Position numbers and translations under genes: made by a program. 64,000 bases of DNA. Origin: Myxococcales bacterium. GTDB taxonomy: Bacteria; Myxococcota; Polyangia; Nannocystales; Nannocystaceae. The stretch is taken from positions 248,001 through 312,000 of the forward strand of contig JAEUJW010000053.1 in NCBI GenBank assembly GCA_016793465.1, given 5' to 3'. A model generated the notes under the pieces. That model did not search any database. It was not told where the DNA came from and saw only the letters and a list, made by a program, of their open reading frames with translations. Shown here piece after piece: positions 1-64,000 of this stretch (within the stretch, counting starts at the first letter, position 1; every line of letters starts with the position of its first letter).

Positions 1-3000
1 AGGTCGTCGAAGTACGTGTAGGCCACGGGCACGACGAGCAGCGTCAGGATCGTCGCGGTCGTCATGCCGCCGACCAGCGTCTTGCCGAACGGGCCGTAGT
101 TGAGGCCCTCGCCGGTCGGGGTGGTGAACGCCAGCGGGATCATGCCGCCGACGGTCGTCAGCGCGGTCATCATGATCGGCCGGAAGCGCTGCATGCCGGC
201 CTGCACGATCGCCTCGTCGCGCGACAGCCCCGCGTTGCGGGCGCTGTTGATGAAGTCGACGAGCACGATGCCGTTGTTCACGACCACGCCGAGCAGCAGC
301 AGGATGCCGATGACCGCCAGCGAGTCGATCGGCGAGCCGGTGAACAGCAGGAACCACCACACGCCGATGAACGACAGCGGGATCGACGGCAGCACGCTCA
401 TCGGCAGCACGAACGACTCGAACAGGAAGCCCATCAGCAGGAAGATGAACACCGTCGACAGCAGGGCCGCGCCGATGAGGTCGCGCTGAAGGTCGTCGGC
501 CTCGCGGGCGCGGTGGTCGGCGTCGAAGCTGACGCCGCTCGGCAGCTTGTAGGCCTGGAGGAACGCGCGCAGGTTCTTCTCGGTGGCGATGCGGTCCTCC
601 TTGGCGAGCTCGAGGCGGATCAGGGCGGCGACCCGCTTGTCGTTGCGCACCAGCGCCGACTCGCCCTTGCGCAGGCCCTGCTCGGTCAGCACGCGGACCG
701 GCACGACCTTGCCCTTCTCGCTCAGCACCTTGAACTCGAGCAGCTCGCTGAGCTGCTCGCGGTCCTCCTTGCGGTAGCGGATCCGGACGTTGATCTCGCG
801 GTCCTCGGTCTGGCTCTGGAAGCGCGGCAGCAGCTGGCCGCGGATCGCGTACGACACGGTGTTGGCGATGGTGCCGGCCGACACGCCGAAGCGCTCGGTC
901 ATGGTGCGGTCGACCGACAGCGCCAGCTCGTCGCGGCGCATGGTGTCGGCGCCGCGGTTCGACAGGCCGGCCACGCCCGGCTGCTTGACCAGCGCGGCCG
1001 CCAGCGCGTCCTTGGCGTCCTGCACGCTGCTGTGGTCGTCGCCGTAGAGGGTGACCAGGAACGCGTCGTCCTGCGCGCCGTCCGAGTTGCCGAAGCGCGC
1101 CTCCTTCCTCCACCCGGCCGGCGACGGCATGAGGTCGTAGACCGCCTGGCGCGTCTCCTTGAACGGCTTCTCGCCCGGCTGCTGCGGCTTGAAGAACACC
1201 TGGACCTGCGCGAACGAGCCGTCGAAGCCGATGTACTGGCCGTCGATCGGGTAGGTCTTCTTGGCCTCGTCGAGCGCGCCCTCGATCTTCTGGAAGAACG
1301 ACTCCGCCTCGGCCTGCGTCACCTCGCCGGGCACCGAGTAGTAGGCGAAGAAGTTCCGCGTGCCCATGCTCTCGCCCGACGAGAACGGCACCTTCGCCAT
1401 CGGCACCGCGACCGTGGCCGCGAACATCAGCAGGCACGGCACGACCACGTCCATGCGCCGGCGCAGGCTGGACCGCAGCACGCGCCCGTAGAGCCGGTTG
1501 AGCCGGCCCATCGTCGCCTCGTAGGCCCGCGTCATCCAGCGCTTCCACGCGTCGTCGAAGGCCAGCACCGGGCGCAGCCACGGGCGCGAGGCCAGCAGCG
1601 GCCGCGCGTCCTTGAAGGCGACCGCGCTGGTCATCGGCACCAGCACGAGCGCGACGAACAGGCTGGCCAGCAGCGACACGCACACCGGCGTGACCATGCG
1701 GATCATGAAGAACTGGGTCGGACCCGACGACAGCAGCGCGGCCGGGGCGAACACGATCATGGTCGTCAGCGTCGCCAGGGTGATCGGCAGCGCGACCTCG
1801 CTGGCCCCGTGCAGCGCGGAGGCGTACGGCCCCATGCCGCGCTCGCGGTAGCGCTCGATGTTCTCGGCGACGACCACCGAGTTGTCGACCACGAGGCCCA
1901 CGCAGATCATGAGCCCGAGCAGCGAGACCAGGTTGATCGACTGGCCGGCGAAGTACATGAACGGCAGGGCCAGGAAGATCGACAGCGGGATCGAGGCCGC
2001 GATCAGCACGGTCAGGCGCACGCGCCGGAGGAAGAACAGCAGCACGAAGATCGCCAGCACCCCGCCCTGCAGGCCCGAGCTGGTCACCTGGTCGAGGCTG
2101 AACTTGATCGCGTCGCCCTGCACGAACACGTCCTGGATGTCGAAGCCCGCCAGCGCCGGCGCCTGCCGGGCCTCGGCCACGGCCGCCTTGATACGCTCGC
2201 AGACCTCGACCGTGTTGGCCTGCGACTCCTTCAGCACGAACATCACCATCGACGGGCGGCCGTTCCAGCGGTCGACGCGCTCGCTGTCCGGGTAGTCGTA
2301 GGTGACCGCGGCGATGTCCTTCAGGCGCAGGTTCTTGGCGCCGACGATGGTCTGCTCGAGCTGCTCGACGGTCTGGTAGGTCGCCAGCGAGCGCACCGCG
2401 AACTTGCCGCCCGGGTCCCAGATGTTGCCGCTGGCCAGGTTGAAGTTGGCCTTGGTCAGCGTCTGCGCCAGCTGGAAGATGTTGACGCCCGCGGCCTCGG
2501 CGAGCGGGCGGTTGAGCTCGATGCGGATCTCGCGGTCCTCGCGGCCCCACAGGTTGACCAGGCCGACGCCGTCGATGCGCTCGACGGCCCTGATCAGGTG
2601 CTTCTCGAGCAGGTCGCGCGGGAGCTCGACCGTCTCGTCCCAGGTGATGCCGTAGAAGGCCACGGGGATGCCGGCGCCCGACTCCTTGCGCACGCGCACG
2701 CGCTCGACGTCGGTCGGCAGGTCGGGGCGCGCGCGGGCCACCCGGTCGCGGACCTCGCGGTAGGCGACGTTCATGTCGGTGTCGCCCTCGAACACCAGCG
2801 AGATGCTGGCGCGGTCGGCCCGCGAGGTCGCGCTCAGCTCGTCGAGCCCGGGCGTGGTCGCCAGCGCCTGCTCGAGCGGGCGCGTGATGCGGTCCTCGAT
2901 GTCCTGCGCGGTGGCGTTGGCGTACGGCACCTCGACCTGCATGAACGGCGGCGAGAAGCCCGAGGGGATCAGCTCGATCGGGATGTTCACCAGCGCGACG

Positions 3001-3101
3001 ACGCCGATGACGATGAAGCTGAGGAGCACCATCAGCATCGTCACCGGGCGGACCAGCGAGAGGTGGACGATGCTGTTGTCACGGACGTCGGGCTCGGCCA
3101 C
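1..3101 (-). CDS. RND efflux transporter permease (partial, C-terminus cut by window edge)
   Basis: Inner-membrane RND pump subunit, expected to work with the adaptor and second permease encoded just upstream. The GTG start at 3101 lies 21 bases after the stop of the upstream permease, and about 1033 codons are visible before the window ends. The N-terminus has the usual first membrane segment (near residues 14-36, with SLVRPVTMLMVLL). Two periplasmic loops alternate with two blocks of membrane helices, and the second block runs off the left edge. The motif GLVVDNSVVVAENIER in the first block and GVVVNNGIVLVDF in the second are RND signature repeats. The family is normally 1000-1100 residues, so only the end is missing. 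Substrate cannot be told from sequence. Tandem permeases behind one adaptor recall MdtBC-type heteromers, but that is inference. Confidence 0.93.
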   Translation of the reverse strand, partial: MAEPDVRDNSIVHLSLVRPVTMLMVLLSFIVIGVVALVNIPIELIPSGFSPPFMQVEVPYANATAQDIEDRITRPLEQALATTPGLDELSATSRADRASISLVFEGDTDMNVAYREVRDRVARARPDLPTDVERVRVRKESGAGIPVAFYGITWDETVELPRDLLEKHLIRAVERIDGVGLVNLWGREDREIRIELNRPLAEAAGVNIFQLAQTLTKANFNLASGNIWDPGGKFAVRSLATYQTVEQLEQTIVGAKNLRLKDIAAVTYDYPDSERVDRWNGRPSMVMFVLKESQANTVEVCERIKAAVAEARQAPALAGFDIQDVFVQGDAIKFSLDQVTSSGLQGGVLAIFVLLFFLRRVRLTVLIAASIPLSIFLALPFMYFAGQSINLVSLLGLMICVGLVVDNSVVVAENIERYRERGMGPYASALHGASEVALPITLATLTTMIVFAPAALLSSGPTQFFMIRMVTPVCVSLLASLFVALVLVPMTSAVAFKDARPLLASRPWLRPVLAFDDAWKRWMTRAYEATMGRLNRLYGRVLRSSLRRRMDVVVPCLLMFAATVAVPMAKVPFSSGESMGTRNFFAYYSVPGEVTQAEAESFFQKIEGALDEAKKTYPIDGQYIGFDGSFAQVQVFFKPQQPGEKPFKETRQAVYDLMPSPAGWRKEARFGNSDGAQDDAFLVTLYGDDHSSVQDAKDALAAALVKQPGVAGLSNRGADTMRRDELALSVDRTMTERFGVSAGTIANTVSYAIRGQLLPRFQSQTEDREINVRIRYRKEDREQLSELLEFKVLSEKGKVVPVRVLTEQGLRKGESALVRNDKRVAALIRLELAKEDRIATEKNLRAFLQAYKLPSGVSFDADHRAREADDLQRDLIGAALLSTVFIFLLMGFLFESFVLPMSVLPSIPLSFIGVWWFLLFTGSPIDSLAVIGILLLLGVVVNNGIVLVDFINSARNAGLSRDEAIVQAGMQRFRPIMMTALTTVGGMIPLAFTTPTGEGLNYGPFGKTLVGGMTTATILTLLVVPVAYTYFDD

Positions 3102-3122
3102 GGCAGACTCCGATCGCGGCGG

Positions 3123-6782
<3,660 letters not shown>

Positions 6783-6786
6783 GAGC

Positions 6787-8004
6787 TCACTCGCCTTTCT
6801 TGTCGGCGTCGACGTCGGCGGGCTTCGCCTCGTCCTTCGTCTCGGTCTTCTCGGGCTTCTCGAGCGGCGGGTCGACGGGCTTGCCCTGGGCGTCGACGCG
6901 GAGCACCTTGGCGCCGTCCTTCAGCCCGGACTGGCCGGCGACCAGCACGCTGTCGCCGACGCCGACGCCTTTGACGATCTCGATCTTGTCGGCGTCCTGC
7001 AGGCCGGTCTCGACGCGGACGCGCCTGGCCTTGAAGCCGACGGTCGGGTCGCCCTCGAGGGTGAACACGTAGGTCTGCTCCTCGTCGCGGACGATCGCCG
7101 ACTTGGGGACCAGGGCCGCGTCGGTGCGGCGGTCGGTGGTGAGGTTGACCTCGGCGTACATGCCGGGCAAAAAGCCCTGCGGGCCGACGGCCTCGGGCGG
7201 CAGCGAGACCGTCACCTTGACCGTGCCGGTGGCGGCGTCGATCGTCGGGGCGATGCGCTGCAGGGTGCCGGTGCCCTGGCGGCCCTTGGCGGCCTTGCCG
7301 ACGACCTCGGCGGCCTGGCCGACGCGGATGCGGTCGAGCTCCTTCTCGGGGATGAACACGCGCGCGACCAGGGTGTTGAAGTCGACCACCGTGAACAGCT
7401 GCGCGCCGTTGCTGACGAACGCGCCGGCGGTGACCATGCGCTGGGTGATGGTGCCGTCGAACGGGGCGGTGACCTTGGTGTTGCGCATCTCGCGGGAGCG
7501 GTCGCGGAGGTCGAGCTGGGCGATCTCGAGGGCGTTGCGGGCCTGCTGATAGGCCTCCTCGCCGACCACGCGCTCCTGGTAGAGGCGCTCGACCCGGTCG
7601 AAGTCGGTCTGGGCCTTGGCCAGCGAGGTGTTGGCGCGCACGAGCGCGTTGGTCTGGGCGTCGAAGCGGATCTGGGCCAGCAGCTGGCCCTTCTTGACCT
7701 TGGCGCCCTCCTCGATGTCGAGGTCGACGATGCGGCCGGTCGACTCGGCGTGGATGGTGACCTGGCGCTCGGCCTCGATGGTGCTGGCGGCCGAGATGGT
7801 GGCGACGATCTCGCCCTTCTCGACCTTGCCGACGGCGACCGGGGTCGGCTGCTCCTCGACCGCCTCCTCTTTGCCGCCCTTCTTGTCGGCGCCGCCGGCC
7901 GCGTTCATGCAGCCGGCCAGCAGCAGCGCCAGCGTCGCCGGACGCCCGCGGCGGAGCAGCACCAGCGTGGCGCACAACCCTACGATGACGAGGACGATCG
8001 ACAT
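6787..8004 (-). CDS. RND efflux periplasmic adaptor (HlyD/MFP family) lipoprotein
   Basis: Membrane fusion subunit that would bridge the two RND permeases encoded directly downstream to an outer-membrane channel (no channel gene is visible). The 405-residue frame starts with an unusual double hydrophobic N-terminus. A GTG at codon 15 would give a standard lipoprotein signal (LLRRGRPATLALLLAGC, lipobox Cys at residue 32 of the long form), so the true start may be at 7962. Then come a Gly-rich linker, the biotinyl-lipoyl half motif (VTIHAESTGRIVDLDIEEGAKVKKGQ minus its ends), a coiled-coil hairpin (LVRANTSLAKAQTDFDRVERL region), the second lipoyl half with APFDGTITQR, and beta-barrel and membrane-proximal domains. 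It ends in a Lys/Glu/Asp-rich tail. First gene of the operon; the 177-base upstream gap probably holds the promoter. Confidence 0.93.
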   Translation of the reverse strand: MSIVLVIVGLCATLVLLRRGRPATLALLLAGCMNAAGGADKKGGKEEAVEEQPTPVAVGKVEKGEIVATISAASTIEAERQVTIHAESTGRIVDLDIEEGAKVKKGQLLAQIRFDAQTNALVRANTSLAKAQTDFDRVERLYQERVVGEEAYQQARNALEIAQLDLRDRSREMRNTKVTAPFDGTITQRMVTAGAFVSNGAQLFTVVDFNTLVARVFIPEKELDRIRVGQAAEVVGKAAKGRQGTGTLQRIAPTIDAATGTVKVTVSLPPEAVGPQGFLPGMYAEVNLTTDRRTDAALVPKSAIVRDEEQTYVFTLEGDPTVGFKARRVRVETGLQDADKIEIVKGVGVGDSVLVAGQSGLKDGAKVLRVDAQGKPVDPPLEKPEKTETKDEAKPADVDADKKGE

Positions 8005-8181
8005 AAAGGCCCGGCGGGCATAGCACGAATCGAGGCGCCCGCACCGCGTGCGCGGCCCGAGCGCGGGGCGTGCTCGTCGGCGACGTCGCTCGCGCGCCGC
8101 GGGGCGGGGGGCTTTGACTCGCGGCCCGCGCCCGCGGTTTCACGCGGCCTCAGTGTGTCGGCGACGCGTCGCGCTCGGGCG

Positions 8182-8961
8182 TCACGCGCCGCGGGCGGCG
8201 AGCAGCAGCTCGGCGAGCTCGAGAAAGCCGTCGGTCTCGCCGCCGGCGGTCACCGCTCGCGGCAGCTCGGGGAAGTAGGCCCGCTGGGGCAGCACGTCGG
8301 CGGTGCCGACGGTCAGGCCGAAGCGGCCGGAGCGGAACAGGCCGGCGTCGTTGGGGGCGTCGCCGATGGTGGCGACGCGCTCGGGCGCGACGGACAGCTC
8401 TCGCACGAGCTGCAGCAGCGCGAGGCCCTTGTCGGGAACGGCGTACGCGAGGTGGATGTGAACATTCGACCAGACCAGGTGGACCCCGTGGGCCTCGGCG
8501 GCGGCCCGCAGGTCGAGGAGGGTGGCCTCGTCGCGGCCGTCGCGTTCGTACGCGACGTCACCCAGGCGGCAGAAGTCGTCGCCGGTCAGGCGCAGGCCGG
8601 CGCCGGCGGCGTTGAGCTCGGCGCCGACGCGGTGGAGGCGGCCGCGGTCGGTCGGGGCGACGAGCCAGCGCGGCGCGCGGTCCGGCACGATCTCCAGGAG
8701 GCCGTTCTCTGCCAGCCCGCGCCACACGCCGGGCAAGTAGCGCACGAGGCCGGCGACCTCGCCGGCGGGTCGGCCCGAGACCGGGACCACGGTGATCCCC
8801 GCGTCGACGAGCCGGCGGATCGCCGCGAGCACCCCCGGGTCCAGCTTGCCGCCGCGCGTGAGGGTGCCGTCCACGTCGGTCGCCACCAGGCACACCCGGG
8901 CGAGCTCGGCGGGGTCCAGGCGCGAAATTAGCGTTGGCTCACCGCCATTTACCGTCGTCAT
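8182..8961 (-). CDS. HAD-superfamily (Cof/MPGP-like, subclass IIB) phosphatase
   Basis: Cytoplasmic Mg-dependent phosphohydrolase. Motif I is DVDGTLT near residue 28, with the nucleophile and the general acid Asp both present. Motif II is the Ser in VPVSGRP. Motif IV is IGDAPNDAGLF near the C-terminus, the GDxxND form typical of HAD-IIB enzymes such as mannosyl-3-phosphoglycerate or sugar phosphatases. The long cap between motifs II and IV supports subclass IIB. The frame is open further upstream to 9057, but that would overlap the divergent kinase start; the Met at 8961 is preferred and leaves 94 bases for two divergent promoters. The substrate is not predictable; a sugar phosphate is the family expectation. 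Confidence 0.88.
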   Translation of the reverse strand: MTTVNGGEPTLISRLDPAELARVCLVATDVDGTLTRGGKLDPGVLAAIRRLVDAGITVVPVSGRPAGEVAGLVRYLPGVWRGLAENGLLEIVPDRAPRWLVAPTDRGRLHRVGAELNAAGAGLRLTGDDFCRLGDVAYERDGRDEATLLDLRAAAEAHGVHLVWSNVHIHLAYAVPDKGLALLQLVRELSVAPERVATIGDAPNDAGLFRSGRFGLTVGTADVLPQRAYFPELPRAVTAGGETDGFLELAELLLAARGA

Positions 8962-9055
8962 CGGCCGGGACCGGAACACACCCGGTCGAAATTGTCGAGG
9001 GCGTTGCTCGCCGGCGTGAGGGTCGTGATAGGGTGCCCTTCGGGTCTCCCCGGTC

Positions 9056-10264
9056 ATGGCGGTCGTCCTTCAACCTGGCGACGTATACGCGGGCAACATC
9101 AAGATCATCAGCGTCCTCGGCGCTGGTGCGTTCGCCAACGTGTACAAGGTCGAGGTCCGCGGCTACGACCAGCCGCTGGCCTTGAAGCTGACGCGCGAGC
9201 CGGTGACCACCGGCGACGCGGCCCAGCGCGCGCTGCGGGAGATCACGATCCTGCGCTCGCTGACCAACCCGCACGTGGTGCGCACGTTCGACTGCGGCCT
9301 GCGCCCCGACGGCCACGTGTACATGCTGATGGACTTCCTCGAGGGCACCGCCCTCAACGCCTGGCACACGTTCGAGCACCCGCTGCACCCGGCCCAGGCG
9401 GTGACGATCATCCACCAGGCCTGCCTCGGCCTGGCCGAGCCGCACGCGCAGGGCATCGTCCACCGCGACGTCAAGCCGGAGAACATCTTCGTGCAAGACA
9501 ACGGGCAAATTAAAGTCCTCGACTTCGGCCTGGCCCGCTCGTGGGACGGCTCGCCGGTGATCGGCGCCAACGCCACGCAGATCCACATGGTCGTCGGCAC
9601 GCCGCACTACAGCCAGCCCGAGCAGCTGAAGACGCGGGTGCTGACGCCGGCCAGCGACGTGTACTCGCTGGCGACGATCCTCTACGAGCTGCTGAGCGCG
9701 CACTCGCCGTTCCACGCCGACCGCCCGCTCAACGCCGTGCGCGAGGAGTACCGCGAGCGCCCGGTGCGCTGGCTGCACGCGCACGCGAGCATGCCGCTGG
9801 TCCCGCTCGACTCGCTGCCGGGCTGCGAGCACCTGCCGACCGCGCTGGTCGACGGGGTCATGCAGGCGCTCGACAAGGAGCCGGAGAACCGCCCGCAGGA
9901 CGCGAGCGTGCTGGCCAACACGCTCGGCGAGGTGCTGCACCGCGACCTCGGCATCCCGGTGGCGGCGACGCTGAAGCTGCGCTGGCCGGAGGGCGGGGTC
10001 GAGGAGCGGCTGTTCCTCCCGGGCAGCTACCGCATCGGTAGCGGCGAGCGCTGCGAGATCATGCTGCCGGACCACCACGACGTGCAGATCCGCCGGGTCC
10101 ACGCCGTGCTCGAGTGGAGCGGGATCCCGAACCGCCCCTACCTCCGACCGATCATCGGCGACGGGTCGGTGAAGATCAACGCGGAGCCGATCCGCCGCGC
10201 CGCGGAGCTCGCGCCCGAGGACAGCTTCTGGGTCGGCCCCTACGAGCTGTCGCTGGTGCTGTGA
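9056..10264 (+). CDS. Serine/threonine protein kinase with C-terminal FHA-like domain
   Basis: Hanks-type kinase of 402 residues, predicted soluble because no membrane segment is seen. The Gly-rich loop is at 21-29 (LGAGAFANV), Lys44 is the ATP anchor, the catalytic loop HRDVKPEN starts at His136, DFG is at 156-158, and GTPHYSQPEQ is the activation-segment end. About residues 320-402 resemble an FHA fold: YRIGSGERCEIMLP followed by VQIRRVHAVLEW and GSVKINAEPI, matching the FHA pattern of a Gly-Ser/Arg-x-x-His face. FHA domains bind phosphothreonine, so it may dock autophosphorylated kinase or a partner. The stop overlaps the start of the downstream HisKA-REC gene (GTGA at 10261-10264), which implies translational coupling and a joint signalling role. 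Substrates are unknown. Confidence 0.92.
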   Translation: MAVVLQPGDVYAGNIKIISVLGAGAFANVYKVEVRGYDQPLALKLTREPVTTGDAAQRALREITILRSLTNPHVVRTFDCGLRPDGHVYMLMDFLEGTALNAWHTFEHPLHPAQAVTIIHQACLGLAEPHAQGIVHRDVKPENIFVQDNGQIKVLDFGLARSWDGSPVIGANATQIHMVVGTPHYSQPEQLKTRVLTPASDVYSLATILYELLSAHSPFHADRPLNAVREEYRERPVRWLHAHASMPLVPLDSLPGCEHLPTALVDGVMQALDKEPENRPQDASVLANTLGEVLHRDLGIPVAATLKLRWPEGGVEERLFLPGSYRIGSGERCEIMLPDHHDVQIRRVHAVLEWSGIPNRPYLRPIIGDGSVKINAEPIRRAAELAPEDSFWVGPYELSLVL

Positions 10265-10956
10265 CCGTGGGCGACGAGGCCACGCCACCGTCCGGCGACC
10301 CGGACCCGTCGGAGCCGACCGACCGCGACGACGCCGAGCAGACCGCGCGCCGCCGCGGCGAGCTGGTCGCGGCCCTGTCCCACGACCTCCGCACACCGAT
10401 CGCGGCGATCTTGATGTGGGTCGACGTTCTCCAGCGCCACCCGGAGCAGCTCGCCCGCGGGCTGCAGGCCATCGCGCGCAGCGCCCGCACGCAGACGGCG
10501 CTGCTCGACCGGGCGGTCGCCGCGCTCGAGGGGCCGGCGCAGCCGATGCCGGCGTCCGCGGCGCCGGACCTCGCGGGCGTCAAGGTCCTGGTCGTCGAGG
10601 ATGATGCCGACGTCCGCCAGCTGCTGGCGTGGTCGCTCGAGGAGCGCCACGCGACCGTGGTGTCCGCCGGCACCGTCGACGAGGCCCTGACGTTGCTGGC
10701 GAGCGAGCGGCCGGACGTGCTGCTCAGCGACATCGGCATGCCCGACCGTGACGGCTTCTCGCTGATCCGGGCCGTGCGGGGGCTCGATGCCCGGGACGGG
10801 GGTCAGACGCCCGCGGTCGCGTTGACCGCGTTCGCCCGCCCGGAGGACCGCACGCGGGCGCTGCTCGCCGGCTATCAGTTCCACCTCGCGAAGCCGGCCG
10901 ACGCGGGTGAGCTGATCGCCGCGATCGCGGCGCTGGCGGGTCGGCGCGATCGGTGA
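10261..10956 (+). CDS. HisKA dimerisation domain fused to receiver domain (no ATPase domain)
   Basis: A 231-residue two-component protein. Residues 30-82 form a HisKA-type helical hairpin with the phospho-acceptor motif SHDLRTP (His41). Residues 105-225 form a receiver domain with the acidic pair in VVEDDADVRQ, phospho-acceptor Asp157 in LLSDIGMPDRDG, and the conserved Lys in FHLAKPAD. There is no HATPase_c domain with N, G1 or G2 boxes, so it cannot autophosphorylate as a normal histidine kinase. It could be phosphorylated by another kinase, act as a phosphotransfer protein, or be a regulatory remnant. The GTG start at 10261 overlaps the upstream Ser/Thr kinase stop by four bases; a second GTG at 10267 is possible. 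Coupling to a Ser/Thr kinase with an FHA domain suggests cross-talk (inference). Confidence 0.85.
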   Translation: MTVGDEATPPSGDPDPSEPTDRDDAEQTARRRGELVAALSHDLRTPIAAILMWVDVLQRHPEQLARGLQAIARSARTQTALLDRAVAALEGPAQPMPASAAPDLAGVKVLVVEDDADVRQLLAWSLEERHATVVSAGTVDEALTLLASERPDVLLSDIGMPDRDGFSLIRAVRGLDARDGGQTPAVALTAFARPEDRTRALLAGYQFHLAKPADAGELIAAIAALAGRRDR

Positions 10957-11073
10957 TGTAGCCCACGCCCGCGGGCATGCCGCACGGATTTCGTGAAAAA
11001 CTCGTGCTCGACGAATTCGCAGCGGTGTCGGATACTGCGGACGCGTCAGCCCACCCGCTGAAGGTCCCCCCCC

Positions 11074-11808
11074 ATGAGCGTTCACGTCCTCGTCGTCGAC
11101 GACAACAAGGAACTCGCCGACAACCTGGCAGAGATCCTCACCGATGAGGGTCACACCGCGTTCACCGCGTACAGCGGCGAGGAGGCCCTGGTCGCGGCCG
11201 AGACCCGCCACTTCGACATCGTCCTGACCGACATCCGCATGCCCGGCATGGACGGGGTCGAGCTGATCACGCGGCTGCACGAGCGCGACCCGCGGGCGAC
11301 CTACCTGCTGATGACGGCGCACGCGTCGGACGGCCTGCTGGCGACCGCGGCCCAGCTCGGCATCGCCGGGGCGGTGCTGCCGAAGCCGCTGGTGATCGAG
11401 GACCTGCTGTCGCGCATCCTCGGGCCCAGCGGGACGCAGCTGCTGCTCGTCGAGGACGACGAGGCGCTGGCCGAGGCGCTCGGGCTCAGCCTGCGCTCCC
11501 GCGGCTACGGCGTGCGCGTGGTCCACACCATGGCCGAGGCCCGCGCGAGCATCGCCGAGAACACGCCCACGGTCGCTATCGTCGACGTCGTCCTGCCCGA
11601 CGGCAACGGCATCAACCTGATCCAGGAGCTGCTGTCGAACGTCGAGCAGCGCTCCGGCGTGCCGGTGGTGCTGATGACCGGCATCGCCAAGTTCGACAGC
11701 GAGGAGCTGCGGCGGCTCGCGCCCCACGGCATCCAATTCCTGACCAAGCCGTTCGCCCCCGACGCCCTGGTCAACGCGCTGCACCTGCTCGGCCAGAAGA
11801 CCACCTGA
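11074..11808 (+). CDS. Tandem receiver-domain response regulator (REC-REC)
   Basis: A 244-residue protein made of two CheY-like receiver domains and nothing else. REC1 (1-118) has VVDDNKE, phospho-acceptor Asp53 in VLTDIRMPGMDG, the Thr in LMTAHAS and Lys in VLPKPLV. REC2 (123-240) has VEDDEAL, Asp171 in IVDVVLPDGNG, and Lys in FLTKPFAP. No output domain is present, so it must act by protein-protein contact or as a phosphate sink. It follows the HisKA-REC gene by 117 bases on the same strand and could receive phosphate from it. An AAGG is seen 11 bases before the ATG. Both sets of active-site residues look intact. Confidence 0.9.
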   Translation: MSVHVLVVDDNKELADNLAEILTDEGHTAFTAYSGEEALVAAETRHFDIVLTDIRMPGMDGVELITRLHERDPRATYLLMTAHASDGLLATAAQLGIAGAVLPKPLVIEDLLSRILGPSGTQLLLVEDDEALAEALGLSLRSRGYGVRVVHTMAEARASIAENTPTVAIVDVVLPDGNGINLIQELLSNVEQRSGVPVVLMTGIAKFDSEELRRLAPHGIQFLTKPFAPDALVNALHLLGQKTT

Positions 11809-11812
11809 GGGC

Positions 11813-11828
11813 CGCGGCGAGCGCCGCG
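11813..11828. terminator. Short hairpin between convergent genes
   Basis: CGCGGC and GCCGCG form a 6-bp stem with a GAGC loop, five bases after the tandem-REC stop and 14 before the kinase stop on the other strand. It lacks a T-run, so it is only a weak candidate for a bidirectional terminator. Confidence 0.3.
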
Positions 11829-11841
11829 TTCGGCGTCGACT

Positions 11842-14811
11842 TCACCTCGCGGGGCGGCTGGTCGCGTGGGCGTCGAGCCACGTCACGACCTCGGCGAGCA
11901 TGCGCGCCGACTCGGGGTTGCGGCGGTAGACCTCGGCCGCGAGCTCGCTCAGGGCGAGCGCGCGGGCGCGGTCGCGACCCGAAGTCCACAGCGCCTGGGC
12001 CAGCTCGAAGCGGGCCGAGGCGAGGAAGCGGGCGTCGCGGGGGCGGCGTTCGAACGTCTCGCAGGCCTGCTCGAGCGGGGCGATCGCGTCGGTGTGGCGG
12101 CCGAGCGCGGCCAGCGACACGCCGATGCCGGTGAGGTAGGCGCCGGCGTCGGGGTGGTCGTCGCCGAGGGTGCGGCGCAGCAGCGCGTGGGCCCCCTCGA
12201 ACTGCGCGAGGGCCTCGGCGGGGCGGCCGAGGTTGATGAGCACCATGCCGTAGTTGTAGGCGACCTTGCCGGCGTCCGGGTGCTCCTGCGGCTGGGCGGC
12301 GTAGATGGCGAGGGCGTCGCGGTACAGCTGCTCGGCGCGCGGCAGGTCGCGGCGGGCCTGGGCGAGGTTGGCGAGGTTCGTGCGGGTGGCCGCGGTGCTG
12401 AGGTGGCGCGGGCCGTACACGCGGTCGGCGATGGCGAGGGCCCGCCGCAGCTCGGCCTCGGCCGCGTCGGTGTCGCCGAGGTCGATGAGCGTGGTGCCGA
12501 GGTTGTTGGCGAGGTCGGCCACGGCCGGGTGCTCGGCGCCGAGCGAGCGCTCGGCGAGCGTCAGGGCCCGGCGGTACTGGGCGACCGCGTCGTCGAAGGC
12601 GCCGAGGTCGTAGAAGCTGCGGCCGTACAGGCGCAGGGCGGCGAGCAGGCGCGGGTCGCCGGCGTCGGTGTGCTGCTCGAGGGCGGCGACGGCCGCGTGC
12701 AGGCGCGTGTTGGAGGCCCGGAAGTCGCCGCTCGCGCGCTCGGCGATGGCGGCCGAGACCTCGACCTCGGCGGCCAGCAGGGGGTCGTCGCCGCTGCGGG
12801 CCACGGCGGCGCGGGCGTGGCCGGCGGCGCGGGTGGCCTCGGCCGGGCGCGCGAGGTCGTCGGCCAGCAGCCAGGTCAGGCCGTGCCACGCGCGCGCGGC
12901 GGTGCGATCGTCGCGCGCGGCCTCGGCGGCCCACAGCGCGGCGTAGTAGGCGTGCTCGGCCTCGGCGGCCTGGCCCCCGCGGCGGCGGGCCTCGGCGCGC
13001 GTGTGCTGGGCCGCGGCTACCAGCGGGTGCCAGCCGCGCACGCGCGCGCGCTCGGCCGCGGGCGCGAGCTCGGCCTCGGCGGCGGCGAAGCGCCCGGCCT
13101 CGACGAGCGCGGCGGCGCGATCGACGGCCGCGCGGTCGGCCGCGGCCTCGCCGAGCTCGTCGGCGGCGAGCGACGAGCCGCGGGGATCGCCGCAGCGGGC
13201 GGGCGCCGGCAGGTCGTGCACGATCGCCAGCGCCGCCTCGACGACGTCGCGATCGCCGCGCCGCAGCAGCGCCACCCGCTCGCGCAGCGCGGTGCGCTGC
13301 TCGCCGAGGCAGGTCGTGCGGTCCGCGAGCGTGGCCTCGGTCTGGTGGCCGTACACGCGGGTGGCCTCGCAGGCGGCGCGGTGCTCGGCCTGCCAGCGCG
13401 CGGCCCAGGCGTCGAGGTCGGCGACCGCGGTGGCGGCGATGGTCGGGGCGTACGGCAGGCCGCTGGCGGTGAAGGCGGCGCGCAGCTCCTCGGCGGCGGC
13501 CGGGTCCCACACGCCGGCGAGCAGGCCGGGGTCGTCGGCGCACAGTCGCGGGGCGGCGGCCGGCCGCGCGAGCGCCACGGCCGCGACGACCGCGGCGAGC
13601 GAGCCGGCCAGCGCGAGGCCGTAGCGCCCGCGCCGGAGCCGGCGCTCGCAGGCCTCGATCAGCGCCGGCATGTCGGGGAAGCGGGCCTGCGGATCGGGCG
13701 AGAGCCCGCGCTGCACGAGCTGCCGCAGCCAGCGCGGGCAGCCGCGGCGGGCCGCCGGGCGCGCGTCGGCGGGGCGCGTGGCGATCGCGGACGGGCCGCG
13801 CGTGGAGCCGTGGCCGTCCGGACCGCGCGACGCGTCGTCGTCGCCGCGTGCGCGGCCCGCCTGGCGCGACGCGTGAGCTCGGGCGTCGTCGCTGGCGCGC
13901 GGCCCCGCGGGGCGCGCGGGCCGGGCCGGCGACGTCGCGGGGTCCGACGGCCCGCCGCCGTTCGCGTCGTGGCGGGTGCCGGTCAGGGCCTCCCACAGCG
14001 CGGCGCACAGGCTGTACTGATCGCTGCGGGCGTCGACGACGGCGCCCTCGCGCTGCTCGGGGGCCATGTACGCGGGCGTGCCGACGAGCGCGCCGGTCGC
14101 GGTCAGCGACGACGAGGCCGCGGCGCTCGTCGTGCCCTCGCCTGGTTCGTCCGCTTCGTCGCGCGAGCCGGCCAGCGCGAGCCCGAAGTCGACCACGCGC
14201 ACGCGCCCGTCGGGGCCGACGATCGCGTTGCTCGGCTTGAAGTCGCGGTGGACCACCCCGGCCTCGTGGGCGCGGGCCAGGCCGCGGGCGGCTTGCAGGT
14301 ACATCTCGAGGATCGCCGCCCACGGGCGCGCGGCCGCGGCCTGCCAGCGCGCGAGGGTCGGGCCGGGCACCAGCTCCATGGCGATGAACACCTCGCCGTC
14401 GGTCTCGCCGACGTCGTAGACCGGCACGACGTTGGGGTGCGAGATGCGGGCCAGCGCCCGGGCCTCGCGGACTAGGCGCTCGCGCAGGTCGACGCCGCGG
14501 CGCGTGACCTGCGGGCGCACCAGCTTCAGCGCGACCTTGCGGTCGAGCTCCGGATCGTAGGCGGTGTAGACCACGCCCATGCCGCCGGCGCCGCGCACGT
14601 CGAGCACGAGGTAGCGGCCGCAGGCCCAGCCGCGCGGGCGCAGGCGCGGGGCTCGCGGGGCCTCGGCCGGGCCGAGCGCGCGGCCCATGGCGGCGAACAG
14701 CTCGCGGCAGGCGTCGCAGGCGTCGAGGTGGTGTTCGAACCCCGCGATCGCCGCGGGCGCGAGCGACCCGTCGAGGTAGGCCGCGAAGGCCGTATCGTCG
14801 GGGCACTCCAT
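11842..14811 (-). CDS. Zinc-finger (anti-sigma type) serine/threonine kinase with TPR C-terminus
   Basis: A 989-residue membrane protein. Residues 1-45 look like a ZAS/zf-HC2 anti-sigma zinc-binding module (His and HLDACDAC Cys residues near 28-37). The kinase domain follows: GAGGMGVVY Gly-loop near 70-80, VALKL Lys, HRDFKPSN near 185, DFG and GTPAYMAPEQ. A Pro/Ala/Asp-rich linker leads to one membrane helix near 395-415, then an extracytoplasmic region of about 570 residues with several TPR units in the last third (repeated A-Y-x-x-A-L-x-I patterns). ATG 14811 is preferred over the upstream Met at 14856 because the zinc module starts right there. It diverges from a sigma-factor gene only 22-31 bases away. 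The architecture suggests a kinase-borne anti-sigma factor for that sigma (inference). Confidence 0.9.
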   Translation of the reverse strand: MECPDDTAFAAYLDGSLAPAAIAGFEHHLDACDACRELFAAMGRALGPAEAPRAPRLRPRGWACGRYLVLDVRGAGGMGVVYTAYDPELDRKVALKLVRPQVTRRGVDLRERLVREARALARISHPNVVPVYDVGETDGEVFIAMELVPGPTLARWQAAAARPWAAILEMYLQAARGLARAHEAGVVHRDFKPSNAIVGPDGRVRVVDFGLALAGSRDEADEPGEGTTSAAASSSLTATGALVGTPAYMAPEQREGAVVDARSDQYSLCAALWEALTGTRHDANGGGPSDPATSPARPARPAGPRASDDARAHASRQAGRARGDDDASRGPDGHGSTRGPSAIATRPADARPAARRGCPRWLRQLVQRGLSPDPQARFPDMPALIEACERRLRRGRYGLALAGSLAAVVAAVALARPAAAPRLCADDPGLLAGVWDPAAAEELRAAFTASGLPYAPTIAATAVADLDAWAARWQAEHRAACEATRVYGHQTEATLADRTTCLGEQRTALRERVALLRRGDRDVVEAALAIVHDLPAPARCGDPRGSSLAADELGEAAADRAAVDRAAALVEAGRFAAAEAELAPAAERARVRGWHPLVAAAQHTRAEARRRGGQAAEAEHAYYAALWAAEAARDDRTAARAWHGLTWLLADDLARPAEATRAAGHARAAVARSGDDPLLAAEVEVSAAIAERASGDFRASNTRLHAAVAALEQHTDAGDPRLLAALRLYGRSFYDLGAFDDAVAQYRRALTLAERSLGAEHPAVADLANNLGTTLIDLGDTDAAEAELRRALAIADRVYGPRHLSTAATRTNLANLAQARRDLPRAEQLYRDALAIYAAQPQEHPDAGKVAYNYGMVLINLGRPAEALAQFEGAHALLRRTLGDDHPDAGAYLTGIGVSLAALGRHTDAIAPLEQACETFERRPRDARFLASARFELAQALWTSGRDRARALALSELAAEVYRRNPESARMLAEVVTWLDAHATSRPAR

Positions 14812-14842
14812 GAAAGGCCGGCGCGCCTGTAGCATGCGCCGG

Positions 14843-15766
14843 ATGTCGCTGTCCACCGAGACGGAGCTCGAGCAACTGACCTCACGCGCCTACGCGTCCG
14901 AGTTCCGGGACGCGCTCCCGCCCGGGCTGCGCGAGCAGGTCGAGCGCGACGCGCTGGCGGACCTGCTGACCGCGGCGGCGCGGCAGATCGGCGCGGCCTG
15001 GCCGTTCATCACCGACGTGCCGGCGCTGCTGCTCCGCGTCGCCGCCCGCCTCACGCCCGAGTGCACGCCGGCCGCGCTCGCTTGGACCGACCTGGCCCTC
15101 GCCGACGCCTGCCTGCGCCAGCTGCCCGCGGCCCTCGCGGCCTTCGAGGCGGCCCACGGCGACGCCCTCGAGGCCGCGCTGGTCGCCGCCAACATCGACG
15201 CCGACGCCCGCGCCGAGGCCCTCCAGCGCCTGCGCCTGCGCCTGCTGGTCCACGAGGACGGCGCGCCGCGCCTGGCGGGCTACGCCGGCCGCGGCCCGCT
15301 GCGCACGTGGCTGCGGGTGGCCGCGCTGCGCGAGGCGCTGATGCTCGCGCGGTCCTCGCGGCGGCGGGCCGCGCACGAGGTCACCGACGAGGACGCCCTG
15401 CTCGAGCACGCCGCGGTCGCCGAGGACCCCGAGCTTCTTCTACTGCAGGGCCGCTGCCGCGAGGCCCTGCGCGAGGCGTTCCGGGCCGCCGTCGCCGGGC
15501 TCGACGCCCGCGAGCGCACGCTGCTGCGGCTGTCGCTGCGCGACCGCCTCGGCGTCGACCAGATCGGCGCGCTCTACCGGGTCCACCGCTCGACCGCGGC
15601 GCGCTGGCTGCAGGCCGTCCGCGACAAGCTGTCGGCCGGCACGCGCGCGGGCCTGGCGAGCAAGCTGTCGCTCGCCGACGCCGAGGTCGAGTCGCTGATC
15701 CGGGCGATCGGCAGCAAGATCGACCTCAGCCTCGGGTCGATCGCCGCCGCCTCGCCGCCGACGTGA
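14843..15766 (+). CDS. Myxobacterial sigma-70 family factor (TIGR03001-like)
   Basis: A 307-residue RNA polymerase sigma factor. The central region GRGPLRTWLRVAALREAL resembles the region 2 helices. The C-terminal LDARERTLLRLSLRDRLG followed by VDQIGALYRVHRSTAARWL is a clear region 4 helix-turn-helix for the -35 element. The Ala/Asp-rich N-terminal 130 residues and the overall pattern match the lineage-specific group annotated as Sig-70_gmx1 in myxobacteria (recalled family pattern). Start candidates are ATG 14834 (three codons earlier) and ATG 14843; an upstream in-frame ATG at 14810 overlaps the divergent kinase and is less likely. Head-to-head pairing with a zinc-finger kinase suggests that the kinase sequesters or modifies it. 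Confidence 0.88.
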   Translation: MSLSTETELEQLTSRAYASEFRDALPPGLREQVERDALADLLTAAARQIGAAWPFITDVPALLLRVAARLTPECTPAALAWTDLALADACLRQLPAALAAFEAAHGDALEAALVAANIDADARAEALQRLRLRLLVHEDGAPRLAGYAGRGPLRTWLRVAALREALMLARSSRRRAAHEVTDEDALLEHAAVAEDPELLLLQGRCREALREAFRAAVAGLDARERTLLRLSLRDRLGVDQIGALYRVHRSTAARWLQAVRDKLSAGTRAGLASKLSLADAEVESLIRAIGSKIDLSLGSIAAASPPT

Positions 15767-15858
15767 GGTCGCACAAGCAAAATCTCGTGCGACCGGACGC
15801 GACAGCGCCGCCGCCCCGGCATCTCCGCCGGTGAGGGCCACGAGGCCCGAGGAGAACC

Positions 15859-16404
15859 ATGTCGATCGAGAACAAGTTTTTGGCCGCGGGTGCGCTGTTG
15901 CTGTCTCTGTTCGCCGGCGCGGCCGCGTGTGAGAAGGACGAGGGCGACTGCGACGACGGCGCGACCCAGGAGTGCACCTGCGTCAACGCCATGAAGGGCG
16001 CCCAGAGCTGCGAGGACGGCGGCTGGGGCATGTGCATGTGCGCGGGCGACGACGGCGGGTCCGACCCGACCAGCGCCTCCGACCCGACCTCCGCGTCCGA
16101 CCCGACCTCCGCGTCCGACCCGACGTCCGCGTCCGACCCGACGTCGGCGTCCGACCCGACCTCCGCGTCCGACCCGACCAGCGCCTCCGACCCGACCGGC
16201 TCCGACCCCGAGCCCGGCTCGGTGTGCGCGAGCGACGACGACTGCGCGGGCGCGCAGTTCTGCGTGTTCCAGTACGCGGACGACGTGCAGGGCATCTGCA
16301 CCGTCACCTGCGACGGCTTCGAGGACTGCCCGTCGTTCTGGAACTGCTGCGACCTCGCCAACGCCGGGCTCGCCTGCCTGCCGGGCGACTGGGGCGACTG
16401 CTGA
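15859..16404 (+). CDS. Secreted Cys-rich lipoprotein with Ser-Asp-Pro-Thr repeat linker
   Basis: A 181-residue exported protein. The signal peptide (residues 1-23) ends at a lipobox-like AAAC, so lipid anchoring at Cys24 is likely. Then come a small Cys-rich knot, a linker of about eight hexapeptide repeats (SDPTSA), and a second Cys-rich domain of about 55 residues with ten cysteines (CASDDDCAGAQFC, CTVTC, NCCDL), the spaced-Cys style common in myxobacterial surface proteins. An AGGAG ribosome site sits 5 bases before the ATG. The linker is encoded by 18-bp tandem DNA repeats. The function is unknown; the Cys-rich domain is likely disulfide-stabilised outside the cytoplasm. Confidence 0.87.
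   Translation: MSIENKFLAAGALLLSLFAGAAACEKDEGDCDDGATQECTCVNAMKGAQSCEDGGWGMCMCAGDDGGSDPTSASDPTSASDPTSASDPTSASDPTSASDPTSASDPTSASDPTGSDPEPGSVCASDDDCAGAQFCVFQYADDVQGICTVTCDGFEDCPSFWNCCDLANAGLACLPGDWGDC
16055..16203 (+). repeat. 18-bp tandem repeats encoding SDPTSA linker
   Basis: About eight in-frame copies of an 18-bp unit (TCCGACCCGACCTCCGCG and close variants) lie inside the Cys-rich lipoprotein gene. Synonymous and near-synonymous changes between copies (AGC GCC versus TCC GCG) show that the repeat is not brand new. Copy number is likely variable between strains. Confidence 0.85.
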
Positions 16405-16459
16405 GCGCACGCGGGCACGCCCGCGGCCCGGCGCTCGCGCGCAGCGCAGAAGAAATGGT

Positions 16460-16496
16460 CCGCGGCGGCCGACGAGTGGTTCGTCGACCGCCGCGG
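16460..16496. terminator. Strong hairpin between convergent genes
   Basis: CCGCGGCGG-C-CGACGA pairs with TCGTCG-A-CCGCCGCGG: 15 paired bases with one mismatch and a GTGGT loop. It sits between the Cys-rich lipoprotein stop (16404) and the stop of the small membrane-protein gene on the other strand (16512). There is no T-run; a bidirectional terminator or mRNA-end stabiliser is the best guess. Confidence 0.55.
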
Positions 16497-16511
16497 GTGA
16501 ATGAGCGTCGC

Positions 16512-16661
16512 TCAGGCGTCGGCCCGGCGCGACAGCAGCGCCGCCAGCAGGAACGCCGCGGCGACCACGAGGAGCAGGTGGAGCAGCCCCCCGAGGGTGT
16601 ACGAGAACACGACCCCGAGCGTCCAGAGCACGAGGAGGACGACGACTGCGGACCACAACAT
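16512..16661 (-). CDS. Lmo0937-family (DUF5670-like) small membrane protein
   Basis: A 49-residue protein too short for most ORF cut-offs. It begins MLWSAVVVLLVLWTLGVV, has the central SYTLGG, then a second hydrophobic stretch LLHLLLVVAAAFLLAALL and a basic end. Two membrane segments around a Gly-Gly turn, with a Tyr-Thr-Leu-Gly-Gly core, are the recalled hallmark of the lmo0937/DUF5670 family, small envelope proteins often found beside CsbD stress genes. A strong GGGAGG ribosome site lies about 7 bases before the ATG. It is the last gene of a three-gene minus-strand run, 20 bases after the CsbD gene. The molecular function is unknown; association with envelope or general stress is inferred from family company. 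Confidence 0.85.
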   Translation of the reverse strand: MLWSAVVVLLVLWTLGVVFSYTLGGLLHLLLVVAAAFLLAALLSRRADA

Positions 16662-16681
16662 GGCCACCTCCCACGGCTGCG

Positions 16682-16876
16682 TCAGGGCAGGTGCGTGCCC
16701 TCGATCTTGCTCAGGATGGCCTCCTTGGCGTCGCCGAAGCGCTGCTGGATGATGCCGTACAGCTTGTCGGCGGAGCCCTCGGCCTTCTGGAAGTCATCGT
16801 CGGTGAGCTCGCCCCAGATGCGCTTGGCCTTGCCCTTGAGGACATCCCACTTACCTGCGACTTGGTCTTGATTCAT
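16682..16876 (-). CDS. CsbD family stress-response protein
   Basis: A 64-residue hydrophilic protein. It starts MNQDQVAGKWDVLKGKAK and continues IWGELTDDDFQKAEGSADKL, the diagnostic CsbD pattern (N-x-x-x-x-G-x-W-x-x-x-K-G and a W-G-x-L-T-D-D-D block). CsbD proteins are strongly induced in general stress responses in many bacteria, but their biochemical role is not established. The start at ATG 16876 is fixed by the family N-terminus; the open frame extends far upstream as a GC-rich shadow. It lies between the SemiSWEET gene (32-base gap) and the Lmo0937-like gene (20-base gap), so one transcript is likely. Confidence 0.93.
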   Translation of the reverse strand: MNQDQVAGKWDVLKGKAKRIWGELTDDDFQKAEGSADKLYGIIQQRFGDAKEAILSKIEGTHLP

Positions 16877-16908
16877 GTCGGCTTCTCCGTGGCGACAAGG
16901 TTGGTCGA

Positions 16909-17223
16909 TCACGCGGAGGCGGCAACCGCGGGACGTTCGCCGTCCTGCGCAAAGCTGGCGTCGCGTTTGTAGTTGCGCAGCTTCATGGCGAGGATCACGG
17001 ACGCGAACAATACGGTCAGGCCGTTGCAGATCGCGACCGGCCAGGCCCGGGTCCAGAACCCGTAGGCGCACCACATGCCGAGGCCCAGGGTGGTGAAGAC
17101 GTACATGGCCAGCGAGAGGTCCTTGGTCTCGCCGGTGCGGATCACCTTCACGGCCTGCGGGATGAAGGAGATCGCCGAACATACGGCGGCGGCGTAGCCG
17201 AGGAGGTCGTGTGCGGGGGGCAT
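16909..17223 (-). CDS. SemiSWEET-type PQ-loop sugar transporter
   Basis: A 104-residue protein with three predicted membrane helices. The PQ-loop is SFIPQAVKVIRTGETKDLSL (residues 19-38), the classic position and spacing in SemiSWEETs, which form dimers that move sugars across the inner membrane. Helices are near 6-22, 40-57 and 62-80; the C-terminus is a basic and Ala-rich tail. ATG 17223 gives the normal SemiSWEET length; the longer open frame upstream is a shadow. It is the first gene of the run with CsbD and the Lmo0937-like gene, an unexpected mix of solute transport and stress proteins. The transported substrate cannot be told. Confidence 0.9.
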   Translation of the reverse strand: MPPAHDLLGYAAAVCSAISFIPQAVKVIRTGETKDLSLAMYVFTTLGLGMWCAYGFWTRAWPVAICNGLTVLFASVILAMKLRNYKRDASFAQDGERPAVAASA

Positions 17224-17583
17224 CGCCCGGTACGTAGCATCGAGCGGCCGCGGCGCACTCCGCAACGAGTTCGCGGTCCGGCGCAGGCCGCCGACGGTCG
17301 GCGGCCTCGAGCGGTCGATGGTCGCGACGCAGGCACTCGGCGTCGGCGACACGTCCGGGCGACCACCCCACCGCTGCGGCGGCCGGCGCCCGAGGGCCCG
17401 GGAGCCGACGAGGCACGCACGCGTACGCGGCGGACACGACGGTCGACCCGCGCGAGCGCGCGGCTGCACCGCACGCGCCGCAATTTCACGAACTCGTCGC
17501 GGGTGTGGCCACGCGCGCGTGCCCCGGGGCTCGCGCGGACGCGCCGCGTTGACCGCTGCGCCCGCGTTCGGCACCATCGGAAG
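17224..17583. other. 360-base divergent intergenic region
   Basis: It separates the start of the SemiSWEET-CsbD operon (minus) from the start of the peptidase cassette (plus). No convincing short ORF, RNA or repeat is seen. The promoters of both units should lie here. A GGAAG stands directly before ATG 17584 and could serve as its ribosome site. Confidence 0.5.
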
Positions 17584-18327
17584 ATGGGTACGGAGCTGCG
17601 GTTTGGGGGGCAGCAGATGCGCGCGTTCGAGTCGACGGCCCGCGATCGGTTCGTCGACGAGATGATGGCGCACTTGCGGACGTTCGCGGCTCATCGCTGC
17701 GGAGCCCTGCCCGAGGCGAGCCTGTACGACGCCGTCGCGGCCGGGGTCCGCCGCGCCGACGCCCACGCGATGCGACGACGCGGGCCGATCCGGCTGTTCC
17801 TCGAGGCGATGGTGCTGCTCGGCCACGAGTTCGACAGCGACCCGGTGCACCGCGTGATCACGGCGCGGCTGCGCGGCCCCGAGGACGAGATGGTGCGCGC
17901 CAGGCACATGTACGACGAGCTGTTGAAGTACCGCGACCGGGTCACGAGCCCGGACGGCAGCAACCTGCGCGCGGGGCTGGCGGGGCTGATCGCGGCGGCC
18001 CAGGGCGACGCGATCGCCGCCGATCCGCGGGTGCTGGCGGCGGCGTTCCCCGCCAAGGCGGAGCACGCCGGCGAGCACGGCCTGCGAGCGCTCGCGCAGC
18101 AGGCCACGCACGTGGCCCGCGCGCACGGGCTCGACTCGCCGCGCGCGCAGGGCGTGCTGCTCGTGACGATGTTCGCGCTGGGCCACGGGGCGCTCGGCGA
18201 CTGGTCGCACCCGACGATCGCCGCGGCGCTCGCCGGGCGCCGCGACGTCGAGGCCCGCTTCGCGGACGCGGCGCTGGCGGAGCTGATACGCGAGCGCGCC
18301 GCGGCCGCCGGGGAGGTGCCGAGATGA
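17584..18327 (+). CDS. Hypothetical protein, partner of LAS-peptidase gene
   Basis: A 247-residue predicted soluble, mostly helical protein with no signal peptide. The opening pattern (LRFGGQQMRAFESTARDRF followed by VDEMMAHLR) resembles a myxobacterial family that I recall near secretion-system effectors and PAAR/Rhs genes: Q-M-x-A-F, R-F-V-D-x-M-x-x-H-L-R and a later E-F-D-x-D-P. The C-terminal half is an Ala-rich helical bundle (LRALAQQATHVARAHGL). Its stop overlaps the next start (ATGA at 18324-18327), so the two products are made together. A chaperone/adaptor or immunity-like role for the downstream peptidase is possible but unproven. The ATG at 17584 follows GGAAG and matches the family N-terminus. 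Confidence 0.72.
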   Translation: MGTELRFGGQQMRAFESTARDRFVDEMMAHLRTFAAHRCGALPEASLYDAVAAGVRRADAHAMRRRGPIRLFLEAMVLLGHEFDSDPVHRVITARLRGPEDEMVRARHMYDELLKYRDRVTSPDGSNLRAGLAGLIAAAQGDAIAADPRVLAAAFPAKAEHAGEHGLRALAQQATHVARAHGLDSPRAQGVLLVTMFALGHGALGDWSHPTIAAALAGRRDVEARFADAALAELIRERAAAAGEVPR

Positions 18328-19949
18328 GCGGCGAGTCGAACCTGACGGCCCCGAGGTTCACCAACAGCCTGCTGTCCCCCGAGACCTCGGGGCCGCTCTC
18401 GACCTTCTCCGGCCGGGCCGTGTCGCCCGAGCCGGTCCAGGGCGAGACGACCCGCTTCACGCCGCGTCCCACCTCGCCCGACGCCGACAACGGCGCGGCC
18501 CCGGCCGGCGCGGCGACCCTGCCGTGCGCGCCGCGGATCCTCGACGCGTACTTCGCCCGCAAGGTCGTGACCGAGACGGCCGGGGCCGACGGGGCCGCGG
18601 CCACGACGTCGGTCGCGCTGGTGCGGATCGACGAGCACGTGCTCGGGCGCGTGGTGTACGTCGTCGTCGACGTCGAGCTGTGCTCGCCCTCGACGGCCGC
18701 CGGCACGCAGGTGACGATCACCCTGCGGGCCAACGACGACCGCCTCACCGGGACGGCCCGCCAGGCGCTGCGGACCACCGACGGGACCGCCGACGTCGAG
18801 ACCCGGACCGTGGGCATCGGCGTCACCACGGCGCTCAACGACAAGGACGGCAACTGCGCGTACACCAACCTCGCCAGCTTCGCCGCGAAGGCGATCTTCA
18901 AGGTGACGCTCCGGCCGCACGCGCGCGCCGACTTCGACACCTGGGCCCGGCAGATCGCCGCCGCGACCGAGCCGCCGACCGTCGGCATCGACGCGGCGGC
19001 GGCGGGCGTGCAGGCCTACTTCCCCGCCAACGGCGCCCGGCTGCTCCAGCTGATCAACCGCAAGGTCTACGAGATCCACCACCCGAGCAACCTCTACAAC
19101 TTCCTCGGCACGCACACGTACAACGGGGCCACGGTGCGACGGCGCATCTCGAACATCCAGAACGCCTCGACCGACAAGGTCCGCTACTACTTCTTCAACC
19201 GCATCGACAACACCCACCAGATCTGCGAGGTGACCCAGACCCGGGTGCGCCGGCGGGCCAACGGGGTCACGATCGCCAGGACCTCCGCCGAGGCCAACAT
19301 CCCGCGCGGGTACATCGAGACCGGCGGGACCGCCGGCGGCGACGCGGCCGTGAACTACTACTACAACGCGCCCGGCAGCCGGGACACCACGCGCAAGACC
19401 CCGCTCTCGTCGTACCACCGCATCGTGACGCGCGACGACCCGAACGGCAGCAACCGCGACTACGGGGTCAAGCAGTACGACCTCGCCAACCCCAACGACC
19501 CCAACGACATGGTCGACCTGGTGCGCATGCCCGACACCCTCGACCACGACCAGGAGACCGGCGCCAACCGGGTGCGCGCGACGTTCACGTGGAGCGGGAC
19601 CCAGCGGCGCTACGCCAACCCGGGCTGCTTCGCCGGGTTCCTCGGCGCCCTCATCCAGCTCGCCCGCAACGACGTGCGCTGCACCGGCATGTGCTTCGGC
19701 GACGCGACCAGCTACCCGAGCGTGTCCCACCCCAACGGCGACAGCGTCGACACCGGGTACCTGACCGCGGCGACCGAGCAGAGCAAGGTCAACGCGTTCC
19801 GCGACCACTACTACGTGAACATCCTCGCCGGCACCGAGGGGTTCAAGGGCGCGCTGACCGGCGTGACCCACCGCGCCGACCACAACGATCACCTGCACGC
19901 GGGCGACTTCGACAGCGCCCGCGTGGTCGTGCAGAACCCGGCGACGTGA
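18324..19949 (+). CDS. Putative LAS-superfamily (M15-like) murein peptidase effector
   Basis: A 541-residue protein without an obvious Sec signal. The N-terminal 60 residues are Ser/Thr/Pro-rich, the middle is beta-rich, and the C-terminal region (about 440-530) carries the zinc-site pattern of LAS peptidases: His469 and Asp476 in SHPNGDSVDTGY, and His523 and His525 in HNDHLHAGDF. The segment NPGCFAGFLGALIQL and CTGMCFGDATSYPSVSHPN looks strongly conserved by comparison with proteins I recall from type VI-like loci of other phyla. LAS enzymes cut peptidoglycan cross-links or stems. Lack of a signal peptide and coupling to the upstream helical protein fit an effector delivered by a contractile or other secretion system (inference; no such system lies in the window). 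Confidence 0.75.
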   Translation: MSGESNLTAPRFTNSLLSPETSGPLSTFSGRAVSPEPVQGETTRFTPRPTSPDADNGAAPAGAATLPCAPRILDAYFARKVVTETAGADGAAATTSVALVRIDEHVLGRVVYVVVDVELCSPSTAAGTQVTITLRANDDRLTGTARQALRTTDGTADVETRTVGIGVTTALNDKDGNCAYTNLASFAAKAIFKVTLRPHARADFDTWARQIAAATEPPTVGIDAAAAGVQAYFPANGARLLQLINRKVYEIHHPSNLYNFLGTHTYNGATVRRRISNIQNASTDKVRYYFFNRIDNTHQICEVTQTRVRRRANGVTIARTSAEANIPRGYIETGGTAGGDAAVNYYYNAPGSRDTTRKTPLSSYHRIVTRDDPNGSNRDYGVKQYDLANPNDPNDMVDLVRMPDTLDHDQETGANRVRATFTWSGTQRRYANPGCFAGFLGALIQLARNDVRCTGMCFGDATSYPSVSHPNGDSVDTGYLTAATEQSKVNAFRDHYYVNILAGTEGFKGALTGVTHRADHNDHLHAGDFDSARVVVQNPAT

Positions 19950-19956
19950 TCGCCGG

Positions 19957-21621
19957 CTACGTCTCGACGAGGATCACCGGCGAGGCCGTGAGGTCGAGCC
20001 CGATCGCCCCGGCCTGCGGCGCCAGCGGCGTGCTCGCGCCGGTGTCGCTGAAGTCCCACGCGTGCAGCGCGAAGCTGCGGTCGGTGGCGAGGTCGAGGTG
20101 CGCCGCGGCGCCCTCGTCGGCGCCCGCGGCGACGGCCCACAGCACCAGCGCCTGGCGGTCGTCGGGCAGGCGCAGCGCGTACCCGCGGACGCCCGCCGGC
20201 AGCGCGAGCGCGGCGGTCTGCGCCGGATCGGCGAGCGCCCCCGCGAGCAGCGCGCCGTGCGTGCGCGCGGCCACCCCGGTCGGCGTGCGCGTCGCGTCCT
20301 CCTTGGTCGCGAGGTCCTTGACGTCGGCGTAGAGGCCCATCGCGCCGAACGGGTCGCCGGGGTCGCCGTCGCTGAGGATGAACCAGTCGACGCGCAGGAA
20401 GCCCTCGGCCTGCGCGCGCGTCATGACCTTGGCGTGGAAGTTGCGGGCGTACTCGACGCCGCCGGGCATGCCATTGAACGCCTCGCGCGGGGCCCCGACC
20501 TCGGTGACGCTGAACGGCCGCGGCGCCGCGCCGGCCGCCTGCATGACCGCGGCGAACTGGTCGCGCAGGCCGATGAAGCCGTCGAGCGCCGCGTCGGAGC
20601 TGCCCGGCGTCCACAGCGGGTAGTAGTGGTAATTGAGCACGTCGAAGTAGGCCGCGCCGGTCGCGGGGAACTCGGGCGTGACGGCGCCGCCGTCGGGGTT
20701 GTCGGTGTAGCGCAGCAGCGCCGCCAGGAAGCTGGGGTAGCCGATGCCGCCGAGGGCGATCCGCGCGTCCGGGTCGGCCAGCAGCGCGGCCTCGCGGGTG
20801 ACCCGCAGCATGCGCACGTAGTCGTGGATCGATCCGCCGAAGCGCACCAGCTGATCCGCGGTCGGCGCCTCGGTGTCCCACGTCTGCGTGAACGCGTAGT
20901 CGGCGACCCAGTCGGGCTCGTTCCACACCTCCCACAGGTCGACGTGGTCCTTGTAGGTCGACACGGTCTTAAACACGTAGTCGGCCCAGTAGTTGGCGGG
21001 GTTGACCGCGCCGTCGATCACCGCCGGCTCGTAGAGGTTGGCGGGGATGTGGTGGGCCAGCTCCCACTCGGGCGTGCCGCCGGGCGCGGTCGAGTGGGCG
21101 GCGATCGGCGCGATCAAGAAGGCGATGTGGTGATCGAGGCCGTCGGCCGCGTAGGTCATCATGTCGCCGACCTCGATGTCGTAGCCCCACTTGTCGAGGT
21201 GGGTCTCGGGCAGCGAGAGGCGGGCGCTGTTGCTGCCGGCCTGGCTTGCCAGCCACGACATGTCGGCGTCGGCCCAGCTCGGGTTGCGAAAGCCGAAGTT
21301 GATCCCGCGGCCGAACGGGCCGCCGAGCGGGTCGGGATCGCCGGTGTCGCCGGTGTCGCCGGTGTCGGGGTCGGGGCCGCTGTCGGGGTCCGGTCCGCTG
21401 TCGGGGTCGGGGCCGCTGCCCGGGTCCGGGCCGGTCGCGTCGGGGCCGCTGCCGGGGTCCGACCCGCTGTCGCCGGGGCCGTCGCCGGTCGGCGCCGACG
21501 TGCCGCCGGTGTCCGCCGGCTGCATGGTGGTCGGCTCGCTCGCCGGATCGTCGGTCGCCGATCCGCCGCCCCCGCACGCCCACACCACCACCACAGCCCC
21601 GAGTCCAGACCAGCGCATCAT
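19957..21621 (-). CDS. Secreted clan GH-A-like glycoside hydrolase lipoprotein
   Basis: A 554-residue lipoprotein. MMRWSGLGAVVVVWACGGGG gives a signal peptide with a lipobox-like VWAC. A long Asp/Pro/Gly/Ser/Thr linker (about residues 20-100, repeats of DPDSGP) follows. The catalytic domain starts at GINFGFRNPSW and shows the TIM-barrel pattern of clan GH-A: acid/base Glu235 in WEVWNEPD and nucleophile Glu374 in FSVTEVG, with LNYHYYP between them. GH39 or GH5-like families fit, but the exact family is uncertain. The start at the first of two adjacent ATG codons (21621) places the signal correctly; the frame is open to 21777 without coding character. It is convergent with the peptidase gene, seven bases away. 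Likely role: attack on extracellular polysaccharide. Confidence 0.85.
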   Translation of the reverse strand: MMRWSGLGAVVVVWACGGGGSATDDPASEPTTMQPADTGGTSAPTGDGPGDSGSDPGSGPDATGPDPGSGPDPDSGPDPDSGPDPDTGDTGDTGDPDPLGGPFGRGINFGFRNPSWADADMSWLASQAGSNSARLSLPETHLDKWGYDIEVGDMMTYAADGLDHHIAFLIAPIAAHSTAPGGTPEWELAHHIPANLYEPAVIDGAVNPANYWADYVFKTVSTYKDHVDLWEVWNEPDWVADYAFTQTWDTEAPTADQLVRFGGSIHDYVRMLRVTREAALLADPDARIALGGIGYPSFLAALLRYTDNPDGGAVTPEFPATGAAYFDVLNYHYYPLWTPGSSDAALDGFIGLRDQFAAVMQAAGAAPRPFSVTEVGAPREAFNGMPGGVEYARNFHAKVMTRAQAEGFLRVDWFILSDGDPGDPFGAMGLYADVKDLATKEDATRTPTGVAARTHGALLAGALADPAQTAALALPAGVRGYALRLPDDRQALVLWAVAAGADEGAAAHLDLATDRSFALHAWDFSDTGASTPLAPQAGAIGLDLTASPVILVET

Positions 21622-21809
21622 CACGCCATGGAACCACGTTCCCGCGGCGACGGCGCGGGGGGCCGAGGCCCCGCACCGTCGCCGCGGCGGCCCCCTCCCC
21701 GCCCGCAAAAACCCCGCCGGAGCGCCGCGAAAGCCCCGCCGCGGCCGACCGCGAGCCCGGCAAAAAGCCTTTGACATCGCCCGGGGCCTCCGCTAAACAC
21801 CGGCTCCCT

Positions 21810-21883
21810 CGGGGTGTAGCGCAGCCTGGTAGCGCACCTGGTTCGGGACCAGGGAGTCGGAGGTTCAAATCCTCTCACCCCGA
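21810..21883 (+). tRNA. tRNA-Pro(CGG)
   Basis: Acceptor strands CGGGGTG and CACCCCG pair fully. The D-arm is GCGCAGCCTGGTAGCGC, the anticodon arm is CCTGG-TTCGGGA-CCAGG with anticodon CGG, and the T-arm is GGAGG-TTCAAAT-CCTCT. The discriminator base is A and the 3' CCA is not encoded (CGA follows). It reads CCG, the dominant Pro codon in this genome. A clear rho-independent terminator starts six bases downstream. Confidence 0.96.
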
Positions 21884-21888
21884 CGAAT

Positions 21889-21932
21889 GGCGGTGTTCCC
21901 AACGGAACGCCGCCTTTTGTTTTTGGTTTTTT
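21889..21932 (+). terminator. Rho-independent terminator of tRNA-Pro
   Basis: GGCGGTGTTCC (21889-21899) pairs with GGAACGCCGCC (21904-21914) through an 11-bp stem with one T-G wobble and a CAAC loop, followed by a broken T-tract to 21932. This is the only textbook intrinsic terminator seen in the window. Confidence 0.88.
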
Positions 21933-21941
21933 CGTGCTTCG

Positions 21942-21960
21942 GCGGACCCTCGGGGTCCGC
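21942..21960. repeat. Perfect 8-bp stem hairpin
   Basis: GCGGACCC and GGGTCCGC flank a TCG loop. It lies just after the tRNA terminator and at the border of the tandem repeat that follows. Confidence 0.6.
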
Positions 21961-22121
21961 TGCCCTCGCTCGCCTCCTCGCCCGCGAACCCCGACAACGC
22001 CGGCCGCGACGCGCAGCCGACGGGCTCGCTCCGGGCCGGGCTGCCCTCGCTCGCCTCCTCGCCCGCGAACCCCGACAACGCCCGGCCGCGACGCGCTGCC
22101 GACGGGCTCGCTCCGGGCCGG
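21959..22121. repeat. 81-bp tandem duplication downstream of tRNA-Pro
   Basis: Two copies of an 81/82-bp unit (21959-22039 and 22040-22121) begin GCTGCCCTCGCTCGCCTCCT and end CTCGCTCCGGGCCGG. They differ by one inserted C and a few substitutions, and a short third fragment follows to about 22143. The stretch is noncoding: it lies between the tRNA and the RCC1 gene, and the open frames across it are shadows. Slippage duplication or a decayed tRNA-adjacent insertion are both possible. Confidence 0.85.
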
Positions 22122-22227
22122 GCTTCGCCGGGCTTCGCTCGGGCCCTCCGAGATCGCGCCCGCCGCACCGCTCCGCGTGACCGGGCAACGACCCGGGCCG
22201 TCGGGGTTTTTTGGCATACTGCCGGCG

Positions 22228-24480
22228 ATGCGCCGCCTGCTCCTGCCCCTGGTCCTCGTGTTCGGCTGCGCCCAGGGTCCCCGCGGCTACGGCACCGTCG
22301 CGCCCAAGAAGACCGGCGGCACCACCACCCCGACGGGCGGCGGCACCGGCACCGGCGGCGGCACGAGCAAGCCGCCGCCGCCCGCCGACCTCGGGCCCGC
22401 GCTCGAGGTCGCCGCCGGGGGCCACCACGCCTGCGTGCGCCGCCAGACCGGCGCGGTGCAGTGCTGGGGCCGCGGCGGCTCGGGCGAGCTCGGCGACGGC
22501 AACTTCCGCGACAACCCGCGGCCCGTGCTCGTGGCCGACCTCGCCGACGCCGCGCAGATCGCCGCCGGCGACCAGCACACCTGCGCGCGCCAGACCGCGG
22601 GCACCGTGGTCTGCTGGGGCAGCAACGCCAGCGGCCAGCTCGGCGACGGCGAGGGCCGCCCCGGGGCCCAGAGCGCGCGCCCGGTGGCCGTCAAGAACCT
22701 CGGCGACGCCGTCGACGTGCGCGCCGGCAAGGACCACACCTGCGCCCTGCGCCGCAGCGGCGGCGCGGTCTGCTGGGGCGACAACCGCAGCGGCCAGTCC
22801 GGCGGGGCCGACCGCCAGGTCTGGGTCACCCCGGCCGCGATCGCCGCCCTGCCCGACGCCGTCGAGCTCGCGCCCGGGGCCAGCCACACCTGCGCGCGCA
22901 CCCGGACCGGCAAGGTCGCCTGCTGGGGCAGCGGCGCCGCCGGCCAGCTCGGCGACGGCAGCCCGAGGCGCACCAGCCCCGCCGCGGTGCCCGGCCTCGC
23001 CGACGCGATCGCCGTGGCCTCGGGCCACAACCACACCTGCGCGCTGCGCAAGACCGGCACCGCGGTCTGCTGGGGCGCCGGCTACCCGCGCGCCCCGACC
23101 GCGGTGCCCGTGCTCAAGGACGCGGTCGAGCTGGCCGCCGGCGACGACCACACCTGCGCGCGCAGCAAGGGCGCCCTGCTGTGCTGGGGCCGCAACGACC
23201 GCGGGCAGCTCGGCGACGGCACGCTCGAGGACCGCGCCGGCGCGACGCTCGTGCGCGGCGTCGGCGACGTGCGCCACTTCGCCGCCGCCGCCCGCCTGAC
23301 CTGCGCCGTGACCCGCGGCGGCGGCGTGTACTGCTGGGGCGCCAACGACTTCGGGGCGCTCGGCGCGGGCCTCTTGCCGAGCGCCGGCGACAGCGACGGC
23401 GGGGTCGTCCGCAACGTCACCGGCGCGTCCGACCTGGCCAGCGGCGACGGCTTCTCGTGCGCGGTCGCCGACGGCGGCGTGCAGTGCTGGGGCGCCGGCG
23501 GGCTCGGCCAGCTCGGCGACGGCACGCTCGCCGACCGCAGCCTCGCCGGCCCGGCCAGCGGCCTCGGCGACGCCGTCCAGGTCGCCGCCGGCACCGGCCA
23601 CGCCTGCGCCCGCCGCAGCTCGGGCCAGGTCGCCTGCTGGGGGCAGAACTCGAGCGGCCAGCTCGGCGACGGCACCCGCTCCGTGCGCTCGACGCCGGTG
23701 CCGGTGCAGGGCCTCGCCGACGCCGCGCTCGTCGCCGCCGGCGACCAGCACACCTGCGCCGCCCGCAAGTCGGGCGGGGTCGTGTGCTGGGGCAAGGGCG
23801 CGAGCGGCCAGCTCGGCCAGGGCAAGAAGGAGGACAGCGCCCGCCCGGTCGCCGTGGCCGGCTCCGGCTCGGTCACCAGCCTGTCCCTCGGGACAGGTCA
23901 CAGCTGCGCCGTCACGGCCGGCCGCAGCGTGCTGTGCTGGGGCGGGAACTTCTTCGGCCAGGTCGGCAGCGGCCACACCGTCGGCTTCCCCGAGCTGCTG
24001 CAGCCGCAGAAAGTCGTCAAGGTCGACGACGCCGTCGAGGTCGCCCTCGGCGACGACCACAGCTGCGCCCGCCGCAGCACCGGCCAGGTCGCCTGCTGGG
24101 GGAAGGGCGACGTCGGCCAGCTCGGCGCCAACGTGACCAGCAACTGGTCGACGCGCGTGCCGGTCACCGGCCTCACGTCCGCCACCGCGCTGTCGGCCGG
24201 CCGCGGCTACGCCTGCGCCGCGACGCCCTCGGCCGTGATGTGCTGGGGCGACGACCGCGACGGCCAGCTCGGCGACGGCGCGAAGGGCGGCTACTCCAGG
24301 ACCCCGGTCGCCGGCCAGCGCGTCGGCGACGCCGTGCGCCTGGCCGCCGGCCACGACCACGTGTGCGCGGTGCGCTCGGGCGGCCGCGTGGTCTGCTGGG
24401 GCAGCAACAGCCGCGGCCAGCTCGGCGACGGCACCACCGCCCAGGCGCTGGCGCCGATCGCCGTGGTCGACATCCCCTGA
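22228..24480 (+). CDS. RCC1-repeat lipoprotein (14 repeats)
   Basis: A 750-residue exported protein. The signal peptide LLLPLVLVFGC has a lipobox, followed by a Gly/Thr-rich linker. The rest is 14 RCC1-type repeats of about 50 residues, each with the core C-A-x-x-x-x-x-G-x-V-x-C-W-G-x-N-x-x-G-Q-L-G-D-G. RCC1 repeats form seven-bladed beta-propellers, so 14 copies fit two complete propellers. Two cysteines per repeat, unlike cytosolic RCC1, suggest disulfides outside the cytoplasm. Repeats 5 (WGAGYPRAPT) and 7 (GALGAG) are the most degenerate. Such secreted RCC1-like proteins are common in myxobacteria; binding partners are unknown. ATG 22228 is the first start that gives a signal peptide; the open frame to 21934 covers noncoding repeats. 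Confidence 0.92.
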   Translation: MRRLLLPLVLVFGCAQGPRGYGTVAPKKTGGTTTPTGGGTGTGGGTSKPPPPADLGPALEVAAGGHHACVRRQTGAVQCWGRGGSGELGDGNFRDNPRPVLVADLADAAQIAAGDQHTCARQTAGTVVCWGSNASGQLGDGEGRPGAQSARPVAVKNLGDAVDVRAGKDHTCALRRSGGAVCWGDNRSGQSGGADRQVWVTPAAIAALPDAVELAPGASHTCARTRTGKVACWGSGAAGQLGDGSPRRTSPAAVPGLADAIAVASGHNHTCALRKTGTAVCWGAGYPRAPTAVPVLKDAVELAAGDDHTCARSKGALLCWGRNDRGQLGDGTLEDRAGATLVRGVGDVRHFAAAARLTCAVTRGGGVYCWGANDFGALGAGLLPSAGDSDGGVVRNVTGASDLASGDGFSCAVADGGVQCWGAGGLGQLGDGTLADRSLAGPASGLGDAVQVAAGTGHACARRSSGQVACWGQNSSGQLGDGTRSVRSTPVPVQGLADAALVAAGDQHTCAARKSGGVVCWGKGASGQLGQGKKEDSARPVAVAGSGSVTSLSLGTGHSCAVTAGRSVLCWGGNFFGQVGSGHTVGFPELLQPQKVVKVDDAVEVALGDDHSCARRSTGQVACWGKGDVGQLGANVTSNWSTRVPVTGLTSATALSAGRGYACAATPSAVMCWGDDRDGQLGDGAKGGYSRTPVAGQRVGDAVRLAAGHDHVCAVRSGGRVVCWGSNSRGQLGDGTTAQALAPIAVVDIP

Positions 24481-24484
24481 GGCG

Positions 24485-25207
24485 TCAGCCGCACAGCGGC
24501 GCGGTCAGGCAGTGCGGGCCCACGAACTCGCCGACGTGCGCGACCTGGTCGTCGGTCGTCACGTCGTAGCTGCCGACCACCGCGGCCTCGCTCCACGACT
24601 CGATGACGACCGTGCCGCTGGTGCCGAACGTGGTCCCGCCCATGCCGTCGCCCCACATCACGTGCCCGGCCCCGCCGTCGAGCTCGTACACGCCCGGCGT
24701 CAGCGGGTCGCCCTTATACAGCACGATGCGCAGCTGCTCGCCCGCGAACTCCGCCTCGCACGCGGCCTCGACCACGCCGACGCGGAACTCGAGCGCCGGC
24801 CCGTCGTTCGGCGCGCAGCTGTCGTCGACGGTGGCGTTGCCGGGCGCGCCCGGCCCGGTCGTGCCGCCGGTCTCCGCGCTCGTGCCGGTCTCCGCGCTCG
24901 TGCCGGTCTCGCCGGTCTCGCCGGTCTCGCCGGTCTCGCCGGGCCCGCCCGACGTGCCCGGCCCGCCGGTGGCGTCGCTCTCGCCGGTCGCCGGCCCGGT
25001 CCCGGTCCCGGTCGGGTCCGAGTTGCCGGTGGTCGTCGACGGCACGTCGCCGGTGTCCGACGAGGTCGGCGGCGGGCCGTCGGTCGGGTCGCCGGTGGTG
25101 TCGGGGTCGTCGGTCGTCGCGTCGGAGCCGGTCGCGCCGGCGTCCTCGCCGGCCTTGCCGCCGCCGCACGAGATCGAGATGCTCAAGATTAAAGAATAAA
25201 GCTTCAT
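24485..25207 (-). CDS. Hypothetical lipoprotein with Thr/Gly/Asp-rich linker
   Basis: A 240-residue exported protein. MKLYSLILSISISCGGGKAG is a short signal peptide with a lipobox-like SISC. Its first codons are unusually AT-rich, which favours initiation. Residues 20-125 are a low-complexity linker with GETGET and GTSAETGTSAET repeats. The C-terminal domain (about 130-240) has four cysteines (DDSCAPN, AACEAE, HCLTAPLC) and a beta-rich look (LRIVLYKGDPLTPGVYELDG). I do not recognise the domain. The gene is convergent with the RCC1 gene, four bases apart, and follows the beta-helix lipoprotein gene on the same strand (73-base gap), so these may be co-transcribed surface proteins. Confidence 0.8.
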   Translation of the reverse strand: MKLYSLILSISISCGGGKAGEDAGATGSDATTDDPDTTGDPTDGPPPTSSDTGDVPSTTTGNSDPTGTGTGPATGESDATGGPGTSGGPGETGETGETGETGTSAETGTSAETGGTTGPGAPGNATVDDSCAPNDGPALEFRVGVVEAACEAEFAGEQLRIVLYKGDPLTPGVYELDGGAGHVMWGDGMGGTTFGTSGTVVIESWSEAAVVGSYDVTTDDQVAHVGEFVGPHCLTAPLCG

Positions 25208-25280
25208 CGCCGGATCGTACGCCCGGCGCGCGGCCCTGCCAACCCCCGCGGATCCGCCGCCCGCGGCCGGCCTCGCCCGC

Positions 25281-27020
25281 TCAGCAGCCCTCGGGCTTCG
25301 CCTCGATCTTCGGGGTCCCGTCGGCCGCCAGCACCTGCGAGCTCGACACCCGCGCCCCGCAGTCCCACCCGACCACCGCGCCGCTGCACTTCGAGCAGGT
25401 CACGTTGTCGAGCCTCGCGCCGGCCGGGCTGCGCACGAACACCGCGCTGTCGTTGGCCGCGCCGGTCAGCGTCAGGTGCTCGAGCGAGCTGCCGGACGAC
25501 TTGCCCTCGAGCAGGATGCCCGGCCACGTGCCCCGGGCCGTGTCGGCCGGGCCGATCGTCACCGGCGCGGCCGCCGTGCCCTTGCCGATCAGCGCGCCGG
25601 CCTCGTAGTACCCGACCTTGATGGCCGCCTCGGGCCCGGCGAGCAGCGCCAGCCCGGCCTCGAGCGTCAGCTCGCCCTCGACCCCGACCTCGCCCTCGAG
25701 CTGCAGCGGCACGCCCTGGGCCCGCCACGTGGTCTTGCCCTTGACCGTCTCGCCCGTCACCAGGATCTTGGCGTCCTTGTCGAAGCCGTTGCCCTCGCCG
25801 AGCCCGCCGACCAGGTTCGCCGGCAGGCTGATCGCCACCGGCGTGGCCACGAAGGTGTTGTCGGCGAACGCGGTGAGCCGGGCGGCCGCGTTGGCCTTGA
25901 CCCCGAGCTTGTCGCTGCGCAGCGTGGTCGACCTCAGCGACAGCGCGCCGCCCTCGACGTCGAGCGCGCCCCGCTCGTCGCGCCCGGCGAACTCGAAGAC
26001 CGCCCGCTCGACGGTCGCCTCGCCGCTGCCGTGGATCTTCACGCCCGACCACGCCCCGGCCTCGCGCCGGTCCTGGGCGGTGAACGTCACCGGCGCGTCG
26101 GCCGTGCCCTTCACCACCAGCGCCGCGTTGTCGTAGTAGCCGACCGTGAGGCCGCCGGGCTCGGCGAACTTCAGCTCGAGCCCCGCGGCCAGCTCGAGCG
26201 TGGTCCGCTGCCCGCCGTCGCCGTCGACCCCGACCGCCTCCGAGATCACCAGCGGCGCGCCGATCGGCGCCCACCGGGCCGACTTCTTGACCGTCCCGCC
26301 GAGCACCAGCACGAACGCCCCGCCGTCGAAGCGGTTGCCCCCGCCGAGCCCGCCGAGCGCCTGCGGCGGCGCCTCGATGGCCGCCGGCCGCCCGATCTTC
26401 TTGAACTCGTTGCCGCTGAAGGCCAAAAAGCCGCCGGTCTCGCCGACCACGAGCCCCGTCTTCGACTCGCGGATCGCCGTGCCCGTGACCGTGACCTCGC
26501 CCGCCTCGACGCGCAGCGCCGCCTCGTCGCCCGCGCCCGCGTACTCGATCACCAGGCCCTCGACGCTCGACCGCGACGCCTTGGCGTGCAGCGTCACCCC
26601 GCGCCACACCCCGGCCGCCCGGTCGCCGCCCGAGGTGAACACCACCGGCGCCTCCGCCGTGCCTTTAATAATTAATTTGGCCGGCTCGTTGAAGCCGACG
26701 GTGAGGCCGACGCCGTCCTTGAAGGCCAGCGAGGCGCCGGCCTCGAGCGTCAGGCTGCCGCCGTCGATCACCAGGTCCTCGGTCACCGGCACGACCCCGC
26801 AGTCCTTGGAGATCACCCGGTGCTGCTTCTCGGGGCCACCGAGCGACTTCGGACACTCGGTGATCGCCCCGACCGGCGCGACCGCGGCGCCCGCGGCGTT
26901 CGGGTCGCTCGCCCCCGCCGTCGCCCCGCCCGCGCCCGCCTTGCCCGCCGCCCCGCCGTCCCCTGCCTTGCCGCATGCCACCAGCGCGAGCGCCACCACG
27001 AACCGCGAGCTCCTGATCAT
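25281..27020 (-). CDS. Right-handed beta-helix lipoprotein
   Basis: A 579-residue exported protein. MIRSSRFVVALALVACGKAG gives a clear lipoprotein signal (lipobox LVAC), then an Ala/Gly linker. The remainder is a solenoid: three long modules each contain a variant of LTLEAGASLAFKDGVGLTVGF, then IKGTAEAPVVFTS, then GVWRGVTLH and ..VEGLVIEYAG. Regular turns of about 22-25 residues and the W-x-G-V motif match parallel beta-helix proteins related to DUF1565/pectate-lyase-like repeats. A final region has four cysteines (NVTCSKCSG, GWDCG, PEGC). No catalytic acid cluster can be pointed to, so a polysaccharide-binding or adhesin role is as likely as an enzyme. It is the upstream partner of the hypothetical lipoprotein. 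Confidence 0.85.
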   Translation of the reverse strand: MIRSSRFVVALALVACGKAGDGGAAGKAGAGGATAGASDPNAAGAAVAPVGAITECPKSLGGPEKQHRVISKDCGVVPVTEDLVIDGGSLTLEAGASLAFKDGVGLTVGFNEPAKLIIKGTAEAPVVFTSGGDRAAGVWRGVTLHAKASRSSVEGLVIEYAGAGDEAALRVEAGEVTVTGTAIRESKTGLVVGETGGFLAFSGNEFKKIGRPAAIEAPPQALGGLGGGNRFDGGAFVLVLGGTVKKSARWAPIGAPLVISEAVGVDGDGGQRTTLELAAGLELKFAEPGGLTVGYYDNAALVVKGTADAPVTFTAQDRREAGAWSGVKIHGSGEATVERAVFEFAGRDERGALDVEGGALSLRSTTLRSDKLGVKANAAARLTAFADNTFVATPVAISLPANLVGGLGEGNGFDKDAKILVTGETVKGKTTWRAQGVPLQLEGEVGVEGELTLEAGLALLAGPEAAIKVGYYEAGALIGKGTAAAPVTIGPADTARGTWPGILLEGKSSGSSLEHLTLTGAANDSAVFVRSPAGARLDNVTCSKCSGAVVGWDCGARVSSSQVLAADGTPKIEAKPEGC

Positions 27021-27181
27021 GGCCGCGTTTTATCAGGGGCCCCCGCGCACGCACAAGCTCGCCGCCGGTCCGCGGCCCGCTTCCGCGCGACGCACCCGCC
27101 CGCTCGTCGCCGCGTCCGCACCCGCCGCCCCGGCCCGCGGGGCTGGACACGCGAGCGCGTCAGCCCCGACAATTCACGGCC

Positions 27182-28702
27182 GTGTCCACGCCCTCGCCGG
27201 ATCTCCGCGTGCTCGCGGTCGCGACCCTGGCGGTCGCGCTCGCGTGCACGTCCACCCCCGGCGAGCCGCGCCCGCTGCCGGCCGCCGCGGCCCAGCCACC
27301 GCCTGTCCCTTCGGACAGCCCGCCGGCGGCCGCCCCCGACCCCGCGCCGGGCCTGCCGGCGTTCCCCGGCGCCGAGGGCTTCGGCGCGCGCGCGACCGGC
27401 GGCCGCGGCGGGCGCGTGATCATCGTCAGCAACCTCGAGGTGCGCGGCCCCGGCTCGCTGCAGGCCGCGCTCGACGAGACCGGCCCGCGCACGATCGTGT
27501 TCCGCGTCAGCGGCGTCATCCCGGCCAGCGTGCGCATCGCCAGCGGCGACGTGACGATCGCCGGCCAGACGTCGCCCGGCGGCGTCACCGTGCGCGGCCT
27601 CCACACCACCGAGGAGCCCTACTGCGACCAGGCCTGCGGCGCCGCCGTCCGCGGCGTCGACAACTTCATCGTCCGCCACCTGCGCTCGCGCCCGGCCGGC
27701 GGCGACTTCCCCGACGGCCTGCGCCTGCGCTACGCCCGCAACGGCATCGTCGACCACCTGTCGATCGCCAACGCCTCCGACGAGGCGGTCGAGGTGTCCT
27801 ACGCGCGCGACATCACCATCCAGTACACCATGCTCGCCGAGACCCTCGGCGAGCACGCCAACCTCGGCGGCATGCTGTTCAACTACAGCAACCCCGAGGC
27901 CGGCTACGACCTGACGCGCTTCTCGATCCACCACAACCTGTGGAACCGCATCGACGGTCGCATGCCCGAGCTCTCGCGCGAGAGCCCCGGCGCCGCCGGC
28001 ACGACCATGGCGATCGAGCTGTCGAACAACCTGCTGTGGGACCCCGGCTACTACGTCGACATCAACCCCACGACCATCTCCGGCAGCCCCGACGGCGCGC
28101 CGATCTACTACGACCTCAACTGGGTCGGCAACCTCGTCGTCGCCCGCGACGACTTCCCCTACGGCGCGCTGTGGCTGCCGAACCCCGGCGGCCGCTCGAC
28201 CGCCTACCTCGCCGACAACGCGCTCAACGTCGCCCCCGACCGCCACGACTGGCAGCTCGTGTACTGCTGCAACGACTTCAAGGCCACGCCGCCGCCGCCG
28301 ACCCCGAAGTGGGCCCGCGGCGAGCGCCACCCGTTCCCGCCGATCACCTACACCGCCGGCGCGGCGCTGCAGGAGCACCTGATCGCCGAGGTCGGCAGCT
28401 TCCCCCGCGACCTCATGGACCAGCGCCTGCTCGCGCCGCTGAAGAAGCACCGGATCGCCGAGACCCTGCGCGGCCTCAACCCCGCGGGCGACGCCCTGCG
28501 CACCCTGCCCGCCCCCGCCCCGCCGCTCGACACCGACGACGACGGCATGCCCGACGCGTGGGAGGCCGGCCACGGCCTCGACCCGCGCGCGCAGGACCAC
28601 AACGGCGGCCAGCTGTCGCTCTCGCTGCTCGGCGTGGCCGGCTACACCAACCTCGAGTGCTACCTCGCCGAGCTCGCCCGCGAGCGCGTGCAGGGGCCCT
28701 GA
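27182..28702 (+). CDS. Secreted pectate lyase-like beta-helix protein
   Basis: A 506-residue exported protein starting at GTG. LRVLAVATLAVALAC is a lipoprotein signal, followed by a Pro/Ala linker. The domain from FPGAEGFGARATGGRGG through GSLQAALDETGPRTIVFRVSG, VTIAGQTSPGGVTVRG and DGLRLRYARNGIVDHLS is the hallmark of the pectate lyase C/PL1 relatives found in Gram-negative saprophytes (often labelled pectate lyase or right-handed parallel beta-helix). A C-terminal DTDDDGMPDAWE segment is a calcium-binding thrombospondin-type-3 loop. Asp and Arg residues on the helix face could bind Ca and act in beta-elimination, but the catalytic Arg cannot be assigned. Likely substrate: extracellular polysaccharide. 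It stands divergent from the beta-helix lipoprotein (161-base gap). Confidence 0.86.
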   Translation: MSTPSPDLRVLAVATLAVALACTSTPGEPRPLPAAAAQPPPVPSDSPPAAAPDPAPGLPAFPGAEGFGARATGGRGGRVIIVSNLEVRGPGSLQAALDETGPRTIVFRVSGVIPASVRIASGDVTIAGQTSPGGVTVRGLHTTEEPYCDQACGAAVRGVDNFIVRHLRSRPAGGDFPDGLRLRYARNGIVDHLSIANASDEAVEVSYARDITIQYTMLAETLGEHANLGGMLFNYSNPEAGYDLTRFSIHHNLWNRIDGRMPELSRESPGAAGTTMAIELSNNLLWDPGYYVDINPTTISGSPDGAPIYYDLNWVGNLVVARDDFPYGALWLPNPGGRSTAYLADNALNVAPDRHDWQLVYCCNDFKATPPPPTPKWARGERHPFPPITYTAGAALQEHLIAEVGSFPRDLMDQRLLAPLKKHRIAETLRGLNPAGDALRTLPAPAPPLDTDDDGMPDAWEAGHGLDPRAQDHNGGQLSLSLLGVAGYTNLECYLAELARERVQGP

Positions 28703-28717
28703 GCCCGCGCGCGGCCG

Positions 28718-29557
28718 TCAGCGCCGCGCCGCGGCCAGCGCCGTCGTCACGGCGACTTCGAGGCTCGCGTGCACGTCGATCGCCGGCAGCCCCGCCCCGG
28801 CGAGCAGGCGGGCCCCGGCCGGCCCGAGCCCGACGAGCACCAGCCGCGCGCCGAGCAGCCGCACCGCCGCGGCCGCGCGGCGCAGGTGCTCGGCCAGCCC
28901 GACCTCGAGGTCGGTGAGCCCGGTGAGGTCGAGCAGGACCGTGTGCGCGCCGTGACGGGCGACGCTGGCGAGCATGACGTCGAGGATCTCCCGCGCCCGC
29001 TCGCTGGCCACGGCGCCGACGATCGGCAGCAGCAGCACGCCCGGCAGCACCGGCAGCACCGGCGCCGAGAACTGCCGGGCCAGGCGCAGGGCGGACTCGC
29101 GGGCCTCGTGGTGGGCCCGATCGAAGGCCGCGTCGACCCCCGCCCGCGCCCCGTCGCTGAGCCGCCGGACCACGTGCGCGGCGACCAGCAGCTCCTCGGC
29201 CCCGCGCAGGCAGGCGCTCGCGAGCTCGTGCAGCACCTCCTCGGTGAGCGCGACCACGTGGAGCAGCGACCGCGGCGACAGGCCCTGGCGGGCCCGCTCG
29301 TGGGCGATGGCCGCGAACATCCGGGCGAAGTCCTCCGACTCGTGCTCGAGGCTGGCGAGCACCGCCGTCATGCCCCGGTGCGTGTTGGGCAGCACCTGCG
29401 CCAGCGTCAGCACCTCGTAGCCGGCGAGCTTCATGGTCCGCAGCGCCGAGCGCTCGACCACCCCCGCGAAGTCGTCGCGCAGCGCCCGGGCCAGCGCCGC
29501 CCGCACGCGCGCGAGCTCTGCCGTGTCGGCGCCGATGTGGCGGAGCAGCGTCTCCAT
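28718..29557 (-). CDS. RsbR-like STAS-domain protein
   Basis: A 279-residue cytoplasmic protein. Residues 1-160 are helical with LLRHIGADTAELARVRAALA and a SLLHVVALTEEVLHELASACL block, like the N-terminal sensory part of RsbR/RsbRD proteins. Residues 170-277 form a STAS domain: VLPVLPGVLLLPIVG, then the beta-alpha core TVLLDLTGLTDLEVGLAEHL and LGARLVLVGLGPAGARLL. In RsbR-type proteins conserved Thr/Ser residues of the STAS domain are phosphorylated by an RsbT-type kinase; the Thr residues in LDLTGLTD are the candidates here. No RsbT, RsbS or RsbX gene is in the window, so any stressosome role must rely on distant genes. The start follows the family N-terminus. Confidence 0.87.
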   Translation of the reverse strand: METLLRHIGADTAELARVRAALARALRDDFAGVVERSALRTMKLAGYEVLTLAQVLPNTHRGMTAVLASLEHESEDFARMFAAIAHERARQGLSPRSLLHVVALTEEVLHELASACLRGAEELLVAAHVVRRLSDGARAGVDAAFDRAHHEARESALRLARQFSAPVLPVLPGVLLLPIVGAVASERAREILDVMLASVARHGAHTVLLDLTGLTDLEVGLAEHLRRAAAAVRLLGARLVLVGLGPAGARLLAGAGLPAIDVHASLEVAVTTALAAARR

Positions 29558-29841
29558 CGTGCGTGCCCGCCGATGCTCGCACCTCTGCCGTCGCCACGCT
29601 CGTCGCCGGCGAGCCCCGAACGCGCAAAAATCGATCGCCGACCTTCCACGGAACAGCGTTTATCCGCGCCAATTACCGGAATTACGGCCCTTATTGGGGA
29701 CCCGCGTGACGTTCGAAGACCCCCAGCGACGAGGGTCACACGCCGGTGTCAGGATCCTCGCGCGCCGATCACCCCGGACACGCGAGTCGCCGATCGCCGC
29801 CCGCAGGCGTGCGGCGATCGGTCGCGCGCACGCCCGCGACG
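29558..29841. other. 284-base gap between two minus-strand genes
   Basis: It holds the upstream region of the RsbR-like gene (a locally AT-richer stretch at about 29626-29700) and a perfect-stem hairpin near the end of the D8C gene. No ORF with coding character is seen. Confidence 0.5.
29790..29821. terminator. 11-bp perfect-stem hairpin after D8C lipoprotein gene
   Basis: CCGATCGCCGC (29790-29800) and GCGGCGATCGG (29811-29821) pair fully around a 10-base loop, 20 bases beyond the stop at 29842 on the minus strand. There is no T-tract, so it is a terminator or 3'-end stabiliser candidate. Confidence 0.5.
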
Positions 29842-32214
29842 TCACGGCGTGCCGCAGTAGCGGCCGTGGCAGCCCCAGGTGATGTTGCGCAGGTAGTACA
29901 CGTAGTAGGCGCCGCAGTTGCGAACCTTGGCCGGCTCGCTCCAATTGCAGGAGTTGCCCGACCAGTTGAAGCAGACCGTGCGGTCGACGACGCCCTGCTG
30001 CACGGTCGGGTGGGCCCCGTTCATCCAGCCCGAGGCGTGCGTGCCGCAGCGGTAGCTCGGCACCACGTAGTCGGCCAGGCGCGTGCCCGCCTCGCCCTGG
30101 AAGCGGTACCACTGCTGGGTGAACGGGTTGTCGCAGCCCGCCGCGCCGTTGACGTTGTTAACGCTGCGGTTGAAGTCGCTGAGCACCGCGTAGCTCTGGC
30201 ACTCGGTCGGCAGCGGCGTCGGCGTGCAGTTGGCCTCGCAGCCGTCGCCGTTGACCAGGTTGCCGTCGTCGCACTGCTCGACCCCGGCCCGGACCACGCC
30301 GTCGCCGCACACCGCGTTCTTGCAGTTGTTGAGGCAGACGTCGGTGTTGACCCCGTTGCCGTCGTCGCACTGCTCGACGCCGGCCTGGACCACCATGTCA
30401 CCGCACACCGCCGTCTTGCAGCTGTTGAGGCACGCGTCGGTGTTGACCGCGTTGCCGTCGTCGCACTGCTCGACGTTCTGCTGGACGAACATGTCGCCGC
30501 ACTTGGCCGTCTTGCAGGTGTTGAGGCACGCGTCGGCGTTCGAGAGGTTGCCGTCGTCGCACTGCTCGCCCGCGCCCGGCTGCACGAACTGGTCGCCGCA
30601 CTTCGGCAGCTTGCACGCCAGCGTGCACGCCCCGGTGTTGCTGTTGTTGCCGCCGAGGTCGCAGTCCTCGCCGGGCTGCTTGAAGCCGTCGCCGCAGGTC
30701 GCCAGCTTGCACACGTTGGTGCACGCGTCGTCGTTCGACATGTTGCCGTCGTCGCAGGCCTCGCCCGGGCCGACGAACCCGTCGCCGCACACGTTGAGCG
30801 TGCAGTTGGCCTTGCACGCCTTGTTGTTGGCGTTGTTGGGCCCGTCGTCGCACTGCTCGACGTTCTGCTGGATGAGCCCGTCGCCGCACACCGCGCTCTT
30901 GCAGTTCGCCGTGCACGCGCCGCTGTCGCTGTTCTGGCCCCCGAGGTCGCACTGCTCGCCGGTGCTCGGCTGCAGCAGGGCGTCGCCGCAGACCGGCAGG
31001 GCGCAGGCGTCGGTGCAGCCGTCGTCGGGGTCGCCGTCCTTGCCGTCGTCGCACTGCTCGCCCGGGTCGAGGATGCTGTTGCCGCACTCCTCGAGCTTGC
31101 AGGTGGGCGAGCAGCCGTCGCTGCCGGCCTGGTTGCCGTCGTCGCACTGCTCGCCCGGGCCCTGGTCGCCGTCGCCGCACACGTTCGCCGCGCACATGGC
31201 GTTGCACGCCTTGCCCGGGCCGTTGTCGACCCCGTTGTCGCACTCCTCGCCGCCGTCGACGTAGAGCTTGCCGTCGCCGCACACCGCGTCCTTGCAGTCG
31301 GTCGTACAGGCCCCGCTGTCGGCGTTCTCGACCCCGAGGTCGCACTGCTCGCCGTTGCCCGGCTGCTCGAAGCCGTCGCTGCAGACCGCGTCGGTGCAGG
31401 CCTCGGTGCAGGCGTCGGTGTTGATCTTGTTGCCGTCGTCGCAGGCCTCGGTCGGGGCGACGATGCCGTCGCCGCAGCTGGCCAGCGCGCAGGCGTTGGT
31501 GCACTCGTCGTTGTCGTTGGCGTTGCCGTCGTCGCAGCCCTCGCCGGGCCCGACCGCCATGTCGCCGCACACGTTGTTGGTGCAGTCGGCCTTGCAGCTG
31601 TTCATGTCGGCGTTGTCGGCCCCGTCGTCGCACTCCTCGCCGGGCCCGGGGTCGCCGTCGCCGCAGGTGTTGGCCTGACAGGTGGCGCTGCACGGCTGCC
31701 CGGGGCCGTTGTTCGCCCCGTCGTCGCAGGCCTCGCCGGGGCCGAGGTCGCCGTCGCCGCACACGCCCAGCGCGCAGGCGGCGTTGCACGCCATCCCGGG
31801 GCCGTTGTTGGCCCCGTCGTCGCACTCCTCGTCCATGTCGATCACGCCGTCGCCGCACACCGGCGCGGGCCCGCCGCTGCTGCTGCCGTCCCCCGTGGCG
31901 CTGGTGTCCTCCGGCTCGCTCGTGGTCGTCACGCCGGTCGTCACCGGCACGGTCGTCATCGACGTCACCGGCGGCTCGGTCGTGCCGGTCGTGTCGATCG
32001 CCGACGCCGAGCCCGTGTCGTCCGGTTCGCTGGTCGGCACCGCCGTCGTCGTCGTCACCAGCCCGCTCGTCGTGCCGACGCCCGACGAGCTGCCGACGTC
32101 GGTCTCACCGCTCGTCGTCGGCGTCGTCTCGTTGCCCCCGCACGCCGTCATCCACCCGGCCAGCGCCATCACACCGCAGCCCAACCGCTTCCCACCCAAC
32201 ATTCGAATGTGCAT
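29842..32214 (-). CDS. DUF4215 Cys-rich repeat lipoprotein with C-terminal uromodulin-like D8C domain
   Basis: About 790 residues. The signal region MLGGKRLGCGVMALAGWMTAC has a lipobox (TAC), then a Thr/Ser/Gly linker with TTT and TSEPDDT runs. Seventeen DUF4215/myxococcal Cys-rich repeats follow, each near C-G-D-G-x-x-x-x-G-E-x-C-D-D-G-N-x-x-N-x-D-x-C-x-x-x-C. The last 120 residues (29845-30207) are different and closely match the D8C domain of vertebrate uromodulin/GP2: WYRFQGEAGTRL, CGTHASGWMNGAHPT, RTVCFNWSG and YYVYYL, ending RYC. Cysteines align except that the TCVP cysteine of uromodulin is replaced (VVP). Start 32214 (MHIR) or 32202 (MLGG); the upstream open frame is noncoding. A surface-anchored, disulfide-rich stalk with a terminal domain is inferred. 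Same-strand neighbour 32746-34140 has the same plan. Confidence 0.9.
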   Translation of the reverse strand: MHIRMLGGKRLGCGVMALAGWMTACGGNETTPTTSGETDVGSSSGVGTTSGLVTTTTAVPTSEPDDTGSASAIDTTGTTEPPVTSMTTVPVTTGVTTTSEPEDTSATGDGSSSGGPAPVCGDGVIDMDEECDDGANNGPGMACNAACALGVCGDGDLGPGEACDDGANNGPGQPCSATCQANTCGDGDPGPGEECDDGADNADMNSCKADCTNNVCGDMAVGPGEGCDDGNANDNDECTNACALASCGDGIVAPTEACDDGNKINTDACTEACTDAVCSDGFEQPGNGEQCDLGVENADSGACTTDCKDAVCGDGKLYVDGGEECDNGVDNGPGKACNAMCAANVCGDGDQGPGEQCDDGNQAGSDGCSPTCKLEECGNSILDPGEQCDDGKDGDPDDGCTDACALPVCGDALLQPSTGEQCDLGGQNSDSGACTANCKSAVCGDGLIQQNVEQCDDGPNNANNKACKANCTLNVCGDGFVGPGEACDDGNMSNDDACTNVCKLATCGDGFKQPGEDCDLGGNNSNTGACTLACKLPKCGDQFVQPGAGEQCDDGNLSNADACLNTCKTAKCGDMFVQQNVEQCDDGNAVNTDACLNSCKTAVCGDMVVQAGVEQCDDGNGVNTDVCLNNCKNAVCGDGVVRAGVEQCDDGNLVNGDGCEANCTPTPLPTECQSYAVLSDFNRSVNNVNGAAGCDNPFTQQWYRFQGEAGTRLADYVVPSYRCGTHASGWMNGAHPTVQQGVVDRTVCFNWSGNSCNWSEPAKVRNCGAYYVYYLRNITWGCHGRYCGTP
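30222..31865 (-). repeat. 17 DUF4215-type coding repeats
   Basis: Seventeen tandem units of about 93-99 bp, each reading GTTGCCGTCGTCGCA-like on the plus strand, encode the Cys-rich stalk. Copies diverge enough to be old, with a few close pairs near 30290-30500. Confidence 0.85.
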
Positions 32215-32745
32215 CCGACAACCCTGGGAACATCGCTCGTTTAACTCAAGAGGCGATCGCCCCGGGGCGCGGTCGCCCCGTCCGCGCGCCGCGAGCACCA
32301 CGCGCGCCGCCGTGCCCGCCCTGCGCCGCGGGCAGGCCTCGCCGGGCGCCCCTCGCAGGCGTTCGTCCGCCCCGCGCAGGTCATGCACGGCCGCGACGAC
32401 GCCCGGGGCCGCGGTCCTCGCGGGCGTGCGAGCGGCGCGTGCAGGTCATGCGCGGCGCGCCGACGACGGCCCCGCACGACCGGACCGTCCGCCGGACATG
32501 TGGACGTGAGTCCAGAGTCCCGCGGCGACGAGGATCGCCGCGTCGCCGTCCCGGCTGTGGGTCGGCCAGCCTGCCGGTCGCGCCTCACGACGGAGGTGGT
32601 GGCGGCGGCGACGACGGCTCGTCCAGCCGCTCGAGGCGCCGCAGCGGGTGTCACCCGCCGTCGGCGCGAGACCGGGCGCGAGCGCGCACACGAATACGCG
32701 GCCGGCCCGCGCCCCGCGGACCGGCCTCGCCTCACGTCCGCCGCC
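32215..32745. other. 531-base region between the two D8C lipoprotein genes
   Basis: No gene is recognised; open frames here are GC shadows. An imperfect direct repeat (GCAGGTCATGC context at about 32375-32395 and 32440-32460, roughly 64 bases apart) is the only structure seen. It should contain the promoter of the downstream gene (start 32214). Confidence 0.45.
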
Positions 32746-34140
32746 TCAGTTGCGCCCGCAGTACACGTAGCTGCACGCGATCGTGTTCGGCAGGTTGTAC
32801 AGGTAGTAGCTGCCGCAGTTGACCACGTCGATCTCCCAGGTCTGCCAGCAGTCGCCGGGCGTCCAGTCGAAGCAGACGGTGCGCTTCACCACGCCCTCCT
32901 GGATCGTCGGGTGGGGGTCGTCGAGCCAGCCGGCGGCGTGCGTGCCGCAGTGGTAGTCGCCCGGGGGCGCGTCGGCCATGCGGACGCCGGCGGCGCCGCT
33001 GTAGCGGTACCAGCCCGGGCCCTTCCAGTCGACCGTCTGGTTGCCCACGCCGGCGATGTCGCAGCGCACGGTCGTGCCGTTGTCGTTGAAGCTGTTGATG
33101 CGGGTCGCCGCGCTGAACGTGTTGTACGGCATGTTGCACTGGGCGTTGACCTCGAGCTTGCACGTCGACGAGCAGCCGTCGCCGTTGACGACGTTGCCGT
33201 CGTCGCACTCGTCGACGCCCGCCTGCACGAACCCGTCGCCGCACTTCGCGACCTTGCAGGCCGCGCACGTGTCCGTGTTCACCATGTTGCCGTCGTCGCA
33301 TTCGTCGACGCCCGCCTGTACGAACCCGTCGCCGCACTTCGCGGCCTTGCAGGCGACGCACATGTCGGTGTCGACCATGTTGCTGTCGTCGCACTCGTCG
33401 ACGCCCGCCTGCACGAACCCGTCGCCGCACTTCGCGGCCTGGCAGCCCGCGCACATATCGGTGTTGTCGTCGTCGCCGTCGTCGCAGGCCTCGCCCATCT
33501 GCACCACGCCGTCGCCGCACGAGCCCGCCATACACTGCGAGTTGCAGCCGTCGTCCTCGACGTCGTTGCCGTCGTCGCACATCTCGGCCGGGCCGACGAT
33601 GCCGTCGCCGCAGACCGCCAGCTTGCACGCGCTGGTGCACTCGTCCTCGTCGATCTGGTTGCCGTCGTCGCACTCGTCGACCCCGGCCTGGATGAAGCCG
33701 TCGCCGCAGACCGCCAGGAGGCACATGTTGGTGCACTCGTCGAGGTCGTCCTGGTTGCCGTCGTCGCACTCCTCGCCCGGGTCGACCGCGCCGTCACCAC
33801 ACGCCGGCATCGCCCCCGACGACGTGTCGCCCGAGCTCCCGCCCGTCGTCAGGTCGCCCGTCGTCGGGTCGCCCGTCGTCGGGCCGCCCGTGGTCGGGTC
33901 GCCCGAGGAGCTGCTGTCCGCGCTCGTCGGCCCGGTCGACGTCGAGCCCCCCGTGGAGCTGCCGGCCGAGGTGCTCGTCGTCGGCTCCCCGGACGACGTC
34001 GGCGCCGTCGTCGTCGTCTCCGGCGCGGTCGACGTCATCGGCGTCGTCGTCGTCGTCGTCAGCGTCGTGGTCGCGCCGTCGTCGCCACAGCCGAGGCACA
34101 CGCTCGCTATCATCCCCAACCAATTCAGCTTCGATCCCAT
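32746..34140 (-). CDS. DUF4215 repeat lipoprotein with C-terminal uromodulin-like D8C domain (second copy)
   Basis: A 464-residue paralogue of the neighbouring protein. MGSKLNWLGMIASVCLGC is a lipoprotein signal; a Thr-run linker (TTTTTT, TTGDPTTGG) follows. Seven DUF4215 repeats come next, three of them almost identical and each starting CGDGFVQAGVDECDD, then a D8C domain (32749-33145) with GPGWYRYSGAAGVRM, CGTHAAGWLDDPHPT, KRTVCFDWTPGDC and YYLYNL, ending VYCGRN. This copy is nearer to the uromodulin order W-Y-R-x-x-G-x-G-x-R-M. ATG 34140 is fixed by the signal peptide. The C-terminal domain is the shared, better-conserved part of the pair, so it is likely the functional head while the repeats act as a spacer. 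Ligand unknown. Confidence 0.9.
   Translation of the reverse strand: MGSKLNWLGMIASVCLGCGDDGATTTLTTTTTTPMTSTAPETTTTAPTSSGEPTTSTSAGSSTGGSTSTGPTSADSSSSGDPTTGGPTTGDPTTGDLTTGGSSGDTSSGAMPACGDGAVDPGEECDDGNQDDLDECTNMCLLAVCGDGFIQAGVDECDDGNQIDEDECTSACKLAVCGDGIVGPAEMCDDGNDVEDDGCNSQCMAGSCGDGVVQMGEACDDGDDDNTDMCAGCQAAKCGDGFVQAGVDECDDSNMVDTDMCVACKAAKCGDGFVQAGVDECDDGNMVNTDTCAACKVAKCGDGFVQAGVDECDDGNVVNGDGCSSTCKLEVNAQCNMPYNTFSAATRINSFNDNGTTVRCDIAGVGNQTVDWKGPGWYRYSGAAGVRMADAPPGDYHCGTHAAGWLDDPHPTIQEGVVKRTVCFDWTPGDCWQTWEIDVVNCGSYYLYNLPNTIACSYVYCGRN
33193..33440 (-). repeat. 93-bp near-identical tandem repeats inside DUF4215 gene
   Basis: Units start at 33193, 33286 and 33379 with exact 93-bp spacing (31 codons) and only a few differences. 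They look recently duplicated compared with the other repeats of the same gene, so copy-number change is likely ongoing. Confidence 0.85.
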
Positions 34141-34394
34141 GGCGGCATGGTCGACGGCGGCCTCGTCGATGTCAACGCCGGGCCGACGGCCCGCGCCCCG
34201 CGGCCTCGCGTCGGCGACGGCCCCGCCGTGATCCATCAGGCATTCCGCGACGTCCGTCGCGTCGCCGCCGCGGCTCGCCGGGCGCCTCGCGTGCCCCGCG
34301 GCGCCCCTCGCTGAAAGCCGGCGGCGCGGCTGCGCTCGCGGGCGCGCCCGAACCGCGCCGCCACGCCGCACCGCCTGCGTTAGACTCGCGGGCG

Positions 34395-35018
34395 GTGCAC
34401 GAAGACGTCGAACTGCTCGACGCCTGGAAGGCTGGCGACACCAGGGCCGGAGCGGCGCTGTTCGAGCGCCACTACCCCGGGGTCCTGCGGTTCTTCCACA
34501 ACAAGGCCGGCGATCAGGGGAAGGACCTGATCCAGCGGACCTTCCTGCGCTGCCTCGAGGCCCGCGACCGCATCCTGCCGGGCTCGAGCTTCCGCGCCTA
34601 CCTGTTCGGCGTGGCCCGCAACGTGCTGCTCGAGCACTTCCGCGGCCTCCGACGCGACGGCGAGCGGCTCGACGAGATGCAGTCGACCGTGCAGGACGTG
34701 GCGCCCGGGCCGACGCCGAGCTCGCTGCTCGCCCGCAAGCGCGAGGTCCGGCTGCTGCTCGCGGCCCTGCGCAAGATCCCCATCGAGCTGCAGATCGCCC
34801 TCGAGCTGTTCTACTGGGAGGGCATGCCGGCCGGCGAGATCGCCGTCGCCTTCGGCCTGCCCGAGGGCACCGTCCGCACCCGCCTCCGCCGCGCCCGCCA
34901 GCTGCTCGAGCAGGAGATCGCCGCCACCGCCGCGAGCCCGCTCGAGCTGCAGTCGACCATGAACGGCCTCGCCGGCTGGGTCGCCGAGGTCCGCGACGCC
35001 GCCGCCCGCCCGCGCTGA
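34395..35018 (+). CDS. ECF-type RNA polymerase sigma factor
   Basis: A 207-residue sigma-70 family protein starting at GTG. Region 2 is GKDLIQRTFLRCLEARDRI with FRAYLFGVARNVLLEHFRG (about residues 38-80). Region 4 is IALELFYWEGMPAGEIAVAF followed by GLPEGTVRTRLRRARQLL (about 133-175), the helix-turn-helix that reads the -35 element. The linker between is short, as in ECF factors. No anti-sigma gene lies next to it: the following gene is a convergent MBL hydrolase and the upstream one is the D8C lipoprotein on the other strand, with 254 bases between. The target regulon cannot be told; the divergent D8C gene is a candidate by position only. Confidence 0.92.
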   Translation: MHEDVELLDAWKAGDTRAGAALFERHYPGVLRFFHNKAGDQGKDLIQRTFLRCLEARDRILPGSSFRAYLFGVARNVLLEHFRGLRRDGERLDEMQSTVQDVAPGPTPSSLLARKREVRLLLAALRKIPIELQIALELFYWEGMPAGEIAVAFGLPEGTVRTRLRRARQLLEQEIAATAASPLELQSTMNGLAGWVAEVRDAAARPR

Positions 35019-35020
35019 GC

Positions 35021-35881
35021 TCAGGCCGCCCAGGCCACGCGGGCCTGCCCCTCGCGCGCCGAGAACTTGCCCTGCGGCGAGCGCTGCAGCTTGCTCGCGG
35101 CCACCTCGGGGTCGTGCGTATAGAACGCCCAGCCGTCCTCCGCGAGGATGCCGGCCAGCAGCGCCTCCTTCTCGTCGATGAGCAGCTCGGGGTAGCGGTC
35201 GTAGCCCATGGTGATCGGCAGGTGGACCCACGGCACCCCGGGCACCAGGTCGCCGAGGAACGTCACCGGCCCGGCCGGGCCGACCACGCGCGTCAGCATC
35301 AGCCCGGGCGTGTGGCCCTCCGACAGCGTGAACGTGTAGCCGGCGCCGAGCGTCTGCGAGCGGTCGCCCGCGATCTGCTCCAAACGACCTGTCCCCTGCA
35401 ACATGTCCTGCAGGCCAGGGATGAACGAGGCCCGGTCGCGCGGGTGCGGGGCGACCGCGCGGGCCCAGGCGCGCTCGCTGACCACGTAGCTGGCCCGCGG
35501 GAACACCAGGGCCGGGGCCGCGTCGGCGCTCCAGGCCGACAGCAGCCCGCCGGCGTGGTCGAAGTGCAGGTGCGACAGCACGACCACGTCGACGTCGGCC
35601 GGCCGCACGCCGAGCGCGGCGAGCGAGCGCAGCAGCACGTGCTCGGGCTCCTGCACGCCGAAGCGGTCGCGCAGCTTGGGCTCGAAGAACGCGCCGATGC
35701 CGGCCTCGATCAGCACCGTGCGCCCCGAGTCCTCGCGCACGAGCATGCTGCGGCAGGCCAGGCGGATGCGGTTGTGATCGTCGGGCGGGGCCCAGGCGGT
35801 CCACACCGCGCGCGGGCAGTTGCCGAACATCGCCCCGCCGTCCAGGCGCTGGGTGTTGCCCTCGACCGAGAAGATCTGCAT
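35021..35881 (-). CDS. MBL-fold metallo-hydrolase
   Basis: A 286-residue soluble enzyme of the metallo-beta-lactamase fold. The zinc-binding motif is HLHFDHAGG near residue 103-111. Later metal ligands are likely His in SEGHTPGL and Asp in TFLGDLVPG. The order and spacing fit the quorum-quenching lactonase/YtnP-like branch of hydrolases, but substrate is uncertain: lactone, ester or thioester are all possible. There is no signal peptide. It is convergent with the ECF sigma gene, only two bases between stops, and has a separate promoter upstream near 35882-35969. Confidence 0.87.
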
Positions 35882-35969
35882 GCGCCTCGCGATAGCACGG
35901 CCGCGCCCGGCGCAGGGCCGCGGCGCGGTGAGCCTCGTCTCGCGCGGCGCGCCGCGGGCGGCGCGCCCG

Positions 35970-36827
35970 TCAGCCGCCGCCGGCGATCGCGTGGGCGATG
36001 CCCGCCTTCAGGTCGCCGAGGATCACGACGTCGCCGAGGTCCGTGCCGAGCGCGACCAGCGTGTGCGCGACCACCGGCTGCACGCCGGTGATCACAGCCT
36101 CGGCCCCGAGCAGGCGGATGGCCCGCGCCGCCCGCAGCAGGGCGTCGGCCGCGGTGGTGTCGACGGTGTGCAGCCCGGTGATGTCGAGGATCGCGACCCG
36201 CGCCCGGTGCTGGACCACCCCGGCCAGCAGCGCCTGCATGACCTGGGCCGCGCGCTCCGGGTCGAGCACGCCGATCACCGGCAGCACGACCACGCCGTCG
36301 GCGACCGGCAGCAGCGGCGTGGCCAGCTCGGCGAGCAGGGCTCGCTGACGGGCCAGCGCCGCCTCGGCGGCCAGCTTCTGCTGCGTCAGGTCGCGGTGAG
36401 TGCCGACCAGCCCGAGCAGCTCGCCGTCGCGGCCGAACACCGGCGCCTTGTAGGTCTCGACCCAGACCACCCGCCCGGCGGCGTCGCGGACCTCCTCGAC
36501 GATGTGCGGCTTGGGCTGGCGCGCCGCCAGCACCGCCCGGTCGTCGGCCACGAACCCGTCCGACTGCGCGCGCGTCCACGGCAGGTCGTAGTCGGTGCGC
36601 CCGACCCAGCCCGCGTCGTCCGCCGCCTCGCCGTAGCCGGTGAAGCGCAGCGTCTCGCGGTTGGCCCCGCGGTACAGCAGATCGGTGTCCTTCCAGAACA
36701 CCCCGAACGGCAGCGCCTCGAGCACCCCGCGCAGCAGCGCGGCCTCCCGCTGCAGCGCACGCACCTGCGCCTGCAAGCCCTCGCGTTCGTCGGCGGACCG
36801 GGTGTCGGGCGGAGGATCGACGGCCAT
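35970..36827 (-). CDS. PAS-STAS (RsbR-type) sensory protein
   Basis: A 285-residue protein. A short coiled coil ([20 protein letters not shown]) precedes a PAS domain (about 35-155) with [19 protein letters not shown] and [20 protein letters not shown] second helix ([19 protein letters not shown]) links to a STAS domain (about 175-282) with [36 protein letters not shown] and [19 protein letters not shown]. Thr residues in [10 protein letters not shown] correspond to phospho-sites of RsbR-like proteins. The PAS domain may bind a ligand or cofactor; none can be named. The start at 36827 gives the usual length, and the open frame continues to 37763 as a shadow of the CoiA-like gene. Divergent from that gene (108-base gap). 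Confidence 0.88.
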
Positions 36828-36935
36828 CGCACCGCAGCCTACGCGAGCCCGCCTCCGCCGTGGAGGGCCGGCAGGCGGCGCCCGGTGGCGCGCCCCCGCG
36901 CCGCGGGCGGCGGTGAATGTACACTCTCGCCCGCG

Positions 36936-37871
36936 ATGCCCGCCGCCAGGCCCGAGAGGAGCTTTCGTGTGCCCTACGGGCTCGACGAGCACGGACGGCT
37001 CGTCGCCAGGCAGGACGCCGTCCGCGGGAGCGCCTACGCCTGCCCCGCGTGCGGCGAGGCGCTGGTGCTGCGCGCGGGCCCCAGGGTCAGCCGGAACTTC
37101 GCCCACCGCCCCTCGCCGGTGTGTAGTGGCGAGACGGCCCTGCACCGCGCGGCCAAGCTGCTCGTCAAGCAGGTCGCCGACGACGCCCTGAACGGCGGCC
37201 CGGGCATCGACCTGCGGATCTCCTGCGCGACCTGCCGCGCGGCGTTCGACGTCGGCGTGCCGCTCGCCAGCTTCGACGCCGCGTCCGTCGAGGTCCGCCT
37301 GCAGTCGGGCCGGGTCGTCGACGTGCTGCTCAGCAAGGACGGTCAGCCGCGCCTCGGCGTCGAGGTGTTCGTGTCGCACCGCGTCGACGCTCGCAAGGCC
37401 GGCGCGCTCGACATCGCCTGGATCGAGGTCGACGCCGACGAGCTCGTGGCCCACCCGCGGCGTTGGCGGGCCCGCGCGAGCAAGCTCCGCAGCGAGCGCT
37501 GCCCCAAGTGTCGCGCGGTCGAGTCGCTGCGCAGGCAGCATCTGGGGCACGCGCTCGCCCACGCCGGCCTGGTGTGCCCGCCGAGCTACCGCGCATCGCC
37601 CGCCCGCTGCCACCGCTGCAGCGAGCTGATCCCGCTGTTCGACTGGGACGGCGGCACGTGGACCCACGGCGCGCCGCCGGAGCCGCGCCCGCCCACGCTG
37701 CAGCGCAGCTCCCCGCGCCGCGACGAGGCCGGCTCGTGGACCAACACCTGCCCGCACTGCCACGCGCCCCAGGGCGACTACCTGATGCGCACGGCGATCC
37801 TCGACTACCTCAACGAGCTCACCGCCAGCGTCGAACGATCCCTCGGCGCCGAGCCCCGCGGTCCGACCTGA
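36936..37871 (+). CDS. CoiA-like competence/nuclease protein with zinc-finger motifs
   Basis: A 311-residue soluble protein. The N-terminal part has CPACGEALVLRAGPRVSRNFAH (ends trimmed here), the zinc-finger-plus-FAH pattern of CoiA-like proteins. A nuclease-like core follows: GRVVDVLLSKDGQPRLGVEV with Asp and Glu in the D...E-x-x pattern and FVSHRVDARKAGALD. Additional CxxC pairs appear at ERCPKCRAV, ARCHRCSEL and NTCPHCHAP, so several metal-bound ribbons are likely. CoiA acts in DNA uptake and recombination in Firmicutes; in myxobacteria the role is untested. The ATG at 36936 matches the motif start, and the upstream frame is a shadow of the PAS-STAS gene. Convergent with the hybrid kinase. 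Confidence 0.78.
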   Translation: MPAARPERSFRVPYGLDEHGRLVARQDAVRGSAYACPACGEALVLRAGPRVSRNFAHRPSPVCSGETALHRAAKLLVKQVADDALNGGPGIDLRISCATCRAAFDVGVPLASFDAASVEVRLQSGRVVDVLLSKDGQPRLGVEVFVSHRVDARKAGALDIAWIEVDADELVAHPRRWRARASKLRSERCPKCRAVESLRRQHLGHALAHAGLVCPPSYRASPARCHRCSELIPLFDWDGGTWTHGAPPEPRPPTLQRSSPRRDEAGSWTNTCPHCHAPQGDYLMRTAILDYLNELTASVERSLGAEPRGPT

Positions 37872-37890
37872 GCGCGCCCCGGCGCCGCCT

Positions 37891-40632
37891 TCACGCCGAA
37901 CCGGTGCGGCCGCGCAGGGCCGCCTCGACGCGGGTGAACGCCTCGTGGGCCGCGGCGATCAGGCCGGCCGCCGGCGCCGGCGTGCTCGCCGCTGCGAGCC
38001 GCTCGACCGCCGCCGCGACCTCGCCGAGCGCGCGGGCGCCGAGCGTCATGCTCGTCGACTTGAGGTCGTGGGCCGCGCGGGTCAGCAGCGCGGTGTCGCC
38101 GGCCGCCAGCGCCACCTGCAGGCTGGCCAGCAGCCGCGGCGCCGTCGCCAGGTACTCGCCGATCAGCTCGCGGAGCATCGCCTCGCCGATGTCGTCGGCG
38201 AAGCTGCCGAGCGCCGCCAGGTCGATCGCCGGGGCGGGCTCGGAGGTCGGGCTCGGCGGCGCGTCGCTGGTCGCCCGCGGCCGCGGGGCGGGCGACGGAG
38301 CGCTCGCGGCCACCACGATCGGACTCGCCGCGCTCGTCGGGCTCACCGCCCCCGGCTTCACGTCCGCGAGCGTCGCGCGCGGCACCTGCCTGGCCGGCTC
38401 GACCAGCCGCGCGAGCAGCCGCTGCAGCCTGGCCACGCGCAGGGTCGCGTCGCGGCGGAACGCCGCCTCCGGCAGCAGCGACAGCTCGACCAGCTCATGG
38501 ACCGGCTCGTCGAAGCCGTGCTCGCTGCAGATGTCCGCCAGCGCCCTGGCGTGGGCGACGCCCGCGGACCAGTCGGCGACGTCGGCCGCCCTGCGCAGGC
38601 GTCGCAGCGGCGCGTACGAGGCGTCGCGGAAGGCCACCACGCGCCCCAGCGTGCGCTCGGCGCGGGCCGGCGTCGGTGCGACGGTCGCGGCCTGCGGCGG
38701 CTCGACCGCGACGATCGCCCCGACCGGCTTGCACACCGCCAGCGCGCGGGCCAGGTCCTCGAGCCTGATCGGCTTGGCCACGTAGTCGTCCATGCCGGCG
38801 TCGCGGCACTCCTGGCGGTGCTGGGTCATCGCGTTGGCGGTCATGGCGATGATGCGCGGGCGCGGCCCGTGCGGCCGGCGGCGCACGATCTCCCGCGTTG
38901 CCGCCAGCCCGTCCATCACCGGCATCTGCACGTCCATGAAGATCACGTCGTAGGCCTGGCGCGCCACCGCGGCGACCGCCTCCTCGCCGTTGCCCGCGCA
39001 GTCGGTCGAGTAGCCGAGCTTCAGCAGCAGCGACGCCGCCACCCGCTGGTTCACCGAGTTGTCCTCGGCCAGCAGGACGCGCAGCGGGTTGCGGCGCCCG
39101 AGCTCGCGGTCGATGGCCGGCGTCGGGCGCATGCGCACCACCGTGCGCGCGCCGAACAGGCGCACCAGCACCTCGTGCAGCCCCGACGGCTTGATCGGCT
39201 TCAGCACCGCGGCCTCGACGTGGGTGTCGACGTCCTTGGTCGTGCCGACCGACGTCAGCATCACCAGGCGCATCGCCTCGGCCCCGGCGGTCTGGCGGAT
39301 CTCGCTGGCGAGGGCCGAGCCGTCCATGTCCGGCATGTTGAAGTCGAGCAGCCCGACGTCGAAGCGCTCGCCGGCCCGCAGCAGCGCCAGCGCCTCCGGG
39401 CCCGAGGCCACCGCCCGCGGCACGATGCCCCACAGCTGCGTATACAGCCCGAGCAGCCGGCGGTTGGTCGCGTTGTCGTCGACGATCAGCGCCTTCATGC
39501 CGCGCAGCTCGGGCACGGGGTCCGCCGGCAGGCCCGCCACTGGTTCGTCGGCCGGCGCGGCCACGAACGTGAAGTGGAAGGTCGAGCCGACGTCCGGCGT
39601 GCTCTCGACCCAGGCCGTCCCGCCCATCAGCAGCGCCAGCGAGCGCGTGATCGCCAGCCCGAGCCCGGTCCCGCCGTACAGCCGCGTGGTCGACACGTCG
39701 ACCTGCGCGAACGCCTTAAATAACCTGTCGAGGCGGTCGGCCGGGATGCCGATGCCGGTGTCGCGCACGGCCACGTGGAACGTATAGTCGCCGCCCTCCG
39801 TGCGGGTCGCCGAGGCCGTCACGCACACCTCGCCGCGGGCCGTGAACTTGACCGCGTTGCCGAGCAGGTTCAGCAGGATCTGGCGGACCCGGCCGACGTC
39901 GCCGATCGCCCCCGCGGGCGTGCCCGGGGCCACCTCGTAGAGCAGCTCGATACCCTTCTGGGCCGCCTTCACGGCCACCAGGTCGAGCGCCTCCTCGAGG
40001 CACACGCGCAGGCTAAACGGCACCAGCTCGAGCTCGAAGCTCCCCGCCTCGATCTTCGAGAAGTCGAGGATGTCGTTGATGATCGTCAGCAGGTGGTCGC
40101 CGCTCGCGCGGATGGTCTGCGCGTACTCCATCTGCAGCGGGTCGAGCTCGGTGTCGACGAGCAGCGACGTCATCCCGATCACCGCGTTCATCGGCGTGCG
40201 GATCTCGTGCGACATGTTGGCCAGGAACTGCGCCTTGGCCCGCGTCGCCTCCTCGGCCGCCTCCTTGGCCCGGCGCAGCGCCTCGTTGGTCCGGTCGAGC
40301 GCGCGGGCCTGGCGGCGCAGGCGCTCGTTGAGGCCGCGCTGCTCGTCCTGGTAGTCGCGCTGGCGCCGCAGCTCGCCGTCGAGGTGGGCCAGCAGCTCGC
40401 CGAGCATGCGCTCGCCGGCCGCCAGCGCCTCCGCCGCGCGCTCGGGGCGGCGCCGCAGCTCCGCCGCGAGCGCCGCGTGGTGCACCGCGATCAGCTCGAC
40501 GACCCGCCCGCCGCCCTCGAACACCCGCTTGCCGAGGTCGTACGCCCGCTCGAGCGCGGCCTCGTCGCGGTCCGCCGCGTAGGCCGCGAGCGCGGCGGCG
40601 TAGGCCTCCTGCACGTCGTCCTCGTCCGCCAT
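37891..40632 (-). CDS. Hybrid sensor histidine kinase (HisKA-HATPase-REC-REC-HPt)
   Basis: A 913-residue soluble phosphorelay protein. The N-terminus (1-100) has [25 protein letters not shown], like the RsbU/RsbRD N-terminal dimer module. A coiled coil leads to HisKA with [16 protein letters not shown] (about 140-155) and HATPase with N, G1 (DTGIGIPAD) and G2 (GGTGLGLAI). Two receiver domains follow: one with [10 protein letters not shown] and [11 protein letters not shown], another with [11 protein letters not shown] and [12 protein letters not shown] Pro/Ala linker precedes a C-terminal HPt domain with His in [14 protein letters not shown]. The order matches BarA-like kinases. No membrane segment is seen. 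It follows the GAF gene by 13 bases on the same strand, so the GAF protein may feed it a signal. Confidence 0.94.
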
Positions 40633-40645
40633 GCCCGCTCCGGTG

Positions 40646-41224
40646 TCAGTCCTGGTCGCGCAGCAGCTCGCGGTCGCGGTGACGATTGACCGCGATGGTC
40701 ACCAGGTGGGCCGTGAAGTCGATGAGCTTGCGGTCGGCCAGCGTCGGCAGCTTCGACGCGCGGTAGTACATGGCGAAGGTCGCCACCACCTTGCCGTCGT
40801 ACGCGCGGATCGGCGTCGACCAGCACGCGCGCAGCCCGTGGGTCTCGAGGGCCAGCCCGCGGAACGCCGCCCAGTTGGGGTGGGTGGCGATGTCGCCGAC
40901 CACGCACGGCTGGCCGGTGAACGCCGCCGCCCCGCACGAGCCGACGTCGGGCCCGATGCTGATGCCGTGGATCGCCTCGCAGTAGTCGACCGGCAGGCTC
41001 GGCGCGGCCCCGTGGAGCAGGTGCTCGCCCTCCTCGTCGATCAGCAGGATCGACGCCAGCATGCCGTCGACCTGGGCCTCGATCATCGTGCAGATCGCGG
41101 CCAGCGTGGCGCTCAGCGGCTCGTCGTCGTGGACCCGCCGGAGGACCTCGTTCTGACCGTCGAGCAGCGCCCGGGCCCGGGCGCGCTCGCGGGCGACTTC
41201 GCCTGTCACCGTCCCCGTCTCCAT
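40646..41224 (-). CDS. GAF-domain signalling protein
   Basis: A 192-residue soluble protein made mainly of one GAF domain (about 25-185). It has [40 protein letters not shown] and the [19 protein letters not shown] segment, followed by [21 protein letters not shown], which together are the pattern of the GAF group found beside PAS/GGDEF and histidine kinases. Cys residues in the pocket may matter for ligand sensing. There is no catalytic domain, so it likely signals through the downstream hybrid kinase 13 bases away. The ATG at 41224 is preceded by a GGGGGGAA ribosome site; the open frame to 41740 is a shadow. Confidence 0.87.
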
Positions 41225-41319
41225 CGTTCCCCCCTGTGTTGTACGGACCTTACCGTTACAACGTTCCAGGCGGTAGTTCCCGCATGTAGACCAGTTTGCG
41301 CGGCGCGGCGGGCGCCGCC

Positions 41320-41934
41320 TCAGCCCGCCGACGCCCCGCCCGGCGGCAGGCGACGGCCGTGGCGATACGGCATGTTCTCCTCGGGGTTGTCGCCGACCAC
41401 CGACGGCCCGAGCAGGTGCGCCATCAGGTTTAATAATTCGATGCGGTCCTCGTCGGTCCCGCGCTGGCGCGCCAGTTCGAACACGAACGCCGGCACCGTG
41501 AGCAGCAGGAACGCCGCGACCAGCCCGAGCTTGGCCGCCGTCACCCCGGTCAGCCCGAGCCACAGGAAGCTCGCGGCCCACATGACGTAGAAGCTGGCCT
41601 GCTTCGACAGCGGCCCGCGCATCAGGCGGCCGCGCACGAGCGTGCCGCGCGGGGTCACGACCAGGTCCGCCTCGAGCGTGAGGCGACTGATGGCCGCGGG
41701 CCCCGGCTCGAGGGCGCCGCCGGGCTGCACGTTCTGGCACACGCGGAACTTCGTGCGGCCGATCTCCGCCAGGAACTTGCGCCCGCTCCGCTTGCGCGCC
41801 GGGAAGCCCGAGACGACCTGCACCTCGGGGTCCTTGCGCAGGCGCTCGAGCACCTCGGCCGGCGTCAGCTCGACGCGGTACACCAGTTGCTTCGGCAGCA
41901 TGCGCAGCGCCGGCGGGTTCGGGGTCTCGCTCAT
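41320..41934 (-). CDS. Hypothetical membrane protein
   Basis: A 204-residue protein with no recognised family. The first 110 residues look cytoplasmic and beta-rich (YRVELTPAEVLERLRKDPEV, RKFLAEIGRTKFRVCQNV). Two hydrophobic helices follow near 118-135 (ASFYVMWAASFLWLGLTG) and 138-155 (LGLVAAFLLLTVPAFVFEL). The tail is Arg/Pro/Gly-rich. The leading domain resembles a lipid- or small-molecule-binding START-like fold only loosely. It lies between the GAF-kinase operon and pyrE on the same strand. Start 41934 is chosen because residues upstream lack coding bias. Its tail contains an A/T-only decamer at 41429-41438 encoding Leu-Leu-Asn. Confidence 0.75.
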   Translation of the reverse strand: MSETPNPPALRMLPKQLVYRVELTPAEVLERLRKDPEVQVVSGFPARKRSGRKFLAEIGRTKFRVCQNVQPGGALEPGPAAISRLTLEADLVVTPRGTLVRGRLMRGPLSKQASFYVMWAASFLWLGLTGVTAAKLGLVAAFLLLTVPAFVFELARQRGTDEDRIELLNLMAHLLGPSVVGDNPEENMPYRHGRRLPPGGASAG

Positions 41935-41978
41935 GAGGGGCCCGTAGTATCCGCGAGGACCGGCGCCGGGGCCAGCGC

Positions 41979-42641
41979 CTAGGCCGCCTGCGGCCCGTGT
42001 TCGCCGAGGTGCGCGTGGATCGCCGCCACCCGCGCCGCGTCGAGCTGCCCGCGCGCGTGCAGCGTGCGCACGACCTCGCGGATCGTCACGATCGCGTGCA
42101 CCGGCGCGCCGAGCTCGGCCTGCAGGGCCGCCAGGGTGGTCCGCCGCGGGTCCTGCCCGCGCTCCTCGCGGTCGACCGCGACGACCACGCCGGCGATCGT
42201 CACGTCGGCCGCGCGCCGCAGCAGCTCGACGCTCTGGTGCACGCTCTGGCCCGAGGTGATCACGTCGTCGACGATCACCACCCGCATGCCGTCCCGCGGC
42301 GCCGTGCCCACGAACCACCCGCCCTCGCCGTGGTCCTTCTGCTCCTTGCGGTCGAAGCAGAACGGCGCGTCGGGCCCGGCGCTCGCCAGCGCGATCGCCG
42401 TGGCCACCGCCAGCGGCACGCCCTTGTACGACGGCCCGAACACCAGGTCGAACCCCAGGCCCGCGCGCCGCAGGCAGCCCGCGTAGGCCTGCCCGAGCCC
42501 GGCGATCGCCGCCCCGCTGCGAAACTGCCCGGCGTTCACGAAGTACGGCGAGCGCCGGCCCGACTTCAGCGTGAAGTCGCCGAAGCGCAGCACCTCGTGA
42601 CGGACCAGTAGATCGATGAACGCTTCCTGATACGGCTCCAT
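41979..42641 (-). CDS. pyrE: Orotate phosphoribosyltransferase
   Basis: A 220-residue enzyme joining orotate and PRPP to orotidine monophosphate in pyrimidine synthesis. FGDFTLKSGRRSPYFVNAG near residues 20-39 is the family substrate block. The PRPP-binding motif is VVIVDDVITSGQS near 120-132, and the flexible-loop Lys/Arg sequence FCFDRKEQKDHGEGG (about 94-108) is present. Length fits bacterial PyrE. There is no signal or membrane segment. It stands alone among signalling genes; the histidine kinase gene upstream ends 21 bases away, so it could be carried on the same transcript. The C-terminal Ala/Arg-rich extension is unremarkable. Confidence 0.94.
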   Translation of the reverse strand: MEPYQEAFIDLLVRHEVLRFGDFTLKSGRRSPYFVNAGQFRSGAAIAGLGQAYAGCLRRAGLGFDLVFGPSYKGVPLAVATAIALASAGPDAPFCFDRKEQKDHGEGGWFVGTAPRDGMRVVIVDDVITSGQSVHQSVELLRRAADVTIAGVVVAVDREERGQDPRRTTLAALQAELGAPVHAIVTIREVVRTLHARGQLDAARVAAIHAHLGEHGPQAA

Positions 42642-42662
42642 GGCGCCCCCGCCATACCACGA

Positions 42663-44096
42663 TCACGCACGCGGCAGGCGCACCGCCAGGCGGGCCCCGC
42701 GGCGGCCGTCCGCGCGGTCCTCGGCCGCGATCGTGCCGCCGTGGGCCTCGGCGATCTGGCGGCACAGGTAGAGCCCGAGCCCCACCCCGCCCTGGTCGCG
42801 GGCCCGGGCCGCGTCGAGCCGCGTGAACGGGTCGAAGATCACCCCGCGGTCCTCCGGCGCGATCCCCGGCCCCTCGTCCTCGACCGCCAGCACCACCGCG
42901 TCGCCGTCGCGCCGCGCCGAGGCCACGACCTGTCCGTCGGGACAGGCCCGACGCGCGTTGGTCAGCAGGTTGGCCAGCAGGCGCTCGAGCAGCAGCCCGT
43001 CGGCCTCGACGGCCAGGTCCTCCGGCGCGCACTGGACCGTCGCGTCGACCCGCCCGGCAACCTTGGTCAGCAGCGGCAGCAGCGGCGTGTGCGTGCGCGG
43101 GATGGCCGGCCCCTCCGCGCCCGACGGCCGCGCCGCCAGCTCGAGCTTGCCCGACGTCAGCAGGTCGCCGATCAGCGCCTCCATCTCGACGAGGTCCTCG
43201 CCGAGCTCGCCGATGCCCTTGCCGAGCCGCCGCGCCGCCGGGTGCTCGGCGTCCGGCAGCGCCGCCACCCGCTCGCCCAGCAGCTCGGTCAGCACCCGCA
43301 TGCGCGCCACCGGCGTGCGCAGCTCGTGCGACACGTTGGTCAGCAGCATCTTCTGGCTGCGCATCATCGCCTCGAGCCGCCCGGCCATCACGTTGAACGC
43401 GTGGCCGAGGCGGTCGACCTCGTCGTTGCCGCCGCGCTCGGCCACGCGGTGGGCCAGCTCGCCGCGGGCGATGCGCTCGGCGCCCTGCTCGAGCGCCGCC
43501 AGCCGCCGCGTCAACGAGCGGGCCAGCGGCCACGCCCCGCTGCCGAGCACCATCAGCAGCCCCAGCAGCGCGACCGCCAGCAGGGCCCGGCGCTCGGCGT
43601 CGCCGTCGCCGGTGTCGAAGTAGATCGCGGCGACCAGGGTCTCGTCGTCGGCGCGCAGCGGCAGGATCAGCGCCGGCCCGCGGTCGCCGCGCCCGACCAC
43701 CGGCTCGCCGCGGCGCAGGCGCGAGCTCTGGCGCATCTTCATCGACCGCGGCGAGCGGGTCGCCGGGTCGCCGGCCAGCAGCTCACCGCGGGCGTCGCGG
43801 ATCGCCACCCGCAGGTCGAGCTCGGTCGCCAGGGCCGCGACCTCGCGCTCGAGCCGCGCCCGGTCCTCCAGCCCGGCGAGCAGCGCCTCCTCGCGGGCGT
43901 GCACGGCCGTGGCCACCGACTCGACCCACTCCGCCGAGTACTCGCCGGAGAACCGCCAGATCGCCAGCCCGGCCAGCCCCGCGAACACCACCACGGTCAG
44001 CACGAACGTCAGGTAGATGCGCCAGAACAGCCCCGGCGAGCCCCGCCGGCGCCCGGTCGACAGCGTCACGCCCGCGGTGTCGCCGGTGCCCGCCAC
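42663..44096 (-). CDS. Two-component sensor histidine kinase (HAMP-HisKA-HATPase)
   Basis: A 477-residue membrane kinase starting at GTG. One helix is near 25-48 (LFWRIYLTFVLTVVVFAGLA), a periplasmic loop reaches about residue 165, and a second helix follows (ALLAVALLGLLMVLGSGAW). HAMP (about 190-240), HisKA with LTNVSHELRTPVARMR, and HATPase with N box NLLTNARRA, G1 DEGPGIAPED and G2 GGVGLGLYL complete the protein. The short sensor loop matches PhoR/CpxA-like kinases without a known ligand. The start overlaps the end of the response regulator gene by only one intergenic base (44097), so they are co-translated. Confidence 0.93.
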   Translation of the reverse strand: MAGTGDTAGVTLSTGRRRGSPGLFWRIYLTFVLTVVVFAGLAGLAIWRFSGEYSAEWVESVATAVHAREEALLAGLEDRARLEREVAALATELDLRVAIRDARGELLAGDPATRSPRSMKMRQSSRLRRGEPVVGRGDRGPALILPLRADDETLVAAIYFDTGDGDAERRALLAVALLGLLMVLGSGAWPLARSLTRRLAALEQGAERIARGELAHRVAERGGNDEVDRLGHAFNVMAGRLEAMMRSQKMLLTNVSHELRTPVARMRVLTELLGERVAALPDAEHPAARRLGKGIGELGEDLVEMEALIGDLLTSGKLELAARPSGAEGPAIPRTHTPLLPLLTKVAGRVDATVQCAPEDLAVEADGLLLERLLANLLTNARRACPDGQVVASARRDGDAVVLAVEDEGPGIAPEDRGVIFDPFTRLDAARARDQGGVGLGLYLCRQIAEAHGGTIAAEDRADGRRGARLAVRLPRA

Positions 44097-44097
44097 C

Positions 44098-44829
44098 TCA
44101 GGGCGCCGCCTCGTCCTTGCCGTCGGGCGGCGCCAGCATGTAGCCGACCCCGCGGAGCGTGCGGATGAGGCCGGCCCCGCCCGGGTGGGCCGCGGCCAGG
44201 GCCGCCCGGATCTTGCTGAGGTGCACGTCGATCGAGCGGTCGACCGCCGGGTCGAACTCGGTCGGCGGCTCGCCCCGCAGGGCCCGCAGCTTCTGGTGGA
44301 TCTGCTCGCGCGACAGCGCCTGCTCCGGCGCGCCGGCGAGGATCCACAGCAGGTCGAACTGGTAGGCCGTCAGCTCGCAGACCTCGCCCTCGACGGTCGC
44401 CTTGTGGCGGTCGCGATCCACCACCAGCGGCCCGCAGCGGCGCGCGCCCGGCTGGCTCTGCGACGGCGCCGCCCCGCGCCGCAGCACCGCCCGGATGCGG
44501 GCCACCAGCTCGCGCGGGCTGAACGGCTTGGCCAGGTAGTCGTCGGCCCCGAGCTCGAGTCCGAGCACGCGGTCGATCTCCTCGCTGCGCGCCGACAGCA
44601 TGATGACCGGCACCGCCGAGGCGCGCCGCAGCTCGCGGCACACCGACAGCCCGTCGCGCTTCGGCAGCATCAGGTCGAGCAGCACCACCTCGTGCTCGCC
44701 CGTCAGCGCCCGCGTCAGCCCGAGCTCGCCGTCCGCCGCCAGCTCGACCGTGAAGTCGTGGCCCCGCAGGTACTCCGCCGTGCGCTCCGCAAGCTTCGCG
44801 TCGTCCTCGACCAGCAGCACCCGGGTCAC
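44098..44829 (-). CDS. OmpR-family response regulator
   Basis: A 243-residue regulator starting at GTG. The receiver (1-118) has LLVEDDAKLAE, phospho-acceptor in VVLLDLMLPKRDG (near residue 53), Ser/Thr in IMLSARSEEIDR and Lys in YLAKPFSPREL. The winged-helix effector (about 140-235) includes CELTAYQFDLLWILA, VDRSIDVHLSKIR and IRTLRGVGYML, the typical OmpR/PhoB DNA-contact and wing elements. First gene of the pair with the sensor kinase, so it likely autoregulates; no direct repeats that would show its box were found in the 96-base upstream gap. Confidence 0.94.
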   Translation of the reverse strand: MTRVLLVEDDAKLAERTAEYLRGHDFTVELAADGELGLTRALTGEHEVVLLDLMLPKRDGLSVCRELRRASAVPVIMLSARSEEIDRVLGLELGADDYLAKPFSPRELVARIRAVLRRGAAPSQSQPGARRCGPLVVDRDRHKATVEGEVCELTAYQFDLLWILAGAPEQALSREQIHQKLRALRGEPPTEFDPAVDRSIDVHLSKIRAALAAAHPGGAGLIRTLRGVGYMLAPPDGKDEAAP

Positions 44830-44925
44830 GCCCTACCACCGTTACGGCAGGACGGCCCCCGACGCAAGCGGTCCCTCCCGCCCCCGGGTTGACACCTCGC
44901 GGGCCCCGTCGTACCCCTGCGATCC

Positions 44926-45141
44926 ATGGAGTACCACTGCTCCCGCTGCCACCAGCGTTTCGCCGCCCCTCCCAGCAGCAGCGAGCAGGAGCTGCACGAC
45001 CTCCACTGCCCGCGCTGCAAGGCCGAGGCGGGCCTCGAGCCGGTCAAGCCCACGTCCGTGCCGATGATCCTGTTCGCCGCCTTCCTCGGCACCGCCGTGG
45101 TCGCCACCGCGGTCGGCGGCATCCTGTCGATCGTCGGCTGA
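44926..45141 (+). CDS. Small zinc-ribbon membrane protein
   Basis: A 71-residue protein with two CxxC pairs (HCSRCHQRF and LHCPRCKAE) forming a probable zinc ribbon, followed by one hydrophobic helix (MILFAAFLGTAVVATAVGGI). The arrangement suggests a ribbon facing the cytoplasm anchored in the membrane. No family is recognised with confidence; FmdB-like ribbons are a partial comparison. It stands divergent from the two-component operon and upstream of the large zinc-ribbon/TPR gene. The ATG at 44926 begins directly with the ribbon. Confidence 0.78.
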   Translation: MEYHCSRCHQRFAAPPSSSEQELHDLHCPRCKAEAGLEPVKPTSVPMILFAAFLGTAVVATAVGGILSIVG

Positions 45142-45339
45142 GCAGCGCCCGCGTCGCCCGAGCGCGGCCCGGGATCGCCGCGGGCTCGCGTCGGCCGCGC
45201 GCTGTCAGGGCTGTCCCCGACAGCGCCGCAGCGCAGAACTCCCGGGGTTTGCCCGCGTTTCTGCCGCTCCCACCCGGTTCGCGGCGATCCTGCGGGGTCC
45301 GGCCGGGTCTGTGATATGGTGCGCCCAGCGAGCCGACCC

Positions 45340-48153
45340 GTGATCATTCGATGCACCAAGTGCAGCACCGAGTTCGCCCTCGACCCCAGCCAGGTGGGCC
45401 CCGAGGGCGTGACCCTGCGCTGCTCGGTGTGCTCGCACATGTTCCACGCCGAGCCTGACCCCGAGGCCATCCCCGCCCCGTGGAAGGTCCTCACCGCCGA
45501 CCGCCACCAGATCAGCCTGCCCGACCTCCGCCGCGTGCTCGAGCAGCTCGAGGACGGCCGCCTGAAGCCCGAGGACCAGCTGTCGCACACCGGCACCGCC
45601 TGGATCCGCCTCGGCGAGATGCCCGAGTTCTCCTCCCTCTTCATCGGCGCCCCCGGCCTGCCGCGGGTCTTCAAGGCCATCGAGGCCGCCGCCGTCCCCG
45701 ACGTCCACCACCACCGCCACGACGAGGGCGACGTCCGCCGCGAAGAGACCGTCCGCGTGCGCGTCCAGAACGTGCTCGGCTCGCGCCGCGACGAGCCGCT
45801 GCCCGCCCCGCCCGACTACGGCGCCCTCCCCGAGTCCGCCGCGCAGCCCGCCTCCCACGGCCCGACCACCCAGCTCGCCCCGCGCCACCACACCCAGGAG
45901 TTCGTGTCGCCCGGCGCCCGCGGCGGCGACCTGCCCGCCCCGCCCGACTACGGCGCCCGCCCCGACCTCAGCCCCCGCCCCGACCTCGCCCCCCGCCCCG
46001 TGACCGGCGAGTTCGGCCCCCGCCCCGTGACCGGCGAGTTCGGCCCCCGCCAGCCCGCCGGCCCGCGCGGCCACGGCCCGCTCGTCGGCGGCCCGATCGC
46101 CGCCGAGTCCGGCGCCCTCCCGGCCCCGCCGGACTACAGCCACGAGCCCCGCCGCACCAGCGAGTCCCGGCCCGCCAAGAAGCCGGCGTCGATGCTCGAG
46201 GCGGTGACCAACGTCGTCGCCGGCGACGTCGAGGGCGTGCCCGAGACCGAGGCCAACCGCTCGCGCAGCGCCCCGATCCTCGTCGCCGACCTCGCCCGCG
46301 CCGCCGCCGCCCACGCCGAGAAGACCGTGCAGGCGGTCGACAGCCAGCGCGCCCGCGAGAAGGCCGCGCGCAACGAGTCCTCGCTGGCCCAGGCGCCGAT
46401 GAACGAGTCGTCGACCGGGGGCCGGGCCGCCACCGCCGCGGCCGTCAGCGCCGCCATGGCGATCGCCCGCGAGTCGACCCGCGAGCCCGCGCGCACCGGC
46501 GCCACCGAGCGCTCGCCGATCGAGTCGCCGCGGGTCACCGAGCGCTTCCCCGCCGAGCGCCCCTCCGTCGAGCGCGGCGAGCCCCGCGAGCGCAGCCTCG
46601 CCGAGCCCCGCCCGCAGACCCTCGGCACCATCCCGCCGACCGCGCCGTCGGCCACCCCGACCATCCCGCCGCCCGGCACGCCGATCCCCACGCCCGAGCC
46701 GTCGACCAGCCAGCTCGGACCCGAGGCCGTGGTCGCCCCGCCGCGCCCGCCCGAGGTCGTGATCGTCAAGGTCGGCGAGACCAACAAGGGCGGCTCCGGC
46801 GTGCTCGTCGCCCTCCTCGGCATCGCCGCCGCCGCCGCGATCGTGTTCGGCGTGCCCAGCATCCGCGAGCGCGTGTTCAACCTCGGCCAGCCGACCCCGG
46901 TCACCAAGGCCGAGCCGAGCAAGGCCCAGACCCCGGCCATGCCGACCGAGGAGTTCAAGGCGGCCCGCGCGGCGATCCGCAGCCTCGGCCTCAAGGAGAC
47001 CAACAAGGCCCAGACGGCCCTGCAGAAGATCATCGACGACCCCAAGCGCCCGCCCGCCGCGGTCGCCCAGGCCAAGCAGCTGCTCGCCGAGCTGCTGCTC
47101 GAGCGCGCCCTCGCCTGCCAGATCGCCGTCACCCTCGAGGCCTCGGCCATGAGCGGCGAGGCCCAGGCCCGCAGCACCGAGGACCCGCCCGCCGCCCGCG
47201 AGCTGCTCGAGTCGCTCGGCGCCGACGCCCCGCCCGACGCCGACGCCCAGCGCCACATCACCGCCCTCGAGGCGCTCGTCGCCGGCCAGTCCCCCGCCGT
47301 CGCCGCCGACGACGCCGAGCTGTCCGCCCTCGTGCGCGCCGCCCCGCTGTGGCGCGGCCAGATCAAAACCCCGCCCTCGGGCCTCATCTCCACGCTCCAG
47401 CGCCTCCCCAACGCCTCGACCCTCAGCCAGTCGGTGCTCGCCCTCGCCTACGTGCGCAGCGGCGACGAGGCCAGCGCCCGCGAGCAGCTGCTCGGCATCC
47501 TCAAGAACGTCTCCGACCAGCCGGTCGCGCGCACCCTGCTCGACCTGCTCGACCGCCAGGGCATGATGACCGAGGCCGGCGACCCCGAGGTCGCCACCCC
47601 GCCCGTCGACGACCCCCCGGTCGTCACCCCTCCGACCCCCAGCGAGCCCGGCAAGCCCGCCCGCCCGACCCCCACCGGCACGCCCGCCCCCGCCGGCGGC
47701 AACACCGCCTCCGCCATCGAGAACATGGTCTCGACCGGCTGCCAGAAGGTCCGCGCCGGCGACCCCGAGGGCGTCAAGCTGCTGCTCGCCGCCATCGAGC
47801 GCGGCGCCAGACCGACCGGCAACTTCAACCTGTGCTTTTGCCTCGGCAACGGCTTCGCCCGCCAGAACGCCCACGACACCGCGTTCACCTGGTACTCCCG
47901 CGCGGTCGAGCAGTCGCCCACCAACCGCGACGCGGTCGCCGGCGCCGCCCGCTCGGCCGAGCTGCTCGGCCGCACCAGCACCGCCGTCGAGTACTACAAG
48001 AAGCTGCGCGCCCTCGAGCCGACCAACAGCGCCGCCAACGCCTACCTCGGCAAGCACGACAGCTCCGCCCCGCCGCCGCAGACCGACCCCGACCCGGGCG
48101 ACGACGTGCCGCCCGAGCTCATGGGCGTGCCCACCCGCAAAAAGACGCCGTAG
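45340..48153 (+). CDS. Zinc-ribbon/GYF-like/TPR membrane protein
   Basis: About 937 residues from GTG 45340 (an upstream ATG at 45316 adds eight). IIRCTKCSTEF and LRCSVCSHMF form the MJ0042-type zinc ribbon. Next is a GYF-like domain (about 45-105): PWKVLTADRHQISLPDLRRV through TAWIRLGEMPEFSSLF. A long disordered Pro/Ala/Arg region follows with three copies of PAPPDY and a doubled RPVTGEFGP. One membrane helix is near 485-505 (GVLVALLGIAAAAAIVFGV), then Ala-rich helices with TPR-like units. Zinc ribbon plus GYF is the N-terminal plan of the Myxococcus GltJ/AgmX gliding protein, which binds MglA; this protein is an analogue at most. GYF domains bind proline motifs, so the PAPPDY copies may be internal or partner ligands. 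Confidence 0.85.
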   Translation: MIIRCTKCSTEFALDPSQVGPEGVTLRCSVCSHMFHAEPDPEAIPAPWKVLTADRHQISLPDLRRVLEQLEDGRLKPEDQLSHTGTAWIRLGEMPEFSSLFIGAPGLPRVFKAIEAAAVPDVHHHRHDEGDVRREETVRVRVQNVLGSRRDEPLPAPPDYGALPESAAQPASHGPTTQLAPRHHTQEFVSPGARGGDLPAPPDYGARPDLSPRPDLAPRPVTGEFGPRPVTGEFGPRQPAGPRGHGPLVGGPIAAESGALPAPPDYSHEPRRTSESRPAKKPASMLEAVTNVVAGDVEGVPETEANRSRSAPILVADLARAAAAHAEKTVQAVDSQRAREKAARNESSLAQAPMNESSTGGRAATAAAVSAAMAIARESTREPARTGATERSPIESPRVTERFPAERPSVERGEPRERSLAEPRPQTLGTIPPTAPSATPTIPPPGTPIPTPEPSTSQLGPEAVVAPPRPPEVVIVKVGETNKGGSGVLVALLGIAAAAAIVFGVPSIRERVFNLGQPTPVTKAEPSKAQTPAMPTEEFKAARAAIRSLGLKETNKAQTALQKIIDDPKRPPAAVAQAKQLLAELLLERALACQIAVTLEASAMSGEAQARSTEDPPAARELLESLGADAPPDADAQRHITALEALVAGQSPAVAADDAELSALVRAAPLWRGQIKTPPSGLISTLQRLPNASTLSQSVLALAYVRSGDEASAREQLLGILKNVSDQPVARTLLDLLDRQGMMTEAGDPEVATPPVDDPPVVTPPTPSEPGKPARPTPTGTPAPAGGNTASAIENMVSTGCQKVRAGDPEGVKLLLAAIERGARPTGNFNLCFCLGNGFARQNAHDTAFTWYSRAVEQSPTNRDAVAGAARSAELLGRTSTAVEYYKKLRALEPTNSAANAYLGKHDSSAPPPQTDPDPGDDVPPELMGVPTRKKTP

Positions 48154-48189
48154 CGCCGCCTCCCCGCGCTTGCTGGTAGAGTGCGGACG

Positions 48190-48663
48190 ATGACCACCGC
48201 AGGCGACCCGCCCCGTGACCCGCCCGCCGACGAGTCCGACGAGGACCCCGACCGCGCCGCGATCCTCGCTCGCCGCCGGCGCTTCATCACCATCGCCCTG
48301 TCCGGCCTCGCCACCGGCGCCGCCTGTGCCGACCCGTGCCTGAAGGTCGGCGCCCACGGCGACGACAACGCCGCCCAGAACCAGCAACCACCGCCCCCCG
48401 CCGCCGACCCCGCCCCCGCGCCCGCGACGCCGCCCGAACCCGACACCTCCAGACCCGAGGCCTGCCTCAAGGTCTCCGTCCCGCCGCCCGAACAACCCGT
48501 GCCCGCCAGGCCCGAGCCCTGCCTGAAGGTCGCCACGCCGCCGCAAGACCCCGCCGACACCAAGGCCGTCCCCAGGCCCTGCCTGAGCATCCACAAGCCG
48601 GCAGACCCGCCGAAGCCGGACCCCCGGCCGTGCCTGCGAGTCGCGCGCCCGAGCGACGAGTGA
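48190..48663 (+). CDS. Exported small protein with five Cys-Leu-Lys-Val motifs
   Basis: A 157-residue protein. After an acidic leader, RRRRFITIALSGLATGAAC reads as a Tat-type signal with a possible lipobox Cys. The mature part has no globular look: it is Pro-rich with five evenly spaced hexamers, DPCLKV, EACLKV, EPCLKV, RPCLSI and RPCLRV, about 21-29 residues apart. Charged Pro-rich spacers separate them. I know no characterised family. The repeated Cys could bind metal or heme, link covalently to partners, or be precursor-peptide cores. A leader plus several cores also resembles RiPP precursors, but no modification enzyme gene is adjacent. It follows the zinc-ribbon/TPR gene (36-base gap). 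GTG 48181 is an alternative start. Confidence 0.72.
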   Translation: MTTAGDPPRDPPADESDEDPDRAAILARRRRFITIALSGLATGAACADPCLKVGAHGDDNAAQNQQPPPPAADPAPAPATPPEPDTSRPEACLKVSVPPPEQPVPARPEPCLKVATPPQDPADTKAVPRPCLSIHKPADPPKPDPRPCLRVARPSDE

Positions 48664-48709
48664 CCCCGCCGCCCTCGGGTACCATCGACCCTCCGCTCCG
48701 AAAGCCCCC

Positions 48710-49015
48710 ATGCCGATCCGCCGACCGAACGAGACCGACGAGGAGTACCAGGCCCGCGTCGCCATGGAACAGGCCCGTCGCGAGGCCCAGCACCGCCACG
48801 ACGCCCTCCCCGCCTCGGAGCGCGAGCAGCTGAAGAAGCTGCACTGGATGCGCTGCGCCAAGTGCGGCGAGCAGCTCACCGAGGTCCAGTTCCGCGACGT
48901 GAAGGTCGACAAGTGCTTCGCCTGCGGCGGCGTCTACCTCGACGACGGCGAGCTCGAGCAGCTCACCGGCAAGCCCGGCTGGTTCGAGTCGATGCTGCGG
49001 TTCTTCCGCAACTGA
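48710..49015 (+). CDS. TFIIB-type zinc-ribbon protein (zf-TFIIB)
   Basis: A 101-residue soluble protein. The N-terminal half is charged and helical (EEYQARVAMEQARREAQHRH). The C-terminal half contains CAKCGEQLTEVQFRDVKVDK and CFACGGVYLDDGELEQLTG, two CxxC pairs in the zf-TFIIB/COG3809 pattern. Members are small ribbon proteins of unknown role that may bind RNA, DNA or protein. It follows the CLKV-repeat gene by 46 bases on the same strand and precedes the TusA-like gene. ATG 48710 is the first start and matches usual length. Confidence 0.85.
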   Translation: MPIRRPNETDEEYQARVAMEQARREAQHRHDALPASEREQLKKLHWMRCAKCGEQLTEVQFRDVKVDKCFACGGVYLDDGELEQLTGKPGWFESMLRFFRN

Positions 49016-49134
49016 CGCGTCCCCTCGCGGGCGAGCTGACGCGACGTCACATCCGTCGAGCGGGCGACGTCACGCCGACCTCGCGTCAACTTGACACTGT
49101 TCCGACGCCTGCCGAGACTCGCCCCGGGGGTGTG

Positions 49135-49356
49135 ATGGACGCGGGGTTCCTCGACTGCAAGCAGCTCAGCTGTCCCATGCCGCTCGTCCGCCTCAACCAG
49201 GCGTTACGCGCGCTGCGCCCGGGCGACCGCCTGACCGTCGAGGCCGACGACCCGGCGTTCGGCGCCGACCTCCAGGCCTGGGCCCACCGCTTCGGCCACA
49301 AGATCGTCGCGTTCGATGCCGGCCCCGTACAGCGCGCCGTCGTCGAGAAGGGCTGA
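49135..49356 (+). CDS. TusA-like sulfur-carrier protein
   Basis: A 73-residue cytoplasmic protein of the TusA/SirA fold. The opening LDCKQLSCPMPLVRLNQAL contains the CPxP motif with catalytic Cys13 and a second Cys at residue 8. A short alpha/beta fold follows (LRPGDRLTVEADDPAFGADL, GHKIVAFDAG). TusA proteins carry sulfane sulfur to tRNA thiolation or molybdopterin steps; the partner here is unknown. A GTG at 49132 directly precedes the ATG. It lies 119 bases after the ribbon gene. The next 276 bases hold no gene. Confidence 0.88.
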   Translation: MDAGFLDCKQLSCPMPLVRLNQALRALRPGDRLTVEADDPAFGADLQAWAHRFGHKIVAFDAGPVQRAVVEKG

Positions 49357-49632
49357 GCGACGCTCGCGCCGACGCAGACTCGCGTGCCGCGTCGACGTGC
49401 GCGTCGCGGCGCGCATCGACGAGCCGGCGTCCGGCGGATGACGACCGCCGCGAACGTGACACCGCGCGCGTCGGACGTGCGCTGGTCGAGTGTCCGATCG
49501 CGAGGATCGTGAGCCGTCCGCGCGGACGCTCCGACCGCGGACGCCGAGTTCGCCGGTGCGTCCGGCCGCGGACGCGGCGCGGTCGCAGTTCGCCCTGTTC
49601 ATCCGAGGCGAGTTGCGGATAGGCTGCTCGCT
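49357..49632. other. 276-base gap before the FIST operon
   Basis: No gene, RNA or repeat is recognised. It should hold the promoter of the FIST-kinase operon. Confidence 0.45.
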
Positions 49633-50787
49633 ATGCGAGCCGTCACTGTGTCGGGGTACGGCGCCGATGCGCGCCAGATCGGGAAGGACGTGGGTAGCGG
49701 GCTGCGCGAGGCGCTGGGGGCCGACCCCGACGTCGTGCTGCTGTTCTGCGCGGCCGAGTACGACGCCGCCGAGGTGCTCGCCGGGCTGTACGACCGCCTC
49801 GACCCCGGCGTGCGCGTGGTCGGCTGCTCGAGCTGCGCCGAGATCAACAGCGACGAGGCGACCACCGGGTCGGTGACGGCGATGGGCCTGCGCCTCGGCG
49901 ACGTGGTCGCCACCGTCGTCCACGCCAGCGACCCCGGCCACGACTCGGGCGCGGTCGGCCGCGCCCTCGGCGAGGCGCTCGCGCCGGCCCGACCGAGCCT
50001 CGTGCTGCTGTTCGTCGACGGCGTGCACCTCAACAGCACCCCCGTGCTCGCGGGCATGCAGGCGGTGCTCGGCGCGGGCATGCCGATCGTCGGCGGGGTC
50101 GCGGCCGACGCCCTGACCTTCACGCGGACCCACGAGTACGTCGACCGCGAGGTCCTGTGCGGCGCCGCCGTGGCCCTCGCGCTGGCCGGCCCGCTCCGCT
50201 TCGAGACCATCGTCGCCGGCGGCTGGCAGGCCATCGGCAAGAGCCGCGTGATCACCCGCGCCACCGACTCCAAGACGATCGTCGAGCTCGACGGCGAGCC
50301 CGCGCTCGACGTCTACCGCCGCTACCTCGGCACCTTCGGCCGCGACCTCGACAACGCCGGCCTCGAGTTCCCGATCGGCGTGATCGCCGTGCCCGGCGAC
50401 GCCATCGCCGCCGACACCGCCTTCATCCGCGCCGTCCAGGGCGCCGCCCCCGACGGCCGCGGCGTGCGCGTCAGCGGCGACATCGTCGAGGGCGCCACCG
50501 TCCGCATGATGCGGGCCAGCCGCGACGAGCTGATCGCCAGCGCCACCCGCGGCGTGCAGGCCGCCGTCCAGACCCTCCCCGACCCCGCCCTCGCCCTGTT
50601 CTTCGACTGCGCCGGGCGCAAGGTCGTGCTCGGCACCCGCTACCAGGAGGAGCTCGCGGCGGCGTTCGAACACCTGCCCGCCGGCGTGCCCCGCGTCGGC
50701 TTCTACACCTACGGCGAGCTGGCCCCCCGCGCCGGCACCACCATCCACCACGACGAGACGTTCACCGCGGTGCTGATCGGGTCCTGA
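49633..50787 (+). CDS. FIST-domain sensory protein (FIST_N + FIST_C)
   Basis: A 384-residue soluble protein. FIST_N (about 1-190) includes VLLFCAAEYDAAEVLAGLYD, RVVGCSSCAEINSDE and LLFVDGVHLNSTPVLAGMQ. FIST_C (about 210-360) includes FPIGVIAVPGDAI, VRVSGDIVEGATVRMM and LALFFDCAGRKVVLG with GFYTYGELAP near the end. FIST domains are small-ligand sensors found with histidine kinases or chemotaxis proteins; ligands such as nitric oxide or amino acids have been proposed in general. The stop overlaps the next ATG by one base (TGATG), so the following kinase is its output partner. Confidence 0.93.
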   Translation: MRAVTVSGYGADARQIGKDVGSGLREALGADPDVVLLFCAAEYDAAEVLAGLYDRLDPGVRVVGCSSCAEINSDEATTGSVTAMGLRLGDVVATVVHASDPGHDSGAVGRALGEALAPARPSLVLLFVDGVHLNSTPVLAGMQAVLGAGMPIVGGVAADALTFTRTHEYVDREVLCGAAVALALAGPLRFETIVAGGWQAIGKSRVITRATDSKTIVELDGEPALDVYRRYLGTFGRDLDNAGLEFPIGVIAVPGDAIAADTAFIRAVQGAAPDGRGVRVSGDIVEGATVRMMRASRDELIASATRGVQAAVQTLPDPALALFFDCAGRKVVLGTRYQEELAAAFEHLPAGVPRVGFYTYGELAPRAGTTIHHDETFTAVLIGS

Positions 50788-52349
50788 TGCCCCCCGGCTG
50801 CCAGCGCTGCGCCTTCGAACGCGAACAGCCGCTCGCCGACGACGACCTCGTCGAGGCCGTGACGCGCTGCGGCGCCTGCCCCCACCTCGAGGTCCCAGGC
50901 GAGCGCGCCCTGTTCGAACGCCTGCGCCGGTCCGCGCGCCAGCTCCGCGAGGCCCGCAACCTCGCCCACAAGCGCGAGCGCGAGCTGCGGGACCTGAAGC
51001 AGGCCTCGACGCGCAGCGAGGACCGCCTGCGCCGCCTCGAGCTGGCCCACCACGTCGGCGTCGAGGAGCTCGAGCTGAAGAGCCGCACCCTGGCCATGAT
51101 CTCGTCGATCGCCAGCGCCGCCAACGCCGCCTCGTCGCTCGAGGAGTCGATGCACCTGTTCCTCCGCCCGCTGTGCGCCGGCCTGCGCATGGGCAGCGGC
51201 GTCGCCTCGCTCGGCGACGAACTCGGCATGCACTTCGTCGCCGAGTGCCCCGACCCCCACGCGCTCGGCGAGGCCCTCGCCGCCCTCGCCGGCGCCGGCT
51301 GGACCGACCTGCTGCGCGCCGGCCCCGAGCCCTCCGAGCTCACGCCCGACGACCCGCGCTGGACCGGCGAGTGGCGCGCCCGGGCCCTCGCCGCCGGCAT
51401 CCGCCGCGCGCTGCTCCTGCCCGTCTACCTCGGCGGCGAGTACCTCGGCGGCTGCTTCCTGTTCGGGTTCGACGCCCCGGACCAGACATACCCCGGCCAC
51501 GACCGCCTGGTCGCCGCCGCCTCGGTCGCCCTCGGCGGCCAGACCGCGTGGGTGTACATGCGCGAGGGCGTGGCCGCCGGCCAGGCCGCCGCGCGCGCGG
51601 CCGCCGAGGGCGCCAGCCAGGCCAAGACCGACTTCCTGTCGAGCATGAGCCACGAGCTGCGCACCCCGCTCAACGCGATCCTCGGCTACGGCGAGCTGCT
51701 CGTCGAGGAGCTGAGCGAGTCCGGCGACGCCGAGCCGGTCGAGCTGGCGACCAAGATGAACCGCGCCGGCCGCCACCTCCTCGGGCTGATCAACAACATC
51801 CTCGACCTCTCGAAGATCGAGGCCGGCAAGATGACCGTCGACGCCGCGCCGGTCGACCTGGCGGTGGTGATCGACGACGTCGTCTCCTCGGTCCAGCCGC
51901 TCGTCGCCGCCAACGGCAACCGCCTGGCGACCCGCGTCGAGCCGCCGCCCGGCCCGCTGATCAGCGACGAGGTCAAGCTCCGGCAGATCCTGTTCAACCT
52001 GATCGGCAACGCCGCCAAGTTCACGCGCGACGGCGCGATCACGGTCACGGCCGCGGTCACCACCGGCGAGCGGCCGCCGCTGCTGCGCCTCGTCGTCGAG
52101 GACACCGGCATCGGCATGACCCCCGAGCAGCTCGAGCAGGTGTTCCAGCCGTTCACCCAGGCCGACGCCACGACCACCACCCGCTACGGCGGCACCGGCC
52201 TCGGCCTCACCCTGTGCCGCCGCCTCGCCGAGATGATGGGCGGCCACGTCCACGCCACGAGCACCAAGGACCTCGGCTCGCGCTTCACCGTCGAGCTCCC
52301 GCTCCCCCCCGAGCCCCGGTCGACCTCGCCCGAAGCCCCCGTGCGTTAA
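50787..52349 (+). CDS. Sensor histidine kinase coupled to FIST protein
   Basis: A 520-residue soluble kinase. The N-terminus begins PPGCQRCAFEREQ and CGACPHLEVPG, a Cys-rich patch (four Cys) that could hold metal. A coiled coil (LRRSARQLREARNLAHKRE) leads to a GAF-like domain (about 115-260), then HisKA with SSMSHELRTPLNAILGY and HATPase with N box FNLIGNAAKF, G1 DTGIGMTPE and G2 GGTGLGLTL. There is no receiver domain and no membrane helix. ATG 50787 overlaps the FIST stop by one base. The likely path is FIST ligand binding, then kinase output to an unlinked regulator. Confidence 0.92.
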   Translation: MPPGCQRCAFEREQPLADDDLVEAVTRCGACPHLEVPGERALFERLRRSARQLREARNLAHKRERELRDLKQASTRSEDRLRRLELAHHVGVEELELKSRTLAMISSIASAANAASSLEESMHLFLRPLCAGLRMGSGVASLGDELGMHFVAECPDPHALGEALAALAGAGWTDLLRAGPEPSELTPDDPRWTGEWRARALAAGIRRALLLPVYLGGEYLGGCFLFGFDAPDQTYPGHDRLVAAASVALGGQTAWVYMREGVAAGQAAARAAAEGASQAKTDFLSSMSHELRTPLNAILGYGELLVEELSESGDAEPVELATKMNRAGRHLLGLINNILDLSKIEAGKMTVDAAPVDLAVVIDDVVSSVQPLVAANGNRLATRVEPPPGPLISDEVKLRQILFNLIGNAAKFTRDGAITVTAAVTTGERPPLLRLVVEDTGIGMTPEQLEQVFQPFTQADATTTTRYGGTGLGLTLCRRLAEMMGGHVHATSTKDLGSRFTVELPLPPEPRSTSPEAPVR

Positions 52350-52597
52350 CCCGGCAAACGCCCCCGAGAACATTCTCGCCGCGCGCACGTCTTGGGGCCC
52401 CGCTCGACCCGCGGCTGCTGAACCCGGAGCGAAGCCCCCGAACCCCCCACGCGTGCGTCCGCCCGGAGCGCGCGAGGGGACACCCCGCGTGCGCTGCTCG
52501 CCGCCGGCCCCCTCCCGGGCCCGCGCGCTCGCTGCGAGCCGCCACGCCGCACCTCGGCCCCGTTATCCTCGATGACCGGGCCGCGGAGGACCGTGTC
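52350..52597. other. 248-base gap between FIST-kinase operon and rtcB
   Basis: No coding signal. A small palindrome GAGAACATTCTC at 52369-52380 is the only structure seen and could be an operator for rtcB. Confidence 0.4.
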
Positions 52598-54070
52598 ATG
52601 CAGCCGAACCCCACCCGCCCCACCGGGCCGGACAAGTCCCTTCTCCGTCTGTTCACCGCCCTGGCCCGCGAGGGCCTCGATGTCTCCCTCGACGGCCGCG
52701 TCTACAGCGTCCGCCTGAAGGACGGCCACGCCGACGACCTGCCCGCCGAGGTCCTCCTCCCAGAGGGCTTCGCGGTCGAGGCCAAGGCGCTGCGCCAGCT
52801 CGCCGGCCTCGCCGCCGTGCGCCACCCCGCCGGCGGCAAGGTCTGCCGCACCTGCGCGTCGCCGGACTTCCACCCCGGCGACGCCGGCGTGGCCATCGGC
52901 TCGATCGTCGAGACCGACGGCATCGTCATCCCGGCGGCCGTCGGCAGCGACATCAACTGCGGCATGCGCCTGCACGTCGTCGACCTCCCGGCCGACCGCC
53001 TGCTCGCGCGCCGCGACGAGCTCGTGGAGCTGCTGAAGGGCGACTACTTCTTCGGCACCCGCGACCTGCCGATGCCCACCGGCGCCATGAAGGCGCTGTT
53101 CCACGAGGGCCTGCTCGGCTGGCTCGCCGCCCTCGGCGAGTCGGCCCCCGGCGCGCTCGCGCGGTCGGACCTCGACCAGCTCTCGGCCGAGCTCGACCGC
53201 GTGCACCTCGGCGGCGCCCTCGCGGGCCACGCCCGCTGGGCGCCGGAGGACCTCGTGCCGGACAGCGGCCACGTCCGCGACGGCGGCATGGCCACGATCG
53301 GCGGCGGCAACCACTTCGTCGAGCTCCAGGTCGTCGAGGAGGTCGTCGACGGCGCGCTCGCGCACGCCTGGGGCGTGCGCCCCGGCCAGGTCGCCTTCAT
53401 GATCCACTCCGGCTCGCGCGGGGTGGGCAAGCACGTCGGCGCCGCCTGGCGCGACAAGGCCCGGGCCACCTGGCCCAAGGGACATCGCCACCCCGACGAG
53501 GGCCTGTTCTCGCTCTCGCTCGCCGACCACCCGGAGCTGGTCGCCGGTTACCTCGAGGCCGAGGCCACCGCCGCCAACTACGGGTTCGTCAACCGCCTGC
53601 TGCTCGCCGAGCTCATGCGCCTGCGCCTGCGGCAGATCTTCGGGCAGGGCCTCGCCGCCCCGCTCGTCTACGACCTGCCGCACAACATCACGCTCCCGGC
53701 CGGCGCCTCGCGGTGGATCACCCGCAAGGGCGCCTGTCCGGCCGACGCGGGCCAGCCCGTCATCATCCCCGGATCGATGGGCGCGCCCTCGTACCTCCTG
53801 GTCGGCCGCGGCAACCAGGCCTTCCTCAGCTCCGCCTCGCACGGGGCCGGGCGGGCCCGTTCGCGGTTCACCATGTCCAACCACAGCGATCACGACGAGC
53901 AGGCCCTCGGCCTGCACGGCGTCGACTGCATCACCCTGCGCGAGGAGCGGCGCATCGAGGAGGCCCCCGCCGCCTACAAGCCGATCGGTCCGGTCATCGA
54001 CTGCCAGGTCGAGGCCGGCATGATCGGCGTCGTCGCCCGCCTCCGCCCGCTCATGACCTTCAAGGCCTGA
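52598..54070 (+). CDS. rtcB: RtcB family RNA ligase
   Basis: A 490-residue Mn-dependent RNA ligase that joins 2',3'-cyclic phosphate and 5'-OH ends. Metal ligands are seen: Cys121 in SDINCGMRL, His in GGGNHFVEL and His in FMIHSGSRG. His415 in SASHGAGRARSR is the likely guanylylated residue. Length is near the 400-490 of family members. The domain opens at LKDGHADDLPAEVLLPEG and the VCRTCASPDFHPGDA segment. ATG 52598 follows a GAGGA and is the first sensible start; the open frame upstream is a shadow of the kinase gene. No RtcA or Arch-like partner is adjacent. An A/T-only island and a hairpin lie after the stop. Confidence 0.92.
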   Translation: MQPNPTRPTGPDKSLLRLFTALAREGLDVSLDGRVYSVRLKDGHADDLPAEVLLPEGFAVEAKALRQLAGLAAVRHPAGGKVCRTCASPDFHPGDAGVAIGSIVETDGIVIPAAVGSDINCGMRLHVVDLPADRLLARRDELVELLKGDYFFGTRDLPMPTGAMKALFHEGLLGWLAALGESAPGALARSDLDQLSAELDRVHLGGALAGHARWAPEDLVPDSGHVRDGGMATIGGGNHFVELQVVEEVVDGALAHAWGVRPGQVAFMIHSGSRGVGKHVGAAWRDKARATWPKGHRHPDEGLFSLSLADHPELVAGYLEAEATAANYGFVNRLLLAELMRLRLRQIFGQGLAAPLVYDLPHNITLPAGASRWITRKGACPADAGQPVIIPGSMGAPSYLLVGRGNQAFLSSASHGAGRARSRFTMSNHSDHDEQALGLHGVDCITLREERRIEEAPAAYKPIGPVIDCQVEAGMIGVVARLRPLMTFKA

Positions 54071-54110
54071 GCGGCGATGAATCGATTAAATTAATTTTAA
54101 AACTAAGAGA

Positions 54111-54143
54111 GACCCGCGGGCGAGCGCTCCTCGTCCGCGGGTC
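54111..54143. terminator. 9-bp stem hairpin next to A/T island
   Basis: GACCCGCGG and CCGCGGGTC pair fully around a 15-base loop, 40 bases after the rtcB stop. On the minus strand it is followed by a T/A-rich run (to 54085), which looks like an intrinsic terminator for a minus-strand transcript, although no minus-strand gene ends here. Confidence 0.4.
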
Positions 54144-54288
54144 GTGCTCGTCGCCGCCGCGAGACCGTCACTCGCGCACGCACCCCGCCCCCCCCCGCTC
54201 GCCCGTCCGCGATCGATCCGGTCGGCTGACGTGCGCGCCGACCCGCGCCCGCTCGCCGTCCGCGAGCCTGGTCTCGCCGCCTGCGCCC

Positions 54289-54448
54289 GCGTCGGGGGCC
54301 AGCGCTCGCCGCTCCGGCCGCGGCCGTGTTCCTCCCCCGCGTTCACGACCGCCGCACACGCGCCCCGTCACCTCGCGTCGGGGCCAGCGCTCGCCGCTCC
54401 GGCCGCGGCCGTGTTTTTCCCCTGCGTTCACGGCCGCCGCGCACGCGC
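54289..54448. repeat. 86-bp tandem duplication upstream of the peptidase gene
   Basis: Two copies starting GCGTCGGGG at 54289 and 54375, with CCAGCGCTCGCCGCTCCGGC shared exactly. A third partial GCGTCGG element follows near 54464. Differences between copies are single-base, so it is relatively recent. Confidence 0.8.
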
Positions 54449-54573
54449 GTCGTCCGCACCTCGCGTCGGCTCCGCCGCGCCCGCGCGTCACGCCCGTCCG
54501 CGCCCGCGCGACGGCGTTCTTCCGCGACGCCGACCCCCTGGCGTACCCTCGTCGCCTGCCCGAGGCTCCGTCA

Positions 54574-56289
54574 TTGCACCCGCACCGACCGTCGGCGAGG
54601 CGCCTGCGCCTCGCCCTCGCTGCCCTCGCCGTGGGCGGCTGCCTCGACCCCTCGCGCGACGACCTGCCGCCGCGCGAGCGCATCGCGCCCGCCGACGACG
54701 AGCCCGCCGAGCCCGCGATCCTCACCCTGCGACGGATCCCCGAGCGCGTGCTCGCCGGCCCGCGCGAGCTGCTCGCCGGCCGCCTCGCCGCCTTCGCCCG
54801 CGAGATCCGCCAGCTCCGCGGCGAGCACGCCGACGCCGTGGCCCTGCGCGGCGCCCCCGTCGACTTCGACGTCGCCGGCCTCGGCGCCGAGATCGGCAAG
54901 GTCGTCCGCACCCTCGAGCGCCGCGCCGACGTGTCCGTGCACATCCGCGACCTCGTGTCCGACTTCGTGCTGTTCGACCTCCGCGGCGACGCCCCCTTGA
55001 ACCCCGCCTCCAACAACAAGCTCCTCACCTCCGCCGCCGCCCTCGAGCTGCTCGGCCAGGACTTTCGCTTCGAGACCCGCGCCCTCCTCCACGAGCGCAC
55101 GCTCTACCTCGTCGGCGAGGGCGACCCCACCCTCGACCTGCTCGGCCTGCGCACCCTCGCCAACGACATCGCCCGCAACGTCGACGTCGCCGCCCTCGAG
55201 CGCATCGTCGTCGACGACCTCGCCTTCTCGCCCCGCACCCTCGCCCCCGGCTTCTCCGACGCCGGCGTCGGCGTGTCCTACCAGGCCCCGAGCGGCGCCC
55301 TCTCGCTCGAGTTCAACACCGTCATCGTCACCGCCAGCGCCCCGAAGGGCAGCACCCGCGTCGACGTCACGCTCGCGCCGCCGTCGACCCACCTCGTCGT
55401 CGACAACCAGGCGAGCAGCATCCGCGGCCGCTCCAACCTGGTGATCCGCACCTACGCCGGCATCGAGGCCGACGGCGAGGCCCGCACCGTGGTCGAGCTG
55501 ACCGGCAAGCTGCGCCGCGGCGTCAGCGTGCCGGTCCGCCGCCGCGTCGGCGACCCCGGGCTGTACACCGGCGGCGCGCTCGCGCTGCTGCTGGCCGAAG
55601 GGACAGGTCGCGACCCGCTGCCGGTCAGCCGCGGCGCCGCCCCCGGCCTCGACGAGCGCCCCGCCGTGCTGGCGTCGCGCCCGTCGCCGCCGCTGCGCGA
55701 CATCGTCGACGCCGGCCTCGCCTGGTCGAACAACTTCATCGCCGAGCAGATCCTCCGCACGCTCGGCGGCCGCCTCACCGGCGAGCCCGGCGACTGGGAC
55801 AACGGCTCCGAGGTCGTGCTCGCCTACTGGCAGGCCCTCGGCCACTCGCCCAACAGCCTGGTGTTCGAGAACGGCTCCGGCCTCAGCGACCGCGGCCGCG
55901 TCACCACCACCGCCCTCGTCGACCTCATCGCCGTCGCCAACCGCGTGCACGGCCAGAGCGGCCTGGTCTCCGCCCTGCCGGTCGCCGGCGCCGAGGGCAC
56001 CCTGCGCGCCCGCCTGCGCCGCTCCGGCAAGCGCGTGCGCGCCAAGACCGGCACCATGGACGGCATCACCGGCCTCTCGGGCGTCATCACCGCCGAGGAC
56101 GGCACCCCGCAGGTCGCCTTCTCGATCTTAATTAATGTCCGCGAGGGCAGCACCACCGCCGCCTACAAGCGCAGCAAGGCCGCTGACCGCATCGTCATGT
56201 CCGTGCTCCACGCGGTCGACGACTACGAGGTCAAGCGCGCCGCCACGGCCTCGCGCCGCACCCTCGTGCCCGGCGAGCCCGCGGAGTGA
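54574..56289 (+). CDS. dacB: D-alanyl-D-alanine carboxypeptidase/endopeptidase (S13, PBP4-type) lipoprotein
   Basis: A 571-residue periplasmic enzyme trimming or cutting peptidoglycan. It has TTG start and no ATG nearby; LRLALAALAVGGC gives a signal with lipobox-like Cys. Catalytic motifs are intact: SxxK at Ser146-Lys149 (PASNNKLL), SxN at Ser385-Asn387 (WSNNFIAEQIL) and KTG at Lys491 (RAKTGTMDG). FENGSGLSDRGRVTTT is the S13 family block between them. Length is longer than Escherichia coli PBP4 mainly at the Arg/Asp-rich N-terminus. The open frame to 53713 is a shadow. Followed by a palindrome and the Uma2 gene. Susceptibility to beta-lactams is expected for the family. Confidence 0.9.
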   Translation: MHPHRPSARRLRLALAALAVGGCLDPSRDDLPPRERIAPADDEPAEPAILTLRRIPERVLAGPRELLAGRLAAFAREIRQLRGEHADAVALRGAPVDFDVAGLGAEIGKVVRTLERRADVSVHIRDLVSDFVLFDLRGDAPLNPASNNKLLTSAAALELLGQDFRFETRALLHERTLYLVGEGDPTLDLLGLRTLANDIARNVDVAALERIVVDDLAFSPRTLAPGFSDAGVGVSYQAPSGALSLEFNTVIVTASAPKGSTRVDVTLAPPSTHLVVDNQASSIRGRSNLVIRTYAGIEADGEARTVVELTGKLRRGVSVPVRRRVGDPGLYTGGALALLLAEGTGRDPLPVSRGAAPGLDERPAVLASRPSPPLRDIVDAGLAWSNNFIAEQILRTLGGRLTGEPGDWDNGSEVVLAYWQALGHSPNSLVFENGSGLSDRGRVTTTALVDLIAVANRVHGQSGLVSALPVAGAEGTLRARLRRSGKRVRAKTGTMDGITGLSGVITAEDGTPQVAFSILINVREGSTTAAYKRSKAADRIVMSVLHAVDDYEVKRAATASRRTLVPGEPAE

Positions 56290-56292
56290 TTC

Positions 56293-56310
56293 GCACGAAT
56301 TAAATCGTGC
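56293..56310. promoter_or_regulatory. Palindrome GCACGA-N6-TCGTGC upstream of Uma2 gene
   Basis: A perfect 6-bp inverted repeat with an A/T-only centre (ATTAAA) lies four bases after the peptidase stop and about 37 bases before the Uma2 ATG. An A/T-rich palindrome in this position could be an operator or a small terminator. Confidence 0.4.
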
Positions 56311-56346
56311 CCGCGCGGGTGGCCCGCCCCGCGCGCGCGCGTTATC

Positions 56347-57159
56347 ATGGCCCGCATGTCCGAGGGCGACCCCACGCCATGGAGCGACCCGATCGGCCCG
56401 TTCCGGGCCGATCAGATCCACGACGGCGACCGCTACGAGCTGTGCAACGGCCACGCGATCCACTGCATGACCGCCGGCAACCGCCACTCCGCGGCCAACG
56501 CCGTCGGCGTCAGCGTGCTCGCCAGCGACCCCGCCGTGAAGAACGCCGGCGCCGACGCCGGCATCGCCTTCAACGACGACAAGAACCTCCGCGCCCCGGA
56601 CATCGCCCTCAACATCGACCCCGACAACCCCGGCTGGTCCCGCGAGGCGCCGCCCCTCGCCGTCGAGTACGCCAGCGTCGGCCAGGACTGGGCCGAGCTG
56701 AAGCGCAAGATCGCCGAGCTGCTCGAGTTCGGCACCCGCTACATCTGGGTCGTCCACCTCGTCGGTCCGCTGCGCGTCGACATCCACGAGCCCGGCCGCC
56801 CCGTGCGCACGGTCCCCGGCGACGCGACCCTCACCGCCCCCGGCGTCCTGCACAACCCCGTGCCCGTGCGCGCCCTCGTCGACCCCGGCAGCGCCCGCGA
56901 GGTGATCTTCAACAACCTCCTCAACCGCCAGGGCTACGCCAACCTCGACGCCATCCGCGACGAAGCCCGCGACGAACTCCTCAACGTCGCCCGCGAACGC
57001 CTCCGCACCCAGCTCGCCACCCGCGGCTGGTCGCTCGCGCCGGACCTCCAGGACCGCGTCGCCGCCTGCGCCGACATCGATGTCCTCCTGCAGTGGCTGC
57101 TCGCCACGGCCACCGCCGAGTCCGCCGAGGCCGCCCTCCGCGTCCCCGCCGCACGATAA
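56347..57159 (+). CDS. Uma2 family (DUF820) restriction-endonuclease-like protein
   Basis: A 270-residue soluble protein of the PD-(D/E)XK superfamily. DGDRYELCNGHAIHC is the family start. The core has VKNAGADAGIAFNDDKNL, RAPDIALNI (metal-binding Asp) and PPLAVEYAS (Glu) with KIAELLEFGTRYIWVVHL, the standard Uma2 order. A C-terminal extension of about 100 residues with helical repeats is beyond the usual core. Uma2 genes are abundant in cyanobacteria and myxobacteria and often mobile; their function is unknown. Two Met candidates are close (56347 and 56356); the former is used. Confidence 0.87.
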   Translation: MARMSEGDPTPWSDPIGPFRADQIHDGDRYELCNGHAIHCMTAGNRHSAANAVGVSVLASDPAVKNAGADAGIAFNDDKNLRAPDIALNIDPDNPGWSREAPPLAVEYASVGQDWAELKRKIAELLEFGTRYIWVVHLVGPLRVDIHEPGRPVRTVPGDATLTAPGVLHNPVPVRALVDPGSAREVIFNNLLNRQGYANLDAIRDEARDELLNVARERLRTQLATRGWSLAPDLQDRVAACADIDVLLQWLLATATAESAEAALRVPAAR

Positions 57160-57182
57160 ACGTCCACCCACCTGCGCCAGGC

Positions 57183-57377
57183 TCAGCCGGTCCCGGTGTA
57201 GCGCGCCTCGACGTCGGAGATCCGCCCCACCTCCTGCGGCCGGATGCGCCGCAGCTCGGCGAGGAAGTGGGCGTCGATGAGCCCGCGCGACTCGCAAGAC
57301 TCGACGAACTGGATCACCAGCTCGTCGATCGCCTGGCGGTCGGCGAGCTCGGCGGAGATCTCGAGGTCGGCGAACAT
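57183..57377 (-). CDS. Small hypothetical protein, possibly the tail of a frameshifted gene
   Basis: A 64-residue acidic helical protein (MFADLEISAELADRQAIDEL onward, ending RYTGTG). Base and codon use look coding. Directly upstream on the same strand, another frame (about 57400-57560) also looks coding (RVHIDGAQMFAARTDGDGAR, then VVFVGPRQNLRGLSMIG). Joining the two by a one-base shift near 57420 would make one protein of about 120 residues. A TGA blocks extension of the present frame upstream. No family is recognised. It is convergent with the Uma2 gene and divergent from the lipoprotein gene. Either a real short gene or the C-terminal piece of a broken one. Confidence 0.42.
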   Translation of the reverse strand: MFADLEISAELADRQAIDELVIQFVESCESRGLIDAHFLAELRRIRPQEVGRISDVEARYTGTG

Positions 57378-57575
57378 GTACCCGGCGAAGACCCGCCGCG
57401 CTCGGCGCGTGGGGACCGACCGATCATCGACAGTCCGCGCAGGTTCTGGCGGGGTCCCACGAACACCACCCGCGGGCGCGCTCCGTCGCCGTCGGTCCGC
57501 GCGGCGAACATCTGCGCCCCGTCGATGTGCACGCGGCGGACCAGCGCGCGAACAAGCGCGCGGACATCGGGTACG

Positions 57576-58592
57576 ATGCGTCTCGTGCGGGGAAGGGTCG
57601 GGATCTGCGGGCTCGCGTGCGTGACCGTGTCGGCGTCCGCCGCCTGCTTCCGCGGCGACTTCCTCGACAACACCTGCGAGCGCCTGCCGGGCGGCTGCCA
57701 GGGCACCGTCGCCGAGTCGTCCTCGAGCGGACCGGCCACCACCGACGAGCCCGCGCCCGACATGGGCGCCCCCGCGTGCGCGCCCGGGCCGCAGGAGCCC
57801 GCGTTCGAGCCGCCGCCGGGCGGCGTGCTCGAGGAGGGCCCCGCGTTCCGCATCTCCAAGGTGCAGTTCGTCGACCCCAACTTCTATTATCCGCTCGGTC
57901 AGACCTGCATCGAGGTCTCGGGCACCGTCGGCGACGCGCTGACCGACTCGCTGGCCAAGTGGGAGACCAACCTGCTGTTCCTCGGCCGCGAGTACGACCC
58001 CGACGCCGGCGAGCAGGCGCTGTTCTTCGTGCGCGACGCGACCTGCGATCAGAACGCCAACTACTGCGCCTACGGGTCGGCGACCGCCGGCTTCCCGATC
58101 ACCGTGCAGAACTACGACGACGACGGCTGCGGCGTCGAGGTCGCGCCCAACTCGGCCGACGCCGAGGACATCATGACGCTCGGCGACCCGAGCCCGCCGT
58201 GCTTCCGCAGCCCGCAGGCCAGCTTCGAGGTCGCGCTGATCCCCAACGCCGCCCCGCTGAAGCTGTACTTCGCCCGCTTCGCCGCCAAGTACGAGCCCGA
58301 CGACTGCGACCCCGACCGCCTGGTCCAGGGCGTCATGACCGGCTTCGTCAAGCGCGAGGACGCCATCGCCGCCGAGTACTACATCGACAACCTCGGCGTC
58401 ACCGTCAACCTCTGGCAGGCGATCTACGGCAGCGACACCAACGAATGCGAGATGGCGATCCCCAAGCGCACCGACGTCGACGCCGTGTTCTTCCCCGACC
58501 CCGCGGCGCCCGGCAAGCTCGTGCTCACCTACGGCGTCTACCTCTACCTCAACATCGAGGCCCAGCGCCTGCCGGTCTACCGCGTCGACTGA
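57576..58592 (+). CDS. Hypothetical lipoprotein
   Basis: A 338-residue exported protein. The signal VGICGLACVTVSASAAC ends in a lipobox-like Cys. A short Ser/Thr/Pro linker (SSSSGPATTDEP) follows a CERLPGGC knot. The mature domain (about 85-338) is beta-rich with ISKVQFVDPNFYYPLGQTC, FFVRDATCDQNANYCAYG and several paired cysteines. I do not recognise the domain. ATG 57576 is the first start that yields a signal peptide; the open frame upstream to 56307 is a shadow of the Uma2 gene. An IS110 element starts immediately after the stop, so the last residues could have been altered by insertion, though they end in a natural way. Confidence 0.8.
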   Translation: MRLVRGRVGICGLACVTVSASAACFRGDFLDNTCERLPGGCQGTVAESSSSGPATTDEPAPDMGAPACAPGPQEPAFEPPPGGVLEEGPAFRISKVQFVDPNFYYPLGQTCIEVSGTVGDALTDSLAKWETNLLFLGREYDPDAGEQALFFVRDATCDQNANYCAYGSATAGFPITVQNYDDDGCGVEVAPNSADAEDIMTLGDPSPPCFRSPQASFEVALIPNAAPLKLYFARFAAKYEPDDCDPDRLVQGVMTGFVKREDAIAAEYYIDNLGVTVNLWQAIYGSDTNECEMAIPKRTDVDAVFFPDPAAPGKLVLTYGVYLYLNIEAQRLPVYRVD

Positions 58593-58600
58593 GCAGTTGT

Positions 58601-59661
<1,061 letters not shown>

Positions 59662-59699
59662 CCGGGCTTGGAGGACAGATTCGGCTCCGGGTACCCTGC

Positions 59700-60467
59700 T
59701 CAGCCACGGGCTCGTGACCCACGCCGCGATCGGTCTCCCGGAGCCTTCGACGCGGGCGGGCGCCAGCGGGGATCGACGGCGAGGGTCCAGGTGCGGGTGG
59801 TGTCGCCGTGGTCGTTCTGCAGGGAGATCTCGAGCTTGCCTGCGGTGGCCGCGGTGACGACCACGCGGTAGGCCCGGAGGTCGCCGGCGGCGGTGTCGGC
59901 GGTGACGGTGACCGGGACCTGCTTGCCGCCGAGACGGGCGATCACGCGGGGTAGGCCGTCCGGGGCGCCGCGGGCCGGCATGAGCAGGCGAAGGACCGGC
60001 CGGGCCGGGACGGTGCCGGCGCCCGGGGTGAGGGCGGGGCCGGGGAGCATGCACTTGGCGGCGGCCGGGAGCGCGGTCAAGGCGACGAGCGGGAGGGCGG
60101 CGAGCACGAGGACGAAGCGGAGCAGGCGGGCGAGGCGAGCGGGACTGCGGGACGCGAGACAGGAGCTCGAGGAGGAGAGGTGGGGGCCGGCGGTCGGCCG
60201 AGATGCGAGGCGCGAGGCGGCGGCGGTCGAGGGGATGAGGTGGGGGCCGACGGTCGGCCGGGATGCGAGGAGCGAGGCGGTGGAGGTCGGGGCGGGATGG
60301 GGGACGGCGGTCGGTCGGGATGTGAGGAGCGAGGTGCGGGCGGGTCGTGGCGTCGCGTCGCTGTGGAACGATGTCCCGGTGGGGTGGGCGCGAGACGAGG
60401 TCGTGGGGATGGGGTGCGGGCGGGCTGCGAGGCGGCGCGGGAGGTCGGCGTGGGCTCGCGGGTGCAT
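59700..60467 (-). CDS. Hypothetical exported protein, start uncertain, tail possibly altered by IS
   Basis: The credible part is about 59700-60110: FVLVLAALPLVALTALPAAAKC reads as a signal peptide, then a beta-rich domain with PARPVLRLLMPARGAPDGLP, VIARLGGKQVPVTVTADTAA and ISLQNDHGDTTRTWTLAVDP. The last 16 residues (SKAPGDRSRRGSRARG) look unlike the rest and lie at the low-GC IS110 border, so the true C-terminus may have been replaced. Start is unclear: ATG 60467 gives a Pro/Ser/Arg-rich leader containing three 57-60 bp repeats; GTG 60107 would leave a very short signal. No family recognised. The gene is convergent with nothing and divergent from the Cys-rich lipoprotein pseudogene. Confidence 0.5.
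   Translation of the reverse strand: MHPRAHADLPRRLAARPHPIPTTSSRAHPTGTSFHSDATPRPARTSLLTSRPTAVPHPAPTSTASLLASRPTVGPHLIPSTAAASRLASRPTAGPHLSSSSSCLASRSPARLARLLRFVLVLAALPLVALTALPAAAKCMLPGPALTPGAGTVPARPVLRLLMPARGAPDGLPRVIARLGGKQVPVTVTADTAAGDLRAYRVVVTAATAGKLEISLQNDHGDTTRTWTLAVDPRWRPPASKAPGDRSRRGSRARG
60191..60335. repeat. Three imperfect 57-60 bp tandem repeats
   Basis: Units start at 60191, 60251 and 60308 (core CGGTCGGCCGGGATGCGAGG). Spacings are multiples of three, and on the minus strand the units encode SRLASRPTAGPHL-like peptides, which keeps open the chance that they are translated as a leader of the 59700 gene. Confidence 0.75.
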
Positions 60468-60554
60468 GAGGATGTCCGTACGAACGAGTCGGGCGGACGT
60501 TTCATCGGCAGACGGGTCTTGGCAGGGCGGGCGAGGTGGCGGAAACTGCGCGGC

Positions 60555-61682
60555 GTGACACATCGAGCCCTGCCCGCCGTCGCTCTGTTCGGACTCTTGT
60601 CGTGCGATCCGTTCGCGGGCGGCTCGGCCAACTCCTAGGGGACGGGCGCGGCGGGCGGAGGCGGCGGGGGCGGGCTGCTCGGCGGACTGAGCGGGCTGGC
60701 GTGTCCGGAGCTGACGGGCGGCGGCAGCGCGCTGCGGGCCAACTACAGCGGCAAGGCCTCGCTCGACGTGAAGATCGGCGCGTTCGTGCAGGCGGCCAAG
60801 GACCTCGGCGGGCTGTCGGCGCGGATGGACGCGGAGATCACGAACGCGTGCCGGGCCATGGGCAACGACCTCAAGGTGCCGGCGGCGGAGATGCAGCCGA
60901 AGGAGGGCGTGGCGGCGTCGACGGCGGCGTGCGGGGCGGTGTCGGCGAAGATCAAGGCGGTGCTGAAGGGCTCGGTGCAGCTGAAGGCGCAGTTCACCCC
61001 GCCGAAGTGCGAGGTCCAGGCGTCGGCGAGCGCGAGCTGCGAGGGGCAGTGCAAGGTCGAGGTCGAGCCGGCGGAGATCGTCGCGCAGTGCACGCCGGCC
61101 AAGCTGTCGGGCAAGTGCGAGGGCACGTGCAAGGGCCAGTGCGACGGGACGTGCAAGGGCACGTGCCAGGGCGAGTGCACGGCCAAGGACGCGCAGGGGC
61201 GCTGCACCGGGCAGTGCAAGGGCACGTGCCAGGGGTCGTGCAGTGCGACGTGCCACGCGTCGTGTCAGGGCGAGTGGAAGGCGCCGAAGTGCGAGGGCCA
61301 CGTGACGCCGCCGAAGGTCGACGCCGACTGCAAGGCGAGCTGCCAGGCGAGCGCGAAGATCGCGGCGCAGTGCAGCAAGCCGCAGCTGACGCTCGAGGCC
61401 TCGGGCGACGCGCAGGGCGTCGCCGACGTGGTGGCGACGCTGCGGGCCCACCTGCCGACGCTGATCACCGCGCAGGTCAAGATCGGCAAGGAGATCGCGG
61501 CGGACGTGCAGACGCTCGTGCGGGTCGGCGGGTCGCTGCGCGGGCAGCTGAAGGGCGCGGGGGCCAAGGCGGCGGCGTGCGTGACGGCGGCGGCGTCGGC
61601 GGTGGCGTCGGCGTCGATCAGCGTGAACGTGTCGTTCAAGGCGAGCGCGAGCGTCAGCGGGCAGGCCGGCGTCGGCGGGTGA
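60555..61682 (+). pseudogene. Cys-rich repeat lipoprotein gene with one in-frame TAG
   Basis: The frame starts at GTG 60555: a signal peptide VTHRALPAVALFGLLSC with lipobox LLSC, then DPFAGGSANS and a TAG at 60636-60638. The same frame continues without another stop to 61682 as a Gly-rich linker (GTGAAGGGGGGG), a helical domain (LRANYSGKASLDVKIGAFVQ), a Cys-rich block of repeated G-x-C-K/Q/D-G-x-C steps at about 61075-61290, and a helical C-terminus (VADVVATLRAHLPTLITAQV). The Cys-repeat family is known from myxobacteria. Only one substitution separates it from an intact lipoprotein, so it is a young pseudogene, a sequencing error or a case of stop read-through. A later ATG at 60768 would lack any signal. 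Confidence 0.8.
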
Positions 61683-61881
61683 GCGGCGGGCCTGTCCCGG
61701 CGCATATGTCCTGGCGGCCAGGGTGGACAGACGCCCTGACGCGCCTGTCCCGGCGCACATGTCCTGGCGGCCAGGGTGGGGCAGGTCGGGACGGGTGGGC
61801 GCTCGTGCGTGGTGAGCGACGAGCTCGACGCCACGCGGCGGGGCCGGCGGCGTCGAGGTGCGGGTGAGACGAGGGCGAGGG
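61683..61881. repeat. 53-bp-spaced duplication between two genes
   Basis: A 36-bp segment (CCTGTCCCGGCGCA then ATGTCCTGGCGGCC) occurs at 61691-61726 and 61744-61779 with one mismatch. Each copy contains the palindrome CCTGGCGGCCAGG, so both could fold into hairpins. It lies between the pseudogene and the convergent metalloprotease gene and may end transcription from both sides. No ORF is supported here. Confidence 0.75.
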
Positions 61882-62874
61882 TTACTGGCGGTAGGCGGCC
61901 CAGAGCTGGTCCATGCGGGTGCTCTGGCCGCCGGTGAACTGGTTCATGCAGCTGTCGTCGGTGTAGTCCATGAAGTTGTAGATCGGGTCGGCGCCGGCGG
62001 AGCTGCAGGTGTCGCGGCCGACGGGGCAGCCGTAGGCGGCCGACTTCTCGGCGGGGGTGTCGGCCACGAGGTCGCCGCCGTTGGTCGCGTTCTTGGCGCA
62101 GCCGCCCTGGAAGGTGTGGTAGAGGCCGAGCCAGTGGCCGACCTCGTGGGTGCCGGTGTCGCCGAGGTTGTAGGGGGCCGCGGAGCCGCCGGGGACGCTG
62201 GTGTTGAGGATGACGACGCCGTCCTGGCTGGGCTGGGAGGCGTAGCTGTTGGGGAAGGTGGCCCAGCCGAGCAGGCCCTGGCCGATGCCGGCGAAGTAGA
62301 GGTTGAGGGCGTTCTTGCCGCCCTGGCGCAGGGCGGCCTTGGCCTGCGTCTCGGCGGAGGAGCCGGGGGTCATGGTGTACCAGGTCGCGTTGGTGGTGCG
62401 GTCGGTGGCGACGAGCTGGAACTTGAAGGCGGTGGCGACGCCGCCGGTGCCGCCGGCGTAGGCCTGGTTGAGCACGGCGATCTGGTCGTTGATCATCTGA
62501 TCGGTGATGTCGCCGTTCGAGACGCCGGTGCCCTTGCGGATCACGTGGGCGTAGACGGGGATGGTGATCGAGCCGGGCGCGCCGAGCGTGGGGTCCGGCG
62601 GGGCGATGGCGAGGCGGTCGCGGAAGTCCTGCTCCATCGCGGCGACCTGGACGTCGGTCAGCTGCACGCCGCAGCGGCGGGTGATGCCGGCCTCGGCGAG
62701 GCGGTCGAGGCCCTCGCAGGCGTTGTCGTCGTCGGCGAGCATGCAGGCGCCGAGCAGTTCGTCCTCGCTCTCGGGCGAGGCGACGACGGCGGTGTTCTCC
62801 AGCGCTTCGGGCGCGTCACAGGCGAAGAACAGGGCGGGGACAAGGAGCAGCCAGGAGCGAGTCGTCGTGTGCAT
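61882..62874 (-). CDS. Secreted M43-type (pappalysin-like) zinc metalloprotease
   Basis: A 330-residue exported protease. The signal peptide [19 protein letters not shown] ends in a lipobox-like Cys. A Cys-containing propeptide region (about 20-75) precedes the catalytic domain. The zinc site [13 protein letters not shown] is near residue 242, and the Met-turn is [15 protein letters not shown] near 305, as in pappalysin/M43 metzincins; the Cys pairs [16 protein letters not shown] and DSCMNQ are typical. AAGGA lies 7 bases before ATG 62874, better spaced than the Met at 62880. Predicted role: digestion of prey or environmental protein. Convergent with the Cys-rich pseudogene, divergent from the Tat protein. 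Confidence 0.92.
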
Positions 62875-63116
62875 GTTCATCCTTCCGGGCAAGAGACAGC
62901 GAGCCCAGCGCAGGGTATCCCTGCCGCGTCGCCGACGACAGACGGCGCCGACGGCGGCGTGTGCACCGCGAGTGAGGTGGCTGTGGGGCCGCGCGGAAGA
63001 AATTCGAGTGAGACGATTGGAATGGCGGCGGCGCTGTCGATGGACATGCACGGGCTCGGCGCTGGGGCTTGGAGACCACGGCGTGAGGCGTGGGGCGGAC
63101 GGTGTAGGATCGCGGC

Positions 63117-63863
63117 GTGGGGCGGTCGCGGCGCGAGTTCTCGACGGGCGTGGTGGCGGCGCTGACGGCGTACGGCTTGATCGAGGGGCTCTGGGCGCGC
63201 GACCTGTGGGCGTCCTCCATCAAGCCGACGATCGGGCTGTGGTTGCGCGACCTGGTGGCGATGGCGAAGGACCTGCGGGGGCGGCGGCTGACCGATCTCG
63301 AGTTTCAGGGGCACCTCGAGGAGCTGTTTAAACGGGTCGACCTCGAGGCGCTGGTGAAGTTGATCAGGCTCGACGAGGTCGAGCGGCGGCTGGTCGCCGG
63401 GGGCTCGACGACGCAGGAGGTCGGGCTGCAGCTGCTCGACGGGCTGCCCGCGGGGGCGGGGTTCAACCGGCGGATCTTCGCGTGCAGCCGGGGGCGGTCG
63501 ATCGCGCCGCACGGGCACGTGAACATGTGCAGCGGGTTTTTAATAATTAAAGGGGCGTGGCGAGGGCGGCACTACGCGCGGGTCGAGACGCACGCGCAGC
63601 ACTGCGTGATCGTGCCGACGATCGACGAGGCGTTCGTCGCGGGCGACGCCTCGACGATCTCGGATCACCGCGACAACGTGCACTGGTTCGTGGCGGACTC
63701 GCCGGTCGCGTACATCTTCAACGTGCACGTCGCGGGGTACGACCCGGACATCGCGGGCGCGCCGGGGCGGATCTACCTCGACCCGGACGGCGAGCGGCTC
63801 GCGGGCGGGAGGATCAGGGCGCCGCGGATGAGCGGGGCGGCGTGCCGCGCGAAGTATCCGTGA
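63117..63863 (+). CDS. Tat-exported cupin-like metalloprotein (putative)
   Basis: A 248-residue protein starting at GTG with an AGGA 10 bases before. The N-terminus [19 protein letters not shown] is a twin-arginine signal. A helical region (about 40-115) follows. The C-terminal domain (about 120-235) has [32 protein letters not shown] and [15 protein letters not shown] with [13 protein letters not shown]: His pairs and a Glu in beta strands, like a cupin/cysteine-dioxygenase-type metal site. I recall similar proteins in planctomycetes and myxobacteria but no function. Tat export fits a folded metalloprotein. Its end overlaps the next gene, on the other strand, by about 50 bases. An A/T-only tract at 63537-63551 encodes Phe-Leu-Ile-Ile-Lys. 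Confidence 0.75.
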
Positions 63864-64000
63864 GGCCGAGCTGGGCCGCGAGGGCGGGGTTGTCGGGGCC
63901 GACCTTCCAGATCCAGCGGTCGAGCAGGTAGTGGGTGGCCTGCGGGACGGCGAGCAGGGCGACGACGGCGGCGGTCAGCACGGGGTGGAGGTCGAGCGCG
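63813..64000 (-). CDS. Membrane protein (partial, C-terminus only)
   Basis: The last 62 codons of a gene entering from the right edge. Visible residues are a hydrophobic helix (HPVLTAAVVALLAVPQATHY) followed by LLDRWIWKVGPDNPALAAQL, a short polar tail and TGA at 63815-63813. The H-Y-x-x-D-x-x-I-W-K pattern after a helix recurs at the end of several integral membrane protein families, so a polytopic membrane protein is likely. The tail overlaps the end of the Tat protein gene by about 50 bases on the opposite strand. Family cannot be set from this fragment. Confidence 0.72.

What the first reader, a model, noticed from the sequence alone, without database searches (positions are those of the whole stretch)
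29845..30207. Animal-type uromodulin D8C domain at the end of a bacterial Cys-rich lipoprotein
The C-terminal 120 residues follow the vertebrate uromodulin/GP2 D8C domain motif by motif: an opening Cys then L-D/S-x-x-x-R-S, C-D, W-Y-R-F-x-G-x-G-x-R, C-x-T-x-A-x-x-W-x-N-G-x-H-P, C-x-x-W-S-G, C, Y-Y-V-Y-x-L, C, Y-C. Seven or more cysteines align. In animals this domain is found in extracellular polymer-forming proteins. Its presence on a lipid-anchored stalk of 17 DUF4215 repeats suggests an unreported bacterial surface adhesin class or an old inter-kingdom transfer.
Basis: partly seen in the sequence, partly recalled or inferred. Interest (0 to 1): 0.82.

Follow-up and report, generated by a model that had tools for sequence, protein, structure and literature searches.

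The report
Uromodulin-type D8C domain in myxobacteria
A domain best known from the human kidney protein uromodulin sits at the end of predicted lipid-anchored, cysteine-rich proteins of myxobacteria, with the same predicted fold but one disulfide bond fewer, which points to an old exchange between animals and bacteria and to a possible new kind of bacterial surface-binding tip.

Summary

D8C occurs in 15 of 29 genomes of the Nannocystis pusilla family, 29 of 317 of its class and 20 of 377 sampled from its phylum. Of 72 bacterial domains none has either cysteine of one GP2 disulfide (C3-C6); 17 of 17 animal ones have both. D8C ends the protein in 39 of 47 cases, on different stalks; four proteins also carry SRCR domains.

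Best explanation: a ligand-binding tip on a surface-anchored stalk, working like the Myxococcus receptor TraA but not of its family. Homology and distribution are shown; surface exposure and binding are inferred. Direction of the inter-kingdom transfer is unresolved. My paper searches found no description of bacterial D8C.

The parts
29842..32214 (-). Predicted lipoprotein of 790 aa: lipobox signal sequence, Thr/Ser-rich linker, 17 DUF4215 / TIGR02232 cysteine-rich repeats, C-terminal D8C domain
   Evidence: Translation; PF13948 171.6 bits and PF23283 46.5 bits; TIGR02232 222 bits; 17 repeats counted; start ATG at 32214, chosen among in-frame starts by the lipobox
29845..30207 (-). D8C domain of the first protein (121 aa, 8 Cys, 4 expected disulfides)
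30208..31857 (-). Array of 17 DUF4215 (cysteine-rich acidic) repeats, about 32 aa each, proposed stalk; ends approximate
   Evidence: Repeat count; spacing; AF2 of the last repeats is of low confidence, so the rod shape is inferred
32746..34140 (-). Adjacent paralogue, predicted lipoprotein of 464 aa: lipobox (VCLGC), 7 DUF4215 repeats, C-terminal D8C
   Evidence: Translation; PF13948 123.8 bits, PF23283 43 bits; 7 repeats (a narrower pattern found 3); lipobox
32749..33138 (-). D8C domain of the paralogue (130 aa, 8 Cys); 50 of 118 aligned residues identical to the first D8C
   Evidence: nearest row is Enhygromyxa salina, 76% identity

Best explanation
This is a genuine D8C (D10C) domain, homologous to that of uromodulin and GP2, used in myxobacteria as an interchangeable tip at the far end of lipid-anchored, disulfide-rich stalk proteins. 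Steps: (1) the protein is exported, acylated at its lipobox cysteine and held in the outer membrane; (2) the 17 DUF4215 repeats fold into a disulfide-stabilised extended stalk; (3) the compact C-terminal D8C, held by four disulfides, is presented away from the cell and binds a partner (a protein or glycan on prey, kin or matrix). Shown here: homology, predicted fold, domain order, lipobox enrichment, recurrence on different stalks. Inferred: surface exposure, rod-like stalk, binding. The ligand is unknown. The animal FimH decoy mechanism, which needs an N-linked high-mannose glycan, is not expected to carry over. The relation to animals is by an old transfer, direction unresolved.
For: Family and fold. 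Stalk repeats. Lipobox by one fixed rule in 28 of 47 D8C proteins against 25 of 313 neighbouring genes (Fisher p 3e-15); an earlier, different rule gave 23 of 47 against 25 of 313. D8C ends the protein (2 or fewer residues after it) in 39 of 47. Stalks differ while D8C stays: DUF4215, Stig1 (L097, L100), collagen + DUF7151 (L077), MopE repeats (L080, L087, L101, L103), and Dicty_CTDC (L091) and Kelch (L092), where D8C was found by the genome search and my own profile but not listed by the Pfam scan of the whole protein. Precedent in the same phylum: TraA, a PA14 recognition domain on cysteine-rich repeats for which a rigid-stalk role was proposed (PMC3325183, abstract and passages seen). C3-C6 is missing as a pair in 72 of 72 bacterial domains while C4-C10 and C5-C7 are complete in 72 of 72, which indicates that the rest of the animal pairing is kept.
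Against: No experiment or ligand is known. 19 of 47 D8C proteins failed the lipobox rule (some are cut by contig ends or read from upstream in-frame starts; by eye several show near-lipoboxes). In 8 of 47 D8C is internal, so it is not always a tip. AF2 did not give a confident stalk (block means 36-59 pLDDT over residues 1-100 of the 250 folded, 69-77 over 101-130). Conserved neighbours are few: one D8C lineage lies at a shared place beside a TerB-family gene in 4 genomes, which suggests no binding function. A lipobox does not tell which side of the outer membrane the protein faces.
Confidence: 0.55

Rival explanations
1. D8C is a C-terminal folding, stability or sorting cap of cysteine-rich lipoproteins: it protects the end of the repeat array or marks it for export, with no ligand.
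For: D8C is at the very C-terminus in 39 of 47 proteins, on unrelated stalks, as a sorting or capping domain would be.
Against: 8 of 47 have it internally, four of them in proteins with SRCR domains. DUF4215 repeats are plentiful (174, 174 and 146 matches in G005, G006, G003 with 150 candidates scored each; in the cut list more than 30 different open frames in G005 alone), while those genomes have 3, 2 and 3 D8C domains, so most such arrays seem to manage without it.
Confidence: 0.2
2. A surface decoy: the bacterium displays D8C to catch adhesins of other bacteria or phage tail proteins, as uromodulin and GP2 catch FimH.
For: Same domain and predicted fold; animal D10C proteins act as decoys for FimH (PMC8930769, abstract and passages seen).
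Against: The animal decoy acts through a high-mannose N-glycan held between a beta-hairpin and D10C. A sequon at the UMOD N275 column is present in 3 of 72 bacterial domains (and 1 of 17 animal ones), at N232 in 13 of 72 (3 of 17 animal). By eye no separate cysteine-bonded hairpin precedes D8C in the window protein; the DUF4215 array runs up to it.
Confidence: 0.1
3. Homotypic kin or self recognition: D8C tips on neighbouring cells bind each other, as TraA does.
For: The layout resembles TraA with inverted polarity; several copies per genome and tandem copies occur; the two window copies share only 50 of 118 residues. A PDB entry titled 'Uromodulin filament lattice interface' (9nu1) holds a 118-residue chain that matches the D8C model over nearly its whole length, which hints that D8C can take part in contacts between filaments (title only, paper not seen).
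Against: No within-species variation data were available. No conserved partner gene of TraB kind was recognised nearby. In GP2 filaments the ZP module forms the core and D10C extends outward (PMC12212870, passages seen).
Confidence: 0.12
4. Animal DNA contamination or chance resemblance.
For: Nearest animal relatives seen are corals at 46-52% identity to the window domain.
Against: GC3 of the two D8C stretches is 0.975 and 1.0, like the rest of the genes (0.987, 0.97); D8C is fused in frame to DUF4215 arrays; it is in the named strains Nannocystis pusilla DSM 53165 and Enhygromyxa salina SWB007; 72 of 72 bacterial domains differ from the animal ones in the same two cysteines; E 5e-27.
Confidence: 0.01

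Closest known systems
D10C (D8C) domain of human GP2 and uromodulin (PDB 7p6r, 7pfp; Pfam PF23283)
   Same: Significant profile and sequence match, same predicted fold (TM 0.93, 1.2 A), cysteines of four of the five disulfides
   Different: C3-C6 disulfide absent; on a predicted bacterial lipoprotein with DUF4215 repeats instead of an EGF/ZP protein; N-glycan site not conserved
Coral (Oculina, Porites, Pocillopora) proteins with D8C
   Same: Closest animal sequences found, 46-52% identity to the window domain
   Different: All ten cysteines in 14 of 15 domains (the other lacks C5); several carry further Pfam accessions which I recall as EGF, PAN and lectin domains (accessions)
[quoted passage not shown]
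   Same: Recognition domain on cysteine-rich repeats, at the cell surface, same phylum (PMC3325183 and PMC6626042, passages)
   Different: PA14 instead of D8C, N-terminal instead of C-terminal, MYXO-CTERM instead of lipobox, other repeat family (TIGR04201, here TIGR02232); analogy only
DUF4215 / TIGR02232 (myxo_disulf_rpt) proteins of Myxococcota
   Same: Repeat part of both window proteins
   Different: Many DUF4215 frames and few D8C domains per genome, so most lack D8C

Membership tests
D8C / D10C domain family (PF23283) | Profile score over the curated cut-off | tested here: met
   46.5 and 43 bits for the two proteins, 51.9 for the first domain alone, cut-off 27
D8C / D10C domain family (PF23283) | D10C fold | tested here: met
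D8C / D10C domain family (PF23283) | Cysteines of disulfides C1-C8, C2-C9, C4-C10, C5-C7 | tested here: met
   All eight present in both window domains; C4-C10 and C5-C7 in 72 of 72, C1-C8 in 65 of 72, C2-C9 in 63 of 72 (8 of the 9 misses have a cysteine one residue on). By alignment; bonds not seen directly
D10C in the strict five-disulfide sense of GP2/UMOD | Disulfide C3-C6 | tested here: not met
   Neither cysteine in 72 of 72 bacterial domains, both in 17 of 17 animal ones
Uromodulin/GP2 proteins | ZP module and EGF domains | tested here: not met
   Pfam lists only DUF4215 and D8C in both proteins at E up to 0.01
Uromodulin/GP2 decoy module | High-mannose N-glycan site at UMOD N275 | tested here: not met
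   Sequon at that column in 3 of 72 bacterial domains; the window domain has one within a few columns but not at it. GP2 itself uses another site, N65, so this feature does not define the family
Bacterial lipoproteins | Signal sequence with lipobox | tested here: met
   Both window proteins pass the rule (the second failed the first rule); a pattern rule, not a trained predictor
TraA-type receptors | PA14 domain and MYXO-CTERM | tested here: not met
   No PA14 listed by Pfam; the protein ends with the D8C, no MYXO-CTERM seen by eye
Surface adhesins | Surface exposure and adhesion | not testable with these tools
   Needs experiment

The most novel reading that the evidence does not exclude
The D8C domain arose in bacteria (Myxococcota or relatives) as a four-disulfide surface-recognition tip and was captured by an early animal, which added the fifth disulfide and turned it into the antibacterial decoy domain of uromodulin and GP2; the SRCR domains found with it in some myxobacteria may have travelled the same road.
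Probability: 0.28. Interest if true: 0.87.

Novelty: new variant of a known kind. Interest (0 to 1): 0.62.

Why it matters
In the papers I saw, D8C/D10C is treated as a domain of animal polymer-forming and defence proteins. Finding it, with the same predicted fold and a clean one-disulfide difference, at the end of predicted surface lipoproteins of myxobacteria gives uromodulin's decoy domain a possible outgroup, makes the question of its origin testable, and offers a small version for finding what the domain binds without N-glycans. It also names a candidate surface-recognition class in bacteria known for kin recognition and predation, and shows D8C in the same proteins as SRCR, a second domain that I know mainly from animals.

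Tried and rejected
Plasmid (72,556 records) and phage (50,697 records) collections searched by tblastn: no match. Viral-contig scan: 48 stretches matched a pattern, none confirmed. So a mobile-element or phage origin has no support here; these searches have limited reach.

Conserved neighbours: 313 picked genes around D8C genes in 43 loci plus part of the window. Seven clusters occur in 3 or more genomes: kinase-like genes in 9 genomes (the two members scanned have Pkinase domains) at varying distance and orientation; a group with a window gene (the hybrid histidine kinase) in 3 other genomes; and a shared place in G005, G014, G015 and G019 where a TerB-family gene follows the D8C gene on the same strand within about 95-225 bases, with gyrase/topoisomerase IV subunit genes on the other side in three of them. 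The last suggests inheritance of that D8C gene with its place; it says little about function. The remaining two clusters occur in 3 genomes each and were not scanned. The window's own genome is not held, so its full D8C number is unknown.

Direction of transfer: the tree (90 rows, 121 columns) needs 2 changes for animals and 4 for the 71 rows labelled myxo; holding animals together lowers lnL by 15.16, AU p 0.224. The bootstrap had not settled and long branches meet, so I claim no direction. P0021 (metagenome protein of unknown origin) grouped with bacterial rows but is a long branch; it lacks C3, C6, C5 and C7.

A third protein search with P0019 returned only itself. AF2 of the last repeats plus D8C did not resolve the stalk. 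Other phyla could not be sampled with the genome search, since I had only handles from this phylum; the single scan of genome contigs used one peptide pattern (48 matches, 6 confirmed; five titles name Myxococcota members, the sixth is 'Proteobacteria bacterium Deltapro3', whose genome G002 was drawn in the phylum of N. pusilla). So 'restricted to Myxococcota' is not claimed.

Rows dropped: one cut-off D8C copy at the start of P0010 (residues 1-77) fell under my length limit of 90; identical sequences were counted once.

Full report
What is there. The finding lies on the minus strand. 29845-30207 translates to 121 residues without a stop, the end of an ORF whose stop codon ends at 29842. From the ATG at 32214 the protein has 790 residues, with a hydrophobic start, a lipobox (WMTAC), a Thr/Ser-rich stretch, 17 cysteine-rich repeats (DUF4215, PF13948 171.6 bits; TIGR02232 222 bits) and the D8C domain. 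D8C_UMOD (PF23283) scores 46.5 bits for the protein and 51.9 for the domain alone, cut-off 27. The adjacent gene 32746-34140 (minus) has the same plan: lipobox, 7 repeats, D8C at 43 bits. The two D8C domains share 50 of 118 aligned residues and fall in different parts of the tree, so they are diverged paralogues.

One disulfide fewer. The GP2 crystal structure has five disulfides: C1-C8, C2-C9, C3-C6, C4-C10, C5-C7 (PMC8930769, abstract and passages seen). I aligned 90 domains: 66 from the window and fetched loci, P0005-P0009 and P0019 (metagenome proteins; P0005-P0008 also have DUF4215; the bacterial origin of P0009 and P0019 is inferred), 15 coral domains, human GP2 and UMOD, and P0021 (origin unknown, left out of both groups). 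C3 and C6 are absent in 72 of 72 bacterial domains and present in 17 of 17 animal ones. C4-C10 and C5-C7 are complete in 72 of 72 bacterial ones, C1-C8 in 65, C2-C9 in 63; in 8 of the 9 last misses the cysteine stands one residue on. Absence of both partners of exactly one known bond is what a shared pairing predicts. P0021 lacks C5 and C7 as well, again as a pair.

Distribution. Genome contigs, one pattern: 6 confirmed loci of 48 pattern matches, among them Nannocystis pusilla DSM 53165 and Enhygromyxa salina SWB007. With PF23283 over its cut-off: 6 of 6 of those genomes; 15 of 29 genomes of the family of N. pusilla; 29 of 317 of its class; 20 of 377 sampled from its phylum. None of 14 named control genomes matched in any of these four searches. 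Five genomes of the class search (G361, G386, G388, G568, G569) have two D8C domains about 1.2 kb apart (places), comparable to the window pair. No match in plasmid, phage or viral collections. In the protein collection the first window protein finds coral proteins best (10 of its 12 hits), the second finds five metagenome proteins, four with DUF4215. The window's own organism is not told and its genome is not held; its D8C relatives point to the Nannocystaceae or near.

Architecture. I fetched 40 regions and used L003, L005, L006 and part of the window: 47 D8C proteins in 43 of 44 stretches (none was called in L090). Some places found were not fetched. D8C ends the protein in 39 of 47. A fixed lipobox rule is met by 28 of 47 against 25 of 313 neighbouring genes (Fisher p 3e-15); a first rule gave 23 of 47 against 25 of 313. 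By a simple repeat pattern 28 of 47 have at least one DUF4215-like repeat (counted). Others use Stig1 (L097, L100), collagen plus DUF7151 (L077), MopE repeats (L103), Dicty_CTDC (L091) or Kelch (L092) (in L091 and L092 the Pfam scan of the whole protein did not list D8C, while genome search gave 37 and 41.4 bits). I scanned 14 of the non-window locus proteins with Pfam. Four of them, from three genomes (L079, L080, L087, L101), join D8C to SRCR domains, which I know mainly from animals (recalled). SRCR occurs in 18 of 377 phylum genomes, 6 of which also have D8C where 0.95 is expected (hypergeometric p 1e-4; this takes it that both searches drew the same 377 genomes and ignores genome size).

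Evolution. Median identities: within bacteria 44%, bacteria-coral 44%, coral-human 45%, bacteria-human 38%. GC3 of the two window D8C stretches is like that of the rest of the genes. In four genomes of the family one D8C gene lies at a shared place, next to a TerB-family gene, so it was inherited there for some time. So the exchange, whichever way, is probably old. The tree has few columns and unsettled support; animals fall in two groups, but one animal group is not rejected (AU p 0.224). The fifth disulfide separates the two sides in this sample, which suits one exchange better than many, but is not proof. Direction is open.

How it may work. A lipid anchor at the N-terminus, a disulfide-rich array and a compact C-terminal domain make a stalk with a tip. 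TraA of Myxococcus has a PA14 recognition domain on cysteine-rich repeats for which a rigid-stalk role was proposed (PMC3325183, abstract and passages); TraA fusions are reached by protease at the cell surface (PMC6626042, passages). The present proteins are the mirror image: anchor first, tip last. I take D8C to be the binding part; the ligand may be prey, kin or matrix. Alternatives are a C-terminal cap or sorting domain, homotypic recognition and a decoy. The animal decoy mechanism by an N-glycan is not conserved (sequons at the UMOD N275 and N232 columns in 3 and 13 of 72). The stalk model itself is neither supported nor refuted by AF2, and surface exposure is untested.

Surroundings. Neighbours by Pfam: STAS protein 28718-29557, ECF sigma factor 34395-35018, metallo-beta-lactamase-fold protein 35021-35881, PAS-STAS protein 35970-37763, hybrid histidine kinase 37891-40632, RCC1-repeat protein 21934-24480. 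Of the window's neighbours only the hybrid kinase has relatives near D8C genes in three or more genomes, in varying positions, which is likely to reflect the size of that family.

What is in print. Searches for DUF4215 with myxobacteria, D8C with DUF4215, D8C with uromodulin-like and evolution, myxobacteria with SRCR and horizontal transfer, uromodulin with myxobacteria, and SRCR with Myxococc found no paper. PF23283 or D10C listed four papers, by title on GP2, uromodulin and a zebrafish gene (passages of two seen; one is PMC8930769). D8C with uromodulin and bacteria listed ten, which by titles and abstract starts concern animals or patients. The library is open-access only. Pfam matches on metagenome proteins are precomputed in the protein collection, so databases already hold the fact without comment; whether InterPro lists bacteria I could not check.

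Noticed in passing
L079, L080, L087, L101 (G136, G068, G098): SRCR domains with high scores (97.7 to 289.2 bits) in large myxobacterial proteins that also hold D8C; SRCR is present in 18 of 377 phylum genomes.
   Followed up: partly
P0021 (JGI protein, organism unknown): Coiled-coil-like protein with a C-terminal D8C lacking both C3-C6 and C5-C7; may be a non-animal eukaryote.
   Followed up: partly
P0019 (JGI protein, organism unknown): Long repeat array ending in a D8C of the bacterial eight-cysteine type; a search with it returned only itself.
   Followed up: partly
L005:8488-9204, L075:7331-8044, L085:6142-6858, L106:7489-8259: TerB-family gene directly downstream of a D8C gene in four genomes (three of the four proteins scanned), beside topoisomerase subunit genes in three.
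   Followed up: partly
window 25281-27020 minus and 27182-28702 plus: Two genes next to the D8C pair that look by eye like a beta-helix lipoprotein and a pectate-lyase-like protein; no Pfam match.
   Followed up: no
window 21934-24480 plus: 848-aa protein made of RCC1-type repeats, 552.5 bits to WD40_RLD.
   Followed up: no
G005, G006, G003: 146 to 174 DUF4215 repeat matches per genome (150 candidates scored each), a very large family of cysteine-rich proteins.
   Followed up: no
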